A DNA stretch of 64,000 nucleotides from Symbiodinium sp. CCMP2592 (Eukaryota > Sar > Dinophyceae > Suessiales > Symbiodiniaceae): the NCBI GenBank assembly GCA_905221615.1, contig CAJNDT010000142.1, positions 62,001-126,000 of the forward strand. The letters are read 5' to 3'. Below the pieces are notes generated by a model. The model saw nothing but the letters and a program-made list of their open reading frames with translations. It was not told where the DNA came from and ran no database searches. Below are positions 1-64,000 of the stretch, in pieces. The first letter of the stretch is position 1; every line of letters begins with the position of its first letter. The position numbers and the translations under genes are program-made.

Positions 1-155
1 TGAGGGTCTCGCAGTGCTGTATTTGATTGCTTGAGCATGAAGTCATGGTCTGCAACAACTATGCCACATGTGAATTTCAACGAGTGATTGCATCATGTCT
101 GTCTCATCATTGTGTTGTGATGGATCAATCGACTCACAAGTGTGTCAACTGCTGA

Positions 156-1313
156 ATGTGCTGGTTCACAATTACGTTGTTAATTCGAACACCCTTGAGG
201 TTAAGGTGTTACACTTGCTTGCGGATAGGACAGAGTGCCATGCACAGTGCAATTCGGAGTGCCATGTCTGCAGCAGCAGATGACCCGGCTGAAACAAGAA
301 GAAGACTGTTAGCAGACATTCGGCGGCAGTTTGATGCAAACATCGCACTGGAGAAGAGATTCTTGGCCATTTCGAGAGGACAGGATGTTCTGCGCCTTTG
401 CGAAGTTGACCCGTCGCTTCTGGATTTCCATAATGAAGGTCCTTATGAAGTTCTGCCTGAGTGCAACTATGATGTGATTCTTGAAGCCAGTGGGTTTTCC
501 TGGATGATATCAATCTGGCAACAAATGTTATCAGAAACTTTTCCCATCATGACTTCGTGGCCATGGAAGAAACAGATGAGATTCCTCATCAACTTTTGTC
601 ATTGGAAGCGGAACATAAGGCAGAGTGCCAGGTTCCACTTACTGGAGATCTTTGCAGGGCAGGGCAACCTCAGTCGGGAGATGCTCCGTGCTGGCTGGCA
701 GGGGCTAGCCTTGGACATCAGGTACGGCACAGATCATGATATTCTTTCTGTGAGAGGACTTCGCCTGGCTGTCAATGCTGTGTGTCAAACACACAAACAC
801 GGCCTGGTGGGGTTTGGAACTCCATGCTCTTCCTTCGTCCAACTCTGTAAATACAGTACTGGAAGGTCCATTGCCAATGACTGGATGGGAGAACCTGAGC
901 GATCGCTGGCATGCCAAGAAGGCAATCGTTTCATGTATGTGACGCTGCTGTTGACTTTGCTCGCGGCTTTGGATGACAACCGGTTTGTGATCGAGCAGCC
1001 TTGCTCCAGCATGCTGTTCGACATTCCACTCGTCGATCGTGTCATGGGAATGATCCAGGCTATGAAGGTCAAAACCTATGGTGGTGCCTGCGGCCAGCCC
1101 ATCCTGAAACCGCTTCAACTGTGGAGCAACTGTCAGCACATCAATGGTATGCGGCGCAGCTATCCTTCCCATGTCAGAGGAAGTGCTGGTTGCGTTGATC
1201 GAGATGGTGAGAAGTTCACCGGTCGTCCTGAAGATCTTCAGGTGTCAGAGGAGTACACCACGGAGTTCGGCAAGGCTGTGGCCTTTCATATGATGAGGGA
1301 TGTCCCAACATGA
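156..1313 (+). CDS. ORF D (left copy): cytosine-C5-methyltransferase-like protein
   Basis: 385 aa from the first ATG; the Met at residue 37 (MSAAADDP) is an equally plausible start, because the first 36 residues look like translated leader. Seen: a class I SAM-binding motif LEIFAGQGNLS (163-173), an acidic strand end at LDIRYG (D187), GTPCSSF (221-227) resembling the catalytic Pro-Cys of C5-cytosine methyltransferases, and VIEQP (278-282) in the place of their ENV motif. A typical target-recognition domain is not recognisable, so the substrate is open (DNA, RNA or neither). A GGCAGAGTGCC palindrome at 619-629 encodes RQSA immediately before motif I. Compared with the right copy, Trp219 next to GTPC is Gly here, which may mean this copy is decaying. 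No obvious promoter precedes it. Confidence 0.72.
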   Translation: MCWFTITLLIRTPLRLRCYTCLRIGQSAMHSAIRSAMSAAADDPAETRRRLLADIRRQFDANIALEKRFLAISRGQDVLRLCEVDPSLLDFHNEGPYEVLPECNYDVILEASGFSWMISIWQQMLSETFPIMTSWPWKKQMRFLINFCHWKRNIRQSARFHLLEIFAGQGNLSREMLRAGWQGLALDIRYGTDHDILSVRGLRLAVNAVCQTHKHGLVGFGTPCSSFVQLCKYSTGRSIANDWMGEPERSLACQEGNRFMYVTLLLTLLAALDDNRFVIEQPCSSMLFDIPLVDRVMGMIQAMKVKTYGGACGQPILKPLQLWSNCQHINGMRRSYPSHVRGSAGCVDRDGEKFTGRPEDLQVSEEYTTEFGKAVAFHMMRDVPT

Positions 1314-1463
1314 ATTGTAGCTGAAGGCAGAGTGCCAATAAGGCAGAGTGCCATAATTCTCTAGAGTGAAATGAGCTTGCTTCATCTTTCGACATTCTGT
1401 CTTGTTGGTATTCTGCTTTCCAATGTTGGGACTGGGTTGAGCCCTGGACCCCGTCCGTTCCCT

Positions 1464-1517
1464 CCACGAGGTGCCGAGGAAAAGCCTCGCCGCCTCGTGG
1501 AAGGATCTGAGTGATCC
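1464..1517 (+). other. Nested stem-loops between ORFs D and E
   Basis: CCACGAGG (1464-1471) pairs with CCTCGTGG (1493-1500). Inside it CGAGG (1475-1479) pairs with CCTCG (1485-1489). A separate GGATC/GATCC hairpin follows at 1503-1517. The right copy keeps only the inner hairpin, at 31982-31996, as CGATG/CATCG: a G-C pair here is a T-A pair there. The function is unknown. Confidence 0.5.
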
Positions 1518-1869
1518 GAGCTGGTGCAGCTGTGCAATGAAAATGTAGAGAGCTTCAGTCACTCCGTGATCAGATGTGTTTGTCGGTATTGTCTCAGTTC
1601 GTATGCTGCTGTCGTGCAGGTGGCAATGACCTGGCTGGTGTCTAGACCTCCAGTTGCAGGCATCGGTGGCCTGTGTTAATCATTCCATGTGGTTGTCAGT
1701 TCAGTGCCATCTGCGATAGTTTCCTGTCTCAAGTTCGAGTGACATGATGTGGCTGCTGACATGTCATCGTGAGTCTTTGGGTTGATTTCTTAAGAATTCA
1801 ATGTGTTGTGAACTGGGGCTTGTTACACAAGGGCAGGTGTGTGTCAGTATTTAGTAAGATTCAAGTACA

Positions 1870-2923
1870 GTGTTGCTTTGGAGGATTTCGGTGATGCTTC
1901 TGAAACTGTGGGTCATGCTATTGCTCCGTGATGGGCAATTGCTTAACTTGGAAAATGATTCAAAACTGCCAGCGAGAGCAGCTTGGCTCTCACAGGGCGA
2001 ACTGTGGTGGCGTCTGGACTTGTTTTTCGATGAGAGCAACAGGAACGGCTCAGAACGTCGACCGTACCACAAATGGTACAACTTCTTCAGTGATCTTCTC
2101 AGGAAGACCCCCTTGGCTGCGAACTGGGGGTCACATGTGCAAAGTCAAAAAGGCAGAGTGCCAAACCCTGATGCTGTGCAGGAGGATGTGGCATCTTCCA
2201 CAGCCTTGGCCCGATTCATGTTGCAAGCATCCTTCGACACAAGGAAAGACGCCCACAGGGAATGGTACAAGAGAAAACTGAATGATGCTATGGTACGTGT
2301 GTGTGAAACTATCAGTGATGAGCCTCTGGTCATGCAGTTGGATGAAGGCAGAGTGTCATGGTTTCTTCAATCAGCTGGGTTGGTGTCAGGCTTTGCCGCT
2401 TGGATGATGAAGTCGCTGGCAGGCAACACGTCCCGATCTTTGCGGCAGCTTTGGGAATCTATGTTCAATGCAAGGACGCTGTCTTCATCTCTCCGAGATG
2501 AATATGAAGGCAGAGTGCCACGAGATTGGGAGGAGGTTGAAACTAGCATCTACGACATCATCGCCTTTGCAACCATGGCAAAAAAAACACAGAGCGCTTC
2601 AACCGTCGGGGCAGGCTCATGGATTTGCCAAGACAGTCTTGAATGCCTTCATGCACATACATGAGTGTCTGTCCGAGACATTGTCAGACGGCCTCCAGGT
2701 GTATGTCATTGGGCACTACTTGAGTGTACATGATGCTGGTGTGCCTGTGACGTCTCGCAGGGCACTTCTGGGCAAGCGTGTTCCATTGAAAAAGAGTGTG
2801 GACATCAAAAGCATCTGGAAGTTGCTAGAGGGCGCTGCAAAAAGTGGGACCTCTTTGCGACAAGCCCTCATTCTCAAGAACCAGGACGAACGCAGCGACC
2901 TGCATGGTTCCTTGGTGATTGGA
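1870..2923 (+). pseudogene. ORF E (left copy): unknown protein, frameshifted
   Basis: A reading frame of about 350 aa that starts with GTG at 1870 or, more likely, ATG at 1894. It holds a Trp/Leu-rich N-terminal part (GELWWRLDLFFDES, YHKWYNFFSDLL), then helical stretches and a C-terminal part ending near QDERSDLHG. I do not recognise the family. The frame breaks at an A run at 2580-2587: 8 A here, 7 A in the right copy, after which the product continues in the next frame. The right copy has no frameshift but has a stop elsewhere, so together the two copies imply an intact ancestor. Three palindromes or variants inside it (2152, 2347, 2509) are read as GRVP/GRVS. Confidence 0.6.
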
Positions 2924-3662
2924 TATGGAGTAGAATGTTGTTTTGTTAACCAGTTGTTTAAGATTAGTGAATTCTTTGTCACACATTCATTTGATGCCAC
3001 GTACCCGCGCCACAGTCGAACTAAATTCGACTACCGCTCTTGCCATGGCCGACCCGACGTTCGGCTCTTGCGCCAAGCTGTTGGCCAAGTCCAGCAGAAG
3101 GTAATGTCGGGGGCAGAAGGATCCGCTGCGAACTCTGGGATGGCACCACGACGACCACGACGTCCTGCTTCTTTGCGAGCAGAGGGCGACATAAGCATAG
3201 CGCGGGCAAATGCTTGCAGCTGCTAGTGGGCGTTGAGAGCCTTCGCCTGATATCCCCATGGCAGAGCGGGGTGACCCCATATCTCGGCCGAATGGGGGTG
3301 GCCTAAGTCTCCGGTCCGCATGACTGTCAGATCACGTTCGTCTTTGCAAAGACGCCGGGGAGGCCGTTACAGAAAGGGATGCTTAAGTCAGGTTGTGCAT
3401 TTAATATTTATGAAAGGCAGAGTGCCAGTAAAACTTCTAAGGGTTCAGGGTTTAGTGGTTTGCTGCGCTTGATGTTGATCAGAAAATCCTTGTCGATTCG
3501 CTTGCCGGCATGTGGAGGCATGTGTGTGGCCGCTACCCAGGACTCGCTGTGTCTCGCACAGGGCTCTGAGGGAAGAACGTAGTGCAGGGCAACTTATAGT
3601 CGCACACCATTAGCCGGGGTCACTTCCCTGAGGGTTCGTTAGTGCAGGGCAGCTTGTAGTTC

Positions 3663-3780
3663 ACACCGTTAGCCGGGTGTGGCGGGCCGCTGTTTGGGAT
3701 TTTCGGGCTCTTGAGGCCAACGGGGATCTGCTGACCAGATCCCTATGACAGCAGGACACATGGGCTAACGTGCCTGCTGG
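3663..3780 (+). ncRNA. Structured RNA motif, copy 1 (left)
   Basis: Upstream hairpin ACACC (3663-3667)/GGGTGT with loop TTAGCC, then GGCCAAC (3715-3721), stem 1 GGGATCTG/CAGATCCC (3723-3730/3736-3743), linker TATGA, and stem 2 CAGCAGG/CCTGCTG (3749-3755/3773-3779) closing a loop with GGGCTAACGTG. In the right copy 31 bases covering the 3' half of stem 1 and the 5' half of stem 2 are deleted (near 34217), so that copy is broken. Confidence 0.5.
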
Positions 3781-4215
3781 GAGCCCCCCATTTATGTCTC
3801 TGCACGCTCTGGCTAGGCAGTAGTCAGTGCGAGATGATGACCCACTCGGTGGCAGCAGGGGAGGCTCTTGAACTGTTGATCGACCGAGTGCGCAACATGG
3901 AAGGCCGAATCGAGTGAGTAGTCATTAAGTGGCAGGTTGTGATCAAATTTATGAAAGGCAGAGTGCCAAAGGCAGAGTGCCAGTAAAACTTCTAAGGGTT
4001 TTTTAGTAGGGTTTAGTGGTTTGCTGTGCTTGCTTTTGATCATAAACGTCCTTGTCGATTCGCTTGCCCGACCTAAACCTGAGCCGCGGGCTGGCCGAGG
4101 GGGCCCTAGAGACCTGCCAGGTTCCATCTTGTTGGCCGTGTTGGGGGCAGCGATCCATCCGGAGCTGAAAGCTTGGCCACTGACGCCTGCGTGGCCTCGT
4201 GGCGGACACCCTTGG

Positions 4216-4277
4216 GGCCAACTCCCCTACAGCCCGAGGGGTATGACAGCAGGGCGATGCGCTAATGCGCCTGCTGG
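4216..4277 (+). ncRNA. Structured RNA motif, copy 2 (left)
   Basis: GGCCAAC (4216-4222), stem 1 CCCCT/AGGGG (4224-4228/4237-4241), TATGA linker, stem 2 CAGCAGG/CCTGCTG (4247-4253/4270-4276) around a GCGCTAATGCG loop. Stem 1 is unrelated in sequence to stem 1 of the other copies yet still pairs. Confidence 0.5.
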
Positions 4278-4976
4278 GGGTGGCTTAAATGGGGGGCGGG
4301 TGTGTCCTTCCCCCCCCGGTGAGATCCTAAAAGGGAGGCCGCTTGAGTTGTTTTGTAAAGAGAAGGGTGAGATAGTGCCTTCTTCAGTTCTTGCCTGTGC
4401 TCACTTTTGCGCGCAAGTGGCCCTGGGATCAGGTCTATCGTTGATCGTTTGGCATGGCCTGTAGTGGCAGTGTAGCAGCCTGCTGTAAGTTTCCACTACC
4501 ACAGCCGCCAGCTGTGCCTAGAGCCTGCTACTCACAGGGTGATTTCGGCCTGTGCCTGGTTTGTTTCTATCGGCGCGTTGCGGGCGATGTTTACGCCGAA
4601 GCAAACCAAGTCTCCGGGATCTGTTACATCGCAGGTGTGCCAAATGGCCTGCTGAGCAACAGCTGCGACGGGATCCGGCACAGCGCTGTCATCTTAATTC
4701 ATTCCCTGTGAGCATGGCGACACACCTTGGCCGAGTGGGGTGGATTTCAGCAAATGGGGGAGGCCGCTAACCCATGATTAGGCTATATCTCTTTCTGCTG
4801 AGCACATGCTTTCTGTTCTCTTGGATCGACGACAGAGGCAGAGTGCCTAGGCAGAGTGCCAGTCGAACCTCTTCGGTGTTGCCTTACCTAAGGAGTAAAC
4901 CCCTGCCCCACCAGGGTTGCTCCCCACACCATTGGCCATGTGTGAGGAGTTCGGTTTGCCTGTGTCACAGCCTTGA

Positions 4977-5041
4977 GGCCAACCTATCCCAGGGGCAGGG
5001 GGTAGATGACAGCCGGGCACATGGGCTAATGCGCCGGCTGG
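4977..5041 (+). ncRNA. Structured RNA motif, copy 3 (left)
   Basis: GGCCAAC (4977-4983), stem 1 CTATCCC/GGGGTAG (4984-4990/4999-5005; the right copy has the perfect partner GGGATAG), ATGA, stem 2 CAGCCGG/CCGGCTG (5010-5016/5034-5040) around GGGCTAATGCG. An upstream hairpin with loop TTGGCC sits near 4925-4943. Confidence 0.5.
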
Positions 5042-5348
5042 GGCTGTGACCTGGTGACATCGAAGCAGTCATGCAAGTCACCGGAAGCAATACCCGACAA
5101 AGAAGGGAGGCCGTTCTTGGGACATGGCTGTGTTGTTGAGCTGGTGTGTTCCTCCGTCTCATTCATAGTAGAATGTTGTTTTGTTAGCCAGTTGTTTAAG
5201 ATTATAGTGAATTCTTTGTCACACCAACCTTACCAACAAGTCGCGGTGTGTCCAGTTTTGATTCACCAGCCGCGCTTGCATGCCTATGGCCGGGCATGGG
5301 GTCGCTTTGGGGGACCATGGAAGGAAGACGGAACCGAGGACTTGTGAC

Positions 5349-5448
5349 NNNNNNNNNNNNNNNNNNNNNNNNNNNNNNNNNNNNNNNNNNNNNNNNNNNN
5401 NNNNNNNNNNNNNNNNNNNNNNNNNNNNNNNNNNNNNNNNNNNNNNNN
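5349..5448. other. Assembly gap, 100 N
   Basis: Exactly 100 N, the conventional placeholder for a gap of unknown length. The element copy ends at its left edge. The sequence on its right does not match what follows the same point in the right copy (after 35807), so the join may skip sequence or link unrelated contigs. Confidence 0.98.
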
Positions 5449-7615
5449 TCTGCGTGCTCCAGAAGAAGCCAACAGCAAGAAGAAGACCAGACCTAAACCT
5501 ACAACCGTGAGCCCTCGGGTTTAGGGTTTCGGGTTTGGGCTTTAGGGTTTAGGGGTTGGCTTCACACACCGGGGCCCCAAACCCGAAATCCCCACAGCCC
5601 TGAAGCCGGCACTGCGACCCTCAAAGCCTCGGCCTAAATCTTAAACCCCCAACTCCGCAACCAAAGACTGCCTAAACCATAACACCCTGAAACCCCTGAT
5701 TAAAACAAACTTAAGACCCTAAACCCCAAACCTTTACCTGGTGGCCTTTGGGGTCTGAAAATCGCTGACGGTTACGCAGTTGCTATAGGGAGATTACTAT
5801 ACGCGCGACTTGAAGCATTACGGAAAAGACCCCTGAGCCCTCAACCCGAATCCCTAAACCCTAATCCCTGGACCCTAAAGCCTAAACCTATTGAAGGATC
5901 AGGTCAAGTCACATCCCGGAGATCTTCGAAGGGGTCTTCCACAGTAACGCAGGACGGCCTGACCGGTTCTGTTGGCTTTTTTGAGGCCTTGGGTTTAGGG
6001 TTCAGGGGTTCAGGGTTTTTGGGTTGTTTGAAATGTTTAAGGGTTCAAGGGTTTAGGGTGTAGGGGTTTAGGGCTTTAGGGGTTTAGGGCTTTAGAGTTC
6101 AAGGGTTTGGGCCTGGGATGTTGCAGTTTGGGGTTCAGGGTGTAGGGCCTGATATGCGCAGTCCCAGTTTCGATAATCGCGCGAACAGTTCCGAAGCAGC
6201 GCTGATTGATGACTAGTATAGGGCCCTCAATGATTAGAATAGGGTCCTGGGACCCAGTATACTATATATGGTCACGCGCTCCGCGGCCCCCCCCACTCCC
6301 CCCCCAAAGGTCAATGGTCCGGATATAGGGTGGGACCCCCCCTCCCCTGTGGTGTGGGGTGTGGGGTCCCTCTTCCCCCTGTGGGGTGGTTGTGGGGTTT
6401 TGGGGTTTAGGGTTTAGCTTAAGCTTTTGAGTGTTGGGTTTACGGTTACAAGGTATAACGCTTCGAGTCGACAAGGGCTTAGGGAGGACTTGCGGTGTAT
6501 GTTCTGCTTTAGGCTTAGAGCCTGCAGTTAGGTTGGGTTTAGGGTTGGGTGTAGGGTTGGAAGTACAACTTAAGGTTACTCAAAACAAGGGCACGCGCTG
6601 CGTTATAGGGTTTACGGCTTGCTTGCGAAGGGCTTGCGTGTGAGCCCTGGCCGCCAGCACCATCCCACCATCCAGTGACAGCTCCAACGGCTCCGACGCC
6701 AGCCCCCCCCCCCCACCCTAGCAGACCATACCATTGGGGGGGGGGTTTTTTGGTGGGGGGGTGGGGGGGTGGGCTGGGGGGCTGGGAACGCCAGACGCCT
6801 GACCATATATAACTATAAAAAGGAGCCTCCAAAAAAGTGACGGCAACTAGTAATGCTCCTATAGTAGCAGGCTGGTCTGAAAAATCGAGAATGAAGGCCT
6901 CCAACCGACCCTCAGGACTTGAGTCGGGTCACAAATAAGGCAGTTGTGGGGGGCACCAGTGGTCTGCGGAGTGTTCAAATTTAAGTCCTGGGTTTGGGGC
7001 CGTTCGGTTTTTGGGGATTGAGGCTTCAAGGTTAGCGGGTTCAGGGCTGCAGATTTGCAGGGTTTACCTCGGGTTCAGGTCTTATGGCAACAGGGGGGGC
7101 TGCTGGCGTGAACAGAACCCCTGCTGCTAGAGACCTTTCCGGATATGTCTGTTCTAACGGATGCGCAGAAAAAGGCCAAGAAGGATCCGCGTGTCAGCTA
7201 CACGTTGTGATCGAAACTGATGCCGACGCTCAGAGTAGTTAGGCCACGGCCGAGAAGCTCTGTTATTAGGATGTGCACTGATCCACAAGACTGCGCGCCC
7301 GGAGAGGGCAAAGAAGAAGTATCACGGCATTTTGTCCCCTCCTTCTTGCACGGCCATTTCTCGGATCCCAATCACAATCCATTTTGGGGTAACTCGGTGT
7401 ATTAATGCAACCCAATACAAAACAACCCAACGACACTTGTGAAAGCCACCTCAATGGATCCTCCGTCGCCACGCGGCGCGTCACCGGCACGGCTGCGGCC
7501 GCCAATACCAAAACAAGGGAAAGAACGCCTGCGCTCGAGTTTGGCTGAACGGGAACATTCCAGCGGAGATGCGTGTACATTCTTGGATAAAGCCGTTTGT
7601 CTTTTTGTCCTCCTT
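5449..7615. repeat. Degenerate telomere-type (TTTAGGG) repeat DNA, no gene
   Basis: Scattered TTTAGGG/CCCTAAA units and variants (dense around 5520-5760, 5990-6130 and 6390-6560) with C/G homopolymer tracts near 6285-6360 and 6700-6780. A half-MITE with the ATTAGAATAGGG motif lies at 6215-6270. Short ORFs here have no coding character. Confidence 0.7.
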
Positions 7616-7619
7616 ATAG

Positions 7620-7988
7620 GACTTGCAAGGGTGTGTGTATACATGAATACACCATATAAACACATAGGTGCACACAGATACACATAGATACACATTGATA
7701 CAGATATACACACATGTATACACATGTGCACACATGTATGCTATAGGTACACACACACACACACCTACCTTCGAACATGTGCAGGCCAACAGTTAAAACA
7801 AGCAAACACACAAACAAACAAACAAACAAACAAACAAACAAACAAACAAACATACATACATACATACACACATAAATACATGCATGCATGCATGCATAAT
7901 TACGTACCTAAATACTAAATACATACATACATACATACATACATGCACCCATCCTTCCATGCATGCATAACTACAGACAGAAAGACAC

Positions 7989-8043
<55 letters not shown>

Positions 8044-8047
8044 CCCG

Positions 8048-8093
<46 letters not shown>

Positions 8094-8110
8094 GCATTAC
8101 AACGCAACAC
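7620..8110. repeat. Compound microsatellite (CA, CAAA, CATA, CAGA)
   Basis: Consecutive simple repeats: (CA)n near 7750, (CAAA)n 7800-7850, (CATA)n 7850-7945, (CAGA)n 7985-8042, (CA)n 8050-8090, then degenerate GCAATGCAA. All long ORFs over it on both strands are products of the repeat. Confidence 0.93.
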
Positions 8111-8739
8111 AATGCCAAGATATGCCAAGCAAGGCAATACAGTAGAATGCAACGCAACAGTGCAATGCAGTAATGCCATGCAACGCAACGCGAGGCAAGG
8201 CAAAGCAAGACAAGATAATACAGACAATAAATGCATACGGTACATATACTGGGATGCCGTATAACACTCGGTGGGATCGTACTAACAGATACTTGATTCA
8301 GGTTGAATGTCCTTCTGCAACACACGACAACTTCCATGCCTTGCAAATTCCTGTGCAAGTAGGGAGACACGAAATATGGTACGCTGCTTATCTGCTGATG
8401 TACATAGTTTACATCTCTCCATCTATATCACTCTTTTGCTCGGGCTCCTCGGATGTACGTGTCAGGTCGCTGCACACTTGCACCGCACCCACCATTCCAC
8501 GAATCACCTCTACAGCAGAAGAAGCAAACACACCCATGTCGGTATGCATAACCGTAAATTACAGCCGCAATGTCGCATGCTCGATTCAAGCATGCCAAGC
8601 TGGCTTGTTCATCCTCATTTGCCGCGACGTACAGCCTATCGCTTAGTGACCATTGCAGCCGACTCCTGATGCTCCGGCACGAAGTTTCAGGCAAGCACAC
8701 TTTCCCCGGCTGATAAGGGCGCCACTTCGTCACTCAAAC

Positions 8740-9315
8740 CTATCTTTTGGAAAGATATGATACTTGCTTCGCTAATCGACTGTTTGCCGCAAGTAGGACA
8801 TAATGGGTCGCGAAGATGCAGTTGCGGCGATGATCACTACAGCATTCACGCACCTTCTCAGCACATTCACAAAGCATCGCTCCGAATGTGACTAGTATAT
8901 CTGTGGTCGCGAAGATGCAGTTGCGGCGATGATCACTCCAGCATTCACGCACCTTCTCAGCACATTCACCAAGCCTCGTTGCACATGAGACTACTATATC
9001 TGTCATCTCGTCCACACAACATATGGGTTGCACTGACCACACATTTGGTTCCTTAACCACATGAGTTTGGAGTCGATACAACAAGCCAGGTGCCCAACGA
9101 CTATGACTTTTGTAAACAGCATCTGCCCAGGGCAGGTTTTTAACGCCAGAAAAAGATTGGGGCGGCCATGCCAGATTTTGCGCAGGAGTCATGTGGTGTT
9201 GGAGGTGGTTAACAAGGCGGACTTCTGGGTGTGATTCTGAGTTTTCAGAACCCAATACCCCGGCCCTGCTTGAGTCTCGTCCGGCTAAGGACACTTGAGG
9301 ACTGCGACACTTCAT
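8740..9315 (-). CDS. Possible unknown protein with two 33-aa repeats
   Basis: 191 aa on the minus strand. The C-terminal half holds two near-identical units with the core CAEKVRECxSDHRRNCIFAT, produced by a 99-bp tandem duplication (plus-strand units start at about 8807 and 8906). Because 99 is a multiple of three the frame survives. The N-terminal half is low in recognisable features and no family is recognised. It could be a real Cys-rich repeat gene, an exon of one, or chance openness over a duplicated stretch. Confidence 0.3.
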   Translation of the reverse strand: MKCRSPQVSLAGRDSSRAGVLGSENSESHPEVRLVNHLQHHMTPAQNLAWPPQSFSGVKNLPWADAVYKSHSRWAPGLLYRLQTHVVKEPNVWSVQPICCVDEMTDIVVSCATRLGECAEKVRECWSDHRRNCIFATTDILVTFGAMLCECAEKVRECCSDHRRNCIFATHYVLLAANSRLAKQVSYLSKR

Positions 9316-10719
9316 GACGAAGAAATCCTAGCCCGTAATATGATAAAATGGGTCTTAGGGGTTAGCGTTTAGAGTTAAGACACTAGCATGTTCTTTCACG
9401 AAAAGGTTCTGCGTTGCCATGTTAACACAGGAACTGCGAGGGAACTAGTTCTCTCTGTTCAGGCTCACGACACGGGAAACCAACAAAGACCTTGCGGAAC
9501 CTCCGACCACAGACAGCAGAATCCAAACCGAATGAATACTCCTGGAACGGCAGTCGCGGCTCAAGTAGCCGTGACGAATACGGGCAAGAGCAAGCAGAAC
9601 AGCGCAGGGATACCCAAGCTAGAGATCACCAATCTCGAGCTGCATTAGTCAGACACATACGACCACAACTGCAAGGGATTTCGATCACTTGGTTCTTCTA
9701 CCACTGTTGACGGTTTTCGGGCTCAAACTCATGCTCAAACCGTGTCCATCTTTCAGCTTTCGCCGGCTTTCATCAGTGTTGAGCTCCAGCGCGTTGAAGG
9801 TTCAGGGTTTGGGCTTGGGGCTGCACTGCCGGGCTGCTGCAGTGGGAACTTACTGCTGCAAATCGTCGACACCAAGCCAAGAAGCAGAAAGCACCCCAGC
9901 TATACAGCCCAAACCCTGGCGGACATGATGCAAGTGGCCTTCGGAGAGTGGCAGCTACAGGGCTTAGGGAGGCTATGCAGGTACCAATTATTGGTTGAAT
10001 ATTAAAAAATATTGAATATTAATAAAAACCCTCAATCTCCTGGTGCTTTGCGCACCTCGCATGTCGCTGGTCGCGGCACTACTCGAGGGCCATGTGCAGC
10101 TCTCTTTCCAACTTTGGCGAAAACGGCCCGTTTTCGATCGCTGCCTACTATTCCGCTATTCCGGATGAAGGCCGTAGACTTGTCGTTATCACTCGGCTGT
10201 GGTTCTAAACGTTTCTATGGTTGTTCTGTGCTGGCTGACATGACTGATCCTGTTCGTAATGCCACAAGTACGATACTGCTCTGGAGCTATCGGTAGGAAT
10301 GGTGACGTCGATGCTAGTTATCCTACCCCAGTTATGCTGCTACCACTACTGCTTGCATGCTTGGCATATGCCAGTGCCGCGGCAGTGTTTCGTTAGCTTC
10401 TCCCATCTGCTTCAGGCTGGTTTAGGGCTTGTGGGCTAGGGTTTAAGGTCTGTTCAATGGGGTCAGGGGTGGAGGAAGGTGAACCTACATCATGAGCTGA
10501 GGAACAAACTTGGATTCTTTCGCACAGTCTGCAAGTCAGTTTTGCTCAGGAACCAATAGTCCAAAAGCTCTTGTCAGTTAAGGAAACAACCCTCCATGAT
10601 CATGACATTGATGAGGAAACAGCTGGCGCGCAGGATTGGCACAGGGCTGAAGCCAGCTGCAGTGAACTCTCAACCCTAAGCCCTGAATCACTCCCCGAAC
10701 TTCAAAACCCAGACAACAA
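9316..10719. other. No recognisable gene
   Basis: A few TTTAGGG-type units (9350-9375, 10430-10445) and short ORFs. The frame at 9492-9665 is Arg/Ser/Gln-rich, but nothing around it supports a gene. Confidence 0.5.
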
Positions 10720-10820
10720 CCTTAAAAATTAGAATAGGGTTTTGGGGCCCGTTATACTATAATTTTACATTGTTTCTAAGGAACCCCCAAAACAGTATGG
10801 GTAATTATTAAGGCCCCTAT
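10720..10820. mobile_element. MITE family A (copy 1)
   Basis: About 100 bp. The left end CTTAAAAATTAGAATAGGG is mirrored by AATTATTAAGGCCCC at the right end, and GGTTTTGGGG is mirrored by CCCCCAAAA inside. Other members: 17432-17540, 49652-49750, 51677-51776 and a half copy at 45968-46030. It is too short to encode a transposase. Confidence 0.6.
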
Positions 10821-11044
10821 AGTAGCCCCGAAGCCTGTGATGCTGGGACAATCTGTTCAGCGAACGTTCTTGCAGAACCCTCTCGCAGCCTGGCGGGAGT
10901 CGTGGGTCGTCTCCCAAGTGAGGTTGGCACAGGGGGTGAAGACATCCCACCTGAATGCGACCATGATCCCTCAATACCGGGACCTTGCTACTTGGAAGAG
11001 AATTTTGGTGATATATTCTACTACTGTAATTAATGCTGGTCATT

Positions 11045-11081
<37 letters not shown>

Positions 11082-12235
11082 GTCTCTCTGTCTCGCTGGG
11101 ACTTGGAGAGAACTGCTAAACTGTGTTTACGATGCCGAGCTGATCCTGCTGTGTTGGGTTCTGCCGTCGCCATTCCTGTGACCAAGTCCTCGAGACGTAA
11201 CTAGGTGTCGATGTCAACATCCCCAAAACGATTTGCAATTAGTGCTCTGTATTAAACAATAAGAGAAATTTAAAAGTTTCCCACATCGATACCTAGGTAT
11301 TCAACAAAGAAGAAAATTCATCGAGCTTCCGGCCCATGTGAATGCAATCGGACATTCTCACAGGTGAGCTGCCCATGGAAGTGCAAGGAGTTCCTGGGCT
11401 GTAGGATTATTGCAAGACTGCCCTCGCAGCTGTGGGAGTTTTAGGACGAAGACCTCCGCAGATGAGGTACCCCCCCTTTGTCTTATTCATAAGGCCGTCG
11501 CCGCTCTTGTAATTTGCGGATGGTGGGCTCTGGACTTCAACGGAGCTATCGCCGTTGCGATCGACATGCTTGTAAGGGTAAGGCTCGGGTTTTCAAGTTT
11601 AGAGTTTTAGGGTTTGGGGTTTTAGGGTGTAGGCTTTTTTCTTTTTAGGGTTTAGGGTTTTAGGGTTTTAGGGTTTTGGGGTTTCAGGGTTTGGGTTGGC
11701 ACTGGAAGCTTGGGTCTCGGAATGTCTCCACCCTAACCGACGAGAATGCGGCTCCGTTTGGCATGTACACAACCATAGCGGTAGTACTCCGCAACGGCAA
11801 CAGCAATGATACGAGGAATAGCCATGGCAATGCAAGCTACAGTCACAGCAACAATGTAACAACAATCATACTGATGCGACAGCTGAAAATCGCCGATTTT
11901 GCGCGAATAGAAGCAGGGGGTGTACATCCTCTGAAGCTAGCAGATATGTCTGAGCTGTAGTCCCGCAGAAAAGACCAGAACCTGGATAGAACGAAGCCGC
12001 TAAGAACATACTGGGTCATGACCATCTTTCTGTCATGAACGAAGTAACGAAGAATATGGTTGAGTATCCGTAGTGCTCCATTACCTACTTCTGCTGCGGT
12101 CGACTCTGCAGCGGGATATGTGATTGATCATATGCTTTTCTTATGTTGCCTCAAACAGAACCTCTAACAACAAATTCAGTGTAGAGGGTTGGAACAGCAC
12201 TGGTGTCCCGGGTCTCTACGATGCAGTTCAAAATC
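10821..12235. other. No recognisable gene; (TC)n and TTTAGGG repeats
   Basis: A (TC)n tract lies at 11045-11075 and a dense TTTAGGG cluster at 11580-11695. The plus-strand frame 11676-11960 is open but Asn/Ser-rich with no recognisable domain. Confidence 0.5.
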
Positions 12236-12371
12236 TACTCGGAGGATCATGGGACTTAGTAATTAGGGTTATAAGTTAAGTTATAAGTAAGGTGACTATA
12301 CTTATAATGACTTATAACCCTAATTAGGATACTTATAACCTTACTTACTAAGTCCCCTGATCCTCCAAGTA
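12236..12371. mobile_element. MITE family B (copy 1)
   Basis: 136 bp. Terminal inverted repeats resemble the family consensus TACTTGGAGGATCATGGGAC and run on through TTAGTAA. The inner part is a further degenerate palindrome of TTATAAC/GTTATAA blocks. At least ten more copies lie at 43-64 kb. Confidence 0.65.
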
Positions 12372-12597
12372 TGCCCTAAACCCTAAACCCTGTAGATCCC
12401 TTTAAGGAGCCCCTATAGATCCCTTTAAGGAACCCTTTCAAAACCCTTACTACGTCCCCTGATCCTCCAAGTATGCTTGGGGAGTCATGTCCAAGTTCGG
12501 GGGTGTGGGTCCCACGGTTGATAATTCCTTTAAAGGGATCTATAAGGGGTACCTTTAAGGGGCTCCTGTAAGGGATCTATAGGGTTTAGTGTTTAGG
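12372..12597. mobile_element. Inverted-repeat element with GGATCTATAGGG-type ends (family C)
   Basis: CCCTAAACC and AGATCCCTTTAAGGAGCC on the left mirror GGCTCCTGTAAGGGATCT and the telomere-like tail on the right. It abuts family B and family E elements. Related solo ends lie at 45735-45805, 51195-51260, 55335-55410 and 59120-59200, usually attached to a family B end, so B and C may be parts of one composite. Confidence 0.45.
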
Positions 12598-12695
12598 GTT
12601 GATGATATAAATCCTGCATTACCTTAAGGACCCTAAACTATGGGAATGATGGTATATTCCTTATTATGGGTAATGCAGGATTTATATCATCAACC
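12598..12695. mobile_element. MITE family E (copy 1)
   Basis: 98 bp with ~25-bp nearly perfect terminal inverted repeats containing ATAAATCCTGCATTACC. The second copy at 57736-57834 is inserted in the opposite orientation and is closely similar across the centre. Confidence 0.7.
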
Positions 12696-12959
12696 GCAGA
12701 ACCTGCAACCCAGCAGCATGCACGGGTCCGCGGGCACCTTCCAGCGAGTAGCTTCGAAATACCGCAGGCGTTCTCTAATCTAATGTAATATCGTATTCTG
12801 TTGTTTTATATTGTTTTTTCACATCCTATACTAAATGTGGAAATTCCATTATACTCAGCTGGGCTCCTCTACAGCTTGACGCCGCGGAGTCGAAGCACTG
12901 TGTAGTTGAAGATACATGCAAGGTCAAGGTAGAACTCCAGGTGTCGATTGAGGGTTTCA

Positions 12960-13308
12960 TCGATACCTACAAAGAACTTCATCTACGGCCGAGGTGTGAA
13001 ATACATGCCAGCCGAAACCCTCCGGAAGTGCAACCTTATCGGGCTAGTGCTAGGGTTTATGGCACCCGCGACCTCTGTCAGAATGTCACAGGTGGAGAAG
13101 GAGTTGTGCGGCGTGAAGTAGGCAACCTTGGTGTGACAGCTCCCAAAACCACTTGTCTCGACATTCTCCGGTATAACCACTGCAGCTGTCAGCGAAACCA
13201 CCGGCGGAGCGGGATCTGCGAGGAAGAGCCCAGACCAAAACATTCCCAGGCCAGCAAAATGCACCGGACTCTAAAGCCTCTGCTGCTCCGGCACAACGTC
13301 CTAGATTA
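12960..13308 (+). pseudogene. Coding-like gene fragment, unknown protein
   Basis: In the frame of the ATG at 13005 the translation reads like a genuine protein segment (KNFIYGRGVKYMPAETLRKC, then LVLGFMAPATSVRMSQVEKE). It meets TAG near 13119 and TGA near 13131, then continues open (QLPKPLVSTFSGITTAAVSE) to TAA at 13308. The two stops bracket a very short interval, so either a tiny intron or decay explains it. No family is recognised. Confidence 0.33.
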
Positions 13309-14095
13309 ACCTCTCAAACCAAAAGCCCGGCAAAGCTTCAGAACCTCCCCCCTTCTGCTGTAAAGCACTTTTGGGCCAAGCACTGGGGCTGGAATGCCGA
13401 AGCCTGGGATGTTGTTTGCCGGGGGCGGTAGTGGACATGGTAGAGGAGGGGGAAACGTTGGCACAAAAACTTGGCTAGCAGACCGTGCGGCAATGTTCGA
13501 CAATGCAAAGCTCCAGCTGCGGATGATGCGATGCCGGAAACATGAGACGCATCAGCAAACGAAGCCTCGTGGAAACTTGAGTCCTGGAGCACTGTCAATA
13601 TGACTTGCTCTCTCCCTTGAATCCGTACCCTGTAGCAGCAGCTCGATCCTCTTATGAAGCTTGGGAGCTGTGGTTGAAGAACCGCCTGCGCCACCTGGTG
13701 AAGCAGCCAGCTCGGAACCCGGATGTGCAGGGATCTGGGTGTGTGGATGTAGGTAGGTTGTAAGCCCCATGTAAAGCAACGACGGCGAATTGGTCTCTCC
13801 GCTGCTTCGCCCACACTTCTGAATTGAATTGAGCTTCTTACAACTCCATTTTTCTCCGTGGTGCGAGCGCGGTTTTCCCTAAACGGTGTATACCAAACAG
13901 ATATTGTTCGAAAGCTCCCAGTGTCCAAGAAAGCCTGGCGAGCCTGCAGAACCTGACCCCGAAATCCTCGAAACCCTCCCAAACAACAAACCCTGTATCA
14001 TTCTACCTATCCTGCTTTCTTTATGTCGATCATCAGACCCCATCCTATCCCCTTCCACGTCATCTCACGTCTATCCATCTATCTACGTGTGTATA
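13309..14095. other. No confident gene
   Basis: A 214-aa minus-strand frame (13338-13982) and a short Gly-rich plus frame near 13394 overlap. Neither shows a domain. The sequence is non-repetitive and could contain exons of an unrecognised gene. Confidence 0.4.
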
Positions 14096-14099
14096 GATA

Positions 14100-14671
14100 A
14101 CCTATACTATAGATAGATAGATAGACAGATAGGTCCGATAGGTATGTGTACTCATGTAGGTCCGTGGGTCGGTCGGACTCTGATCGGCCTGTCAGCATAC
14201 ATGGACGCATACAAATCTACCAATGTGGACAGACATGTGTATGTATGCAGTTACATGCATACACCTAGGTCCTAGGTCCTAGGTCTAGATGTACAAATGT
14301 ATACGTCTGTAAAGCCATACATCTATATATCTATATATATATATATATATATGTATATGTACATGGTACATCTATACATTCATACATACCTACACACACT
14401 CCTCCATTCATTCACTCATTCGTTCATTCATTCACTCCCTCATCAGTCAGCCAGCAGTCAGTCAGTCAATCAGTCAGTCAGTCAATCAATCAATATGTTC
14501 ATATGTAAGTACGCAATTGCCAACCTACCGACACATCATACCTACCCACGTACACATACACATACACCTACACACACATACGCATATACATATAAATATA
14601 AGCCAAAACATCTATACATATATATGGTACCATATACACATATATATGTATGGCACCCATAGACATACACG

Positions 14672-14750
<79 letters not shown>
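14100..14750. repeat. Microsatellites (TAGA, CATA, CATT/CAGT, TA)
   Basis: (TAGA)n near 14110, CATA-type repeats 14200-14400, CATT/CAGT at 14405-14495 and a long (TA)n at 14675-14745. ORFs here, such as the Ile/Tyr-rich ones, are repeat artefacts. Confidence 0.92.
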
Positions 14751-14751
<1 letters not shown>

Positions 14752-16538
14752 GGAAGGTTGCGCCTGATCCAGCCAAAGTTCTTGTCGAAGGCTGCTGCCT
14801 TGGCCAGGCTCAGCTTCACACCATCGAGCTGGGAGTGCTGCAGAGGCAGGCTGTACATTACTTACCTTTGGCTAGTAGGGAATGGAGGAATGGGGCAGTC
14901 TTAAATCCTCATGCACTAAACCCTAAACCCTTAGCCCTAAACCCTAAACCCCGAAACACTTAAACCCTAAACCCTCAGCCCTAAACCCTAAACCCCAAAA
15001 CACTCCAAATCCTAATGTACTTACCTTTGGTTAGTAGGGAATGGAGGAATGGTAGTAATAGTAGCTATAATAGTACTCCAACTTGAACTTACGGCTTGGG
15101 ATGTAGAGCGCAGAGTGTTTCAGTCTGGCCGATTGACGGTGACTCAGGGCCCAGCAGCAAGTGCACCAGGAGGGACGTTGCAGTTCCCTTCCTTAGAAGG
15201 GATATGGTTGCCCTACCCTGAAGTTTAAACACATAGTTCATGATGTCTCTACTCCACTTTACTCTACTCAACTCTACTTTTCTCGTGGTGCTGTTGCCAA
15301 GGCTCCACGTCGACGAGTTCGCTGATCCATTGCCATCTCCTGCAAATTTCTGGAGCTCCGGGGCCACTTGAGATGTGGATCCCTGGATATCAGGAAACCC
15401 CAATCCTTGCCCTGGACCCTTAAGCATGGACTCCCCGAATGGTGAGGGAAGCACGGACTCGCTGTCACTCTTCGTTGCAACCGCATCAAAGGGAAGCTGA
15501 GCTCTGCGGGAAGCTGAGCTCTGACTGAGCTCGCGGCTCATCTTCGTGTGTCCGCGACATCCAGCTGATGACGGGCTTCAGCTGCGATCTGCCGAGGAGG
15601 ACTGATTTTCCAAGCACAAACGGCTCCCAGCACCTCTACGAATCGAATCTGACCCGAAGCCATGTGATCGAAGCTGCCTGGTCTGACCGGTTAACAACAA
15701 AGCTGCGAGTCCCAGCCCGTCGCGGACCTGCGAAGAGCGACGGCCAGGTCGTTCCGCAGCCACCTGGACTCACAGAGAAAGTATCAGGTGTGCGACGCCC
15801 TGCACTGAAATCAATCTCCCAGGAGCTTTGTTTCAATGATCTGGGCAACCTGAGGCCACGGCTCATCCCACATTGGCGCGAAGCGCAAATATGGTCCTCA
15901 AGACAGGGTTCGATTCTCTGAGCCCATGACACCCTCAAAAAGTGCTGAGCGGGAAAATCCTCAAAGCCCCGACTGGATGGCCAGAGCCCCCTCCCTCCTG
16001 GTGCTCTACGGTGCTACACCCTAAATCTTACAACCTCTACAAAGGAAAACGGAACTCTCTAACTAACCCTCAACTCATGCGTCGGGACCCAGCACCCTGG
16101 AGCCGTAGAGCCCGGGAGCCACAAAACGTGAAAGACTCCACACCATTGGGGCGGAGGCTGCAGCTCTGGTAGACGTAGGGCCTCACTTCGGGAGTCGATC
16201 CGCAGTTTGGGGTTCAGGTTTAGGATTCCGGGCTCAGGGTTAGGGTTCAGGGTTTCAGGATAAAAGCCTTTCAAGTCGGGTGTTGGGGTGTTGGGGGCTG
16301 AAGTGCCTCGGCGCTGCCGAGTTCAGGGTGGCTTCAGCATGTTTTAAGGTTGGGGTTTGCGCAGTTCGGGGTTTAGTGTGTAGGGTTTAGGGGTTGTGCG
16401 CCGTTGTGGTCATTATTTTGCTTCGACATCTTCAACAAGCTCGCCGCAGCAGCCGACTACCGTGCACATAGCAACCATCAACGTGAAGCCTTTGGGGCAG
16501 TTCACAGACGATAGACAGTGCTCGTTGATGCAGACAGA
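14751..16538. other. No confident gene; CCCTAAA repeats and a small direct repeat
   Basis: CCCTAAA units at 14915-15000. The phrase CTTACCTTTGG(C/T)TAGTAGGG with its following bases occurs at about 14860 and 15020. A minus-strand frame of 150 aa (15089-15541) and a plus frame at 15568-15921 are open but carry no recognisable motif. Confidence 0.45.
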
Positions 16539-16650
16539 TATGGGAGGTTCCGAGAATAGGGGACCCTAATGTAGCACCCTAAATAATAGGATCCTTAATT
16601 ATAAGGACCCCGAAATCAGGTACCCGAAACTGACGGAAAGTCCCATATAT
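16539..16650. mobile_element. MITE family D (copy 1)
   Basis: About 112 bp with TATGGGAG(T)TTCCGAAAAT-type ends mirrored by TTCGGAAA(G/C)TCCCATA. Other members: 43939-44041, 63546-63660 and 63689-63794. Confidence 0.6.
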
Positions 16651-17431
16651 GTCCAGGCATCCTCCCTGTTCCTGTCCCCCCTAGCAGCTTCCGAGTTCCA
16701 GGCTCGCCGTGCCACAGCAGCTGGGCGCAGTACCTGTTAAGGCTTAAGGGCTCTGTAAGGGCTGTAAATGGCTATAAGTTATAAGGGGTTTCGGGTTCAA
16801 GGCTTGGGGTTGGGGGTCTATAGAGCCCAGGCAAAGACATTGTGGTTAGGCTTGGCATTCAAACGGGGCATTGAACTTGGAGCAAGCTGTAACTATAAAA
16901 CCATGCTGGGTAGTCATTCGCATTGCGCTCTGGATGGGCTGCTCATGTCTTATCTAAGACAACGGAGTTTCCTCGATAGCAAGTCTGCAGCCTCATCCAG
17001 CCCACACCGACTTTCTCGCCGTTCCTCCTGCCAGGAAGGGTTGTGACAACGAGCGAAACTCGCCGCAAAAGTAAGTAGCGGAGACATTTCGTTGAACTTA
17101 CAACAATTGGCCGTCGGTGAGATCTCTGAGCTCTTCCAGCCTCGTCTCGCCAACTCGCATGACGCGAAGACGCCCCTTCCGACAGACAAGCTTGATCTTC
17201 CTGGTTCCTACGAACGTCCCGCTTGCTTGAAAAAGCTGGGAGGGAGGAATCGGCTGGTTGCAGAACTCTTCGGACACTGCCGAAAATCCTAAAAAAACCT
17301 AAACCCTAAACCCTAAACCAAAGCCGGAGAAATCTGACCCCGCAGCGGCCCTGCCTCTAAAAGGCTCCAGACGTTGTAAACTTCGCCATGGACGACGACC
17401 TGTCTCCGAGTTTTCGGGTGGTTTAATATAA
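16651..17431. other. No recognisable gene
   Basis: TTTAGGG-like units at 16735-16815 and 17295-17325. The short frames on both strands between 16950 and 17290 are ambiguous. Confidence 0.4.
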
Positions 17432-17540
17432 GTGCCTGAATACTTAGAATGGGGTTTGGGGGCATATTATTATATTATACAATAGTTCGCAGTTAGAATA
17501 AGGAACCCCCAAAAGCCTATTATAACTATTAAGGCCCCTG
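17432..17540. mobile_element. MITE family A (copy 2)
   Basis: Ends GTGCCTGAATACTTAGAATGG and CTATTAAGGCCCC, inner GGGTTTGGGGG/CCCCCAAAAG, as in the 10720 copy. Confidence 0.55.
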
Positions 17541-18095
17541 CATGAGCTGCCTGGTCGAACCCTGAATAGAGGAACAAGCTTCCTGCGAATCGCATCCTCT
17601 CAAGCGGCCGCAGCACCCAGTCACAAGCTGGGCAAGTGAGATTCGGAAGCTCACGATGGAAGTTTGGACACGTCCACTTGGATTCGAAGAGACGTAGCCA
17701 AACCGTTCTTTTTCTTGCATCGTGCTGCAGAACCCGCTCTTCTGGAAGGGCTCAACTAAAGGGCCGTCCGAGAGACACAACAAACCCTCCAGTACTGGTG
17801 TTGGTGCTCCTCCTCCTCCCGCCTGGCGGGGCTTGGGGATGCGCGTGGCTCTCTCGCCGAGCCGCAGCATCCGGTAGTATTTCTTCTGCCACTCCTCGTC
17901 GAGACTTTCTGCTTCGGGGCTCTGCAGTTTGGCATGAAAGGAACACCTTTTACCGGAAATGCCCACTGTGGACGACGCCAGCATGTTTTCATGAATGCAT
18001 GCTGAGGCGATCCCTTTCACCCGAAAGATCCTCGGTGAACATCTCCAGTTCGTCGGGGGACTTGTAGCCTGCTTCAATGTCGCACTTATAATCAT
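17541..18095 (-). other. Coding-like minus-strand segment, unknown
   Basis: A 188-aa frame. The middle (around 17800-17925) has a protein-like stretch, SLDEEWQKKYYRMLRLGERA, followed by a Pro/Gly-rich segment; the rest is unconvincing. It may be one exon of an unrecognised gene. Confidence 0.22.
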
Positions 18096-18419
18096 AGTTA
18101 TAGTGTAGATTCCTTACTATGATAATTAGAATAGTATGATAGCTCTTATTATTATAGTTATGGTATAGTTTCTGTATTAATCCCCTCCCCCTTTTATTAA
18201 AGGACCCCCTAATTATAAAAACACTTTTCCCCCGATCCACCCGGAAGTAGCACCGCCCTTTAAACCCTAATTTGAATTAGGGGGAAGGTTTAGGGTCTAT
18301 AGATTGAGGGTTTAGGGGGAAGAATTATAATTGCATGACTCAGCAACTGCTCAATTGAGCCGCATGAAAAGCTTTATTAGCCAAGCCTTTATTGAAGCCT
18401 ATTTTTTTAATGCGTATTT
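18096..18419. other. AT-rich spacer, no gene
   Basis: Degenerate TTATAATTATAG blocks. CCCCCTAATTATAAAAACA (18207) is followed ~70 bp on by TTAGGGGGAAGG (18276). The same pair recurs at 23818 and 23887, just beyond the satellite domain. Confidence 0.45.
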
Positions 18420-18975
18420 ACGGATTTAGTGTGTATTTGCACGGATTTGTGTGTTTGCACGGATTTAGTGTGTATTTGCACGGATTCAGTGTGTATTTGC
18501 ACGGATTTAGTATGTATTTGCACGGATTCACGGATTTAGATGTATTTGCACGGATTCCGTGTGTATTTGCACGGATTTGGTGTGTATTTGCACTCACGTC
18601 CTGTGTAGTTGCACGAATTTAGTGTGTATTTGCATGGATTTGCACGGATCGTGAGTATTTGCACGCAGTATTTGGTGTCTAATTACAGGGATGTAGTGTG
18701 TGTATTTGCACAGATTCCGTGTGTATTTGCACGCATTTACTGTGTGCCTGGTGTGTAGTTAGAGGGATTTAGTGTGTGTGTCTTTACACGGATTTAGTGT
18801 GTGTTTGCATGGATTCGGCGTGTATTTGCACGGATTCAGTGTGTATTTGCATGGATTTGGTGTGTATTTGCACGCATTTCGTGTGTATTAGCACGAACTT
18901 GGTGTGCATGTGCACGAACTTCGTATGTCTTTGCACGGTTTAATGTGCATTTGCACGGATTTGGTGTGATTTGCA
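18420..18975. repeat. 21-bp minisatellite (TGTGTATTTGCACGGATTTAG)
   Basis: About 25 degenerate copies of TGTGTATTTGCACGGATT(TAG). Unit length is 21 bp, so the plus strand reads as a repeated HGFSVYL peptide in one frame. There is no sign that this is a gene. Confidence 0.9.
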
Positions 18976-18989
18976 ACCCGAAAAATAGC

Positions 18990-19342
18990 GTTTCTTAAGT
19001 CTCCAGAGAGCCCAGAGCTTCAGGTCACCCCAAAATCTCGATTCCGGGTGGGGAAAGGGCCCAAATGACACCTCCGGGGATTGAGCCCGCAGCCTTTGCG
19101 AGGAGGGCTTTGGAGGCAGACGTTTACCCATTAGGCCATGGCCAGATAGTTCTGGGGGCTGTCTGCCTCCCTACCGGATTTGGGCACGGTCGCAGGCCCA
19201 ATTCTGGCGGTGTCCCCGTGGGCCCTTTCCCCATCCAGAATCGAAATTTGAAATGACCAAAAACCGCCAAGAGCACAACCAAACCCGCCGAAAACCGCGC
19301 AAACCCACCAAAACCCTCCCCGGTGCAAGTTCCCAACATCAA
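18990..19342 (-). mobile_element. Inverted copy of the satellite spacer with tRNA-like SINE core
   Basis: Reverse complement of the spacers at 20277, 21420 and 22902. The minus strand at 19066-19145 has a tRNA-like A box (TGGCCTAATGGGTAA) and B box (GGGCTCAATCCC), then a GGGCCCTTTCCCC tail. Its array-facing end is the same as in the plus-oriented spacers, so array 1 is bounded by inverted spacers. Confidence 0.55.
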
Positions 19343-19343
19343 C

Positions 19344-20276
19344 AGCAGGTTGCAGAGGTTGCACCAGCAGGTTGCAGAGGTTGAACCAGCAGGTTGCAGA
19401 GGTTGAACCAGCAGGTTGCAGAGGTTGAACCAGCAGGTTGCAGAGGTCGAAGCTGCAGGTTGCAGAGGTTGAAGCAACAGGTTGCAGAGGTTGAACCAGC
19501 AGGTTGCAGAGAGGTTGAACCAGCAGGTTGCAGAGGTTGAACCAGCAGGTTGCAGAGATTGAAGCAGCAGGTTGCAGAGGTTGAACCTGCAGGTTGCAGA
19601 GGTTGAGCAGGTTGCCAGCAGGTTGCAGAGGTTGAACCAGCAGGTTGCAGAGGCAGAGGTTGAACCAGCAGGTTGCAGAGGTTGAAGCAGCAGGTTGCAG
19701 AGGTTGAAGCAGTAGGTTGCACAGGTTGAACCAGCAGGTTGCACAGGTTGAACCAGCAGGTTGCAGAGGTTGAACCAGCAGGTTGCAGAGGTTGAACCTG
19801 CAGGTTGCAGAGGTTGAACCAGCAGGTTGCAGAGGTTGAAGCAGCAGGTTGCAGAGGTTGAGCCAGCAGGTTGCAGAGGTTGAACCAGCAGGTTGCAGAG
19901 GTTGAAGCAGCAGGTTGCAGAGGTTGAAGCAGCAGGTTGCAGAGGTTGAACCACAGCAGGTTGCACAGGTTGAACCAGCAGGTTGCAGAGGTTGAACCAG
20001 CAGGTTGCAGAGGCAGAGGTTGAAGCAGCAGGTTGCACAGGTTGAACCTGCAGGTTGCAGAGGTTGAACCTGCAGGTTGCAGAGGTTGAAGCAGCAGGTT
20101 GCAGAGGTTGAACCTGCAGGTTGCAGAGGTTGAAGCTGCAGGTTGCAGAGGTTGAAGCAGCAGGTTGCACAGGTTGAACCAGCAGGTTGCACAGGTTGAA
20201 CCAGCAGGAGGTTGAACCAGCAGGTTGCAGAGGTTGAACCTGCAGGTTGCAGAGGTTGAACCTGCATGTTCCAGAG
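19344..20276. repeat. 22-bp satellite, array 1
   Basis: Tandem GGTTGCAGAGGTTGAACCAGCA units with four main variants (AACCAGC, AAGCAGC, AACCTGC, AAGCTGC) and GAGG/CAGG alternation. Occasional units are shortened or extended (for example AACCACAGC and GCAGAGGCAGAGG). Variant order repeats between arrays, showing higher-order duplication. Confidence 0.95.
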
Positions 20277-20635
20277 GTTTGGTGGGCTTGCGCGGTTTTG
20301 GGCGGGTGTGGTTGTGCTCTCTTGGCGCTTTTGGTCATTTCAACATTTCGATTCTGGATGGGGAAAGGGCCCAAAATGACACCGCAAGAATTGGGCCTGC
20401 GACCTCTCCCAAAACTACTAGGAAGGTGCGCAACCTTTCGCAAAACTATCTGGCAATGGCCTAATGGGTAAGTGTCCGGCTCTAAAGCCTTCTTGGCAAA
20501 ATTCGTGGGCTCAATCCCCGGGGGCGTCATTTAGGCCCTTTCCCCACCCGGAATCGAGATTTTGGGGTGGCCTGAAGCTTTGGGCTGTCCGGGGACTCTC
20601 TAGAGCGGACTGGGTGCACATCCGGCTTTCGTGGG
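20277..20635 (+). mobile_element. Satellite spacer 1 with head-to-head tRNA-like SINEs
   Basis: About 358 bp. The left half (20345-20440) is a minus-strand SINE body, and the right half is a plus-strand tRNA-like core (20450-20530) with A box TGGCCTAATGGGTAA and B box-like GGGCTCAATCCC, followed by a body with GGGCCCTTTCCCC. The two share the central palindrome-like GGC(A/C)ATGGCC. The acceptor stem does not pair, so it is a SINE relic and not a tRNA gene. Confidence 0.6.
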
Positions 20636-21419
20636 GCAGGTTGCAGAGGTTGAACCACCAGGTTGCAGAGGTTGAACCAGCAGGTTGCAGAGGTTGAAGC
20701 AGCAGGTTGCAGAGGTTGAAGCAGCAGGTTGCACAGGTTGAACCAGCAGGTTGCACAGGTTGAACCAGCAGGTGGCAGAGGTTGAAGCAGCAGGTTGCAG
20801 AGGTTGAAGCAGCAGGTTGCAGAGGTTGAACCACAGCAGGTTGCACAGGTTGAACCAGCAGGTTGCAGAGGTTGAACCAGCAGGTTGCAGAGGCAGAGGT
20901 TGAAGCAGCAGGTTGCACAGGTTGAACCTGCAGGTTGCAGAGGTTGAACCTGCAGGTTGCAGAGGTTGAAGCAGCAGGTTGCAGAGGTTGAACCTGCAGG
21001 TTGCAGAGGTTGAAGCTGCAGGTTGCAGAGGTTGAACCACAGCAAGTTGCAGAGGTTAACAGCAGCAGAGGTTGAACCAGCAATTTGCAGAGGTTGAACC
21101 AGCAGGTTGAACCTGCAGGTTGCAGAGGTTGAAGCAGCAGGTTGCAGAGGTTGAACCAGCAGGTTGCAGAGGCAGAGGTTGAAGCAGCGGTTGCACAGGT
21201 TGAACCTGCAGGTTGCAGAGGTTGAACCTGCAGGTTGCAGAGGTTGAAGCAGCAGGTTGCAGAGGTTGAACCTGCAGGTTGCAGAGGTTGAAGCTGCAGG
21301 TTGCAGAGGTTGAAGCAGCAGGTTGCAGAGGTTGAACCAGCAGGTTGCACAGGTTGAACCAGCAGGTTGCACAGGTTGAACCAGCAGGTTGCAGAGGTTG
21401 AACCAGCAGGTTGCAGAGG
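20636..21419. repeat. 22-bp satellite, array 2
   Basis: Same unit as array 1. Long blocks of variant order match arrays 1 and 3. It contains AGGTTAACAGCAGCAG and AATTTGC variants that recur in array 3. Confidence 0.95.
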
Positions 21420-21776
21420 TTTGGTGGGTTTGCGCGGTTTTGGGCGGATGTGGTTGTGCTCTCTTGGCGCTTTTGGTCATTTCAACATGTCGATTCTGGA
21501 TGGGGAAAGGGCCCAAAATGACACCGCAAGAATTGGGCCTGCGACCTCTCCCAAAACTACTACCAAGGTGCGCAACCTTGCCAAAAACTATCTGGCCATG
21601 GCCTAATGGGTAAGTGTCCGGCTCCAAAGCCTTCTTGGCAAAGGTCGTGGGCTCAATCCCCAGGGGCGTCGTTTGGGCCCTTTCCCCACCCGGAATCGAG
21701 ATTTTGGGGTGGCCTGAAGCTTTGGGCTCTCCGGGGACTCTCTAGAGCGGACTGGGTGCACATCCGGCTTTCGTGG
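21420..21776 (+). mobile_element. Satellite spacer 2 with head-to-head tRNA-like SINEs
   Basis: 357 bp, nearly identical to spacer 1. The centre here is the fully palindromic GGCCATGGCC; the tRNA-like core is at 21592-21672. Confidence 0.6.
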
Positions 21777-22901
21777 GGCAGGTTGCAGAGGTTGAACCAG
21801 CAGGTTGCAGAGGTTGAACCAGCAGGTTGCAGAGGTTGAAGCAGCAGGTTGCAGAGGTTGAACCACAGCAGGTTGCAGAGGTTGAACCAGCAGGTTGCAG
21901 AGGTTGAACCAGCAGGTTGCAGAGGCAGAGGTTGAACCAGCAGGTTGCAGAGGTTGAAGCAGCAGGTTGCAGAGGTTGAAGCAGTAGGTTGCACAGGTTG
22001 AACCAGCAGGTTGCACAGGTTGAACCAGCAGGTTGCAGAGGTTGAACCAGCAGGTTGCAGAGGCAGAGGTTGAAGCAGCAGGTTGCACAGGTTGAACCTG
22101 CAGATTGCAGAGGTTGAACCTGCAGGTTGCAGAGGTTGAAGCAGCAGGTTGCAGAGGTTGAACCTGCAGGTTGCAGGGTTGAACCAGCAGGTTGCAGAGG
22201 TTGAACCACAGCAAGTTGCAGAGTTGCAGAGGTTGAACCAGCAATTTGCAGAGGTTGAACCAGCAGGTTGAACCTGCAGGTTGCAGAGGTTGAAGCAGCA
22301 GGTTGCAGAGGTTGAACCAGCAGGTTGCAGAGGTTGAAGCTGCAGGTTGCAGAGGTTGAAGCTGCAGGTTGCAGAGGTTGAAGCAGCAGGTTGCAGAGGT
22401 TGAAGTTGCACAGGTTGAAGCAGCATGAAGCAGCAGGTTGCAGAGGTTGAACCAGCAGGTTGCACAGGTTGAACCAGCAGGTTGCACAGGTTGAACCTGC
22501 CGGTTGCAGAGGTTGAAGCAGCAGGTTGCAGAGGTTGAACCTGCAGGTTGCAGAGGTTGAAGCTGCAGGTTGCAGAGGTTGAAGCAGCAGGTTGCACAGG
22601 TTGAACCAGCAGGTTGCACAGGTTGAACCAGCAGGTTGCAGAGGTTGATCCACAGCAAGTTGCAGAGGTTTAACCAACAGGTTGCAGAGGTTGAACCAGC
22701 AATTTGCAGAGGTTGAACCAGCAGGTTGAACCTGCAGGTTGCAGAGGTTGAAGCAGCAGGTTGCAGAGGTTGAGCCAGCAGGTTGCACAGGTTGAACCAG
22801 CAGGTTGCACAGGTTGAACCAGCAGGTTGCAGAGGTTGAACCAGCAGGTTGCAGAGGTTGAAGCAGCAGGTTGCAGCGGTTGAACCAGCAGGTTGCAGAG
22901 G
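21777..22901. repeat. 22-bp satellite, array 3
   Basis: The longest array, about 50 units, with internal repeats of variant order. Confidence 0.95.
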
Positions 22902-23259
22902 TTTGGTGGGTTTGCGCGGTTTTGGGCGGGTGTGGTTGTGCTCTCTTGGCGCTTTTGGTCATTTCAACATTTCGATTCTGGATGGGGAAAGGGCCCAAAA
23001 TGACACCGCAAGAATTGGGCCTGCGACCTCTCCCAAAACTACTTCCAAGGTGCGCAACCTTCTACAAAACTATCTGGGCATGGCCTAATGGGTAAGTGTC
23101 CGGCTCCAATGCCTTCTTGGCAAAGGTCGGGGGCTCAATCCCCAGGGGCGTCATTTGGGCCCTTTCCCCACCCGGAATCGAGATTTTGGGGTGGCCTGAA
23201 GCTTTGGGCTCTCTGGGGACTCTCTAGAGGGGACTGGGTGCACATCCGGCTTTCGTGGG
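22902..23259 (+). mobile_element. Satellite spacer 3 with head-to-head tRNA-like SINEs
   Basis: 358 bp, same organisation as spacers 1 and 2; tRNA-like core at 23073-23157. Confidence 0.6.
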
Positions 23260-23563
23260 GCAGGTTGCAGAGGTTGAACCAGCAGGTTGCAGAGGTTGAA
23301 GCAGCAGGTTGCAGAGGTTGAAGCAGCAGGTTGCAGAGGTTGAGCCAGCAGGTTGCAGAGGCTGAACCAGCAGGTTGCAGAGGTTGAAGCAGCAGGTTGC
23401 AGAGGTTGAAGCAGCAGGTTGCAGAGGTTGAAGCAGCAGGTTGCAGAGGTTTCAGAGGTTGAACCTGCAGGTTGCAGAGGTTGAAGCAGCAGGTTGCAGA
23501 GGTTGAACCTGCAGGTTGCAGAGGTTGAAGCAGCAGGTTGCAGAGGTTGAAGCTGCAGGTTGC
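23260..23563. repeat. 22-bp satellite, array 4
   Basis: About 14 units, ending at TTGCCACATG, where unrelated sequence begins. Confidence 0.95.
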
Positions 23564-23599
23564 CACATGTGCTCTTCTGCACTTGTGCAACCATGAAGC

Positions 23600-23775
23600 A
23601 TTGCTATCATCAACAACAACATCATCATCATGTTCTTCATCATCATCATGTTCTTCTCCTGGACCATGATCATCGTCATCATTACCATCACCACCACTAC
23701 CGCCATCTTCATCATAACAAGCATCACCGTAATCGTCATCATCATTTTCATCGTCATCATTTTCATCATTTAATT
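23600..23775. repeat. CAT/CATCAC microsatellite
   Basis: Imperfect (CAT)n/(CAC)n run on the plus strand. ORFs across it are poly-His or poly-Met artefacts. Confidence 0.9.
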
Positions 23776-23939
23776 ACTTGTAGAACCTGTCTTTCTAGGA
23801 ATTGAGATAACAACACCCCCCTAATTATAAAAACATTTTCGAGTTTTTATTTAGGGCGAAGGGGGGGGGGGCCCGACCCTTTAATATTAGGGGGAAGGGA
23901 TTAGTAGGGGACCATCTCCGAGAGGAGCAAGATGAGCCG

Positions 23940-25019
23940 ATGCCTTCTGTACCGGAGACCCGGGTGACTGAGAGCGAGCACGATGCCGTCGTCGCCAAGG
24001 TCATGAACGAGCTGGAGGCGATGAATGTGGACCCGAGCCCGAAGGCTGCCGCAAACCCCAAGAGTGCGACTGCGCCAGTGCCTGGAGAGGTGAAGCCTTT
24101 CTTGGAAGCGGAGGAGGACCTCGGAATTACGGACCCCCAAGGCAGAGGGCCAAGGGGTCAAAACAAGATCAAGGTTCCAGCCGAGCTTTTGCAGCCAGAG
24201 ACTGAGGAGGAGAAAACTCTCAGAGCGTTGCGGGGAATGCTGCCATGCAGTCACAGGGCGGTGACGACTTCGAAGGTGGGCCGCCTCGCCAATCGGGCAC
24301 GTATGGCGAGACCGGTGCCACAAGATCAGCCGTTCACCCCCCAGCACAACGATCGGAAGTTCAACAGCAAGACTACGACTGTCATGACCCAGCTGCTCAT
24401 GGCTGTCCATGAGATCACAGTCCGAGAATGCGAGAAGAATAACGTGCCAGTGGATAGAAAGGACATGGCGTGGAATGACTTTCGGTCGAAGGGCTCGAAA
24501 ACTGCGGTTGTCTGGGAGCTGTTGTGTGACTAGAACGTGAAGGAGATTCCAAACAATTCTGAGCCTGGGGACTGGCACCTGTGGCTTCAGAGGGAAACTG
24601 GGGTGGCGGTCATTGAGCAGATTCTCCAGTGCATGTTCAATGTCACTCCGCCAGTTCATGGCCGTGATCGAGTCAAGGGAAAACATCTGACATACTGGCA
24701 CTGGTGGGAGGCCTCCAAGAGACTCGTTGAGGTTTATACGACGGAAGATGTCATCTCAAAGGAAAAATTCAGGCCCAAAGACCTGCAGAGCTGGATTGTG
24801 CCTTTGTCCTGCAAGATTTGGGATGCTTACAATTACACCATGGTTGTGTATTGTCAGAAGAAGCTGGAACAGAAGGCAAGGGGGGAAGACCTAGACGCGG
24901 TGAGCCAGATGGGTGATGATGTCCCGCCATCGGAAGATGAAGAGTATGTGGATGTTTACCAGACCACTGCGAACTTCGTTCCTTATTGGGGAGTAACTGC
25001 AGATGGCTTTCAGGATTGA
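23940..25019 (+). CDS. ORF A: unknown protein, interrupted by one in-frame TAG
   Basis: Frame of ~359 codons from ATG 23940. A single TAG at 24531-24533 splits it into 197 aa and a 160-aa continuation in the same frame, with protein-like sequence on both sides (WNDFRSKGSKTAVVWELLCD before, WHLWLQRETGVAVIEQILQC after). The stop is therefore more likely a recent nonsense change, a reassigned or read-through codon or an assembly error than a gene boundary. The C-terminus is acidic (PPSEDEEYVDVY). No family recognised. Near 24140 a diverged palindrome (GGCAGAGGGCC) is read as GRGP. It is the first ORF of the co-oriented cluster. Confidence 0.6.
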
Positions 25020-25729
25020 TCAGTGTCAATGATTGAGCTGAACGAGTAGGTTTATTAATTGTGTTGCCAAAACAAAGCCATCTAGTGGCCCTCCTCTTCT
25101 TCATCCCATTCGTCCTTGGGCACTGGGGACTTTCACAAGGCAGAGTGCCAGAGAGTTCTCGGTGTGACTAAGGCAGAGTGCCACCAAACAGTGTGGCCTG
25201 TTCAGATTCATTTTTGTGTCGCTGTCACTAGGCAGAGTGCCGGAAAGGCAGAGTGCCAATGTGAAATCGCATTTCTTGGGGCGTTTGAATGTTGTCATTT
25301 TTGCGGTCCGTCTGATCTGGCACATTTCAGCTTGCCGTTTTGGAAAACAAAGACGATGCCTATGCATACAGTCATGTCGGCAGTAACTCGATGGATTAAT
25401 TACTGTGCCTGTGAATTGATTGGTTCAACTTTGGTTTCCTGTGACAGCCCCATAAAACCTTTCAGGTGCTGGCGTCCAAGGTGGTTGGCTACTATGGCAA
25501 GGCTGGAATGCATGATGCAAGTGATTGTGAGTTGTGGAAGCTGAAACGCTTGCTATCTGGCCGTTGATGGGAACATGCCACGTAGTGTGTACGGACTCTA
25601 GTGACTAGTGAGTGGATGCGCAAGAATTTCTTGACCTGGCCGCAATCAACATATGTGTGTTCAAGATCGAGTCCCTTAGTGCTGCAGTGGTGCTTCCAGG
25701 CAGAGTGCCAGAGACAGTCGCCGATAGCA
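25020..25729 (+). other. Intergenic stretch with five palindromes
   Basis: GGCAGAGTGCC at 25139, 25172, 25231, 25247 and 25699, with spacings (33, 59, 16) that are mostly not multiples of three. No ORF with coding character; the frame through 25116-25544 is made of palindrome translations (KAEC). Confidence 0.6.
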
Positions 25730-26164
25730 ATGGGAAAGTCGAGGAAGAGCGCTCGTGTGAGTGATCAGATGATGTTCCCAATGCCGGGGGCAATGAACCC
25801 AGCAATGGGAATGAACAACCCACTGGCCATGATGAACCCTTTCATGTTGCAACAGCAGCAACAGATGCAGCAGCTGCAACAGATGCAGCAAATGCAGCAG
25901 ATGCAGCAAATGCAGCAACAGCAGCAGATGGCTGCTGTGGGTGAATCAAGGCAGAGTGCCAACGACTCCTCCTCGTCGGAATCAGAAGACCAAGAAGTGA
26001 GGAGGATTCGTAAGGAAACCAAGAAGAACAGCGCAAGGCAAGCAGCAACGATCGGGATTGATCGGCTGGCAACGTCCACTACCGATGCAGATGCAATCCC
26101 GAGAAGCGCCACGACATTGCGTTCGATCCCTCTGGCTGCTTGTCAATCAACAGAGTATCCCTAA
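25730..26164 (+). CDS. ORF B1: Gln/Met-rich low-complexity protein
   Basis: 144 aa from ATG 25730 (MGKSRKSARVSDQMMFPMPG). The sequence runs a Met/Pro/Asn-rich segment, a long Gln-Met repeat (LLQQQQQMQQLQQMQQMQ-type, about residues 40-65), then Ser/Glu-rich and Lys/Arg-rich parts. A palindrome at 25950-25960 is read as RQSA. The composition suggests a disordered, possibly nucleic-acid-associated protein. It ends at TAA 26162, immediately before AGGTCAG; ORF B2 opens ~60 bp later at GAG|GTGAAG, so B1 and B2 may be exons of one gene, though the frame across that join is not resolved. Confidence 0.5.
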   Translation: MGKSRKSARVSDQMMFPMPGAMNPAMGMNNPLAMMNPFMLQQQQQMQQLQQMQQMQQMQQMQQQQQMAAVGESRQSANDSSSSESEDQEVRRIRKETKKNSARQAATIGIDRLATSTTDADAIPRSATTLRSIPLAACQSTEYP

Positions 26165-26224
26165 GGTCAGCAATGATCCCTGAACCCTCCCCCCCCAAAG
26201 CCTAGATAAGCCTTACTGACTGAG

Positions 26225-27847
26225 GTGAAGGTGAAAGCTCTGCTCGAGCGAGTTCATAGTGCATGGGATGCTGCGGTCACGGCTGACCTGCCACAACAAA
26301 CAGCGCTGCAACTGCTCTTCATATTGACCAATCTGAAGCCGACCGCAAAGGTCAGTGAACTCAGGGTCGATATGAAATACAGCTTGCTTGGTCAGCGATG
26401 TGCGAATGCCCATAAGCGTCAATCCGTCTGCGATAGCAGCAGTTGGAACCGCATAGCCAAACCGGTTCTGGGACTGGGGGTGAATATGCCTGAGCATTCT
26501 GTTGACAGGGTTGCCTTGGAGTGTGGATGGCAGTCCACATGGATGACCGAGGATGTCACGACCTATGCCAGGCGTAGAGCGAGAGCAAGGCATTCCACTG
26601 AGACGCAGGGACGTCTCAGTTTCAATCCGAGTCCTGCTCCAGCTGCCCCGCCAACGGTTCCGCCGTCGGAAGGCAGAGTGCCAGACGTGGTCCGTTCTGG
26701 TCCTTTGCCAACGACTGCTCCTAGTTCCAATACAAGCCAGGCTGTGGGTCGCAGCCCGGCTGGGGAACAAGGCAGAGTGCCGATTCAACAGCCGCCTGCC
26801 TCCCCTCATGCCGTTCCGGGTTCCAATGCAAGCCAGGCAACCGAAGGCAGCCAGGCTGCAAGAAGTGAACAAGACAGAGTGCCGAGGGTTGTGGAAGGCA
26901 GAGTGCCAGTTGATGGGAATGCTCCTGCCATGGATGACGATGGTCTAGCGCCGGCAGAGGCAGAGATCAGGCCCGATCAGGAGATCGTCATGCCTCCTGC
27001 AGAAGTGACCACTGCACCTCAAACAGTTGAGTTGCCAGAGCCAGACACCTCCACGAACAGTGACTCGACAGCCGGTGCTGACGTGAATGCCGTTGTGCCC
27101 TTTGCGACAACCAAGTCGAAAGCCAAAGCAAAAGCCAAGGGCAAGTCGAAAGCCAAGGCCAAGTCCAAGGCCAGGGCGACGGCACCAAACACAGAGTCGC
27201 AGGACGAGGTCGCAGTCGAGGTCGATGATGAGGTCATGGCCGAGGCCGGGGCCGAGGTCGAGGCCGGGGCCGAGGTCGAGGCCGAGGTAGAGGGCGAGGC
27301 CGACGACAGTGCCTTCTTTGAGGAGGAGGAGGAGGATGCTCCGAATGAGTCGAGCAGACCTGCGAACCGGTGGAACCAGGACCTCTGTGTCATTTGGCAT
27401 TCGGAGATGCACCCGGGCCAGGCAGGCTGGTTTCGTTTGCCTTTGGTTAATGAACCATTGATAGTGGTGCCTGTCCTGTTTGTACATTCCACTAAGCCTC
27501 AGAACAGTACCTCTCACATGACGTGTCTTTTTCTGTTGCTTCCCTGGAATGCAGGCATTGGAAGCGCTATCGTGTGGCCACCTCTTTCACAGCGAATGTA
27601 TCAATCGATACTGTGAGTCGACCGGGCGGAACAAGGCCACCGCTTGCCCTCTCAAGTGTGCGAGCTCAGCCTCTATGGCAAGGTTCTTTTGGGTCCGAGG
27701 GGGTCCACGGGAAGCAATGCCCCTGTTCCTGTCGAAGATGATGCTAATGATGTGGACGCAATCGTTCAGGAAATACAAGCTCAACTCGTTGACGACCGCA
27801 CTCGTGAAGAGGAAGCTCCTGAGGTCAACGACCCCGTGGTGGACTGA
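26225..27847 (+). CDS. ORF B2: RING-finger-like protein with a GC-AG intron
   Basis: Open from GTG 26225. The N-terminal ~140 residues are helical, then come a Pro/Ser-rich segment with palindrome-encoded GRVP repeats (26672, 26771, 26897), a KAKAK basic tract and a long Glu/Val/Ala acidic repeat (EAGAEVEAEVEGEAD). The end has a split RING: DLCVIWHSEM before and ALSCGHLFHSECINRYC...CPLKC after a putative intron 27422-27554 (GC...AG, 133 bp). Removing it joins CAG to GCA in frame. The second zinc ligand, expected Cys in CxxC, is Trp (TGG), so zinc binding may be impaired. After CPLKC the best coding frame (APVPVEDDANDVDAIVQEIQ, to 27847) is shifted by one base, implying another indel or splice. 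RING proteins are usually ubiquitin ligases; that role is inference. Confidence 0.55.
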
Positions 27848-28335
27848 TTGAGTCGACAAGGTGGCTCGGTAACAAGGCAGAGTGCCACAATAACTGGCTC
27901 ATGTGTATGTGTTGTCGGTGATGTGGCCTCGAGTCTTATTAATTTTGGAGGTGTGGCAATGCCATTGTCACATACATGTTTCTGAAGGCGGAGTGCCATG
28001 GGTTGTAACATGTGTTCCATGATCATTATGTATTGACATGATTGTGTTGCCTTGTGTTGCATTATGCCATCAGGAATGTATGTCTCTTTGTAATCCCAGG
28101 CGGTCTGTCGATTTCAAAAGGATACTGCAGATGCCTGTGGACAAATCCGCGCCAAAGGCAGGATCCAACCTGTCCTAGAACACCAGTTGGGAGGGACCCA
28201 ACAAAGGACCACGGAAGTCTGCAATGGGGTGCATCCGTGTTTAAAAAAACATATGGCCTTTGAAGGGACACCATCCCCATACCGCCCCACAGGCCCTGCA
28301 AAATCTTAGAAGACATTTGTGACACTTGTGGCATG
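27848..28335 (+). other. Intergenic, palindrome-bearing
   Basis: GGCAGAGTGCC at 27876 and a variant GGCGGAGTGCC near 27986. No coding signal. Confidence 0.5.
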
Positions 28336-28735
28336 CCCCGGAAAAATCTTATTGAATCTTATTGAATCTTATTTAATCTTATTGAATCTTATTGAATCTT
28401 ATTGAATCTTATTGAATCTTATTGGTCCATCATTTTTAAAAGGGACACGACTCCAGATCGCCCCAAAAAATCTTATTGAATCTTATTGAATCTTAGAAGA
28501 CATTTGTACAATTGTGGCCTACCCCGAAAAAATCTTATTGAATCTTATTGAATCTTATTGAATCTTATTGAATCTTGTTGAATCTTATTGAATCTTATTG
28601 AATCTTATTGAATCTTATTGAATCTTATCGGTTTTACAAGGGACACAGCCTCCAGCTCGCCCAAAAAATCTTATTGAATCTTAGAAGACATTTGCAGGAT
28701 TGTGGACTACCCGAAAAAATCTTATTGAATCTTAG
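28336..28735. repeat. 10-bp repeat AATCTTATTG
   Basis: Four clusters of tandem AATCTTATTG, separated by a degenerate ~70-bp block (GGGACAC..., CCCCAAAAA, AGAAGACATTTG...TGTGG). The arrangement is a higher-order repeat of about 100-170 bp. Confidence 0.9.
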
Positions 28736-29353
28736 TGTTCGGGCCATCACGTTTTGAAGGCACACCGACCCTGTACCAGACAATTGCACACATGTAGCAT
28801 CCCCTCCCAAAAGTCTTGTTGGAGCTTATTGAATCTTGGGAGCTAGTTATACAATATCGAATCCCATTGAATCGGCACAGTCCAGCTAACCCAACCAAAT
28901 CCCTACGAGTAGTAACACATCTTATGATTAAGCATAAACTAGGTGGCACTCTGCCTTGAAGTACCTTTAAACCATGGACCTCCTTAAAACCTAAAACCCT
29001 GAAGCGCTTTTAAACCCTAAACCGTTACTGTGTGTGGTAAGTTTACACATAGACCTAGGTATATGTATAACATACATGCATACATATAGATATATGTATG
29101 GATTATATGCATACACTTATTATTGGGCATACTGCTTTCGAACATTAAACTACATCATCTATTAATAGCACTCTGTCTTCAAATATGTGTTAATCTAATG
29201 ATCATGTGCATAAATGCTTGTGTCGTCCAGTGGAACCTATTGCATGTGGTATTGAAACGGACATGACAATCAACTTCTAGTACCTGTTCGTACTATCCAA
29301 CACATATAGTTGCTTGCAGCTTGTTGGATCAAAGATATTTAAAGTTAAGCACC
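28736..29353. other. Intergenic, AT-rich; one minus-strand palindrome
   Basis: GGCACTCTGCC (reverse orientation) at 28945-28955, some CCCTAAA units near 28985-29020, then ATACAT/ATATG repeats. A CACCATGG start context lies at the end for ORF C. Confidence 0.5.
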
Positions 29354-30363
29354 ATGGCACCGAAACCGAAGGCCAAACCGGCAGCAGCGGGGAGGATCGG
29401 CCGGGTGAGGACTCCGAAGCGACGGCCTCGTAGAGTGCCGCCAACCGGTGTGAATGGCATTGGTGAAGAAGGTGGTGGGGCGGAAGGCAGAGTGCCAGGG
29501 CCACAAATTGGTCCGCCGCCACCAACGCCTGTGAATCGGCCACCTTACCCACCTGGCCCAAGACCTCCCGCCCCTGCGCGACATGAGTTTGAGATTGCCC
29601 AAGCTGTGGCAGAAGCGTTGGACATTATGGAGACCCCGATCATGATCAACTTCGAGCCGGATGTGGTTACTGTTAGGGAGGGCCGCATTGTTCTGGTCAC
29701 CCTTGAGAACTTGACCCCTGAAGAGATGCAACGTCGGCAGTTGGGACGGCGAATTTGTGCCATGTGTTTCAATGCTCCAGACAACCCGCCGCCACCAATA
29801 GTGCCGCCAAGGCCGATGCCTGAAAATGGCTATCCTGGCCCTAACAATAATGCCAACAGTGGAGCTACTGAAGGCAGAGTGCCAGAAGGCAGAGTGCCGG
29901 AAGGCAGAGTGCCAGATGAGTTCGAAAGTGGAGTTCGTGGTCAAATTTTTTTCGTTTGGAATCTCGCCCGGATGCCTGGTTGACTGGGCCAGCTCGTGCC
30001 GAAGGTGAGATTCACGCCTCAGACTCAGATGTGATTGAGGAAGGTGTTCTAGATGTTCGTCTTGGTGAGCTTGGAGGGCGGGGTCGTTTGGGTATTGATT
30101 ATGGGCACATCTCAGAAGAAGACCCGGACTGGAGTCAGCGCGGCTCAGCGGATGATGGAGCCCCCTCAGATGTGGAGGAAGGTGAGGAGTCAGACAATGA
30201 GGAGATGGACGCACTGGACGAAGCTCAGTCGTCCCCAGACTCAAATCAGTATGATTCTGCAGGTGAAGGCAGAGGATTTCGCATTCGTGGTCGTCGATCG
30301 GGGTATATCTCCTCAGAACCACCCTCCGACTGTGAGCCACCTGAAGATTTCTGGTGGCCCTAA
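29354..30363 (+). CDS. ORF C: Pro-rich/acidic unknown protein, one frameshift
   Basis: ATG 29354 in ACCATGG context. The N-terminus is basic (MAPKPKAKPAAAGRIGRVRT), then Pro-rich, then a folded-looking segment (INFEPDVVTVREGRIVLVTL, MCFNAP), then three tandem 15-bp palindrome units at 29873-29913 read as EGRVPEGRVPEGRVP. At a T run (29946-29952) the frame shifts by one; the continuation (29956 to TAA at 30363) is strongly acidic (EEGEESDNEEMDALDEAQSS) and ends EDFWWP. One extra T would restore a ~336-aa frame, so this is a sequencing error or a recent indel. No family recognised. Confidence 0.55.
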
Positions 30364-30662
30364 GGTTGATGTCTTTCAATGACAGCTTGGAAACTTTACA
30401 GAAGGCAGAGTGCCAAGAATGCTTGTGTCTGCCACCTCGGTGGCCTCGGAATCGTCGAGGACGATGGATGGACTGCTGTGTGCGGTACCAGAAAAACGAG
30501 AATCGAGTGAGGGTCTGGCAGTGCTGTATTTGATTGCTTGAGCATGAAGTCATGGTCTGCAACAACTATGCCACATGTGAATTTCAACGAGTGATTGCAT
30601 CATGTCTGTCTCATCCTTGTGTTGTGATGGATCAATCGACTCACAAGTGTGTCAACTGCTGA
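30364..30662 (+). other. Intergenic before ORF D
   Basis: One palindrome at 30404-30414. The similarity to window position 1 begins at about 30508, so upstream sequence of the left copy lies outside the window. No promoter motif recognised. Confidence 0.5.
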
Positions 30663-31820
30663 ATGTGCTGGTTCACAATTACGTTGTTAATTCGAACACC
30701 CTTGAGGTTAAGGTGTTACACTTTCTTGCGGATAGGACAGAGTGCCATGCACAGTGCAATTCGGAGTGCCATGTCTGCAGCAGCAGATGACCCGGCTGAA
30801 ACAAGAAGAAGACTGTTAGCAGACATTCGGCGGCAGTTTGATGCAAACATCGCACTGGAGAAGAGATTCTTGGCCATTTCGAGAGGACAGGATGTTCTGC
30901 GCCTTTGCGAAGTTGACCCGTCGCTTCTGGAGTTCCATAATGAAGGTCCTTATGAAGTTCTGCCTGAGTGCAACTATGATGTGATTCTTGAAGCCAGTGG
31001 GTTTTCCTGGATGATATCAATCTGGCAACAAATGTTATCAGAAACTTTTCCCATCATGACTTCGTGGCCATGGAAGAAACAGATGAGATTCCTCATCAAC
31101 TTTTGTCATTGGAAGCGGAACATAAGGCAGAGTGCCAGGTTCCACTTCCTGGAGATCTTTGCAGGGCAGGGCAACCTCAGTCGGGAGATGCTCCGTGCTG
31201 GCTGGCAGGGGCTAGCCTTGGACATCAGGTACGGCACAGATCATGATATTCTTTCTGTGAGAGGACTTCGCCTGGCTGTCAATGCTGTGTGTCAAACACA
31301 CAAACACGGCCTGGTGTGGTTTGGAACTCCATGCTCTTCCTTCGTCCAACTCTGTAAATACAGTACTGGAAGGTCCATTTCCAATGACTGGATGGGAGAA
31401 CCTGAGCGATCGCTGGCATGCCAAGAAGGCAATCGTTTCATGTATGTGACGCTGCTGTTGACTTTGCTCGCGGCTTTGAATGACAACCGGTTTGTGATCG
31501 AGCAGCCTTGCTCCAGCATGCTGTTCGACATTCCACTCGTCGATCGTGTCATGGGCATGATCCAGGCTATGAAGGTCAAAACCTATGGTGGTGCCTTCGG
31601 CCAGCCCATCCTGAAACCGCTTCAACTGTGGAGCAACTGTCAGCACATCAATGGTATGCGGCGCAGCTATCCTTCCCATGTCAGAGGAAGTGCTGGTTGC
31701 GTTGATCGAGATGGTGAGAAGTTCACCGGTCGTCCTGAAGATCTTCAGGGGTCAGAGGAGTACACCCCGGAGTTCGGCAAGGCTGTGGCCTTTCATATGA
31801 TGAGGGATGTCCCAACATGA
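30663..31820 (+). CDS. ORF D (right copy): cytosine-C5-methyltransferase-like protein
   Basis: 385 aa, same architecture as the left copy: LEIFAGQGNLS, LDIRYG, GTPCSSF and VIEQP at the same residues. This copy has WFGTPCSSF where the left has GFGTPCSSF, and YGGAFGQP where the left has YGGACGQP, and looks the better preserved. The palindrome 31126-31136 is read as RQSA just before motif I. C5-methyltransferases captured by retroelements have been described in dinoflagellates, but no reverse transcriptase is visible in this element. An rRNA or tRNA methyltransferase-like role cannot be excluded. Confidence 0.74.
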   Translation: MCWFTITLLIRTPLRLRCYTFLRIGQSAMHSAIRSAMSAAADDPAETRRRLLADIRRQFDANIALEKRFLAISRGQDVLRLCEVDPSLLEFHNEGPYEVLPECNYDVILEASGFSWMISIWQQMLSETFPIMTSWPWKKQMRFLINFCHWKRNIRQSARFHFLEIFAGQGNLSREMLRAGWQGLALDIRYGTDHDILSVRGLRLAVNAVCQTHKHGLVWFGTPCSSFVQLCKYSTGRSISNDWMGEPERSLACQEGNRFMYVTLLLTLLAALNDNRFVIEQPCSSMLFDIPLVDRVMGMIQAMKVKTYGGAFGQPILKPLQLWSNCQHINGMRRSYPSHVRGSAGCVDRDGEKFTGRPEDLQGSEEYTPEFGKAVAFHMMRDVPT

Positions 31821-32354
31821 ATTGTAGCTGAAGGCAGAGTGCCAATAAGGCAGAGTGCCATAATTCTCTAGAGTTAAATGAGCTTGCTTCATCTTTCGAC
31901 ATTCTGTCTTGTTGGTATTCTGCTTTCCAATGTTGGGACTGGGTTGAGCCCTGGACCCCCTCCGGTCCCTCCATTAGGTGCCGATGAAAATCATCGCCGT
32001 CCGAGCTGGTGCAGCTGTGCAATGAAAATGTAGAGAGCTTCAGTCACTCCGTGATCAGATGTGTTTGTCGGTATTGTCTCAGTTCGTATGCTGCTGTCGT
32101 GCAGGTGGCAATGACCTGGCTGGTGTCTCGACCTCCAGGTGCAGGCATCGGTGGCCTGTGTTAATCATTCCATGTGGTTGTCAGTTCAGTGCCATCTGCG
32201 ATAGTTTCCTGTCTCAAGTTCGAGTGACATGATGTGGCTGCTGACATGTCATCCTGAGTCTTTGGGTTGATTTCTTAAGAATTCAATGTGTTGTGAACTG
32301 GGGCTTGTTACACAAGTGCAGGTGTGTGTCAGTATTTAGTAAGATTCAAGTACA
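31821..32354 (+). other. D-E spacer with two palindromes and a hairpin
   Basis: GGCAGAGTGCC at 31833 and 31849 (16 bp apart, not a multiple of three). Hairpin CGATG/CATCG at 31982-31996 covaries with the left copy (CGAGG/CCTCG). Confidence 0.5.
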
Positions 32355-33407
32355 GTGTTGCTTTGGAGGATTTCGGTGATGCTTCTGAAACTGTGGGTCA
32401 TGCTATTGCTCCGTGATGGGCAATTGCTTAACTTGGAAAATGATGCCAAACTGCCAGCGAGAGCAGCTTGGCTCTCACAGGGCGAACTGTGGTGGCGTCT
32501 GGACTTGTTTTTCGATGAGAGCAACAGGAACGGCTCAGAACGTCGACAGTACCACAAATGGTACAACTTCTTCAGTGATCTTCTCAGGAAGACCCCCTTG
32601 GCTGCGAACTGGGGGGCACATGTGCAAAGTCAAAAAGGCAGAGTGCCAAACCCTGATGCTGTGCAGGAGGATGTGGCATCTTCCACAGCCTTGGCCCGAT
32701 TCATGTTGCAAGCATCCTTCGACACAAGGACAGACGCCCACAGGTAATGGTACAAGAGCAAACTGAAGGATGCTATGGTACGTGTGTGTGAAACTATCAG
32801 TGATGAGCCTCTGGTCATGCAGTTGGATGAAGGCAGAGTGTCATGGTTTCTTCAATCAGCTGGGTTGGTGTCAGGCGTTGCCGCTTGGATGATGAAGTCG
32901 CTGGCAGGCAACACGTCCCGATCTTTGCGGCAGCTTTGGGAATCTATGTTCAATGCAAGGACGCTGTCTTCATCTCTCCGAGATGAATCTGAAGGCAGAG
33001 TGCCACGAGATTGGGAGGAGGTGGAAACTAGCATCTACGACATCATCGCCTTTGCAACCATGGCAAAAAAACACAGAGCGCTTCAACCGTCGGGGCAGGC
33101 TCATGGATTTGCCAAGACAGTGGTGAATGCCTTCATGCACATACATGAGTGTCTGTCCGAGACATTGTCAGCCGGCCTCCAGGTGTATGTCATTGGGCAC
33201 TACTTGAGTGTACATGATGCTGGTGTGCCTGTGACGTCTCGCAGGGCACTTCTGGGCAAGCGTGTTCCATTGAAAGAGACTGTGGACATCAAAAGCATCT
33301 GGAAGTTGCTAGAGGGCGCTGCAAAAAGTGGGACCTCTTTGCGACAAGCCCTCATTCTCAAGAACCAGGACGAACGCAGCGACCTGCATGGTTCCTTGGT
33401 GAGTTGA
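32355..33407 (+). pseudogene. ORF E (right copy): unknown protein with one nonsense codon
   Basis: Same protein as at 1870. Here AGG is followed by TAA (32745-32747), where the left copy has GAA, and the frame then continues without shift to TGA at 33407. Palindromes at 32637 and 32994 and a variant near 32832 are read GRVP/GRVS. A candidate exon end is CATG|GTTCC near 33387: joined to CAG|GTGTG at 36571 it would continue in frame into ORF F (LHG-VPESSC), which would make E and F one gene with a 3.2-kb intron. This is a hypothesis only. Confidence 0.58.
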
Positions 33408-33413
33408 TATGGA

Positions 33414-33470
33414 GTAGAATGTTGTTTTGTTAACCAGTTGTTTAAGATTAGTGAATTCTTTGTCACACAT
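33414..33470 (+). repeat. 54-bp cassette (copy before module A)
   Basis: Begins TAGAATGTTGTTTTGTTA and ends GTGAATTCTTTGTCACAC. The left-copy counterpart is at 2931-2985. Present once before each of two module groups. Confidence 0.7.
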
Positions 33471-34667
33471 TCATTTGATGCCACGTACCCGCGCCACAGT
33501 CGAACTAAATTCGACTACCGCTTTTGCCATGGCCGACCCGACGTTCGGCTCTTGCGCCAAGCTGTTGGCCAAGTCCAGCAGAAGGTAATGTCGGGGGCAG
33601 AAGTATCCGCTGCGAACTCTGGGATGGCACCACGACGACCACGACGTCCTGCTTCTTTGCGAGCAGAGGGCGACATAGCATAGCGCGGGCAAATGCTTGC
33701 AGCTGCTAGTGGTCGTTGAGAGCCTTCGCCTGATATCCCCATGGCAGAGCGGGGTGACCCCATATCTCGGCCGAATGGGGGTGGCCTAAGTCTCCGGTAC
33801 GCATGACTGTCAGAGCACGTTCGTCTTTGCAAAGACGCCGGGGAGGCCGTTACAGAAAGGGATGCTTAAGTCAGGTTGTGCATTTAATATTTATGAAAGG
33901 CAGAGTGCCAGTAAAACTTCTAAGGGTTCAGGGTTTAGTGGTTTGCTGCGCTTGCTGTTGATCAGAAAATCCTTGTCGATTCGCTTGCAGGCATGTGGAG
34001 GCATGTGTGTGGCCGCTACCCAGGACTCGCTGTGTCTCGCACAGGGCTCTGAGGGAAGAACGTAGTGCAGGGCAACTTATAGTCGCACACCATTAGCCGG
34101 GGCCACTTCCCTGAGGGTTCGCTAGTGCAGGGCAGCTTGTAGTTCACACCGTTAGCCGGGTGTGGCGGGCCGCTGTTTGGGATTTTCGGGCTCTTGAGGC
34201 CAACGGGGATCTGCTGACAACGTGCCTGCTGGGAGCCCCCCATTTATGTCTCTGCACGCTCTGGCTAGCCAGTAGTCAGTGCGAGATGATGACCCACTCG
34301 GTGGCAGCAGGGGAGGCTCTTGAACTGTTGATCGACCAAGTGCGCAACATGGAAGGCCGAATCGAGTGAGTAGTCATTAAGTGTCAGGTTGTGATCAAAT
34401 TTATGAAAGGCAGAGTGCCAAAGGCAGAGTGCCAGTAAAACTTCTAATGGTTTTTTAGTAGGGTTTAGTGGTTTGCTGTGCTTGCTTTTGATCATAAACG
34501 TCCTTGTCGATTCGCTTGCCCGACCTAAACCTGAGCAGCGGGCTGGCCGAGGGGGCCCTAGAGACATGCCAGGTTCCATCTTGTTGGCCGTGTTGGGGGC
34601 AGCGATCCATCCGGAGCTGAAAGCTTGGCCACTGACGCCTGCGTGGCCTCGTGGCGGCCACCCTTGG

Positions 34668-34729
34668 GGCCAACTCCCCTACAGCCCGAGGGGTATGACA
34701 GCAGGGCGATGCGCTAATGCGCCTGCTGG
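34668..34729 (+). ncRNA. Structured RNA motif, copy 2 (right)
   Basis: Counterpart of 4216-4277 with identical stems: CCCCT/AGGGG and CAGCAGG/CCTGCTG. Confidence 0.5.
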
Positions 34730-35435
34730 GGGTGGCTTAAATGGGGGGCCGGTGCGTCCGTACCCCCCCGGTGAGATCCTAAAAGGGAGGCCGCTTGAGT
34801 TGTGTTGTAAAGAGAAGGGTGGGATAGTGCCTTCTTCAGTTCTTGCCTGTGCTCACTTTTGCGCGCAAGTGGCCCTGGGATCAGGTCTATCGTTGATCGT
34901 TTGGCATGGCCTGTAACTGTAGTGGCAGCATAGCATCCTGCTGTAAGTTACCACTACCCCAGCCGCCAGCTGGGCCTTGAGCCTGCTACTCACGGTGGTG
35001 ATGTTAGCCTGTGCCTGGTTTGTTTCTATCGGCGCGTTGCGGGCGATGTTTACGCCGAAGCAAACCAAGTCTCCGGGATCTGTTACATCGCAGGTGTGCC
35101 AAATGGCCTGCTGAGCAACAGCTGCGACGGGATCCGGCACAGCGCTGTCATCTTAATTCATTCCCTGTGAGCATGGCGACCCACCTTGGTCGAGTGGGGT
35201 GGATTTCAGCAAATGGGGGAGGCCGCTAACCCATGATTAGGCTATATCTCTTTCTGCTGAGCACATGCTTTCTGTTCTCTTGGATCGACGACAGAGGCAG
35301 AGTGCCGAGGCAGAGTGCCAGTCGAACCTCTTCGGTGTTGCCTTACCTAAGGAGTAAACACCTGCCCCACCAGGGTTGCTCCCCACACCATTGGCCATGT
35401 GTGAGGCGTTCGGTTTGCCTGTGTCACAGCCTTGA

Positions 35436-35500
35436 GGCCAACCTATCCCAGGGGCAGGGGATAGATGACAGCCGGGCACATGGGCTAATGCGCCGGCTGG
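35436..35500 (+). ncRNA. Structured RNA motif, copy 3 (right)
   Basis: Counterpart of 4977-5041. Stem 1 is fully Watson-Crick here (CTATCCC/GGGATAG), where the left copy has a G-T pair; stem 2 is CAGCCGG/CCGGCTG. Confidence 0.52.
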
Positions 35501-35626
35501 GGCCTGACCTGGTGACATCGAAGCAGTCATGCAAGTCACCGGAAGCAATACCGGACAAAGAAGGGAGGCCGTTCTTGGGACATGGCTGTGTTGTTGAGCT
35601 GGTGTGTTCCTCCGTCTCATTCATAG

Positions 35627-35683
35627 TAGAATGTTGTTTTGTTAGCCAGTTGTTTAAGATTATAGTGAATTCTTTGTCACACC
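35627..35683 (+). repeat. 54-bp cassette (second copy)
   Basis: Same cassette as 33414 with a TA insertion (GATTATAGTG); left-copy counterpart 5168-5223. Confidence 0.7.
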
Positions 35684-35739
35684 AACCTTACCAACAAGTC
35701 GCGGTGTGTCCAGTTTTGATTCACCAGCCGCGCTTGCAT

Positions 35740-35945
35740 GCCGATGGCCGGGCATGGGGTCGCTTTGGGGGACCATGGAAGGAAGACGGAACCGAGGACT
35801 TGTGACCTCTGCCAGGGCCATCTGCGCAACGCCCTCAGGGACTGAGGGTCGTCGCGCCGATGGCGTTGGCAGAGGCCTGTGGCCAACCACCAGAGCGGAC
35901 ACCTGGTGATGACAGCCAGACACATGGGCTAACGTGCTGGCTGGG
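35740..35945 (+). ncRNA. Structured RNA motif, copy 4
   Basis: Upstream hairpin ATGCC-GATGGCC-GGGCAT at about 35740-35757, then GGCCAAC (35881-35887), stem 1 CACCAG/CTGGTG (35888-35893/35903-35908), ATGA (35909-35912), stem 2 CAGCCAG/CTGGCTG (35913-35919/35937-35943) around CAC...GGGCTAAC GTG. Confidence 0.52.
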
Positions 35946-36274
35946 TCCGAGCTCGGCACCCGAGTGTCCCCCTTTGCAACATGGGAGGCCAAATATCGAG
36001 CAGAAGTACAGTAATTAGAGTGTCAGTCGAACCTCCTCAAGGTTGCCTTACCTAGCTGGATTTTCTGCGACCTCGGATCGTGTTGTCCGGGCCAGACTTC
36101 CAGGTTCCGAACAAAGAAGGGAGGCCGTCCGTTCTTGGGACATGGTTGTCTTATTGAGCAGAGAACCTTGCTCGGCTTGCTGTTCGGTTGTGTTTGTCAC
36201 GAGTGCCAACATGTTCAGAATGGGGTTTGGTGTATGTTGCTCTACCAAGCGGCAGCTGCATGCCCGCCAATTTT

Positions 36275-36416
36275 GGCAGCTACCGACACACTGTTGGCCG
36301 GGTGTGGAGCGAGGGCAAGGGCACTGGGGTCCCGCAGTCTAGGGGGGGGTTGGGGCCAACGGCCAGCGGGCATCTGGCTATGACATCTGGACACATGCGC
36401 TAACGTGCCAGGTGGC
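36275..36416 (+). ncRNA. Structured RNA motif, copy 5
   Basis: Upstream hairpin ACACT-GTTGGCC-GGGTGT near 36288-36305, GGCCAAC (36354-36360), stem 1 GGCCAG/CTGGCT (one G-T pair), ATGA (36380-36383), stem 2 CATCTGG/CCAGGTG (36384-36390/36408-36414; one T-G pair) with loop CAC-ATGCGCTAAC-GTG. Confidence 0.52.
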
Positions 36417-36573
36417 CCCTCCCGAAAATGACGTAGCCTCGGTGACCCAAGCTCTTCCATGGGAGGCCGAAGAATGGTGTTGCTTGCGCATAGTGTTGAA
36501 GTCCAAGTTGTACTTTTGTATCTCAACGATTGCAGCGAACGAATCGATCGCTCTTTGACTTGCCAGCTCAGGT

Positions 36574-39447
36574 GTGCCTGAGTCCAGCTGTGACGAGTGG
36601 CAGCTTCGAATCAATCGGTTGTACCAGGAGAGAGCTATCACTGCTATGCAGCACTGTCGACAAATCAACTTCATCGCCGATGGGTCTACTCACAGCACCA
36701 GCGATTGTCTTGTGACAGTGGCTTGGGCGAATGAGATTTCTGCTGCAGTGTTTGCACCCATGCAAGTGATGAAGACTGGACAAGTTTCTCCACAAGACCG
36801 GTTTGACGACGACCTGCTTCTTCACATATCAAAGCGAAAGAAGCTGGAAAGGATTGCTGCATTCAGGCAGCTTCAAGCGATCAGTCACCAAATCTGGATT
36901 TTGCACAGAGGGCGAATGGATTTGGGCTCTTTCAAGATCGCCCCCTCTCTTGGGCAGAGGCCTGTGAAAAGATATGAAAGCAGGGTGGTTTTCCAAGTTG
37001 GAAAAGAAGACAATGACATTGACCGCTGTTTTCAGTGGTTGAGGGACAATCCGGATCCGGCTGAAGGCAGAGTGCCAGAAGGCAGAGTGCCAGAAGGCAG
37101 AGTGCCACCAGCTTTTCCTCATGTCTCCTTTCTGAAGACAATGTCTGAGGATGGAGAGATCACAAATGTGCTCCCCGTCTTGCCAGAGTCAGAGAAGTGG
37201 TGGCTGAACATTCCACTGCTGGTCTTGGGCCTTGACCAGGGCAGCATCGGACTTGCTGGCATGGCCTATGCTATGCGTGAAAACATGATTCATGTGAAAT
37301 GTGACAAGATTCACAGGGCCATTCGAGATTTCAAAAACAGCATGTCGAGATGCCTCAAAGGACTCTTCCTGAAAGCACAACTTCACTCCTCTTACATCTT
37401 TGCCCTGAATTATAAACCCTTTGGAAGTGGTGGTTTCTACCAGCAGAAGAAGGAAATGCTGGCGAGTTTTGTTTCCTGCACATCACCGAGCAGAAGCTTG
37501 TTGTGGGACGCTTTTCGAGATAAGATTGCCTATGACTTAGACAGGCAGCTATCCGGTGACGAGCATGAGATTGAACATATGCTTGCAAATGTCGAATCCT
37601 TCATGAAGAAGGGCAGCTTGGTGAAATCCTCCAGATGGTTCAGCTGGAACCAGCTATGTTGTGAGCAACTTCATGAGTTTCATGTCCTCAAAATGCTGCT
37701 GGCTGATCATTTCGGTGAAGATCAATCTTTCAGCCCTTGCTCAAGGGAAAGACTCAGCCTGTATTCCAACTCGGCGAATACACAATCGGGCAAGGAGCTC
37801 TTCGAAGGCAGAGTGCCAGAGTCCGAAGGCAGAGTGCCGGACTCTGACAATGGTGAGAGGCAGGAAGATGCACTGGGTGATTTGCAAAAGCTGTCACAGG
37901 CTGGTCGTGCCACTGATCCACGGAAAGAACTCAGCTTGTTGAAAGCCAGCATGGGGGGCTTCAAGTTGGCATACTATCTCATGACAGAAGACCTTTTCGA
38001 TCACTCCAAGATATTGTACAAAGTGACCGAACCGTTGTGGACATGGTATGGGAAACAAGTAAAAAACGTTAAATCGCCGCAGGATGGTCGAGGTTATGCC
38101 GAGTTGATGACAGTGAATGATGCCTGGAAAGCAGACAAACATTTGTTGCAGATTGTCTCCAACCTGCAGAAGACCGAGTTGTGGAAGGAGCATCTGGATA
38201 CTGATTTACACGAGCCCGCAGAAAAAATCATGATGTTGAGCTTGCATTTGCTGATGAACAGGGTCTGGACTTGCAGTCTTTTTTCACTTCCACCAGATGC
38301 CTATGCGGGATTGCTGTCACCTGATGCAGAAATTCGGACGATCACGGCTTTGAAGGCAAAGGGCCATCACACATCACTCTTGAGGTTGGAGTCGACATTG
38401 GCACGGTCCACTCCAAGTGTTCATGCCCGGCAACTCTTCACAGACCTGCAAGTTGGAATCAGCCATCCTTCGAGACTTTTTCTGGACACATTGGAGGCAC
38501 AGGGATATGAAGTGGCGCCTCCGGGGTCAGAAGACATTGTCGTGGATGATGTTGACACAGAGCAGGACGGGGAGATGGAGGATTCTGTGCCTGAAGAAGC
38601 AGATGACGGTGCCGGAGTTGGTGACATTTTGTTAGACGGGCAAGAGGGCAGAGTGCCAGCTCAAAGGACTGTAACAATATCGGTACCAGCATGCCCTGCA
38701 ACCCACCTGCTGAGTGTTCTGGTGCAGACGCTGCCAGACAACAAGATTGTGGAAGATGTGCACAACAAGATTCGTAATGATTCTTTGTTGAACAAAACCC
38801 GCAAGCAAACATACTCCACGATTCAAACTGTGATCGAGAATTCAAACGTCTTTGAAAGCCGTTCAATCAGGCATCCGGCAAAAGTCAAACGGGAATATTT
38901 TGAAAGGGAGTTTTGGAATGTGGACAGGAAGCGCCAAAAGTTGTGCTTCAGAGGATGTGTCCACAAGCTGCCGTCACAGTATACCGAGATTGTCGGCGAC
39001 AAGACATGGAACACCCTGTCAGAAGAGACACTCGAACGAGCATCAGCTGCGTGGTCATGGCTAATTCACTACAATGATGCAAGACTGGCATCTCAGCATG
39101 TTCCCTTGCGTGCTGGGAAGTTTAGCAGCCTTGCAGCCCCTTTGAAGATCTTGAACCATGTCTTGGATTTGACATGCTATCTCTCTCTTGGGGCAAAAAC
39201 CTGGGCTGCTCTCATGTGGCCAGTGGTCCAGCATGAGGACCAGTCGACAGGAGAGATATATTTTGTTTTGAAGGCAGAGTGCCCGGATGGTTCCAGCGTC
39301 AAGGCCTGCTGGATTCATTTGTATGAGCCCCAGTATTGGGAAGTCATCGAAACAGAGGCAGTCTTCTGGAATGGCTTCATTTGCCTCCGTCGTTGTGCTA
39401 CAAGCTCAGTGTCACTTCTATCCTATATGTTGCAGCATCCCAAGTGA
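36574..39447 (+). CDS. ORF F: 957-aa protein, possible DDE/RNase-H-fold transposase-like
   Basis: The largest ORF, open from 36559 and labelled from GTG 36574. A clean acceptor-like CAG at 36571 suggests that the true N-terminus is upstream and spliced. Seen: INFIADGSTHS (residues 31-41), LVLGLDQGSIGLAGMAY (216-232) and HVKCDKIHRAIRDFKNSM (240-257), a D...CDxxH pattern reminiscent of the second catalytic Asp and the C/DxxH motif of MULE-type transposases. The third acidic residue is not assignable. Six palindromes are read as GRVP (37066, 37081, 37096, 37807, 37828, 38647) and one as KAEC (39273). The acidic segment EDIVVDDVDTEQDGEMEDSV lies around 38530-38600. The function is inferred from motif shape only. 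Confidence 0.6.
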   Translation: MPESSCDEWQLRINRLYQERAITAMQHCRQINFIADGSTHSTSDCLVTVAWANEISAAVFAPMQVMKTGQVSPQDRFDDDLLLHISKRKKLERIAAFRQLQAISHQIWILHRGRMDLGSFKIAPSLGQRPVKRYESRVVFQVGKEDNDIDRCFQWLRDNPDPAEGRVPEGRVPEGRVPPAFPHVSFLKTMSEDGEITNVLPVLPESEKWWLNIPLLVLGLDQGSIGLAGMAYAMRENMIHVKCDKIHRAIRDFKNSMSRCLKGLFLKAQLHSSYIFALNYKPFGSGGFYQQKKEMLASFVSCTSPSRSLLWDAFRDKIAYDLDRQLSGDEHEIEHMLANVESFMKKGSLVKSSRWFSWNQLCCEQLHEFHVLKMLLADHFGEDQSFSPCSRERLSLYSNSANTQSGKELFEGRVPESEGRVPDSDNGERQEDALGDLQKLSQAGRATDPRKELSLLKASMGGFKLAYYLMTEDLFDHSKILYKVTEPLWTWYGKQVKNVKSPQDGRGYAELMTVNDAWKADKHLLQIVSNLQKTELWKEHLDTDLHEPAEKIMMLSLHLLMNRVWTCSLFSLPPDAYAGLLSPDAEIRTITALKAKGHHTSLLRLESTLARSTPSVHARQLFTDLQVGISHPSRLFLDTLEAQGYEVAPPGSEDIVVDDVDTEQDGEMEDSVPEEADDGAGVGDILLDGQEGRVPAQRTVTISVPACPATHLLSVLVQTLPDNKIVEDVHNKIRNDSLLNKTRKQTYSTIQTVIENSNVFESRSIRHPAKVKREYFEREFWNVDRKRQKLCFRGCVHKLPSQYTEIVGDKTWNTLSEETLERASAAWSWLIHYNDARLASQHVPLRAGKFSSLAAPLKILNHVLDLTCYLSLGAKTWAALMWPVVQHEDQSTGEIYFVLKAECPDGSSVKACWIHLYEPQYWEVIETEAVFWNGFICLRRCATSSVSLLSYMLQHPK

Positions 39448-39553
39448 CATGTTTTCATTTAGGATTCTGTCAACTGTCGACCCATACAGTAAATAGTACA
39501 ATAAACTTATATAAGTTTTGCTGTGCTTGTTTTTGCTGACTCGACTGAGGGAA

Positions 39554-40741
39554 ATGTCACAAGCATGTCGGACTCTCGCAGACTGCCAGAATCTCGCCGA
39601 GCATGTGATCTCCCAGACTGGAAACGTAGACGAAAAAAAGCGAAAGGAGCTGCAACGAATGCGCCGTCCAAAGCTCATGAGCCTGATCGCTTCTCATCAC
39701 CTTCCGGAAGATGAGGATTTCATGCGCAAAATTGAGGCTATGTATTCGACAGCCAAAGATTCAACAGAGGATGAGGATGAGGATGACATTATCATGGGGG
39801 ACTTTGTTGATGAGCTGGTTCTTGACGACCTGCTTGCTGAGGACAAACAGGAATTTAAAATGGTCTCAGACGCAGTCAGAAAACGCAGAATCAAAAGGGT
39901 GCATCAAACCTGGCAGGCCATCAAGACGCAGCAAGCAAAGGCCAAGGCAAAGGGCAAGGCCAAAGCAAAGACCAAAGCAAAGGCCAAGCCACAGGCCAAA
40001 CGGAAAGCCAAGAGAAAGATTTGTCGCCCACGTATGTTGCCCAGGAAGCAACCCGCGCCTCCTGATGAAAGTGGTCAAGAGGGAGCAGAAGGCAGAGTGC
40101 CAGCACCTCCTGCTGAGGTGCCGGTGGAGCCGGAGCCTGATAATCACGTGGAGGCCGCGGAAGGCAGAGTGCCAGCCCCTCCTGCTGAGATGCCGGAGGT
40201 GCCTGCTGCAATCCCTGTCCCAGAGCCTGATGATCACGTGGAGCCCGAGGAAGGCAGAGTGCCAGCCCCTCCTGCTGAGATGCCGGAGGTGCCTGCAGTG
40301 CCTATCCCAGCACTCGAGCCACGGGAGGTTGCAGTCCGTGGCCCCCAACATCAGCGGCGGCCGAACCGTGTTGACTACCAAGGGGTATGGACACCTGTTC
40401 AATGCCCGGAGTGTCCCAAGATCGCTGGTGAGATGAAGTACGACCCGAATCCTGGTGGCACTGACAAAGCAAAATGGTTTCTCCGAGTTCGTGTGACAGA
40501 CGGCGGTCTCTTGGAAAGATTCGGAACATTTGTTATAGCTTCGATGTGGTTGCCTGATCTGCTGTGTGTTGTGTCACATTACATGAACCCATGTGTGTCT
40601 GGCATTGAAGGCGAGTGGAGCCACCTCGTACCCTATCACTGGGGACGTGTGGCTTCCAAGATGACAGAAGCGCAGGCCAGACAACACGTCATTGACCATA
40701 GGCCCTGTTGTGGCCCGACCAGGAGGCCTGGCAACAACTAG
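39554..40741 (+). CDS. ORF G: basic/proline-rich unknown protein
   Basis: 395 aa from ATG 39554 (MSQACRTLADCQNLAEHVIS). The N-terminal helical region is followed by an acidic patch (DSTEDEDEDD), a KAKAKGKAKAKTKAKAK basic tract that could act in nuclear targeting or nucleic-acid binding, then three ~24-30-residue repeats, each beginning with a palindrome-encoded EGRVPAPPAE (40091, 40163, 40253; spacings 72 and 90 bp). The C-terminal domain contains CPECPKIAGEMKYD and HRPCCGP, possibly metal-binding. It starts 106 bp after ORF F. Confidence 0.62.
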   Translation: MSQACRTLADCQNLAEHVISQTGNVDEKKRKELQRMRRPKLMSLIASHHLPEDEDFMRKIEAMYSTAKDSTEDEDEDDIIMGDFVDELVLDDLLAEDKQEFKMVSDAVRKRRIKRVHQTWQAIKTQQAKAKAKGKAKAKTKAKAKPQAKRKAKRKICRPRMLPRKQPAPPDESGQEGAEGRVPAPPAEVPVEPEPDNHVEAAEGRVPAPPAEMPEVPAAIPVPEPDDHVEPEEGRVPAPPAEMPEVPAVPIPALEPREVAVRGPQHQRRPNRVDYQGVWTPVQCPECPKIAGEMKYDPNPGGTDKAKWFLRVRVTDGGLLERFGTFVIASMWLPDLLCVVSHYMNPCVSGIEGEWSHLVPYHWGRVASKMTEAQARQHVIDHRPCCGPTRRPGNN

Positions 40742-40823
40742 AGGATTCATCCTGCGCTGCAAAGAAAAGTTGTGTGTCTGTCTGTGTGCTTGCATTGATG
40801 GCAGCGGGTCCTGCTAGATTGGA

Positions 40824-41009
40824 ATGCGTCCGAGAGACTGTGTGTTTCTGCTTGGGGAAGACGGATTGCGAAAGCATGTTCGCATTTTCACACATGTGGA
40901 ATTTGTCACGTGCAAGCACATGGACAATCATTTCGAGTGCCACAACCCGGAAGCCGCACAAACTAGCACATGTGGTTTGAAGCCGTGCGTGCTTGTGACT
41001 GAACAGTAG
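40824..41009 (+). CDS. Small ORF, Cys/His-rich
   Basis: 61 aa with EFVTCKHMDNHFECHNPEAA, a CxxH...CxH arrangement suggestive of a small zinc site or an exon. It ends 12 bp before ORF H and could be spliced to it. Confidence 0.28.
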   Translation: MRPRDCVFLLGEDGLRKHVRIFTHVEFVTCKHMDNHFECHNPEAAQTSTCGLKPCVLVTEQ

Positions 41010-41021
41010 CCGTCCAGAGCA

Positions 41022-41507
41022 ATGCATTTCGCCCCGATCGAACGAGGAGAGTGTTTCTTCAGAGGCGAGCTCTCCCCAATCTTGATCAAAACCGCTTGCG
41101 AAAAATTGGCCAAAGCGCCTGACCAGTGGAAACCAGCTGAGAGATGGAATGAAGTTTATGACGACGTGCCTTGGGAAATCATGGTTCGCTACCTGCGTTA
41201 CTGGCCACGTATTGGCTCCCGCATTACAGGAGGCCTCAGGCTTCTTCGACGGTACCAAGGCCCCTTCCCGAAGTGTTATCAGGTGGGTGAAGGAGAAGAA
41301 CCGCTGGAGTTGCCGCGCGTTTCTCTCGTTTGTGATTTTGTTTATGTTTGGAACGACGAAGATGAACAACAACGGCAGTTTGTCCTTCAGATGAAACACC
41401 TCTCACTTGTTGCCATCCGTCTCGGTGGTCCGGGGGAACTTCCTGACCTTGATGCTGGAGCAATACCTTTGACCGACCAGCTGAGTGCAAAGTTGGGGTG
41501 GCAATAA
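41022..41507 (+). CDS. ORF H: unknown 161-aa protein
   Basis: ATG 41022 (MHFAPIERGECFFRGELSPI). Balanced, soluble-looking composition (PWEIMVRYLRYWPRIGSRIT, RVSLVCDFVYVWNDEDEQQR), no low complexity and no palindrome inside. No family recognised. It is the last ORF of the cluster. Confidence 0.52.
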   Translation: MHFAPIERGECFFRGELSPILIKTACEKLAKAPDQWKPAERWNEVYDDVPWEIMVRYLRYWPRIGSRITGGLRLLRRYQGPFPKCYQVGEGEEPLELPRVSLVCDFVYVWNDEDEQQRQFVLQMKHLSLVAIRLGGPGELPDLDAGAIPLTDQLSAKLGWQ

Positions 41508-41700
41508 TTAATGGATCTTGAGGCGGGAAGGCAGAGTGCCAGCAGCTGGGAAGGCAGAGTGCCAGACGTTGTCGCGTCACCCAGCTGTACCCTGCTTCGC
41601 CTGCACGTGATTCGCTTGACAGTGTGGTCAACGCAGAAAAGCGCAACATCCAGCAGTTCGTAGCCACTTCACGCGATTTGTGCATCCCTAATACTATCAA
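41508..41700 (+). other. 3' flank of ORF H with two palindromes
   Basis: GGCAGAGTGCC at 41529 and 41553, the last plus-strand copies. All later copies are reversed, in the following minisatellite. Confidence 0.6.
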
Positions 41701-42500
41701 ACCCTAAAACTATGGCACTCTGCCTTCTAGCCCCAAACCCTAAATACTAAAGACCCTGAAACTCTAACCCTAACCCTTTCATTACCCTCAAACCCTAACA
41801 CTATGGCACTCTGCCTCTAACCCCAAACCCTAAATATACTAAAGACCCTGAAACTCTAACCCTAACCCTTTCATTACCCTCAAACCCCTAATACTATGGC
41901 ACTCTGCCTTCTAACCCCAAACCCTAAATATACTAAAGACCCTGAAACTCTAACCCTAACCCTTTCATTACCCTCAAACCCTAACACTATGGCACTCTGC
42001 CTGCTAACCCCAAACCCTAAATACTAAAGACCCTGAAACTCTAACCCTAACCCTTTCATTACCCTCAAACCCCTAATACTATGGCACTCTGCCTTCTAAC
42101 CCCAAACCCTAAATATACTAAAGACCCTGAAACTCTAACCCTAACCCTTTCATTACCCTCAAACCCCTAATACTATGGCACTCTGCCTTCTAACCCCAAA
42201 CCCTAAATATAATAAAGACCCTGAAACTCTAACCCTAACCCTTTCATTACCCTCAAACCCCTAATACTATGGCACTCTGCCTTCTAACCCCAAACCCTAA
42301 ATATAATAAAGACCCTGAAACTCTAACCCTAACCCTTTCATTACCCTCAAACCCCTAATACTATGGCACTCTGCCTTCTAACCCCAAACCCTAAATATAA
42401 TAAAGACCCTGAAACTCTAACCCTAACCCTTTCATTACCCTCAAACCCCTAATACTATGGCACTCTGCCTTCTAACCCCAAACCCTAAAGACCCTGAAAC
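41701..42500 (-). repeat. 91-94-bp minisatellite combining palindrome and telomere-type repeats
   Basis: Nine GGCACTCTGCC occurrences at 41714, 41805, 41898, 41991, 42083, 42177, 42271, 42365 and 42459. Each lies in a unit with CCCCAAACCCTAAA and CTCTAACCCTAACCC. Later units are more uniform (94 bp) than earlier ones (91-93). Confidence 0.95.
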
Positions 42501-42539
42501 TGTAAACCCTGTGCCAGGTCTTCTTCATCCTCGTCTTCT

Positions 42540-42885
42540 CGGAAAAAACATTAGTTTTTTTTGTTTTAAAGTTTTTAAAAATTTTTAAAAGTTGTTTAAA
42601 GTCTTTAAAAGTCTTTCAAATTCTTTTTAAAGTTTGTAAAAGCTTTTAAAAGCGTTTAAAAGTCTTTTAAAGTATTTTTAAAGCTTTTAAATGTATTTTA
42701 ATGTTTTTAAAAGTCTTTTAAATATTTTAAAAGCCTTTTAAAGTTTTGAAAAGTCTTTTAAAGTTTGCAAAAGTCTTCTAAAAGTTTCTAAAAGTCTTTT
42801 AAAGTCTTCTAAAAGTTTTTAGAATGTTTTTTCTTGCATTTGAAAGTTTTTAAAAGTCTGTAAACGTCTTTAAAAGCCAACTCTG
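42540..42885. repeat. TTTAAAAGTC(T) AT-rich degenerate repeat
   Basis: Repeated (T)TTTAAAAGTCTTT units of ~10-20 bp, TA-palindromic, with no coding potential. It marks the boundary between the element and the MITE-rich DNA. Confidence 0.85.
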
Positions 42886-43064
42886 TCGAAAAAGCCCTGT
42901 GGATCTAAACCTTGTGGTTCTGGTTCGGTGCAAAAGGGCAATGATAGTATTGGTTTCTTTTATATGGTAACAGAAACTCAGTTCCTTGATCAACAAGAAC
43001 CCAGAAAACTCACTCCCCCCCTTTTATTTCTCATGCCTCAATGGGAGTTTAAGCCCGCAAGCGC

Positions 43065-43186
43065 CACTTGGAAGATCATGGGACTTAGTAAGTCAGGTTA
43101 TAGGCACCTTACTTGGGGTTTTTAAGCAACCACGGGTACAGTGAAACTAATCAACCCAGTTACTAAGTCCCACGATCCCTCAAGTA
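43065..43186. mobile_element. MITE family B (copy 2)
   Basis: ACTTGGAAGATCATGGGAC at the left and ACTAAGTCCCACGATCC...CAAGTA at the right. Confidence 0.6.
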
Positions 43187-43938
43187 AGCTAAGCCCGACA
43201 CCAAAACCCCCCAAAACCCTAAACCCCTAAAGCCCTAAACCCCTAAAGCCCTAAACCTCTACAACCCTAAACCCCTAAAACCCTAAACCGCTAAGCCCTT
43301 AACCCCTAAACCCCTAAAACCCTAAACCCCTAAAGCCCTAAACCTCTACAACCCTAAACCCCTAATACCCTAAACCGCTCTTACAGCCCCGGCTCCTGCT
43401 TGAACAGTTCGAGCCAGAGCGTGGCAAACTCCTGCAGAGCCTGTCGGAGTTGGGGCTTTTAGGGTGGTGGGGTTCTGGTTTAAGGTGTAAAGTTTGAGGT
43501 TTAGGGCTTCTTTCAACCAGTGCTTAATGTCGAGAGTAACGTATACAAACTTCTCAAACGAAAGCTAGATTGCACTGGAATCTCGCCCAAGTTGACATGG
43601 CCAAACCTCCTGTACATGTAAGCCTTCAACCCAAGCCTTAGCCCCTAACCCCTAGACCCTAAGGCTCAAACAACACGCGCAATCTTAGATTTGACACTCA
43701 TGTGTTTAGGATTCTTTAAGCGTGCCTAGGCTGCGGATTCCTTGTTTCATAAATAGGACTAGCTGGGTTCCTACATACCTGCATTAGTTGATCTCACCTT
43801 ACCGTAGTCACAACCTTGCTTGTAACTGGTTCGACCTTTCAAGTACCTTGAAACGTAAGCCTAACACTTCAGCAACCTTAAACCGAGCACGAAAAAACAA
43901 CTAAAGACCCCGTAGGGTCCTGGGGAATCCTACAGCCT
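43187..43938. repeat. CCCTAAA-rich DNA, no gene
   Basis: Tandem (CCCTAAACCCCTAAA) at 43205-43380, then unique AT/GC-mixed sequence without ORFs. Confidence 0.7.
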
Positions 43939-44041
43939 TATGGGAGTTTCCGAAAATTAGGGGTACCGTATTTTGGAGTCCTTACAATGATCCTACTATT
44001 CAGGGTACTATACTAGGGTCCTCTATTTTCGGAAAGTCCCT
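43939..44041. mobile_element. MITE family D (copy 2)
   Basis: TATGGGAGTTTCCGAAAAT at the left mirrored by ATTTTCGGAAAGTCCC at the right. Confidence 0.65.
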
Positions 44042-44063
44042 TGCAGTGAAAGACTAGACCCAG

Positions 44064-44180
44064 ACTAGACCCAAGAATAACCTAGGAATACGAAGTGTGC
44101 CCTTTTGGGGTTAAAGGGTATTATCCGAGAACCTAAAACCCCCAAATCGGGAATACGGGCTTTTATAATCTGGGCCCTAG
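44064..44180. mobile_element. MITE family G (copy 1)
   Basis: CTAGACCCAAGAATA at the left and TCTGGGCCCTAG at the right. Inner CCCTTTTGGGGTTAAAGGG is shared with 52622-52734 and 54545-54655. Confidence 0.55.
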
Positions 44181-46861
44181 AAGAAAATGCCGACTTGTGA
44201 CCTTCGTGATGGGTTGTCGGGCTGAACATAGAAACTTAAACAGTAGGTAGGGGAGCATCTGAAGAAAATCCAGAATAGAATCCCTTAAGGAAGCCCTAAA
44301 GCTAGACCTTACGCCTAAAGCCTAAACACCCCCAAACCCCTTTGTAGACCACTTGAAATAACCCTTCGCCTTCGCAACGACTTGCCGCTGAAAGCTGCTC
44401 CCGAACCGAAGCAACCTGACTGTGATTCTGGTATGGGACTTACTAAGCAAGGCTCAGCTTAATAAGCCTTAAGCGGGCTAATACAAGGCATTGTGAGTAC
44501 AAGTACCTTGTTTATAACACTAGTTACTAAGTCCCATGATCCGTCCAGTAAGGCTTAGTTTTAGAGCTTAGGTTGCAAGTACTGCTGATGCAGTTTAGAG
44601 TGTAGGGTTTAGGGCTCGGGGTATAGAGTTTCGGGCTTAAGGTGTAGGGTTTCGGGTTTTGGCTGCACCTTAACCCGAAACTCCACTGCGGTTTTAGGTT
44701 GACGGTTTGCGCTTTTGCTTCTGGCCGCGCAGTCATGACAGTCGAGCTAATCAGAACGGTGGTGGTGATCAACGTGTTGTTTTGCTGATGGAGATAGCTT
44801 TGAGCCCATGGAAAAAGACTGGGGCGATGGCCATGAAGCTTATGAAGGTGGTGAAGGCTTTATGTCTTTATGGGGCCATGATGGCAAGAATCGCCATCAT
44901 TCTGACGATGGTGATGTTACAGATACTAATTACGGGTGATAACGACGATGAAACCGATACTGACGATGCTGCCGACAGGGTCACTGATAGTGGTGGTGGT
45001 GATACAGTGGCCATGATGCAGAGCAGGGTGGGGATGCAGGCAACCGTCATGATGGTCATGCTGACGATGTTGCTGACGCTGGTACTGAATACGACAAAAC
45101 TGTAACCCCCTTAGAACCATAATAAAAACAATGGTTTCTAATATTCTGTTGGGTTTCAAATGAACGAAAATGAAAATATCCGAAGGAGGCGAAAGAAAAC
45201 AAGACAAGGTTGCCCGGATGCGCACCGGCTCGAGCCGAGATCGAATCCACTATCTGCGCACATTCCCCAACATTATCATTACCTGGACCTTCAAAGTAGT
45301 TTCCTTTTGGGGGTTCATATTTCGAATCCTAGAAGGTAATCCCAGAAACGAACTACCATGGGGTATATGGGTACCTGGACCCCCAAGGTATGTAGAATCA
45401 ATAGCCCTTTATAGGTGTTGGGCCATTATTTTACTTAGTTTGGGGGTTTTAGGTAATTAAGCATGAATAACGATACTACTTCTTGCTACCGCGAATGGAG
45501 GAAGATCTAGGCACTGTTGGTAGATTAAGTAAACCAGCACGGGAGCAGGAGCAGGAGCTACCCGTAGCCGTAGCACGCAGCCGTAGCTCTCAGCCGCAGT
45601 TGCAGTCGCAGTAGTGGTCGTCCATGTTAGTAGAAGTGGTCACAAAAGAAGCAATTGCAGAAGTAGCACCAGAGTAGCGAGTCGCACTCCCCGTCGTAGC
45701 AGCAGCCAGCAGCAGAAGCGGAAACAGCAGCAACTCTAATCCCTAAACCCTTTATAGATCCCTTATAGATCCCTTTAAAGGAACCCTTATGGATCCCTTT
45801 AACGGTACCCCCCCCCCCAAAAAAAAAATCTGAAACTCCCACACACTCAGTCAAGAGGCCAGGCTCGCAGCTTCTTGATCATGGTGGCAAACTGCGCGAA
45901 GGTGGGAGGAGTTTTAATCGGGGTCCATAAGCATTGGTATAAGGGATATTATGGGGGTTTATGATGTAGGGGCCTGAATAATTAGAATAGAGTTTTGGGG
46001 CCCATTATACTGTAAATGTAGGGAACTATAGTAAGGTTTAGGGAGTTGAGGGGGCACGATGCTTTGATGGTCACGCTTCTCGTATGGGAATTAAGCTGCG
46101 CTGTATGTAAAGCTACCCTTCATAGCATAGAGCCTGTGCTTGAACCATGCTGAATCCTTCGACTCGGACCGTGGACGGCATTTCCTGCTTGTTGTTGGCC
46201 TGTTTGTTGCTGGACCCCATGCAAGAACACCTGCCTACACACCTTCTCTGCCACATGACACACATATACACAAAGGCTGTACCCGGGACCGTGAAAAGGC
46301 CGGCTCCGGGGAGGGGGACTCTTTAGGCACTTCTGGTACCTGTAGGATTCACCGAAAAAAATCTTGGCGTAGCCTTGCTCCGTTTGGGCGCCGGCGCGGC
46401 GGTGATGAGGTTTACGGAGTCGGATTCCACACACCACCTCGGGCTGAGAGGTTTTTGGGATTGGAAGTTGGGGGCTGCCACAGGTTTAAGATACGGGCCA
46501 TAACAATTAGAACAGGTCTTTGGGGCATCGCATACTATGCTTGAAATGAGGAACCACAAGGAACACAGGAAAAGCTTAGTATTGCTTTTTTGTCCAAGGT
46601 TTCGGGTGCCTGGGCTAAGCGGTTTGGAATTCGGACTGGAGATTCAGGTTCACCGCCAAAATCTCTTTAGGGCTCAAGGCTTTGAAGGTTTCGGGTCTTT
46701 GGGTGATTTGAGGCTATTCACAGGGCGCTTTCAAAACAGAAGTGGCTTCAGAGATCCATAAAACAGATCATCTCTTCCTTCTTCATGTTCTGCAACTCTC
46801 TCATTCATACTGGTCGTAAACGCAGCATGCCGTTTCTGTCGTAAGCCTGCCGGACTTGGGA
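44181..46861. other. MITE-rich non-coding DNA with simple repeats
   Basis: Family B copy at 44430-44550, GAT/GATG-type degenerate repeats 44740-45070, GTAGCC/GCAG trinucleotide-like repeats 45540-45720, a family C end at 45735-45805 and half a family A element at 45968-46030. The 134-aa frame at 46140-46544 is not convincing. Confidence 0.5.
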
Positions 46862-46988
46862 TACTTAAATAAGGATCATGAGACTTGGTAAGTGGGTTGT
46901 AATTGGGGTTATAAGTCCCCTCAGTGGGGTTATCCGAATTATAACCTACTTATAACCTTGCTTGCTAAGTCCCATGAGCCTTTAAGTA
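46862..46988. mobile_element. MITE family B (copy 4)
   Basis: TACTTAAATAAGGATCATGA at the left mirrored by TCATG...TTTAAGTA at the right (CCCATGAGCCTTTAAGTA). Confidence 0.6.
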
Positions 46989-47934
46989 TTGCTCTTAGAT
47001 CTCGACAAAGCTGGGTTTACGTAAGGTTTGGGGCCTAGGGTTTGGATCTACAAGCTCAAGATTTTTCCTCATTCTGGTGATGAAGGTTGAAGGCTACCTC
47101 AAATGAAGAGGGCTTTCAGGAATCCTCCTTGAGGTGGGGGTTTAGGGTTTAGGGTTAATCTCCTGAAGAAGGCTTTCCAGAATTCCCCCTTATTATCGGT
47201 TCGTAAAACACCAGAAAAGGCCCGGTCTAAGGCTACCTTGTGCTACCATGATTCTCTCTACCCGTCTGAACCCTCCTATACGTCAAGAGTTTAGCCTCCT
47301 CATTACGGCTCATATAGAAACCCAGAAAGTGAAATGTCCTGAGAGCCAACCAGAAGAACGACAAGTACCACTTCGAATACGACCCCGAACCTTAAACCAC
47401 TTCACCCAAGCCTTTGAAGAGGGTGTTTAAACCCTAACCCAAACCTATGTAAAGGAGACTAGATTCCAGAACTCCTAGGGATCATGACCGGCTTTCCACT
47501 TCACCCTAACCTTTGAAGAGGGTGTTTAAACTCTAACCTAAACCTATGTAAAGGAGACTATAGAATCCAGAACTCCTAGGGATCATGAACGGCTGCTGCG
47601 TTTTGGATGGAAGAACACCTGGTGTTGGCTTCTTACAGTGGGCCTGGGCCTCAAAAAAAGACGTACAAAGGATAAGCCAACCCAAAACGTGGTTAGGATC
47701 CTATACTACAGTTTTTGGTTATCTTTAAAAAGGAACTACAATGGAGACTATAGGTAAAACCTAAACACAGCCGCTGTTATCCTTGTTTACTAAGTTTCTC
47801 GATCCTCTATATAAGTAACCCTAAACACTTAACCCTGCATACCTCCTTCTGTGCCGCCCGGATGCTCCATGAGGTACTTCTCGTCCTGGGACCTTTTCGT
47901 CTCTTGCTGCTTGGTTCAGGGTTTTACTTAAAGG
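46989..47934. repeat. Non-coding DNA with a ~99-bp tandem duplication
   Basis: The block containing GAAGAGGGTGTTTAAAC...AACCTATGTAAAGGAGACTA occurs at 47416 and 47515, so period ~99 bp, with an extra TATA in the second copy. No gene seen. Confidence 0.7.
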
Positions 47935-48050
47935 CTCATGGGACCTAGTAAGTAAGGTTATAACTAGGTTAAAATTAGGACAACCCCTTAGGGGACTTAT
48001 AACCCCAATTATAACATACTTACTAACTAAGTCCCATGGTCCTTTAAATA
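47935..48050. mobile_element. MITE family B (copy 5)
   Basis: TACTTAAAGGCTCATGGGAC at the left, GTCCCATGGTCCTTTAAATA at the right. Confidence 0.6.
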
Positions 48051-48315
48051 GGGTTCAGAGTTTTGGGATTAGGGCTTAGGGCTCAGGGAATCAGATTGAG
48101 GGACAAGGGTTCCGGGTTGGGGCTTAGGGCTCAGAGTTTTGGCTTCAGGATCAAGGGCTGCGCGTTTTTTTTTGAACCCTCATGCCTTTTTGCCAGTGCA
48201 TCTAGGCTACCATGTCTGGTGGAGGGGTGGGTGCTCTCTTGCCAAGACCACTTACACCTTAGGGGAATACTATATTTAGAATAAATAATGATTGATATTG
48301 TTCCATGGTACTCAC

Positions 48316-48900
48316 TCAATCATCATCATCATCACGTTTTTGCTCAGTAGCATAGTAATTCAACTCCGACAAGTGCCGTTTAACGACATTAGCTTTCAAG
48401 TGAAACATCTGCTCTTCACAAAGCGTTCTGAACTTCTCTGGATTGCCGTTACTCATATGGTATAGCTGTCTCGCTGCACGCATGAGCATCGCTCTTGAAC
48501 TGTACAAATTCAATGCAGCTTCAAGCAACGGTTCCAACACAGGATCATTGCTTCGGCTAGTCTTCAACTTTTCTCCCGCACTAAACTCAGGAAGATTGGC
48601 TCACCCACCTCTAACATCATTGGCCGTGCATCGTCAATCACTTGGTCTTCATAAAAGCTGCATGTCTCTGTACGCACTAAGCACATCAGCTGCACCAGCC
48701 AATCCAATCCTTTGTGGCTTTGAATCCAGACGCTCAAACACTGTTGGATTGTCTATCATCATCTTCGGTTCGAGCCGCACAGCTTCGACCTGCCATTTGG
48801 ATTCTCGTAGAACTGCTTTACTAACAATGTCCACCAAATCCTCAAGTATGGCCAGTGGCTTCGATGTTGGCTCATTGCTCAATTTGACCACTGCTGCATC
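48316..48900 (-). pseudogene. Gene fragment on the minus strand, unknown protein
   Basis: Protein-like sequence in successive frames: 48891-48649 (KPLAILEDLVDIVSKAVLRE, VFERLDSKPQRIGLAGAADV), then a short open piece (DDARPMMLEVGEPIFLSLVR) and finally 48567-48316 (LEPLLEAALNLYSSRAMLMR, NPEKFRTLCEEQMFHLKANV, ending in Asp5). The frame changes between pieces, so either short introns or frameshifts separate them. The composition is typical of a real soluble helical protein. No family recognised. CCCTAAA repeats flank it immediately on the right. Confidence 0.42.
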
Positions 48901-48904
48901 CCAA

Positions 48905-49570
48905 GAGCGTTTTTCTATTAGGGTTTAGGGTTTAGAGCTAAGGTTTTTGGGGTTTCCAGAGACAGAGACAGCCTTAACCCTAAACTCTAAAGCCTTAACC
49001 CTAAACCCTAACTCCAACGATTTCAGACCCCAACCGCTTAAACTACCCGAAAGCCTTAACCCTAAACCCCAAAAAGCGTAACCCTGGACCCAAAAGCCTT
49101 AACCCTAAAACCTAACGCCCGAACCCTAAACCGTCACTCCAACGATTTCAGACCCCAAAGGCTTAAGCATCAACAAAACTCGAAAGCCTTACCCTAAACC
49201 ACAAAAAGCGTAACCCTGAAAGCTAGAGGCTTAACCCTAAACCCTAAAGCCTTAACCCTGAACTCTAACTACGTATTCCAGATCCGAAATCAATTTTCCT
49301 AAAGGCTTAACCCTATATAATTCCTAAACAGGCTTCACTCTAAACCCTAAACCCCTAAACCCTAAACCCCTAAACCCCAAACCCTAAACCCCCCCCCTAA
49401 ACCCTAAACCTTCCAGATCCGAAATCCAAGCCGAGCGACTCTTGAACCAGAGGCAACCTGGGCTTTGCCAGCTCAGTAGGCCGTGTTATAGACCTTAAAC
49501 TAGGGTTTAAGGTTTAAGGTCTAGGGTTTAGGGTTTAAAGTTTAGGGTTAAAGATTTAAGCTGTAATATG
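48905..49570. repeat. Dense telomere-type repeat block
   Basis: CCCTAAACCCTAAA and degenerate CCTTAACCCTAAA units, with a ~120-bp higher-order repeat (CTCCAACGATTTCAGACCCCAA at 49012 and 49137). Confidence 0.85.
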
Positions 49571-50515
49571 AGGCCTGTAAAATTAGAATAGGGTTTCCTG
49601 TAAAGGGGCCTAAAAGAGATACTATAAGGATACTATAAGCGTACTATGGTATACGGGCCTTAATAATTAGAATGGGGTTTTGGGGCCCATTGCACTATAA
49701 GTATAAAAAGGAACCCCAAAATAGCAGTGGTAATTATTTAAGCCCCTGTATTAAACTTTAGGCTGTATTGTATTGGTCCCAAAACGCCATCCTATTATGG
49801 TGTTGGGGGACCTACTTCCATGATTTTTACTTAGTAGTATACATGGACCCTCTGGGATGTTAGGGTGTAGGATACCTTACTAAAGCTTCAACCCCTCTAG
49901 TTCTTGTTCAAGGGATGTTCCTTGTTTACATCCTCCGGTAAGCCATGATTCGGCAGGCAAAGTCAAGTCTCGCGAAGAAAGCACCGCTTCTTGACTGCTA
50001 CTAAGATGACGACACAGCGACGACGGCTGCCTAGCCCACTACTTTTATCTTGGCGACCCCGGTACCTCTGTTCTTTCGAACTCGCACACGTACTCTGGAC
50101 CGTCGAGAGGCGCATGATTCACGATCCATCGCTTGATTTTGCCTTGCGAAGAGGAGGGCGTTTGCTTGCAAGAAATCCGTTTGGGGCTGGGAAACAGGAT
50201 GAGTGCTTTGTGTCAGTGTACGGATTAGCAAAAGGTACCTGTCGATTGCCTTGCGAAACACTTTGAACAAGAGCACTACATCAAATTTAGGCGTGGTTTA
50301 GGGTTTAAGGTTTAGGGTTCGATGCACACAATACCGCTACACCCTAAACCTTAACGACATGAGTCCAATTGCAAGGGCCTTAAGAATTTGAACCGTCTTT
50401 TAGGGCATTTTGTGAAGTAGCAATTAAAGTAACCCTAAGAAACGGTCTTACTGATGATTGAGGCCTCTACATTCAACCCGAAGCCCTAACCCCTTAACCC
50501 TGAAACCCTAAACCC
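49571..50515. mobile_element. Family A MITE at 49652-49750 in non-coding DNA
   Basis: CGGGCCTTAATAATTAGAAT...GCAGTGGTAATTATTTAAGCCCC. The 81- and 91-aa frames at 50000-50270 on opposite strands are ambiguous and not called. Confidence 0.55.
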
Positions 50516-50559
50516 TCAAACAATCGCTAACCCTGAACCCTTAGACTCTAAACCCAAAT

Positions 50560-50968
50560 AAACCCCAAGGACACCAGCCTCCAATTCGCGCAGTGCTCGC
50601 AAAACTTCCCCCATGCGCTGGTTGGTCCCGAAAAGATTCCGAATCACTTGGAATTCCGTCTCTCTGTGTCCGCTTTGCACGAAGGATTCGGACAATTTCT
50701 GCAGCAGCAGCTTTGGTTTCTCCTGGAGCTGCTGACTTCTGACCTGGTCGTATTTGCGCTTCAGGTCCTGGCCCTGGATGCTTGTACAGCGGTGCTGACA
50801 TCCATGGGCGGCTTTGCTTGGCGCTGGAGCTGCAGCCGCTCTGTGTCGGCAAATCTTACCTTCTCGAATCCTGACCCCTTTCCTGAACATTGCTTCGAGA
50901 AAAACTCTCGCATGCCAGATACAGGCGACCTTTGAAGCACCGCCGATAGACACAGCCTCCCGCACCAA
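50560..50968 (-). pseudogene. Gene fragment on the minus strand, coiled-coil-like
   Basis: The segment of the 150-aa frame at about 50570-50775 reads as a genuine amphipathic helix region (QDLKRKYDQVRSQQLQEKPK, FQVIRNLFGTNQRMGEVLRA). Outside it the frame is unconvincing. It is followed on the right by three copies of AAGAAGACTTCCACC-AAAAACCC (50970-51120). It could be an isolated exon. No family recognised. Confidence 0.35.
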
Positions 50969-51120
50969 AGAAGACTTCCACCAAAAACCCTAAACCTCAA
51001 ACCCTAAATCGAAAGAAGACTTCCACCAAAAACCCTAAACCTCAAACCCTAAATCGAAAGAAGACTTCCACCAAAAACCCTAAACCCTAAACCCTAAATC
51101 GAAAGAAGACTTCCACCCGA
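50969..51120. repeat. ~60-bp tandem repeat AAGAAGACTTCCACCAAAAACCC
   Basis: Three to four units, each with telomere-like CCCTAAACC and a GAAGACTTCC core. Confidence 0.85.
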
Positions 51121-51172
51121 AAATAAGCAACCAGAGAATCCTCGAGCTTGACCCACCCAGCGCAAGGATCCC

Positions 51173-51393
51173 TACTTGGAGGATCATGGGACTTAGTAAG
51201 GGTCCTTAAAGGGCTCCTTAAAGGGATCTATAGGGATCCTTAGACGGGTCTATGGGGTTTAGGGTTTAGGATCTACTTGGAGGATCATGGGACTTAGTAA
51301 GGTTATAAGTACTTTAATTTGGGTTATAAGTAATTACAAGTATAGTTACCTTATTTATAACCCCAGTTACTAGGTCCCGTGATCCTTTAAGTA
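51173..51393. mobile_element. Family B ends in tandem with family C (composite)
   Basis: A TACTTGGAGGATCATGGGAC end at 51173 is followed by family C sequence and then a complete family B element at 51274-51393. Confidence 0.55.
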
Positions 51394-51676
51394 CCAGACT
51401 GCAAAGAAGGGGCAGGTTCATGGTTTAGGGTTTAGGATGGTTCACGGTTTAGGGTTTAGACTTACCAGCGACATGTTTCATAGGATCCTTAGCCGAAGGC
51501 GGGATCTGAGCTTGGGGGGTCCTTGGTGCTTGTCAGATCTGGTACCTCGGCCACTCCAAATATCTATGCTCGACGTTTTCGCACTGTTATTTAGGGGGCT
51601 TGATAATTAGAAAAGGTTTCGTTTGAAGGGGACTATAAGGGGCTACCATAAGGGATCTTTTTAAGGGTGCTAAAAT

Positions 51677-51875
51677 ACAGGCGCCTTAAAAATTAGAATA
51701 GGGTTTTGGGACACATTATGCTATATTTAGAATAAGGAAACCCACACAATAGTATAGGTAATTATTGATGCTCCTCCAATTACCTTAAACTACCAAACCC
51801 TACTATTTTGTAGGTTCTTATTATAAACCCTAATATGGAATTTATAGGGACCCTACAAAAAAGTAGGTTTTGGTA
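51677..51875. mobile_element. MITE family A (copy 5) and a separate TIR element (family I)
   Basis: 51677-51776: GCGCCTTAAAAATTAGAATA with a degenerate right end. 51791-51875: TACCAAACCCTACT and TTTTGTAGG mirrored by CCTACAAAA and AGTAGGTTTTGGTA. Confidence 0.5.
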
Positions 51876-53126
51876 GGTAAAGGTAGGTCCCACTATCTGC
51901 CCACACCCTTCCTGGAGCCTTCACGGTCCTTATCCAGCCTGTCAAGGCCTCCAAGGTATAGGCCGGTTTGGGGTTCAGAGGTTTTTTTTTTGAATGCCAT
52001 TTTCCGACTGCGTGAGTGGAATCCCGGTTGGGAAAGCGGTTTCGAAAACCCTCAGCATCCCCTCAGAGGTTCAGGGTTTAGAGTTTCGGGGTTTAGGGTG
52101 TAGGGGATAAAAAGGCCCCTCAAGAACGCAATGATGCTCCTGTAGACTTGGCTGACTTCTGAACCCGTCCCGAAACTTAAGCTTTTGGCCCCCTTACTAT
52201 GGTTCATATAGAACTCCCAAAAAATTAAAGGCCCAAGAGCCCCCCAGAAGAACGCCAAGTCGACACTTTTGGACCGGCTTTAGGGTTAACGGTGCATGAC
52301 CCTGAATATTTTTTAAAGGACTTGCATAAAGAACTCCTATGAAGGATCCCTAAAACGGGGGCTTGTGGTGGGTTAAGGTAGGTTGAGGACCCTCGTCTGA
52401 CTTTCGGGCAAAGTCTTATGCCACCTTAAACCTTACAGGGTTTAAGGGTTATTGTTTAGGGTTGAGGGATTAAGATTATACCCTCACCCTTGACCTGTAA
52501 ATCTCAAGTTCTAAACAACCCCAAGGCTTTACCCTAAACCATATAAACCCCGTGAAGCATGCTGAACAGCCCTTGAAGAAGCCTGTACAATCCTTAAAGT
52601 GCTTCCTGAAACAGCCTTCTTCTAGACCTAAGAGAAACCTAGGAAAAAAAAAGGATGCCCTTTTTGGTTTAAAGGGGGGTTATAAGGGAACCTAAACCCT
52701 AAAAAAGGGAATAAGGGCCTACTCCGGGTCCTAGTCTTAAAGTGCTTCCTGAAACAGCCTTCTTGAAACCTGCCGACCCACCACTTCAGCCTTTGTCGAA
52801 CCACTCGGCCCTGAACTCCCTAGACCCTAAACCTTAGAAGCTGCCCCCCCACCCTGGAATAGTGACTATAAGGATTATAATAGCGCCCTACTATATTCCT
52901 ATTATACCACTATTACAGGGTGGGGGCAACTTCTAACCTAAACCCTACAAAGCCCTTGAAAGCCGGAAGCCCAGGCCTGTGCAGCCGATGGCGGCAGAGG
53001 GCTCCTGCCAGTCTGAAGCCCGACGGGTTTAGGGTATAGGGGTCAGGGTTTAGGGTTTAGGGTTCAGGGTTTAGGGTTTAGGGTTTAGGGTTTAGAAACA
53101 ATAATCGTAGCGCCCAGCATAGGGCT
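51876..53126. mobile_element. Non-coding DNA with family G MITE (52622-52734)
   Basis: Family G copy: CTAGACCTAAGAGAAACC...ACTCCGGGTCCTAG. TTAAAGTGCTTCCTGAAACAGC occurs at about 52594 and 52738, flanking it like a target duplication of ~24 bp or a local repeat. TTTAGGG runs at 52065-52105 and 53025-53095. Confidence 0.5.
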
Positions 53127-53218
53127 AGTTGTCAAAATTGTGGCCCCTTTCTAGGTACCCTAAATATTAGGTGCCGTACTATAATAGGGACCCAAGAAGG
53201 GACCATAATTTTGACAAG
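53127..53218. mobile_element. MITE family F (copy 1)
   Basis: TTGTCAAAATTGTGG(C)CCC at the left and GGGACCATAATTTTGACAA at the right. Copies at 56159-56250 and 57559-57650 carry the centre in the opposite orientation. Confidence 0.65.
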
Positions 53219-54113
53219 CACTCATAGGGTAGGTTAGGATTTTGGGTTTAGGGGTAGGGTTCGGGTTGCAGGCTGCAGCATAGTATTGTTAGATTAGGGG
53301 CTATAAGGGCATATTCTGACGCCGCCAGCAAGTTAGGCCTCGAAGATCTTGAGAGGGGATCTACATGGTTCTACAAAGGCTCCAAACGGGCTGAGAGCTT
53401 TAGGTTTAGGGTTTAGGACTTCATGTTCTTTGCGATTCGTCAAGCTTCCTTCAAGGGTTCCTTTCCTGGGTTGGTTGAAGAAGCGATCCTTCCAGGGTTT
53501 CGGATTTCAAACTGGTCTGATAAGCTTCTTCTGGCGTTGTGTGGTCATTCGTGCCCGGGTTGGTGTCGCAGTCGGCATGCCGGTCAAGTCGGTGTCTACG
53601 TTGTTGCCGTGGTCGCTATTTTGGTCGTCTGCTACTGCTACCGTCACTGCCACTGCCATCGTGACTGCTACTGCTCTCGTTCATAGGTTGGGACAGGGTT
53701 AAATAAATCTACATTCGTATTCCTTACTTAGTTCAGGTACCCTTGAACATGGAAAATGCTACCCAACTGTGACAAAGTGCTACTGCTACTGTTACTGCCA
53801 CTGCGCTATTGCTCCTAGCTTCGACCACGGCGAAGACAGCGACTTCCACTAAGACCACCTGTACGGCCATGAGTTCGACTGACTCGTAGCTTTGCCACAA
53901 ACCCTAAATCCCTGGAGCACTAAACCCTAAATCCCTGAAGCCCTAAACCCTAAATCCCTGAAGCCCTAAACCCCAAATCCCTGAAGCCCTAAACCCCTAA
54001 GTCCCTAAATCCCTGAAGCCCTAAACCCTAACCTCCGAGTTGTGGAAAGATCGGCCTCTTTGCTCGGGCTGTCGGCTTTGGATGGCGTGGAGGCCTGCAA
54101 AGAAAGGAATTGG
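53219..54113. other. No confident gene; CTG/CAC-type simple repeats
   Basis: Frames at 53349-53702 are Val/Cys/His-rich from TGCTACTGCTAC-type repeats (53620-53680 and 53790-53830). CCCTAAATCCCTGAAG repeats at 53895-54030. Confidence 0.5.
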
Positions 54114-54247
54114 CAGTATACAGGGACCCAAAAAAACCATTTTATGGGGATATCCCTACCTTGTTGGGCTTCATGAAAAGGGGATTTATATGTGATATCC
54201 CTACCCTATTTTTTGCTTATGTGCTTTTTTGGGGCCCTAGTATATGC
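54114..54247. mobile_element. MITE family H
   Basis: CAGTATACAGGGACCCAAAAAA mirrored by TTTTTTGGGGCCCTAGTATA; inner GGGGATATCCCTACC mirrored by GATATCCCTACCC in direct order. A GTATA(C/T)ATGGACCCTCTGGG relative lies at 49835 and 58262. Confidence 0.5.
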
Positions 54248-54544
54248 AGCACTGCACTGCTGGGGGGCTCCTAGGGTTTAAGGCTGAGGGTTCAGGGCTC
54301 CGTGAGCAACTCTGGATCGCCTAAACCCTAAACCTAAATCCTAAACCTAAATCCTAAACCCTAAACCCTAAACCCTAAGCCCTAAGCCCTAAACCCTAAA
54401 TCCTGAAGTCCTAAACCTGCTCGATAAGTGCTACGTATTGAGCTTGCGCTCAGTGCCTCTGCAGGAGAACAGTCTGTCGCATCCATCCAGTTAGGCGGCA
54501 AGCCTTCTGTCCCCAGCCGGGGGCAAGATGCCGGCATCCGCCAA

Positions 54545-54655
54545 CTAGACCCAAGAGTAACCTAGTAATAAAAAGGGTGCCCTTGTTGGGTTAAAGGAGG
54601 TTATAAGAGAAACTAAATCCCTTAAAAGGGAATGAGGGCCTACTCTGGGTCCTAG
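54545..54655. mobile_element. MITE family G (copy 3)
   Basis: CTAGACCCAAGAGTAACCTA at the left and TACTCTGGGTCCTAG at the right. Confidence 0.6.
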
Positions 54656-55314
54656 CCAACATCAGGACATCTTCAAGAGCGAAGAGCTCGTCGATAGCGA
54701 CTTCGCTAGCGACGGCGAGGGCGATCGGCCTTCCTGACTTCCTGAAAAACCTATCAGCGGTGCCACCGCCAGCCTTGAGAGTACGAATTGATTTGTTTAA
54801 GCGCTGGACTGATACACCCTGTGGCTCTCTAGGACTATGCTAAGCTTTCGGCTTCGAGCTCCCGGGGGGTTGGGGAAGACGAGTGTAGGTTTTAGCATCT
54901 GGGGTTGAAGGCTTGGTTCAGGGTTTGACAGGGTTTGAGGATTTAGGGATTATAAGGGTTGGGGTTGCAGCCCATCCCAACCCGAACCCAACCCTGCAGC
55001 AGCCTAACCCAACCCCAGCCCACCCCAACCGACCTCAGTGTGACCTAAGTCCGGCTTTACAAGGTTCAAGGTTCGCGCCTTCGGTAAGAGGCAGCCCTTA
55101 AACTACAAAGTAGGCTTCCTAGCATGGCTTCTTCGCCCCAAATCCTGAAAATATCAAGAGCTTGAGTGTACCATGATTGGGGCTGCTGGTGGCTTGCGGA
55201 CTTAAGGCCTAAAGAGCATGGGTTTGTGGTTCATTGTGGGTCTCAGGGTCGGAAGCCGGGGTTACAAGGTTTTGGGGCTGAAGAGCACCACCAGGTTTTC
55301 AGGGTTCAGGGCAT
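54656..55314. other. No recognisable gene
   Basis: TTTAGGG-like and AACCCAACCC tracts at 54940-55030; short frames only. Confidence 0.5.
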
Positions 55315-55414
55315 ACTTGATGGCTCATGGGACTTAGTAGGGGTGCTTAAAGGGCTCCTGAAAGGGATCTATAGGGATCCTTAAAGGGATCTATAGGGTT
55401 TAGGGTTTAGGGTC

Positions 55415-55538
55415 TACTTGGAGGGGCAGGGGACTTAGTAAGTAAGGTCATAAGTAGCTTATAGTTAGGATAACCCCACTTAGGGGACTTATAACCCCAA
55501 TTAAAACCCACCTACTAAGTCCCATGATCCTTTAAGTA
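55415..55538. mobile_element. MITE family B (copy 9)
   Basis: TACTTGGAGGGGCAGGGGAC at the left but GTCCCATGATCCTTTAAGTA at the right. Mixed arms suggest recombination between two sublineages; a solo left end plus family C sequence precedes it from 55314. Confidence 0.55.
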
Positions 55539-56158
55539 GGGTTTAGTTCGCAGGGTTTCCGGGTTAAAGCACGCTCCATCCATACTTCTAGTGAGCATGG
55601 TCATTTAGAAGCTGTGACATGCTGTAATTTGCAAGCCTACTACATCATCCTCTTGTGGGGATGCCCTTCAAGGTGGAGACGTACATACCCGGCCCACCCC
55701 AATCTACACATTCGGCCTTTCCCAACCTAAACCCAACCCAACCTGCAGCCACTGTAGATTTGTGCTTCGGGCCTCGGGCTTTGCTTCGGCTTTGGGCCTT
55801 TACTTAGACTTATGGCGCACCCAAGCAGGCATTTCTGGGCACACACAATCCTCGTCTGAGTCCTAGAACCAATCAACCTAACCGGATCTTGAAAATCCTT
55901 TTATTCAGGAATAGTCCGTGAATCATATTAGGGACCCTACGGGATCCTACTATGACGTAGATATACCTCAAGTCAAGGATGTTTTTGGAAGGTCTGGGTA
56001 CACCCCGAACCCAATCCCCTGCACCCCATGCCCCAAAAGCCCAACCTCCAAGCCCCTTTAAACCTTTGTATATAACTTGTCCTTAAACGGCAATCTGCTC
56101 AAAGATCCCCGAGCACCCAACAAAAATCGAAATCTTGTGTTCTAGGACTTTTTGTGTA
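55539..56158. other. No recognisable gene
   Basis: Short AACCCAACC tracts near 55725. No MITE pair or ORF of note. Confidence 0.45.
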
Positions 56159-56250
56159 GTTGCCAAAATTATGGTCCCTTGTTTGGTCCCTAATATAGTA
56201 CGGCACCTAATATTTAGGGTAGCCAAAAAGGGGCCATAATTTTGACAACC
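56159..56250. mobile_element. MITE family F (copy 2)
   Basis: TTGCCAAAATTATGGTCCC mirrored by GGGGCCATAATTTTGACAA. Confidence 0.65.
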
Positions 56251-57558
56251 ACCCATATAGGACTATCCAAGCGAGCCTCCTCGGTTGATTGGCGTTTGAA
56301 GAAATCTGCGGTGGCCTCCTCTTCATCCTGGTCCGGATCTTGGGTTTTTGTTTGGTGGATTTTGGGCGGTTTAGGATTTAGGCGTTTTGTAGAAGGGTTT
56401 AGCGTTTAGGGGTGTGTTGGATTTTGGGCGGTGTAGGGTTTAGGGTTTAGGCGTTTTGTAAGGGCTTAGGGGTTTACAAGGGTTTAGGCTTTAAGGGTTT
56501 GCCAGGGTTAGGGCTTAGGGGTTTGCAAGGGTTGAGGGTTTTGGGATGACGACGAAACGATTCTGACGAAGAGGGCGACCAGGTCGACTAGGACTTGCCA
56601 GAATGAACCCTAAGGCTCTTAGGACTCGTAATTCAAGGCTTTTGGGCTTAAAGACCATATTATATCAGGCTTTTGGGCCATTTTGAGCCTTAGGGATAGT
56701 CAAGCTGTCTCGCCGGTCTTTTACGTTTACAACGTTATGCTTGTTTGCTGCGACTTGACATGTTTATACATGTTTGACTTTGACGACTCAAGAGTGTCTT
56801 TCTGGTAACCTCACGGTGAGAGCCTGAATCAGCATTCAGGTGCGCATTCGTTTCGACGGGCAAACCCCCTAAAACTAACGATCCTTTAACCATTGAGCCT
56901 GCTCCGAGGCACCTTGGAAACGACAACAGAGGATGGATCTTCTCTGACATGTTGCTTTCTCATAGACGGCATCATCACGTCCCAAGGCACCTACAGCCCC
57001 AAAGAGTCCAAGTACCAATATAGTAGGTACTTAGCAGACATATGGGCCCCAAGAGTATAAACTATACAATTACCCGGTTTCAAGGCTCATTACATCTTCG
57101 AGTATAATTAGAACCTCTGTAGAAGTCTTATCGAATCCTTATAGAATGCGCGTGGGACCCTTATAAGGCCCCAGGCCTCTTCCTGCATGTCTTTCGAAGC
57201 TTTGCGCATCACCTTCCGGTGGGCAAGATAGTTTAGGGACTAAGGCCTAGGGTTTAGGGGTTTAGGGGTTTAGGGCGTTTAGGACTTTACGAGTTTCGGA
57301 TGGTTTAGGGTTTAGGGTCTGGGACTTGGACAAGTATATGGGATGTACGGTCATGTGTAGGGTCTCAAGTTTGCGGCTTCCCCGGCACGGTGCACCTGCG
57401 CGATCACGTGCAGAGCGAAGTAGAGGCACATCAGAACCAGCATCGAGACCAGCACACCTCGTTCAACTGAGTATGGGCGGCTTGCTTGTCACGAACAATC
57501 TCCGACAGAACCCTAAGGGTCCGAGTACCCAGTAATCATATACTCTCCCACATGGGTG
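56251..57558. other. TTTAGGG-rich DNA, no gene
   Basis: Telomere-like runs at 56365-56545 and 57235-57320. The minus frame 56735-56950 (71 aa) has no recognisable feature. Confidence 0.5.
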
Positions 57559-57834
57559 GTTGTCAAAATTCGGGTCCGTTTTCGGGTCCTTATTCTAATA
57601 CAGCGCCTAATATTTAAGGTACCCAAAAAGGGACCACAATTTTGACAAGAACCCACATAGCAACCTACAGAACTACCATCCGAGACCTGAGCACCTAATT
57701 GTTGGGTCCCGTGGACCCTGGGGGAAGGGTCTAACGGCTGATGACATAAATCCTGCATTACCCATAATAAGGAATATAGCAGAATTCCCACAGTTTAGGG
57801 TCCTGAAGGTAATGCAGGATTTATATCATCAACC
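57559..57834. mobile_element. MITE family F (copy 3, 57559-57650) and family E (copy 2, 57736-57834)
   Basis: F: GTTGTCAAAATTCGGGTCC mirrored by GGGACCACAATTTTGACAA. E: ATAAATCCTGCATTACCC mirrored by GGTAATGCAGGATTTAT; its centre is the reverse complement of that at 12598-12695. Confidence 0.65.
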
Positions 57835-58988
57835 GAGTTGCGGGACTGGAGAACCGACAGTTTGAATGTAGGATCGAGGCACTAAGGCAGCTCAGCTTAA
57901 GGGTGCTGGCTGCGAGAAAAATTTTGGGGCTTTAATGGTTACCTAGACTGCTTTGGGGGGTTTAGGTCTTAACAATTATCTGTACTATTTTCGTATTATA
58001 GTTCTGTATAATGTACCCCAAACCGCTATTCTGAAGGCCCCTACGCTCATCTGTCTGTATGAAGCCACAGGAGGCTCTGCCTTCGTGCCCGATCGGGTTC
58101 ATGGTTCATGGTTAGGGTTTAAGGTTCAGGCGTCTAGGGCTAGGGTTTAGGGGTTAGGGGTTCAGAGGTTGAGGGTTTACGGGTTTAAAGGCTTAGGTGT
58201 TAAGGTTTAGGGTTTAAAGGTTGAGGGATTCGGATACTTTCGGGTCTCAGGAGAATGGCAGTGTATATGGACCCTCTGGGTAAGGGTTTTTCATCTCGAG
58301 AAACTGCCAGGATAGGGATAAGCAGCACGCAGTCTGAGCCAAAATAACGTGAAGTCGGTCCTCTGGCCTGTACCCTCCACCTTCAATAACCCACCAACCC
58401 CCACCGCACACTCAAGCCGCTAAAGACAGACCCCTACCCACAAGCAGACGGGCTTTAGTGGGTTTCCCAGACCCCTGTAAGGATCTAGAAAGTAGATCCC
58501 CTAAGTTGGGGCCCTCTACTACTAAGGGTACTTTCTACGAACCCCCATGAAGGGATCTACTTTTTGGATCCTCCCGGGGGTCTGGGTTCCTAAGTCCTAA
58601 ACCTTCAACCTGTGGTCCTCTAAACCCCTTTAAGGGGTTCTAGGGTTTCAGGTGTTTCAGGGGTTTCAGGGGTTCCAGGGGTTTAAGGGGGTTTAAGGGG
58701 GTTTAAGGGGTTTGAGGGGTTTAAGGGGTTTCAGGGGTTTCAGGGGGTTTCAGGGGTTTCAGGGGTTTAGGGGGTTTCACGTGTTTAGGGCCTAGGGTAT
58801 ACCATCAACCCGAGTCTCCTCAACAAAAAAACGTGCCAGGCCCTACACCCTACACCCTGAGCTCGTAAACCCTAAACCCCTACATCCCTATGACTCCTAA
58901 ACTCCTAGCCGTCCCAAACCCTAAACTCCTAAACCCTAAGCTCCCCCTAAACTCCCGAACTCCTAAACTCCTAAACCGCTATAAATCC
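57835..58988. repeat. TTTAGGG/TTTCAGGGG repeats and one TIR element
   Basis: 58463-58590 is an inverted-repeat element (TTCCCAGACCCC and GTAGATCCC mirrored by GGGATCTAC and GGGGTCTGGG). 58640-58790 is a GGTTTCAGGG/GGTTTAAGGG tandem. 58850-58975 is CCTAAACTCCTAAA. Confidence 0.65.
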
Positions 58989-59112
58989 TACTTGGAGGGG
59001 CAGGGGACTTAGTAAGTAAATTATAAGTAGAGATATGTGTACCCTACATGGAGTTGCCCCAATTATAACCCTACTTATAAACGACTTACTAAGTCCCCTG
59101 CCCCTCCAAGTA
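58989..59112. mobile_element. MITE family B (copy 10), GGGGCAGGGG sublineage
   Basis: TACTTGGAGGGGCAGGGGAC and GTCCCCTGCCCCTCCAAGTA are perfect inverted repeats, although the sequence differs from the GGATCATGGG sublineage at several positions. Confidence 0.7.
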
Positions 59113-60621
59113 GACCCTAAACCCTAAACCCCATAGATCCCTTGAAGGATCCCTATAGATCCCTTTAAGGAGACCTTTAAGAACCCTTACTAAGAGTAGG
59201 GTAAACTCGGGTCTCCTCAACACCCCAATGCCAGGCCCGCTGCTGGCCATGGCCCAGAGGGTGTCCTGCGAGTGGAAGATGAGCCTGGGATGGGAAAAGT
59301 TCCCTTTTAGGGCTCTTAAGGGGTCTAGGGTTTAGGAGTTTAGAATTTAGGGTTCAGGTCTTAGGAGTTTAGGGTTTATATAGGGGTTTAACGTTACAAG
59401 TTCCTGGGGCGCTTAGGGTTTTCTTGGGGTTCTTAGGGCTGTTTAAACGTTTAGGAGATTAGAGTTCAGGAGTTTAGAGTTTAGGGGTCTAGGGTTTAGG
59501 GTTTAGGGATGTGAGAAGTTCCCTTTAAGGCTCTTAGGCTTCCTAGGGCTCCTCGGAGGGATCTGTCAGGTTCTTAGTTCTTAAGTGGGTTAAGGTTCTC
59601 AGGGTTCTCAGGGTTCTAGGGTTCTAGGGTTCTTGGGGTTCTGAGGGCTCTCAGGGCGGTTAGGGTTTAGGGTTCAGGGCTTCGGGGAGGGTAGTTCCGA
59701 AAATTTTCTTACTTACGGACATGAGAATTTGTAACTCAAAGGGTCCCTCAAGGGCTCCCTCCTAAAAAGGGATCCATCAAGGCATCTATAGGGATTTAGG
59801 GTTCCGGGTCTACTAAAGGATCATGGAACTGTAACTAGGGTTATGACAAGGGTAACTGTACCTTACAACCCCCCCATTAAGATAGTTATAACTTTACTTG
59901 CTAAGTCCCATGACCCTACCATAAGATCAGCCCTGTTCTATGCATTTAGGCCCCTATATAACTCTATTTTATTGGGTTTCTCTAGAGGTAGTTCTCTAAA
60001 TTCACAGGTTGAAGGTTGATTTTGGGGTTTGGGGTTTAGGCTTTAGGGGAGCCCAAAACAAAGCACTGCCATTATGAACAACGGCCCTAAAAAGGTGGTG
60101 TGCCTACTACTTGTGGCCCCAAGCACTGCAGGTTCAGCTAGTCCCTCAACCCTATGCTACCCCCGAAACCGCTAGTAGGTCATTTGATCCTAAACTCTAA
60201 GCCCTAAACCCCATAACTGCTGACATAGTAGGTAATTTGGAGCCGCAGGTAAACTAAAAGCCTTGCTGTCGCAGCCCCACACAACAAAACTCTAAGTCCG
60301 AAGGACCCTAATTCTAAACCCTGCGCCAACATTCTGCGCTTCAAACCTGCCGTTCTAATTGCCCAAATCTTGAACCCTGAACTTCGTCAGTGCCTCGGGC
60401 TTTTGGATGCGGGGTATGTCGAGTTGGGGGGAGGGTTAGGTTGTAATTGGTTTAGGGGTCCAGAGTTTCAGGCTACTGACGATGTTTTCGCTTAGAAGCT
60501 TAAGGATCGGTGTAGGGTTAGGGGTTTCGGGTTTAGTAGTTTGGGACTTAAGGGCTAAGCGCTGAAGGAGTTCGGGGATTATCGGTCACTTTGGCCTTCG
60601 ACTTCCTTCGGGCTTCCACAT
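59113..60621. repeat. TTTAGGG/AGGGTTCT repeats, MITE B relic at 59809-59925
   Basis: Family C-like end at 59120-59200, telomere-like runs at 59320-59700, degenerate family B element (CTACTAAAGGATCATGG...CCATGACCCTACC). No gene. Confidence 0.5.
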
Positions 60622-61820
60622 TTGGGCTTCCTTTTTTCGGCAGGGGGGATCCGTTGCCGCATTGGTTCAATTTTGGTGCATCAAAGGGGACAAGGAGTGA
60701 CCCTTAATGGGGACCCCTACACTATAATGGGCTATATAAATGGGTATATAATAGCTAGCTATATTAAGGGTATATACCTATGGGTCCTTATTAACGGTCT
60801 CTCCTTTTACGCTTGGAGGTGCAGGGTTTTGGGCTCAGGGTTCACTGTAATTAGTGAGCACGAGGCGGCCGAAACCTTGAACATGCAATACGCACGCAGC
60901 TACCAATCCCAGACCGCAAGCCCTACCTGTGAACCCAAAGCCTACCTTTCGAAGGAAGTATATGTAGAAACCATAATAAGGAAGCCCAAAAATGTATCTT
61001 TTCGGTTGCAGATAAACCATAAACCCTGCAACGGTAAACTCGCCCTAAACCCTAAACCCTGCCCAGAGACTCCAAAACCCCTCAATTCAGGAACAACCTA
61101 TGAATCATAGTAAGGACCCCTCTATACTTCAATCTATATTCGCTAATTACGGGGTTTAGGAGTCTCTGAACATAGCCCTAAACCCCAAATCCTAAACCCT
61201 AAGACCCCAAATCCTAAACCCTATAAGGCCCTAAATCCTAAACCCTAAGACCCTAAATCCTAAACCGGAGGGCCCCAAACCCTAAGACCCTAAATCCTAA
61301 ACACTAAACTTTCACTAAACCGTCTGCGCACATCCCAAACCCCAAAAAAGGCCCAGATCCGGCACATCCCGAGCCGAGGCACAGCAGGGCAATGCCGCTG
61401 AAAAAGAGGAAACGAAAGCCTGGGAACATCCATGGTGCTAAGGAGGGTTTAGGGTTTAGGGCTTTTAGGGTTTGTTCTGCGTCGAGGCTCCTTCCGAAGG
61501 TTTCGGAAGTTCTAACACTGGGTCTGGGAATCTGCATCGACAAGGAAATCCAACTAGAATAACTGACCCGCCGGTTTGGAATCTAGTGATTAATCTAGTA
61601 GTTTGGGGCCTACATGTGCTTGTGGGAATTACCTCAACCTAGCAAAAACCGACTCTCTTGTAGGCCAGCCATAGGTTCCTTATTTGTGCCCATAATACTA
61701 CCCCGAAAAACGTAAGTTAGGGTAGTTTAAGATACTTCTAGCTGGAGGATTTCACTTCGTAGGGCATAGGGCTTTGGAACCTTCTGGGTTCGGGGCTTTA
61801 AGGCTTTAAGGGATCCTTCA
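60622..61820. other. No confident gene; CCCTAAATC repeats
   Basis: A 162-aa plus frame (60622-61110) crosses a TATATAA/GGGTATATA palindrome-rich stretch and a CCCTAAA run, so it is unlikely to be coding. CCCTAAATCCTAAA repeats at 61165-61300. Confidence 0.45.
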
Positions 61821-61829
61821 GGGTTTCCT

Positions 61830-62046
61830 TTACAGTAGAACCCAGAAAGTTGGAACATCATTATCCTCATGCCCTTAAGGTAAAGTATAAGGGATCCTAG
61901 CACCAATCCTTGTAAAGCCACGTTCCAAGTAGAAGCTAGAAACTTGGAACATGGCTTTAGGAGGATTCATGCTAGGATCCCTTCTACTTTAAATTACCTT
62001 GAGGGCATCAGGAGAATGATGTTTCAACTTTCTGGGTTCTACTTTA
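61830..62046. mobile_element. Long imperfect palindrome with ~85-100-bp arms
   Basis: AACCCAGAAAGTTGGAACATCATT at the left mirrors AATGATGTTTCAACTTTCTGGGTT at the right, with internal matched blocks (CTCATGCCCTTAAGGTAA / TTACCTTGAGGGCATCAGG; GGGATCCTAGCA / TGCTAGGATCCC). The centre is near 61930. It is the longest foldback in the window. Confidence 0.65.
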
Positions 62047-62611
62047 AGTGAGCACGTCCGACGGTGCCGTGTGACACATCCACATCCCTTGGGGTTCAGG
62101 GTTTGGGCTATGTCTCCAAGTTTGCAGTTGCGGTTAATTCGTCGGGCGATGTGCCCGAAGGCCATTCGACAACTTGGCAACCATATAGCATGGGGATTGG
62201 GCTGTGCTGTAAGGAAAACGAAGGCATACTATTACATTACAATCTAGTGCGTAATATTTCATTCGAACTCTATACTAGCCATTCCTAGACCCAACAGCCT
62301 GCTTTAAGTAACACAAAAGACCATGCTAAACAGAAGCTGAGGGAGAGTCTGAATAAAAAGCAAATATAGAACGTCTACAGAACCGTAGTGCAGCATAGCC
62401 ATGATTGTGGTTCGGGTTTGCGGGGCATAATGATCCCATCATGATCAGAATAATCAAAAGGGTTTTGGGCTGCACTGCTATACGCTTTCGGGGACTGTTG
62501 GGGGTACGATTGCGACTGGCTACCTTATTCTTGCAAGCCTCGTCTATGAAAGATGGTCGGAAGTCGGCATGGACTGCTTGGAGACAAACACGTTAGGAGC
62601 TTGAAAAAATG
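62047..62611. other. No confident gene
   Basis: Non-repetitive, with short frames on the plus strand (62064-62288, 62405-62596) lacking motifs. Confidence 0.4.
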
Positions 62612-62736
62612 TACTTGGAGAGGCAGGGGGACTGAGTAAGTGGTTTATAAGTAGAGTTATAATTAGGGTAACTCCAGTTAGCGTATTTAAAACTGTACTT
62701 ATAACCTACTTACTAAGTCCCCTGGCCCTCCAAGTA
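62612..62736. mobile_element. MITE family B (copy 12)
   Basis: TACTTGGAGAGGCAGGGGG at the left mirrored by CCCCTGGCCCTCCAAGTA at the right. Confidence 0.65.
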
Positions 62737-63259
62737 CTCCCTGAACGCTCGGAAACTACACAACGCGCCAGCCCTTCTCATAGCACAGCCAAAATCAATA
62801 CCCGCTCAAGTATCCCCAAACCCTACACCCCAAACCCCCGTGACCGGTGGGTTTTCAATGGTTTAGGGTTTAGGGTTTAAGGTTTAGGGACTTAGAATTA
62901 CTAATAGGACCAGTTTAGGTAGTTACAGCCTTACTTTCGGAGTCTCATGAACCTCCAAGCAAATTCAGACGGCCAAGCGTCTAGAGAGGATGTATTCAAG
63001 GAAGTCAAGAATCTCTGCCTGCCGCGTTTTGGGTATAGGCCTCTGAACCTATAAAATCCAGTCGAAACAAAACATGTATATAGGGTTTAGGGATTAGGGG
63101 TAGAGGGACCCGACAGCGAGGATTCCCAGTTTAGGGTTTAGGGTGTAGGGTTTGGGCTTTAAGTCTTGTCTTGTGTTGAGAAGGGCTTGCCAGTGTAGCA
63201 GTTGATCGGGACAAGGCCCGGATCTTCCGGTATCAGGGTTTAGGCGTACAGTGTTAACT
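62737..63259. repeat. TTTAGGG-type repeats, no gene
   Basis: Runs at 62855-62895, 63080-63100 and 63130-63150. Confidence 0.6.
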
Positions 63260-63380
63260 TACTTAAAGGCTCATGGGACTTAGTAAGTAAGGACATAAGT
63301 AGGTTCTAAGTAGGATAACCCCACTAGGGGGGCTTATAACCCCAATTATAACCTACTTACTAAGTCCGATGGGACTTAAG
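63260..63380. mobile_element. MITE family B (copy 13)
   Basis: TACTTAAAGGCTCATGGGAC and ACTTACTAAGTCCGATGGGAC. A further degenerate foldback follows at 63380-63495. Confidence 0.6.
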
Positions 63381-63545
63381 AACTGGGCCGTATATTTGGG
63401 TAGCTATAGACTTATAACTTAGAACTACTTATAGCAGCAATGAAGGCAGTTGTAGCCTTACTTACCAAGACCAAGTCCCGTGATCCCCCAGTAGGGTATC
63501 TGAGCAAGCCTGCTCTACTATTTGACAAGGTCAACAGCACAGCAC

Positions 63546-63794
63546 CATATGGGGGTTTCCGAAAATAGGGGACCCTAATATAGTAACCCTAAATGGTAGG
63601 ATCCTGATTATAAGGACCCCAAAATAAGGTACCCCTAATTTTCGGAAACTCCCATATGGGAAACTGGAGCATGAGCCTGACCAGAAATTGGAGTTTCCGA
63701 AAATTAGGGATACCCTATTTTGGGATCCTTATATCAATTTTCCTACTATATAGGGTACTATAATAGGGTCCCTCATTTTCGGAAACTCCCAAAT
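63546..63794. mobile_element. Two MITE family D copies (63546-63660 and 63689-63794)
   Basis: Each has GGGTTTCCGAAAATAGGG or GAGTTTCCGAAAATTAGGG ends mirrored by TTTTCGGAAACTCCC. Their centres lie in opposite orientation, and they are 28 bp apart. Confidence 0.7.
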
Positions 63795-64000
63795 GGAGGG
63801 TAATGCCAACAATCCTCAGCATCAGCACCCATCGGAGAAGCAGTTTTTGCCGACAGTGGTGATGATAGGACAGCTAAACAGACTCATGATGAACAAGATA
63901 CTCGTAGTACGTTGCATGATGGAGGCAGGAATGATAACTTTACCATCTAAATGATAACAATGCCATTAGCCATTATGTGTAGCAAACGCCGGCACGCATA

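Follow-up and report, generated by a model that had tools for sequence, protein, structure and literature searches.

A predicted structured RNA family carried by repeats in the genome of Symbiodinium sp. CCMP2592

The 64-kb stretch of Symbiodinium sp. CCMP2592 DNA analyzed here (C142:62001-126000, hereafter the window) contains a two-hairpin motif whose stems change letters from copy to copy while each arm keeps its own complement. A preliminary description of the window took this pattern to reflect selection on RNA structure. The questions raised by the locus are whether the pattern extends to copies elsewhere in the genome, what the complete fold and the unit around it look like, and what such an RNA might do.

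Copies of the motif in the window

All five copies named in the preliminary description (3715, 4216, 4977, 35881, and 36354) were found where it had placed them, and two of them recur, as it had claimed, in the other copy of the surrounding element (34668 and 35436). The window therefore holds seven intact copies, five of them distinct and all on the + strand (Table 1), each with the layout GGCCAAC, hairpin 1, ATGA, and hairpin 2, with GCTAA within the hairpin 2 loop. The other element copy contains a third, broken copy at 34198; compared with 3715, it has lost by deletion everything from the 3' arm of hairpin 1 through ATGA and the 5' arm of hairpin 2 to most of the hairpin 2 loop. Model scores in the window are 77.7 to 86.4 bits for the seven intact copies (by construction), 13.2 for the broken copy, and 10.4 for the next match.

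Table 1. Positions of the motif copies, associated hairpins, and neighboring features in the window (P0, closing helix; hp0, upstream hairpin)
Feature	Position	Strand	Details
Copy 3715	3705-3786	+	P0 GGGCTC 3705-3710 / GAGCCC 3781-3786; TTGA+GGCCAAC; hairpin 1 3722-3744; ATGA; hairpin 2 3749-3779
Copy 4216	4202-4287	+	P0 7/8 pairs; hairpin 1 4223-4242; hairpin 2 4247-4276
Copy 4977	4963-5051	+	P0 GTCACAGCC/GGCTGTGAC (4964-4972 / 5042-5050); hairpin 1 4984-5005; hairpin 2 5010-5040
Copy 34668	34654-34739	+	sister of 4216
Copy 35436	35422-35510	+	sister of 4977
Copy 35881	35881-35944	+	GGCCAAC; hairpin 1 35888-35908; ATGA; hairpin 2 35913-35943; P0 weak, 3 pairs (read from alignment row L073)
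Copy 36354	36340-36425	+	P0 arms 36340-36349 / 36416-36425 (from alignment row L064); TTGG+GGCCAAC 36350-36360; hairpin 1 36361-36379; ATGA 36380-36383; hairpin 2 36384-36414
Broken copy 34198	34194-34238	+	13.2 bits; middle deleted relative to 3715
Upstream hairpin hp0	36287-36306	+	CACACT-GTTGGCCG-GGTGTG
Further hp0 hairpins	3662-3681, 4925-4944, 34145-34164, 35384-35403	+	
hp0 with CATGCC/GGCATG arms	35737-35756	+	
Unit 3' motif GGGAGGCC	36461-36468	+	
GG[GA]AGGCC elsewhere (3300-5300 and 33300-36600 searched)	3358, 3899, 4333, 4758, 5105, 33841, 34351, 34785, 35217, 35563, 35983, 36119	+	
Apparent intron with second array	33401-36568	+	inferred from uninterrupted homologues
Upstream ORF	32748-33407	+	taken as host-gene exon
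962-aa ORF	36559-39447	+	taken as downstream exon; no Pfam match
Neighboring gene of the repeat	30663-31820	+	model weakly like C5-cytosine DNA methyltransferases

The reported complementarity of the stems was borne out. Among the five distinct copies, 29 of 30 hairpin 1 pairs and 35 of 35 hairpin 2 pairs form, the best of 20,000 letter shuffles reaching 27 for hairpin 2. The hairpin 1 letters are mostly unrelated from copy to copy, and arms crossed between different copies form a mean of 2.3 of 6 pairs; the summed hairpin 1 stem length is 33, against 26 in the best shuffle. Hairpin 1 of 35436 has U-A in place of the U-G of its sister 4977. An alignment of 6 distinct rows (A3) gave a covariation score of 0.478, compared with 0.135 when shuffled and at most 0.283 when slid. 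Since the folding energies of single copies are mostly unremarkable (z from −2.7 to −0.4 on the + strand), the case for structure rests on the comparison between copies. A stable long hairpin lies directly upstream of the 35881 copy, at 35806-35875 (z −6.66 for 73 nt from 35800, 40 shuffles). Two elements had been missed in the preliminary description: a helix that closes the core (P0) and a hairpin upstream of it (hp0), the latter not found in the window for copies 4216 and 34668.

The three-way junction across genomic copies

The assembly searched comprises 1,098,105,373 bases in 5383 contigs. The pattern ATGACA-N6..14-ATGNGCTAA has 2591 matches (1370+1221), compared with 17 (8+9) for its reversed control, and GGGCTAA-N1..4-GC-N0..2-GCTGG has 598+504 matches compared with 13+13; the matches listed include near-identical copies of larger repeats as well as tandem duplicates, and counts of repeats are lower bounds. 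Loci were drawn from about 100 of the 1102 and of the 2591 matches, an overlapping and non-random sample, to give 80 partly overlapping loci, 60 from the listing and 20 regions picked mostly as unusual. Among the 208 hits in these loci and the window there are 74 distinct contexts and 49 distinct cores. Two cores were dropped as chance (window 61387 and L132), leaving 47, and removal of near-duplicates left 35 representatives. Exclusion of L124:1997-2080, which reads GGGGAAC, gave the main alignment (A6) of 34 representative cores in 33 distinct rows. A further alignment of full units (A5) has 21 rows chosen by hand.

The core fold that emerges is a three-way junction, 5'-P0-UUGRGGCCAAC-hairpin 1-AUGA-hairpin 2-G-P0'-3', with AUGNGCUAA as the hairpin 2 loop. 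In A6, for a structure derived partly from the same sequences and against shuffles that leave shared ancestry in place, 89.0% of 788 cells are paired (62.6% shuffled), 208 of the 788 have changed on both sides with pairing kept (72.4 shuffled, sd 6.5), and the covariation score is 0.667 (0.191 shuffled, at most 0.152 slid). Two weaker measures on the same alignment give smaller differences: 20 pairs carry a double change compared with 17.7 shuffled, a value reached by 22 of 500 shuffles, and there are 67 further pair types compared with 58.6, reached by 3 of 500. RNAalifold, run on A6 with no structure supplied, returned the same three helices and junction, with kept double changes in 16 of 21 pairs. 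In its structure the inner pairs of hairpin 2 fall at columns 56-71 and 57-70, with one G left unpaired; columns 56-71 hold 16 A-U, 10 G-C, and 8 G-U pairs, with none broken.

P0 is the weakest of the helices, with 78.5% of its A6 cells paired, mostly failing in the outer four pairs, compared with 97.5% for hairpin 1 and 96.0% for hairpin 2. Taking the best of 12 shifts, P0 has at least 5 pairs in 29 of the 35 representatives and fewer in 6, and in 32 of 35 it shares a common register, ending at UUGR and resuming one nucleotide past hairpin 2. The fraction of positions pairing is 0.94 within copies and 0.51 across copies for hairpin 1, and 0.95 and 0.79 for hairpin 2; the corresponding values for hp0 (0.94 and 0.67) and P0 (0.96 and 0.48) are biased upward because their arms were chosen for pairing. 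Compensation can also be seen between close relatives with matching flanks, as in GGCCAG/CTGGCT versus GGTCGG/CCGACC and, for P0, GGGCTC/GAGCCC versus GAGCTC/GAGCTC.

The RNAalifold table for A6, leaving aside the near-constant U11·G81 pair, contains 50 G·U cells and 9 A·C cells, 20 of the 50 coming from two columns and the fold itself accepting G·U. Judged by this excess, the strand given here seems to be the one that folds. Against the RNAalifold structure, about 20 of the 28 invariant columns in A6 are unpaired; the letters that stay fixed belong for the most part to the single strands and to the loop of hairpin 2, and the helices keep their complementarity. For GCTAA, ATGA, and GGCCAAC the invariance is partly an effect of sampling, because the copy finder required GCTAA, near-ATGA, and near-GGCCAAC. 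Fixed unpaired letters with drifting helices would be the look of a folded RNA in which the loops either make up an active site or are recognized by a partner.

The preliminary description had staked its reading in part on covariation over many genomic copies, and in the sample this is what was found. Its proposal of selection on RNA structure is thus supported beyond the window by the 33-row covariation and by the fold obtained with no supplied structure. The covariation over many diverged copies expected of a functional structured RNA is, at the level of sequence comparison, supported here.

The larger unit and its genomic setting

Features flanking the core recur with it. An upstream hairpin with at least 5 of 6 pairs and an eight-base loop like GTTGGCCG is present in 30 of 35 representatives (0.7% of 1620 letter-shuffled stretches), GG[GA]AGGC lies within 260 nt downstream in 32 of 35 (3.5% shuffled), and YYTACC lies upstream in 29 of 35 (16% shuffled); the three occur together, YYUACC 5' and GG[GA]AGGC 3', in 25 of 35. 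By eye, many units in A5 also have two further hairpins, one immediately 3' of YYTACC and one, with a GGAATC-like loop, ahead of GGGAGGCC. Many alignments between representatives span only the core, from about −10 to +70 relative to GGCCAAC, and several alignments across subtypes start near −100 and end somewhere from +60 to +140, while members of the same subtype align over 250 to 900 bases or more. In L114 (1778-1816), what looks by eye like a minimal unit has just the upstream hairpin followed immediately by GGGGAGGC, without the junction core.

The hp0 loop, typically GUUGGCCG, is able to pair with GGCCAAC: loop GUUGGCC is its reverse complement, and 4 to 7 of the 7 positions pair in the 30 hairpin-bearing representatives. 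On the five window copies this pairing is weakly above chance (P 0.02 and 0.046), and because GGCCAAC hardly varies it comes without covariation. A pseudoknot between the hp0 loop and GGCCAAC is thus offered as a suggestion from sequence.

A second copy of the block at 1-5348, 97-98% identical to it, occupies 30508-35806. Six homologous proteins (P0008, P0009, P0011, P0013, P0019, and P0020) and contig L057 are, by eye, uninterrupted at the point matching the second array; the proteins may be spliced gene models, while L057 is DNA. Since the homologues are uninterrupted there, the array is most simply an intron of ~3.2 kb, with candidate donors GTGAGT at 33401 or GTTCC about 14 bases earlier and candidate acceptors CTCAG/GTGTGCC or CTGAG/TCC. 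The second array would then apparently fill, in transcript sense, an intron of a gene in a multi-gene repeat. It consists of about eight units, each ending in GG[GA]AGGCC: four with intact cores, one with the broken core, and three coreless (ending 33841, 35217, and 36119). At 35625-35682 the array contains a duplicate (95%) of the segment 33413-33468, which lies close to where the apparent intron begins at its 5' side. A protein search with a chance ORF that crosses the array gave no hit at E 1.

By its homologues the window looks non-prokaryotic: those of the 962-aa ORF include a record from Polarella glacialis, and those of the 385-aa ORF an EukProt record. The structure model of the 962-aa ORF is poor (mean pLDDT 48.5). 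The weak structural match of the ORF at 30663-31820 to C5-cytosine DNA methyltransferases has a best E of 3.3e-3, with none at 0.001 or below. Such enzymes usually have PCQ, and this ORF reads PCSS at that site. Nine window ORFs scanned, the methyltransferase-like one included, gave no Pfam family match, and no reverse transcriptase was seen among them. The short word GGCAGAGTGCC occurs 47 times on the + strand and 10 times on the − strand of the window, all within 1-5348 and 24000-42500, and inside ORFs it is read in frame as EGRVP or KAECQ (homologue consensus GxVPE). Forty-eight viral stretches each contain its 15-base form a single time, apparently by chance. The interval 19343-23563 is taken up by a long array of 22-base tandem repeats with several open reverse frames.

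L057 (1-7769), a contig assigned to a Methyloceanibacter MAG, codes for a relative of the element genes in the window and so looks like dinoflagellate contamination. By eye it has its own dispersed hairpin of the type GCCCTTGC...GCAGGGC. No convincing motif was found in its 7.8 kb, which say little about its species (best E 0.056 and 0.1).

Of the 80 loci, 32 carry ORFs of the element found in the window and 48 lack them within their 2.5-8 kb. The motif is found in 44 of these 48; the model matches nothing in the other four (L063, L083, L120, and L132), where the pattern seems to have hit by chance. Of 11 loci checked for GGCAGAGTGCC, 10 likewise lack it. It is thus probable that the family extends beyond the element, with loci of a few kb liable to miss an element lying further away. 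Tandem copies are spaced about 260-760 bp apart. L109 and L114 have no more than about 390 bp in common, set between flanks that differ, which suggests spread as a unit, and no target duplication was evident by eye in this pair; other groups share 3 kb (L061/L062/L077/L133, L075/L076, and L122/L123), so those subtypes travel with larger repeats.

Known families and possible roles

The preliminary description could match the motif to no known ribozyme, riboswitch, or snoRNA, and this stands: in the window, none of the 4227 Rfam 15 families scores as high as its gathering score. When the two arrays and six genomic loci were searched permissively, all matches were far below family thresholds. On the + strand, mir-2237 touches the motif at 36346-36389 (16.3 of 70 bits, E 6.4); on the opposite strand are asR3 (E 0.49 and 3.1) and SNORA5 (E 0.92 and 6.7); and the six further loci gave eight miRNA-model matches away from the motif. 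Resemblances to hammerhead, HDV, twister, SRP, and tRNA-type promoters were considered informally and not adopted. Motif patterns in viral contigs picked out 8 and 29 stretches, none a true copy (best model hits among the 29, E 0.073 and 0.093), and protein-led viral searches found no relative. Among the PMC papers that literature searches listed, no title or abstract describes this RNA, which is weak evidence of absence, subscription papers being mostly outside that scope. From its sequence we rate the family as a candidate new RNA class, meaning by this that none of the tested families fits it.

Several known systems share features with it. The RHE/DHE of mitochondrial DNA are, in passages of PMC2800124, likewise short dispersed hairpin-forming repeats with some tandem hairpins, and in sponges they have conserved stems and varying loops. 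Here the pattern is the opposite, with loops and junction strands fixed and stems varying; there is a third closing helix, and the setting is a 1.1-Gb assembly. An RHE of the sponge type was rejected on the pattern of stems and loops. Dinoflagellate introners, as passages of PMC7789003 and the review PMC11453091 (citing Roy et al. 2023) describe them, are repeats that each make an intron, with repeats at the splice sites, and the family resembles them in placing repeated structured sequences in dinoflagellate introns (PMC7789003). The window array instead has about eight units, with four intact cores and one broken, inside one apparent intron, and in this array a repeat that supplies or abuts the splice sites of one intron was not what was found. 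The DNMT-bearing retrotransposons of Symbiodinium, described in part of PMC5890265 as high-copy repeats with a methyltransferase ORF, are similar in being repeated in high copy, in the methyltransferase-like ORF, and in their dinoflagellate host, but the nine window ORFs scanned lack any Pfam match or reverse transcriptase.

What was computed for the module is a covarying fold, high copy number, tandem clustering, and one array in an apparent intron. The reading that we prefer, at about even odds (a probability near 0.5), is that of a repeat-borne structured RNA module of about 240 nt with the three-way junction at its heart, acting within transcripts and recognized by a trans factor for processing or mobilization. 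The module would be transcribed inside introns or long transcripts and fold there, and its fixed loops would be where a partner makes contact, either a protein or an RNA, supplied by the cell or by a mobile element. This partner would process or mobilize the RNA. The stems would merely hold the loops in place and so could drift freely, and duplication would multiply the copies, in part along with larger repeats and perhaps in part as roughly 140-400 bp units. An array in transcript sense within an apparent intron, tandem units, and a broken copy among them fit a redundant module acting within transcripts.

The alternative that survives best, though we consider it unlikely, is a new self-cleaving or self-splicing ribozyme whose tandem units would let multi-unit transcripts be cut into monomers. 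Hammerhead and HDV-like ribozymes occur in some retroelements and do just this, and the present family resembles them in having a small fold tied to repeats and arranged in tandem (spacing about 260-760 bp), a small junction with drifting stems and 28 invariant columns, about 20 of them unpaired, and a link in the window to a repeated multi-gene block. It differs in lacking an Rfam match to the hammerhead or HDV-like families; no Rfam ribozyme family appears even at E 10 for the window arrays, the sequence names no cleavage site, and cutting a host-gene intron that holds four intact cores is not obviously useful. We are similarly doubtful of a new catalytic or trans-acting class, a ~240-nt and perhaps pseudoknotted junction RNA that would cut or prime its own mobilization, present in thousands of copies with its arrays carried by multi-gene elements.

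A host non-coding RNA gene family of snRNA-like or snoRNA-like character, multiplied and sometimes intron-hosted, seems less probable still. Intronic and dispersed copies with conserved single-stranded letters would suit it, as would the 4 of 47 distinct cores in which RTGATGA, matching the box C consensus RUGAUGA, precedes hairpin 2. A gene family under strong function would not, however, be expected to have thousands of copies and many subtypes. GATGA occurs in only 17 of the 47 cores, and a box C layout was rejected on these counts. As for box D, which is CUGA next to a terminal stem, 11 of 35 representatives have CTGA in the 60 nt that follow, counted regardless of its position relative to a stem. 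The sub-threshold snoRNA and small-RNA matches in the arrays are, moreover, on the other strand or at E 0.8 and above.

We hold it quite improbable that the units are an intron-borne splicing aid, with a CUAAN loop serving as branch site and the units keeping a long intron spliceable or regulating the element's gene. The hairpin 2 loop does show CUAAN, often CUAAY, which the branch-site consensus resembles; GCUAA is invariant in A6, though it was also used for finding copies; and the window array lies in an apparent intron on the gene's strand. The base following GCUAA is nevertheless A in 12 of 47 cores. In addition, 48 of the 80 overlapping loci have no element ORF within 2.5-8 kb and 44 of them bear the motif, so the present sample does not establish the intron setting as general. 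Finally, a DNA-level palindrome family that signals recombination or replication, or neutral duplication in which template switching repairs the stems, is very improbable even in a repeat dense in the palindrome-like GGCAGAGTGCC, because a double-stranded cruciform would not favor G·U on one strand (50 versus 9 cells, 20 of the 50 from two columns and the fold accepting G·U) and drift would not spare unpaired letters.

It is unusual for one genome to contain thousands of copies of a structured RNA family that matches nothing in the RNA family library. For dinoflagellate genomics the family is a concrete target for probing transcription, cleavage, and protein binding, and the covariance model can be applied to other dinoflagellate genomes to date and place the family.
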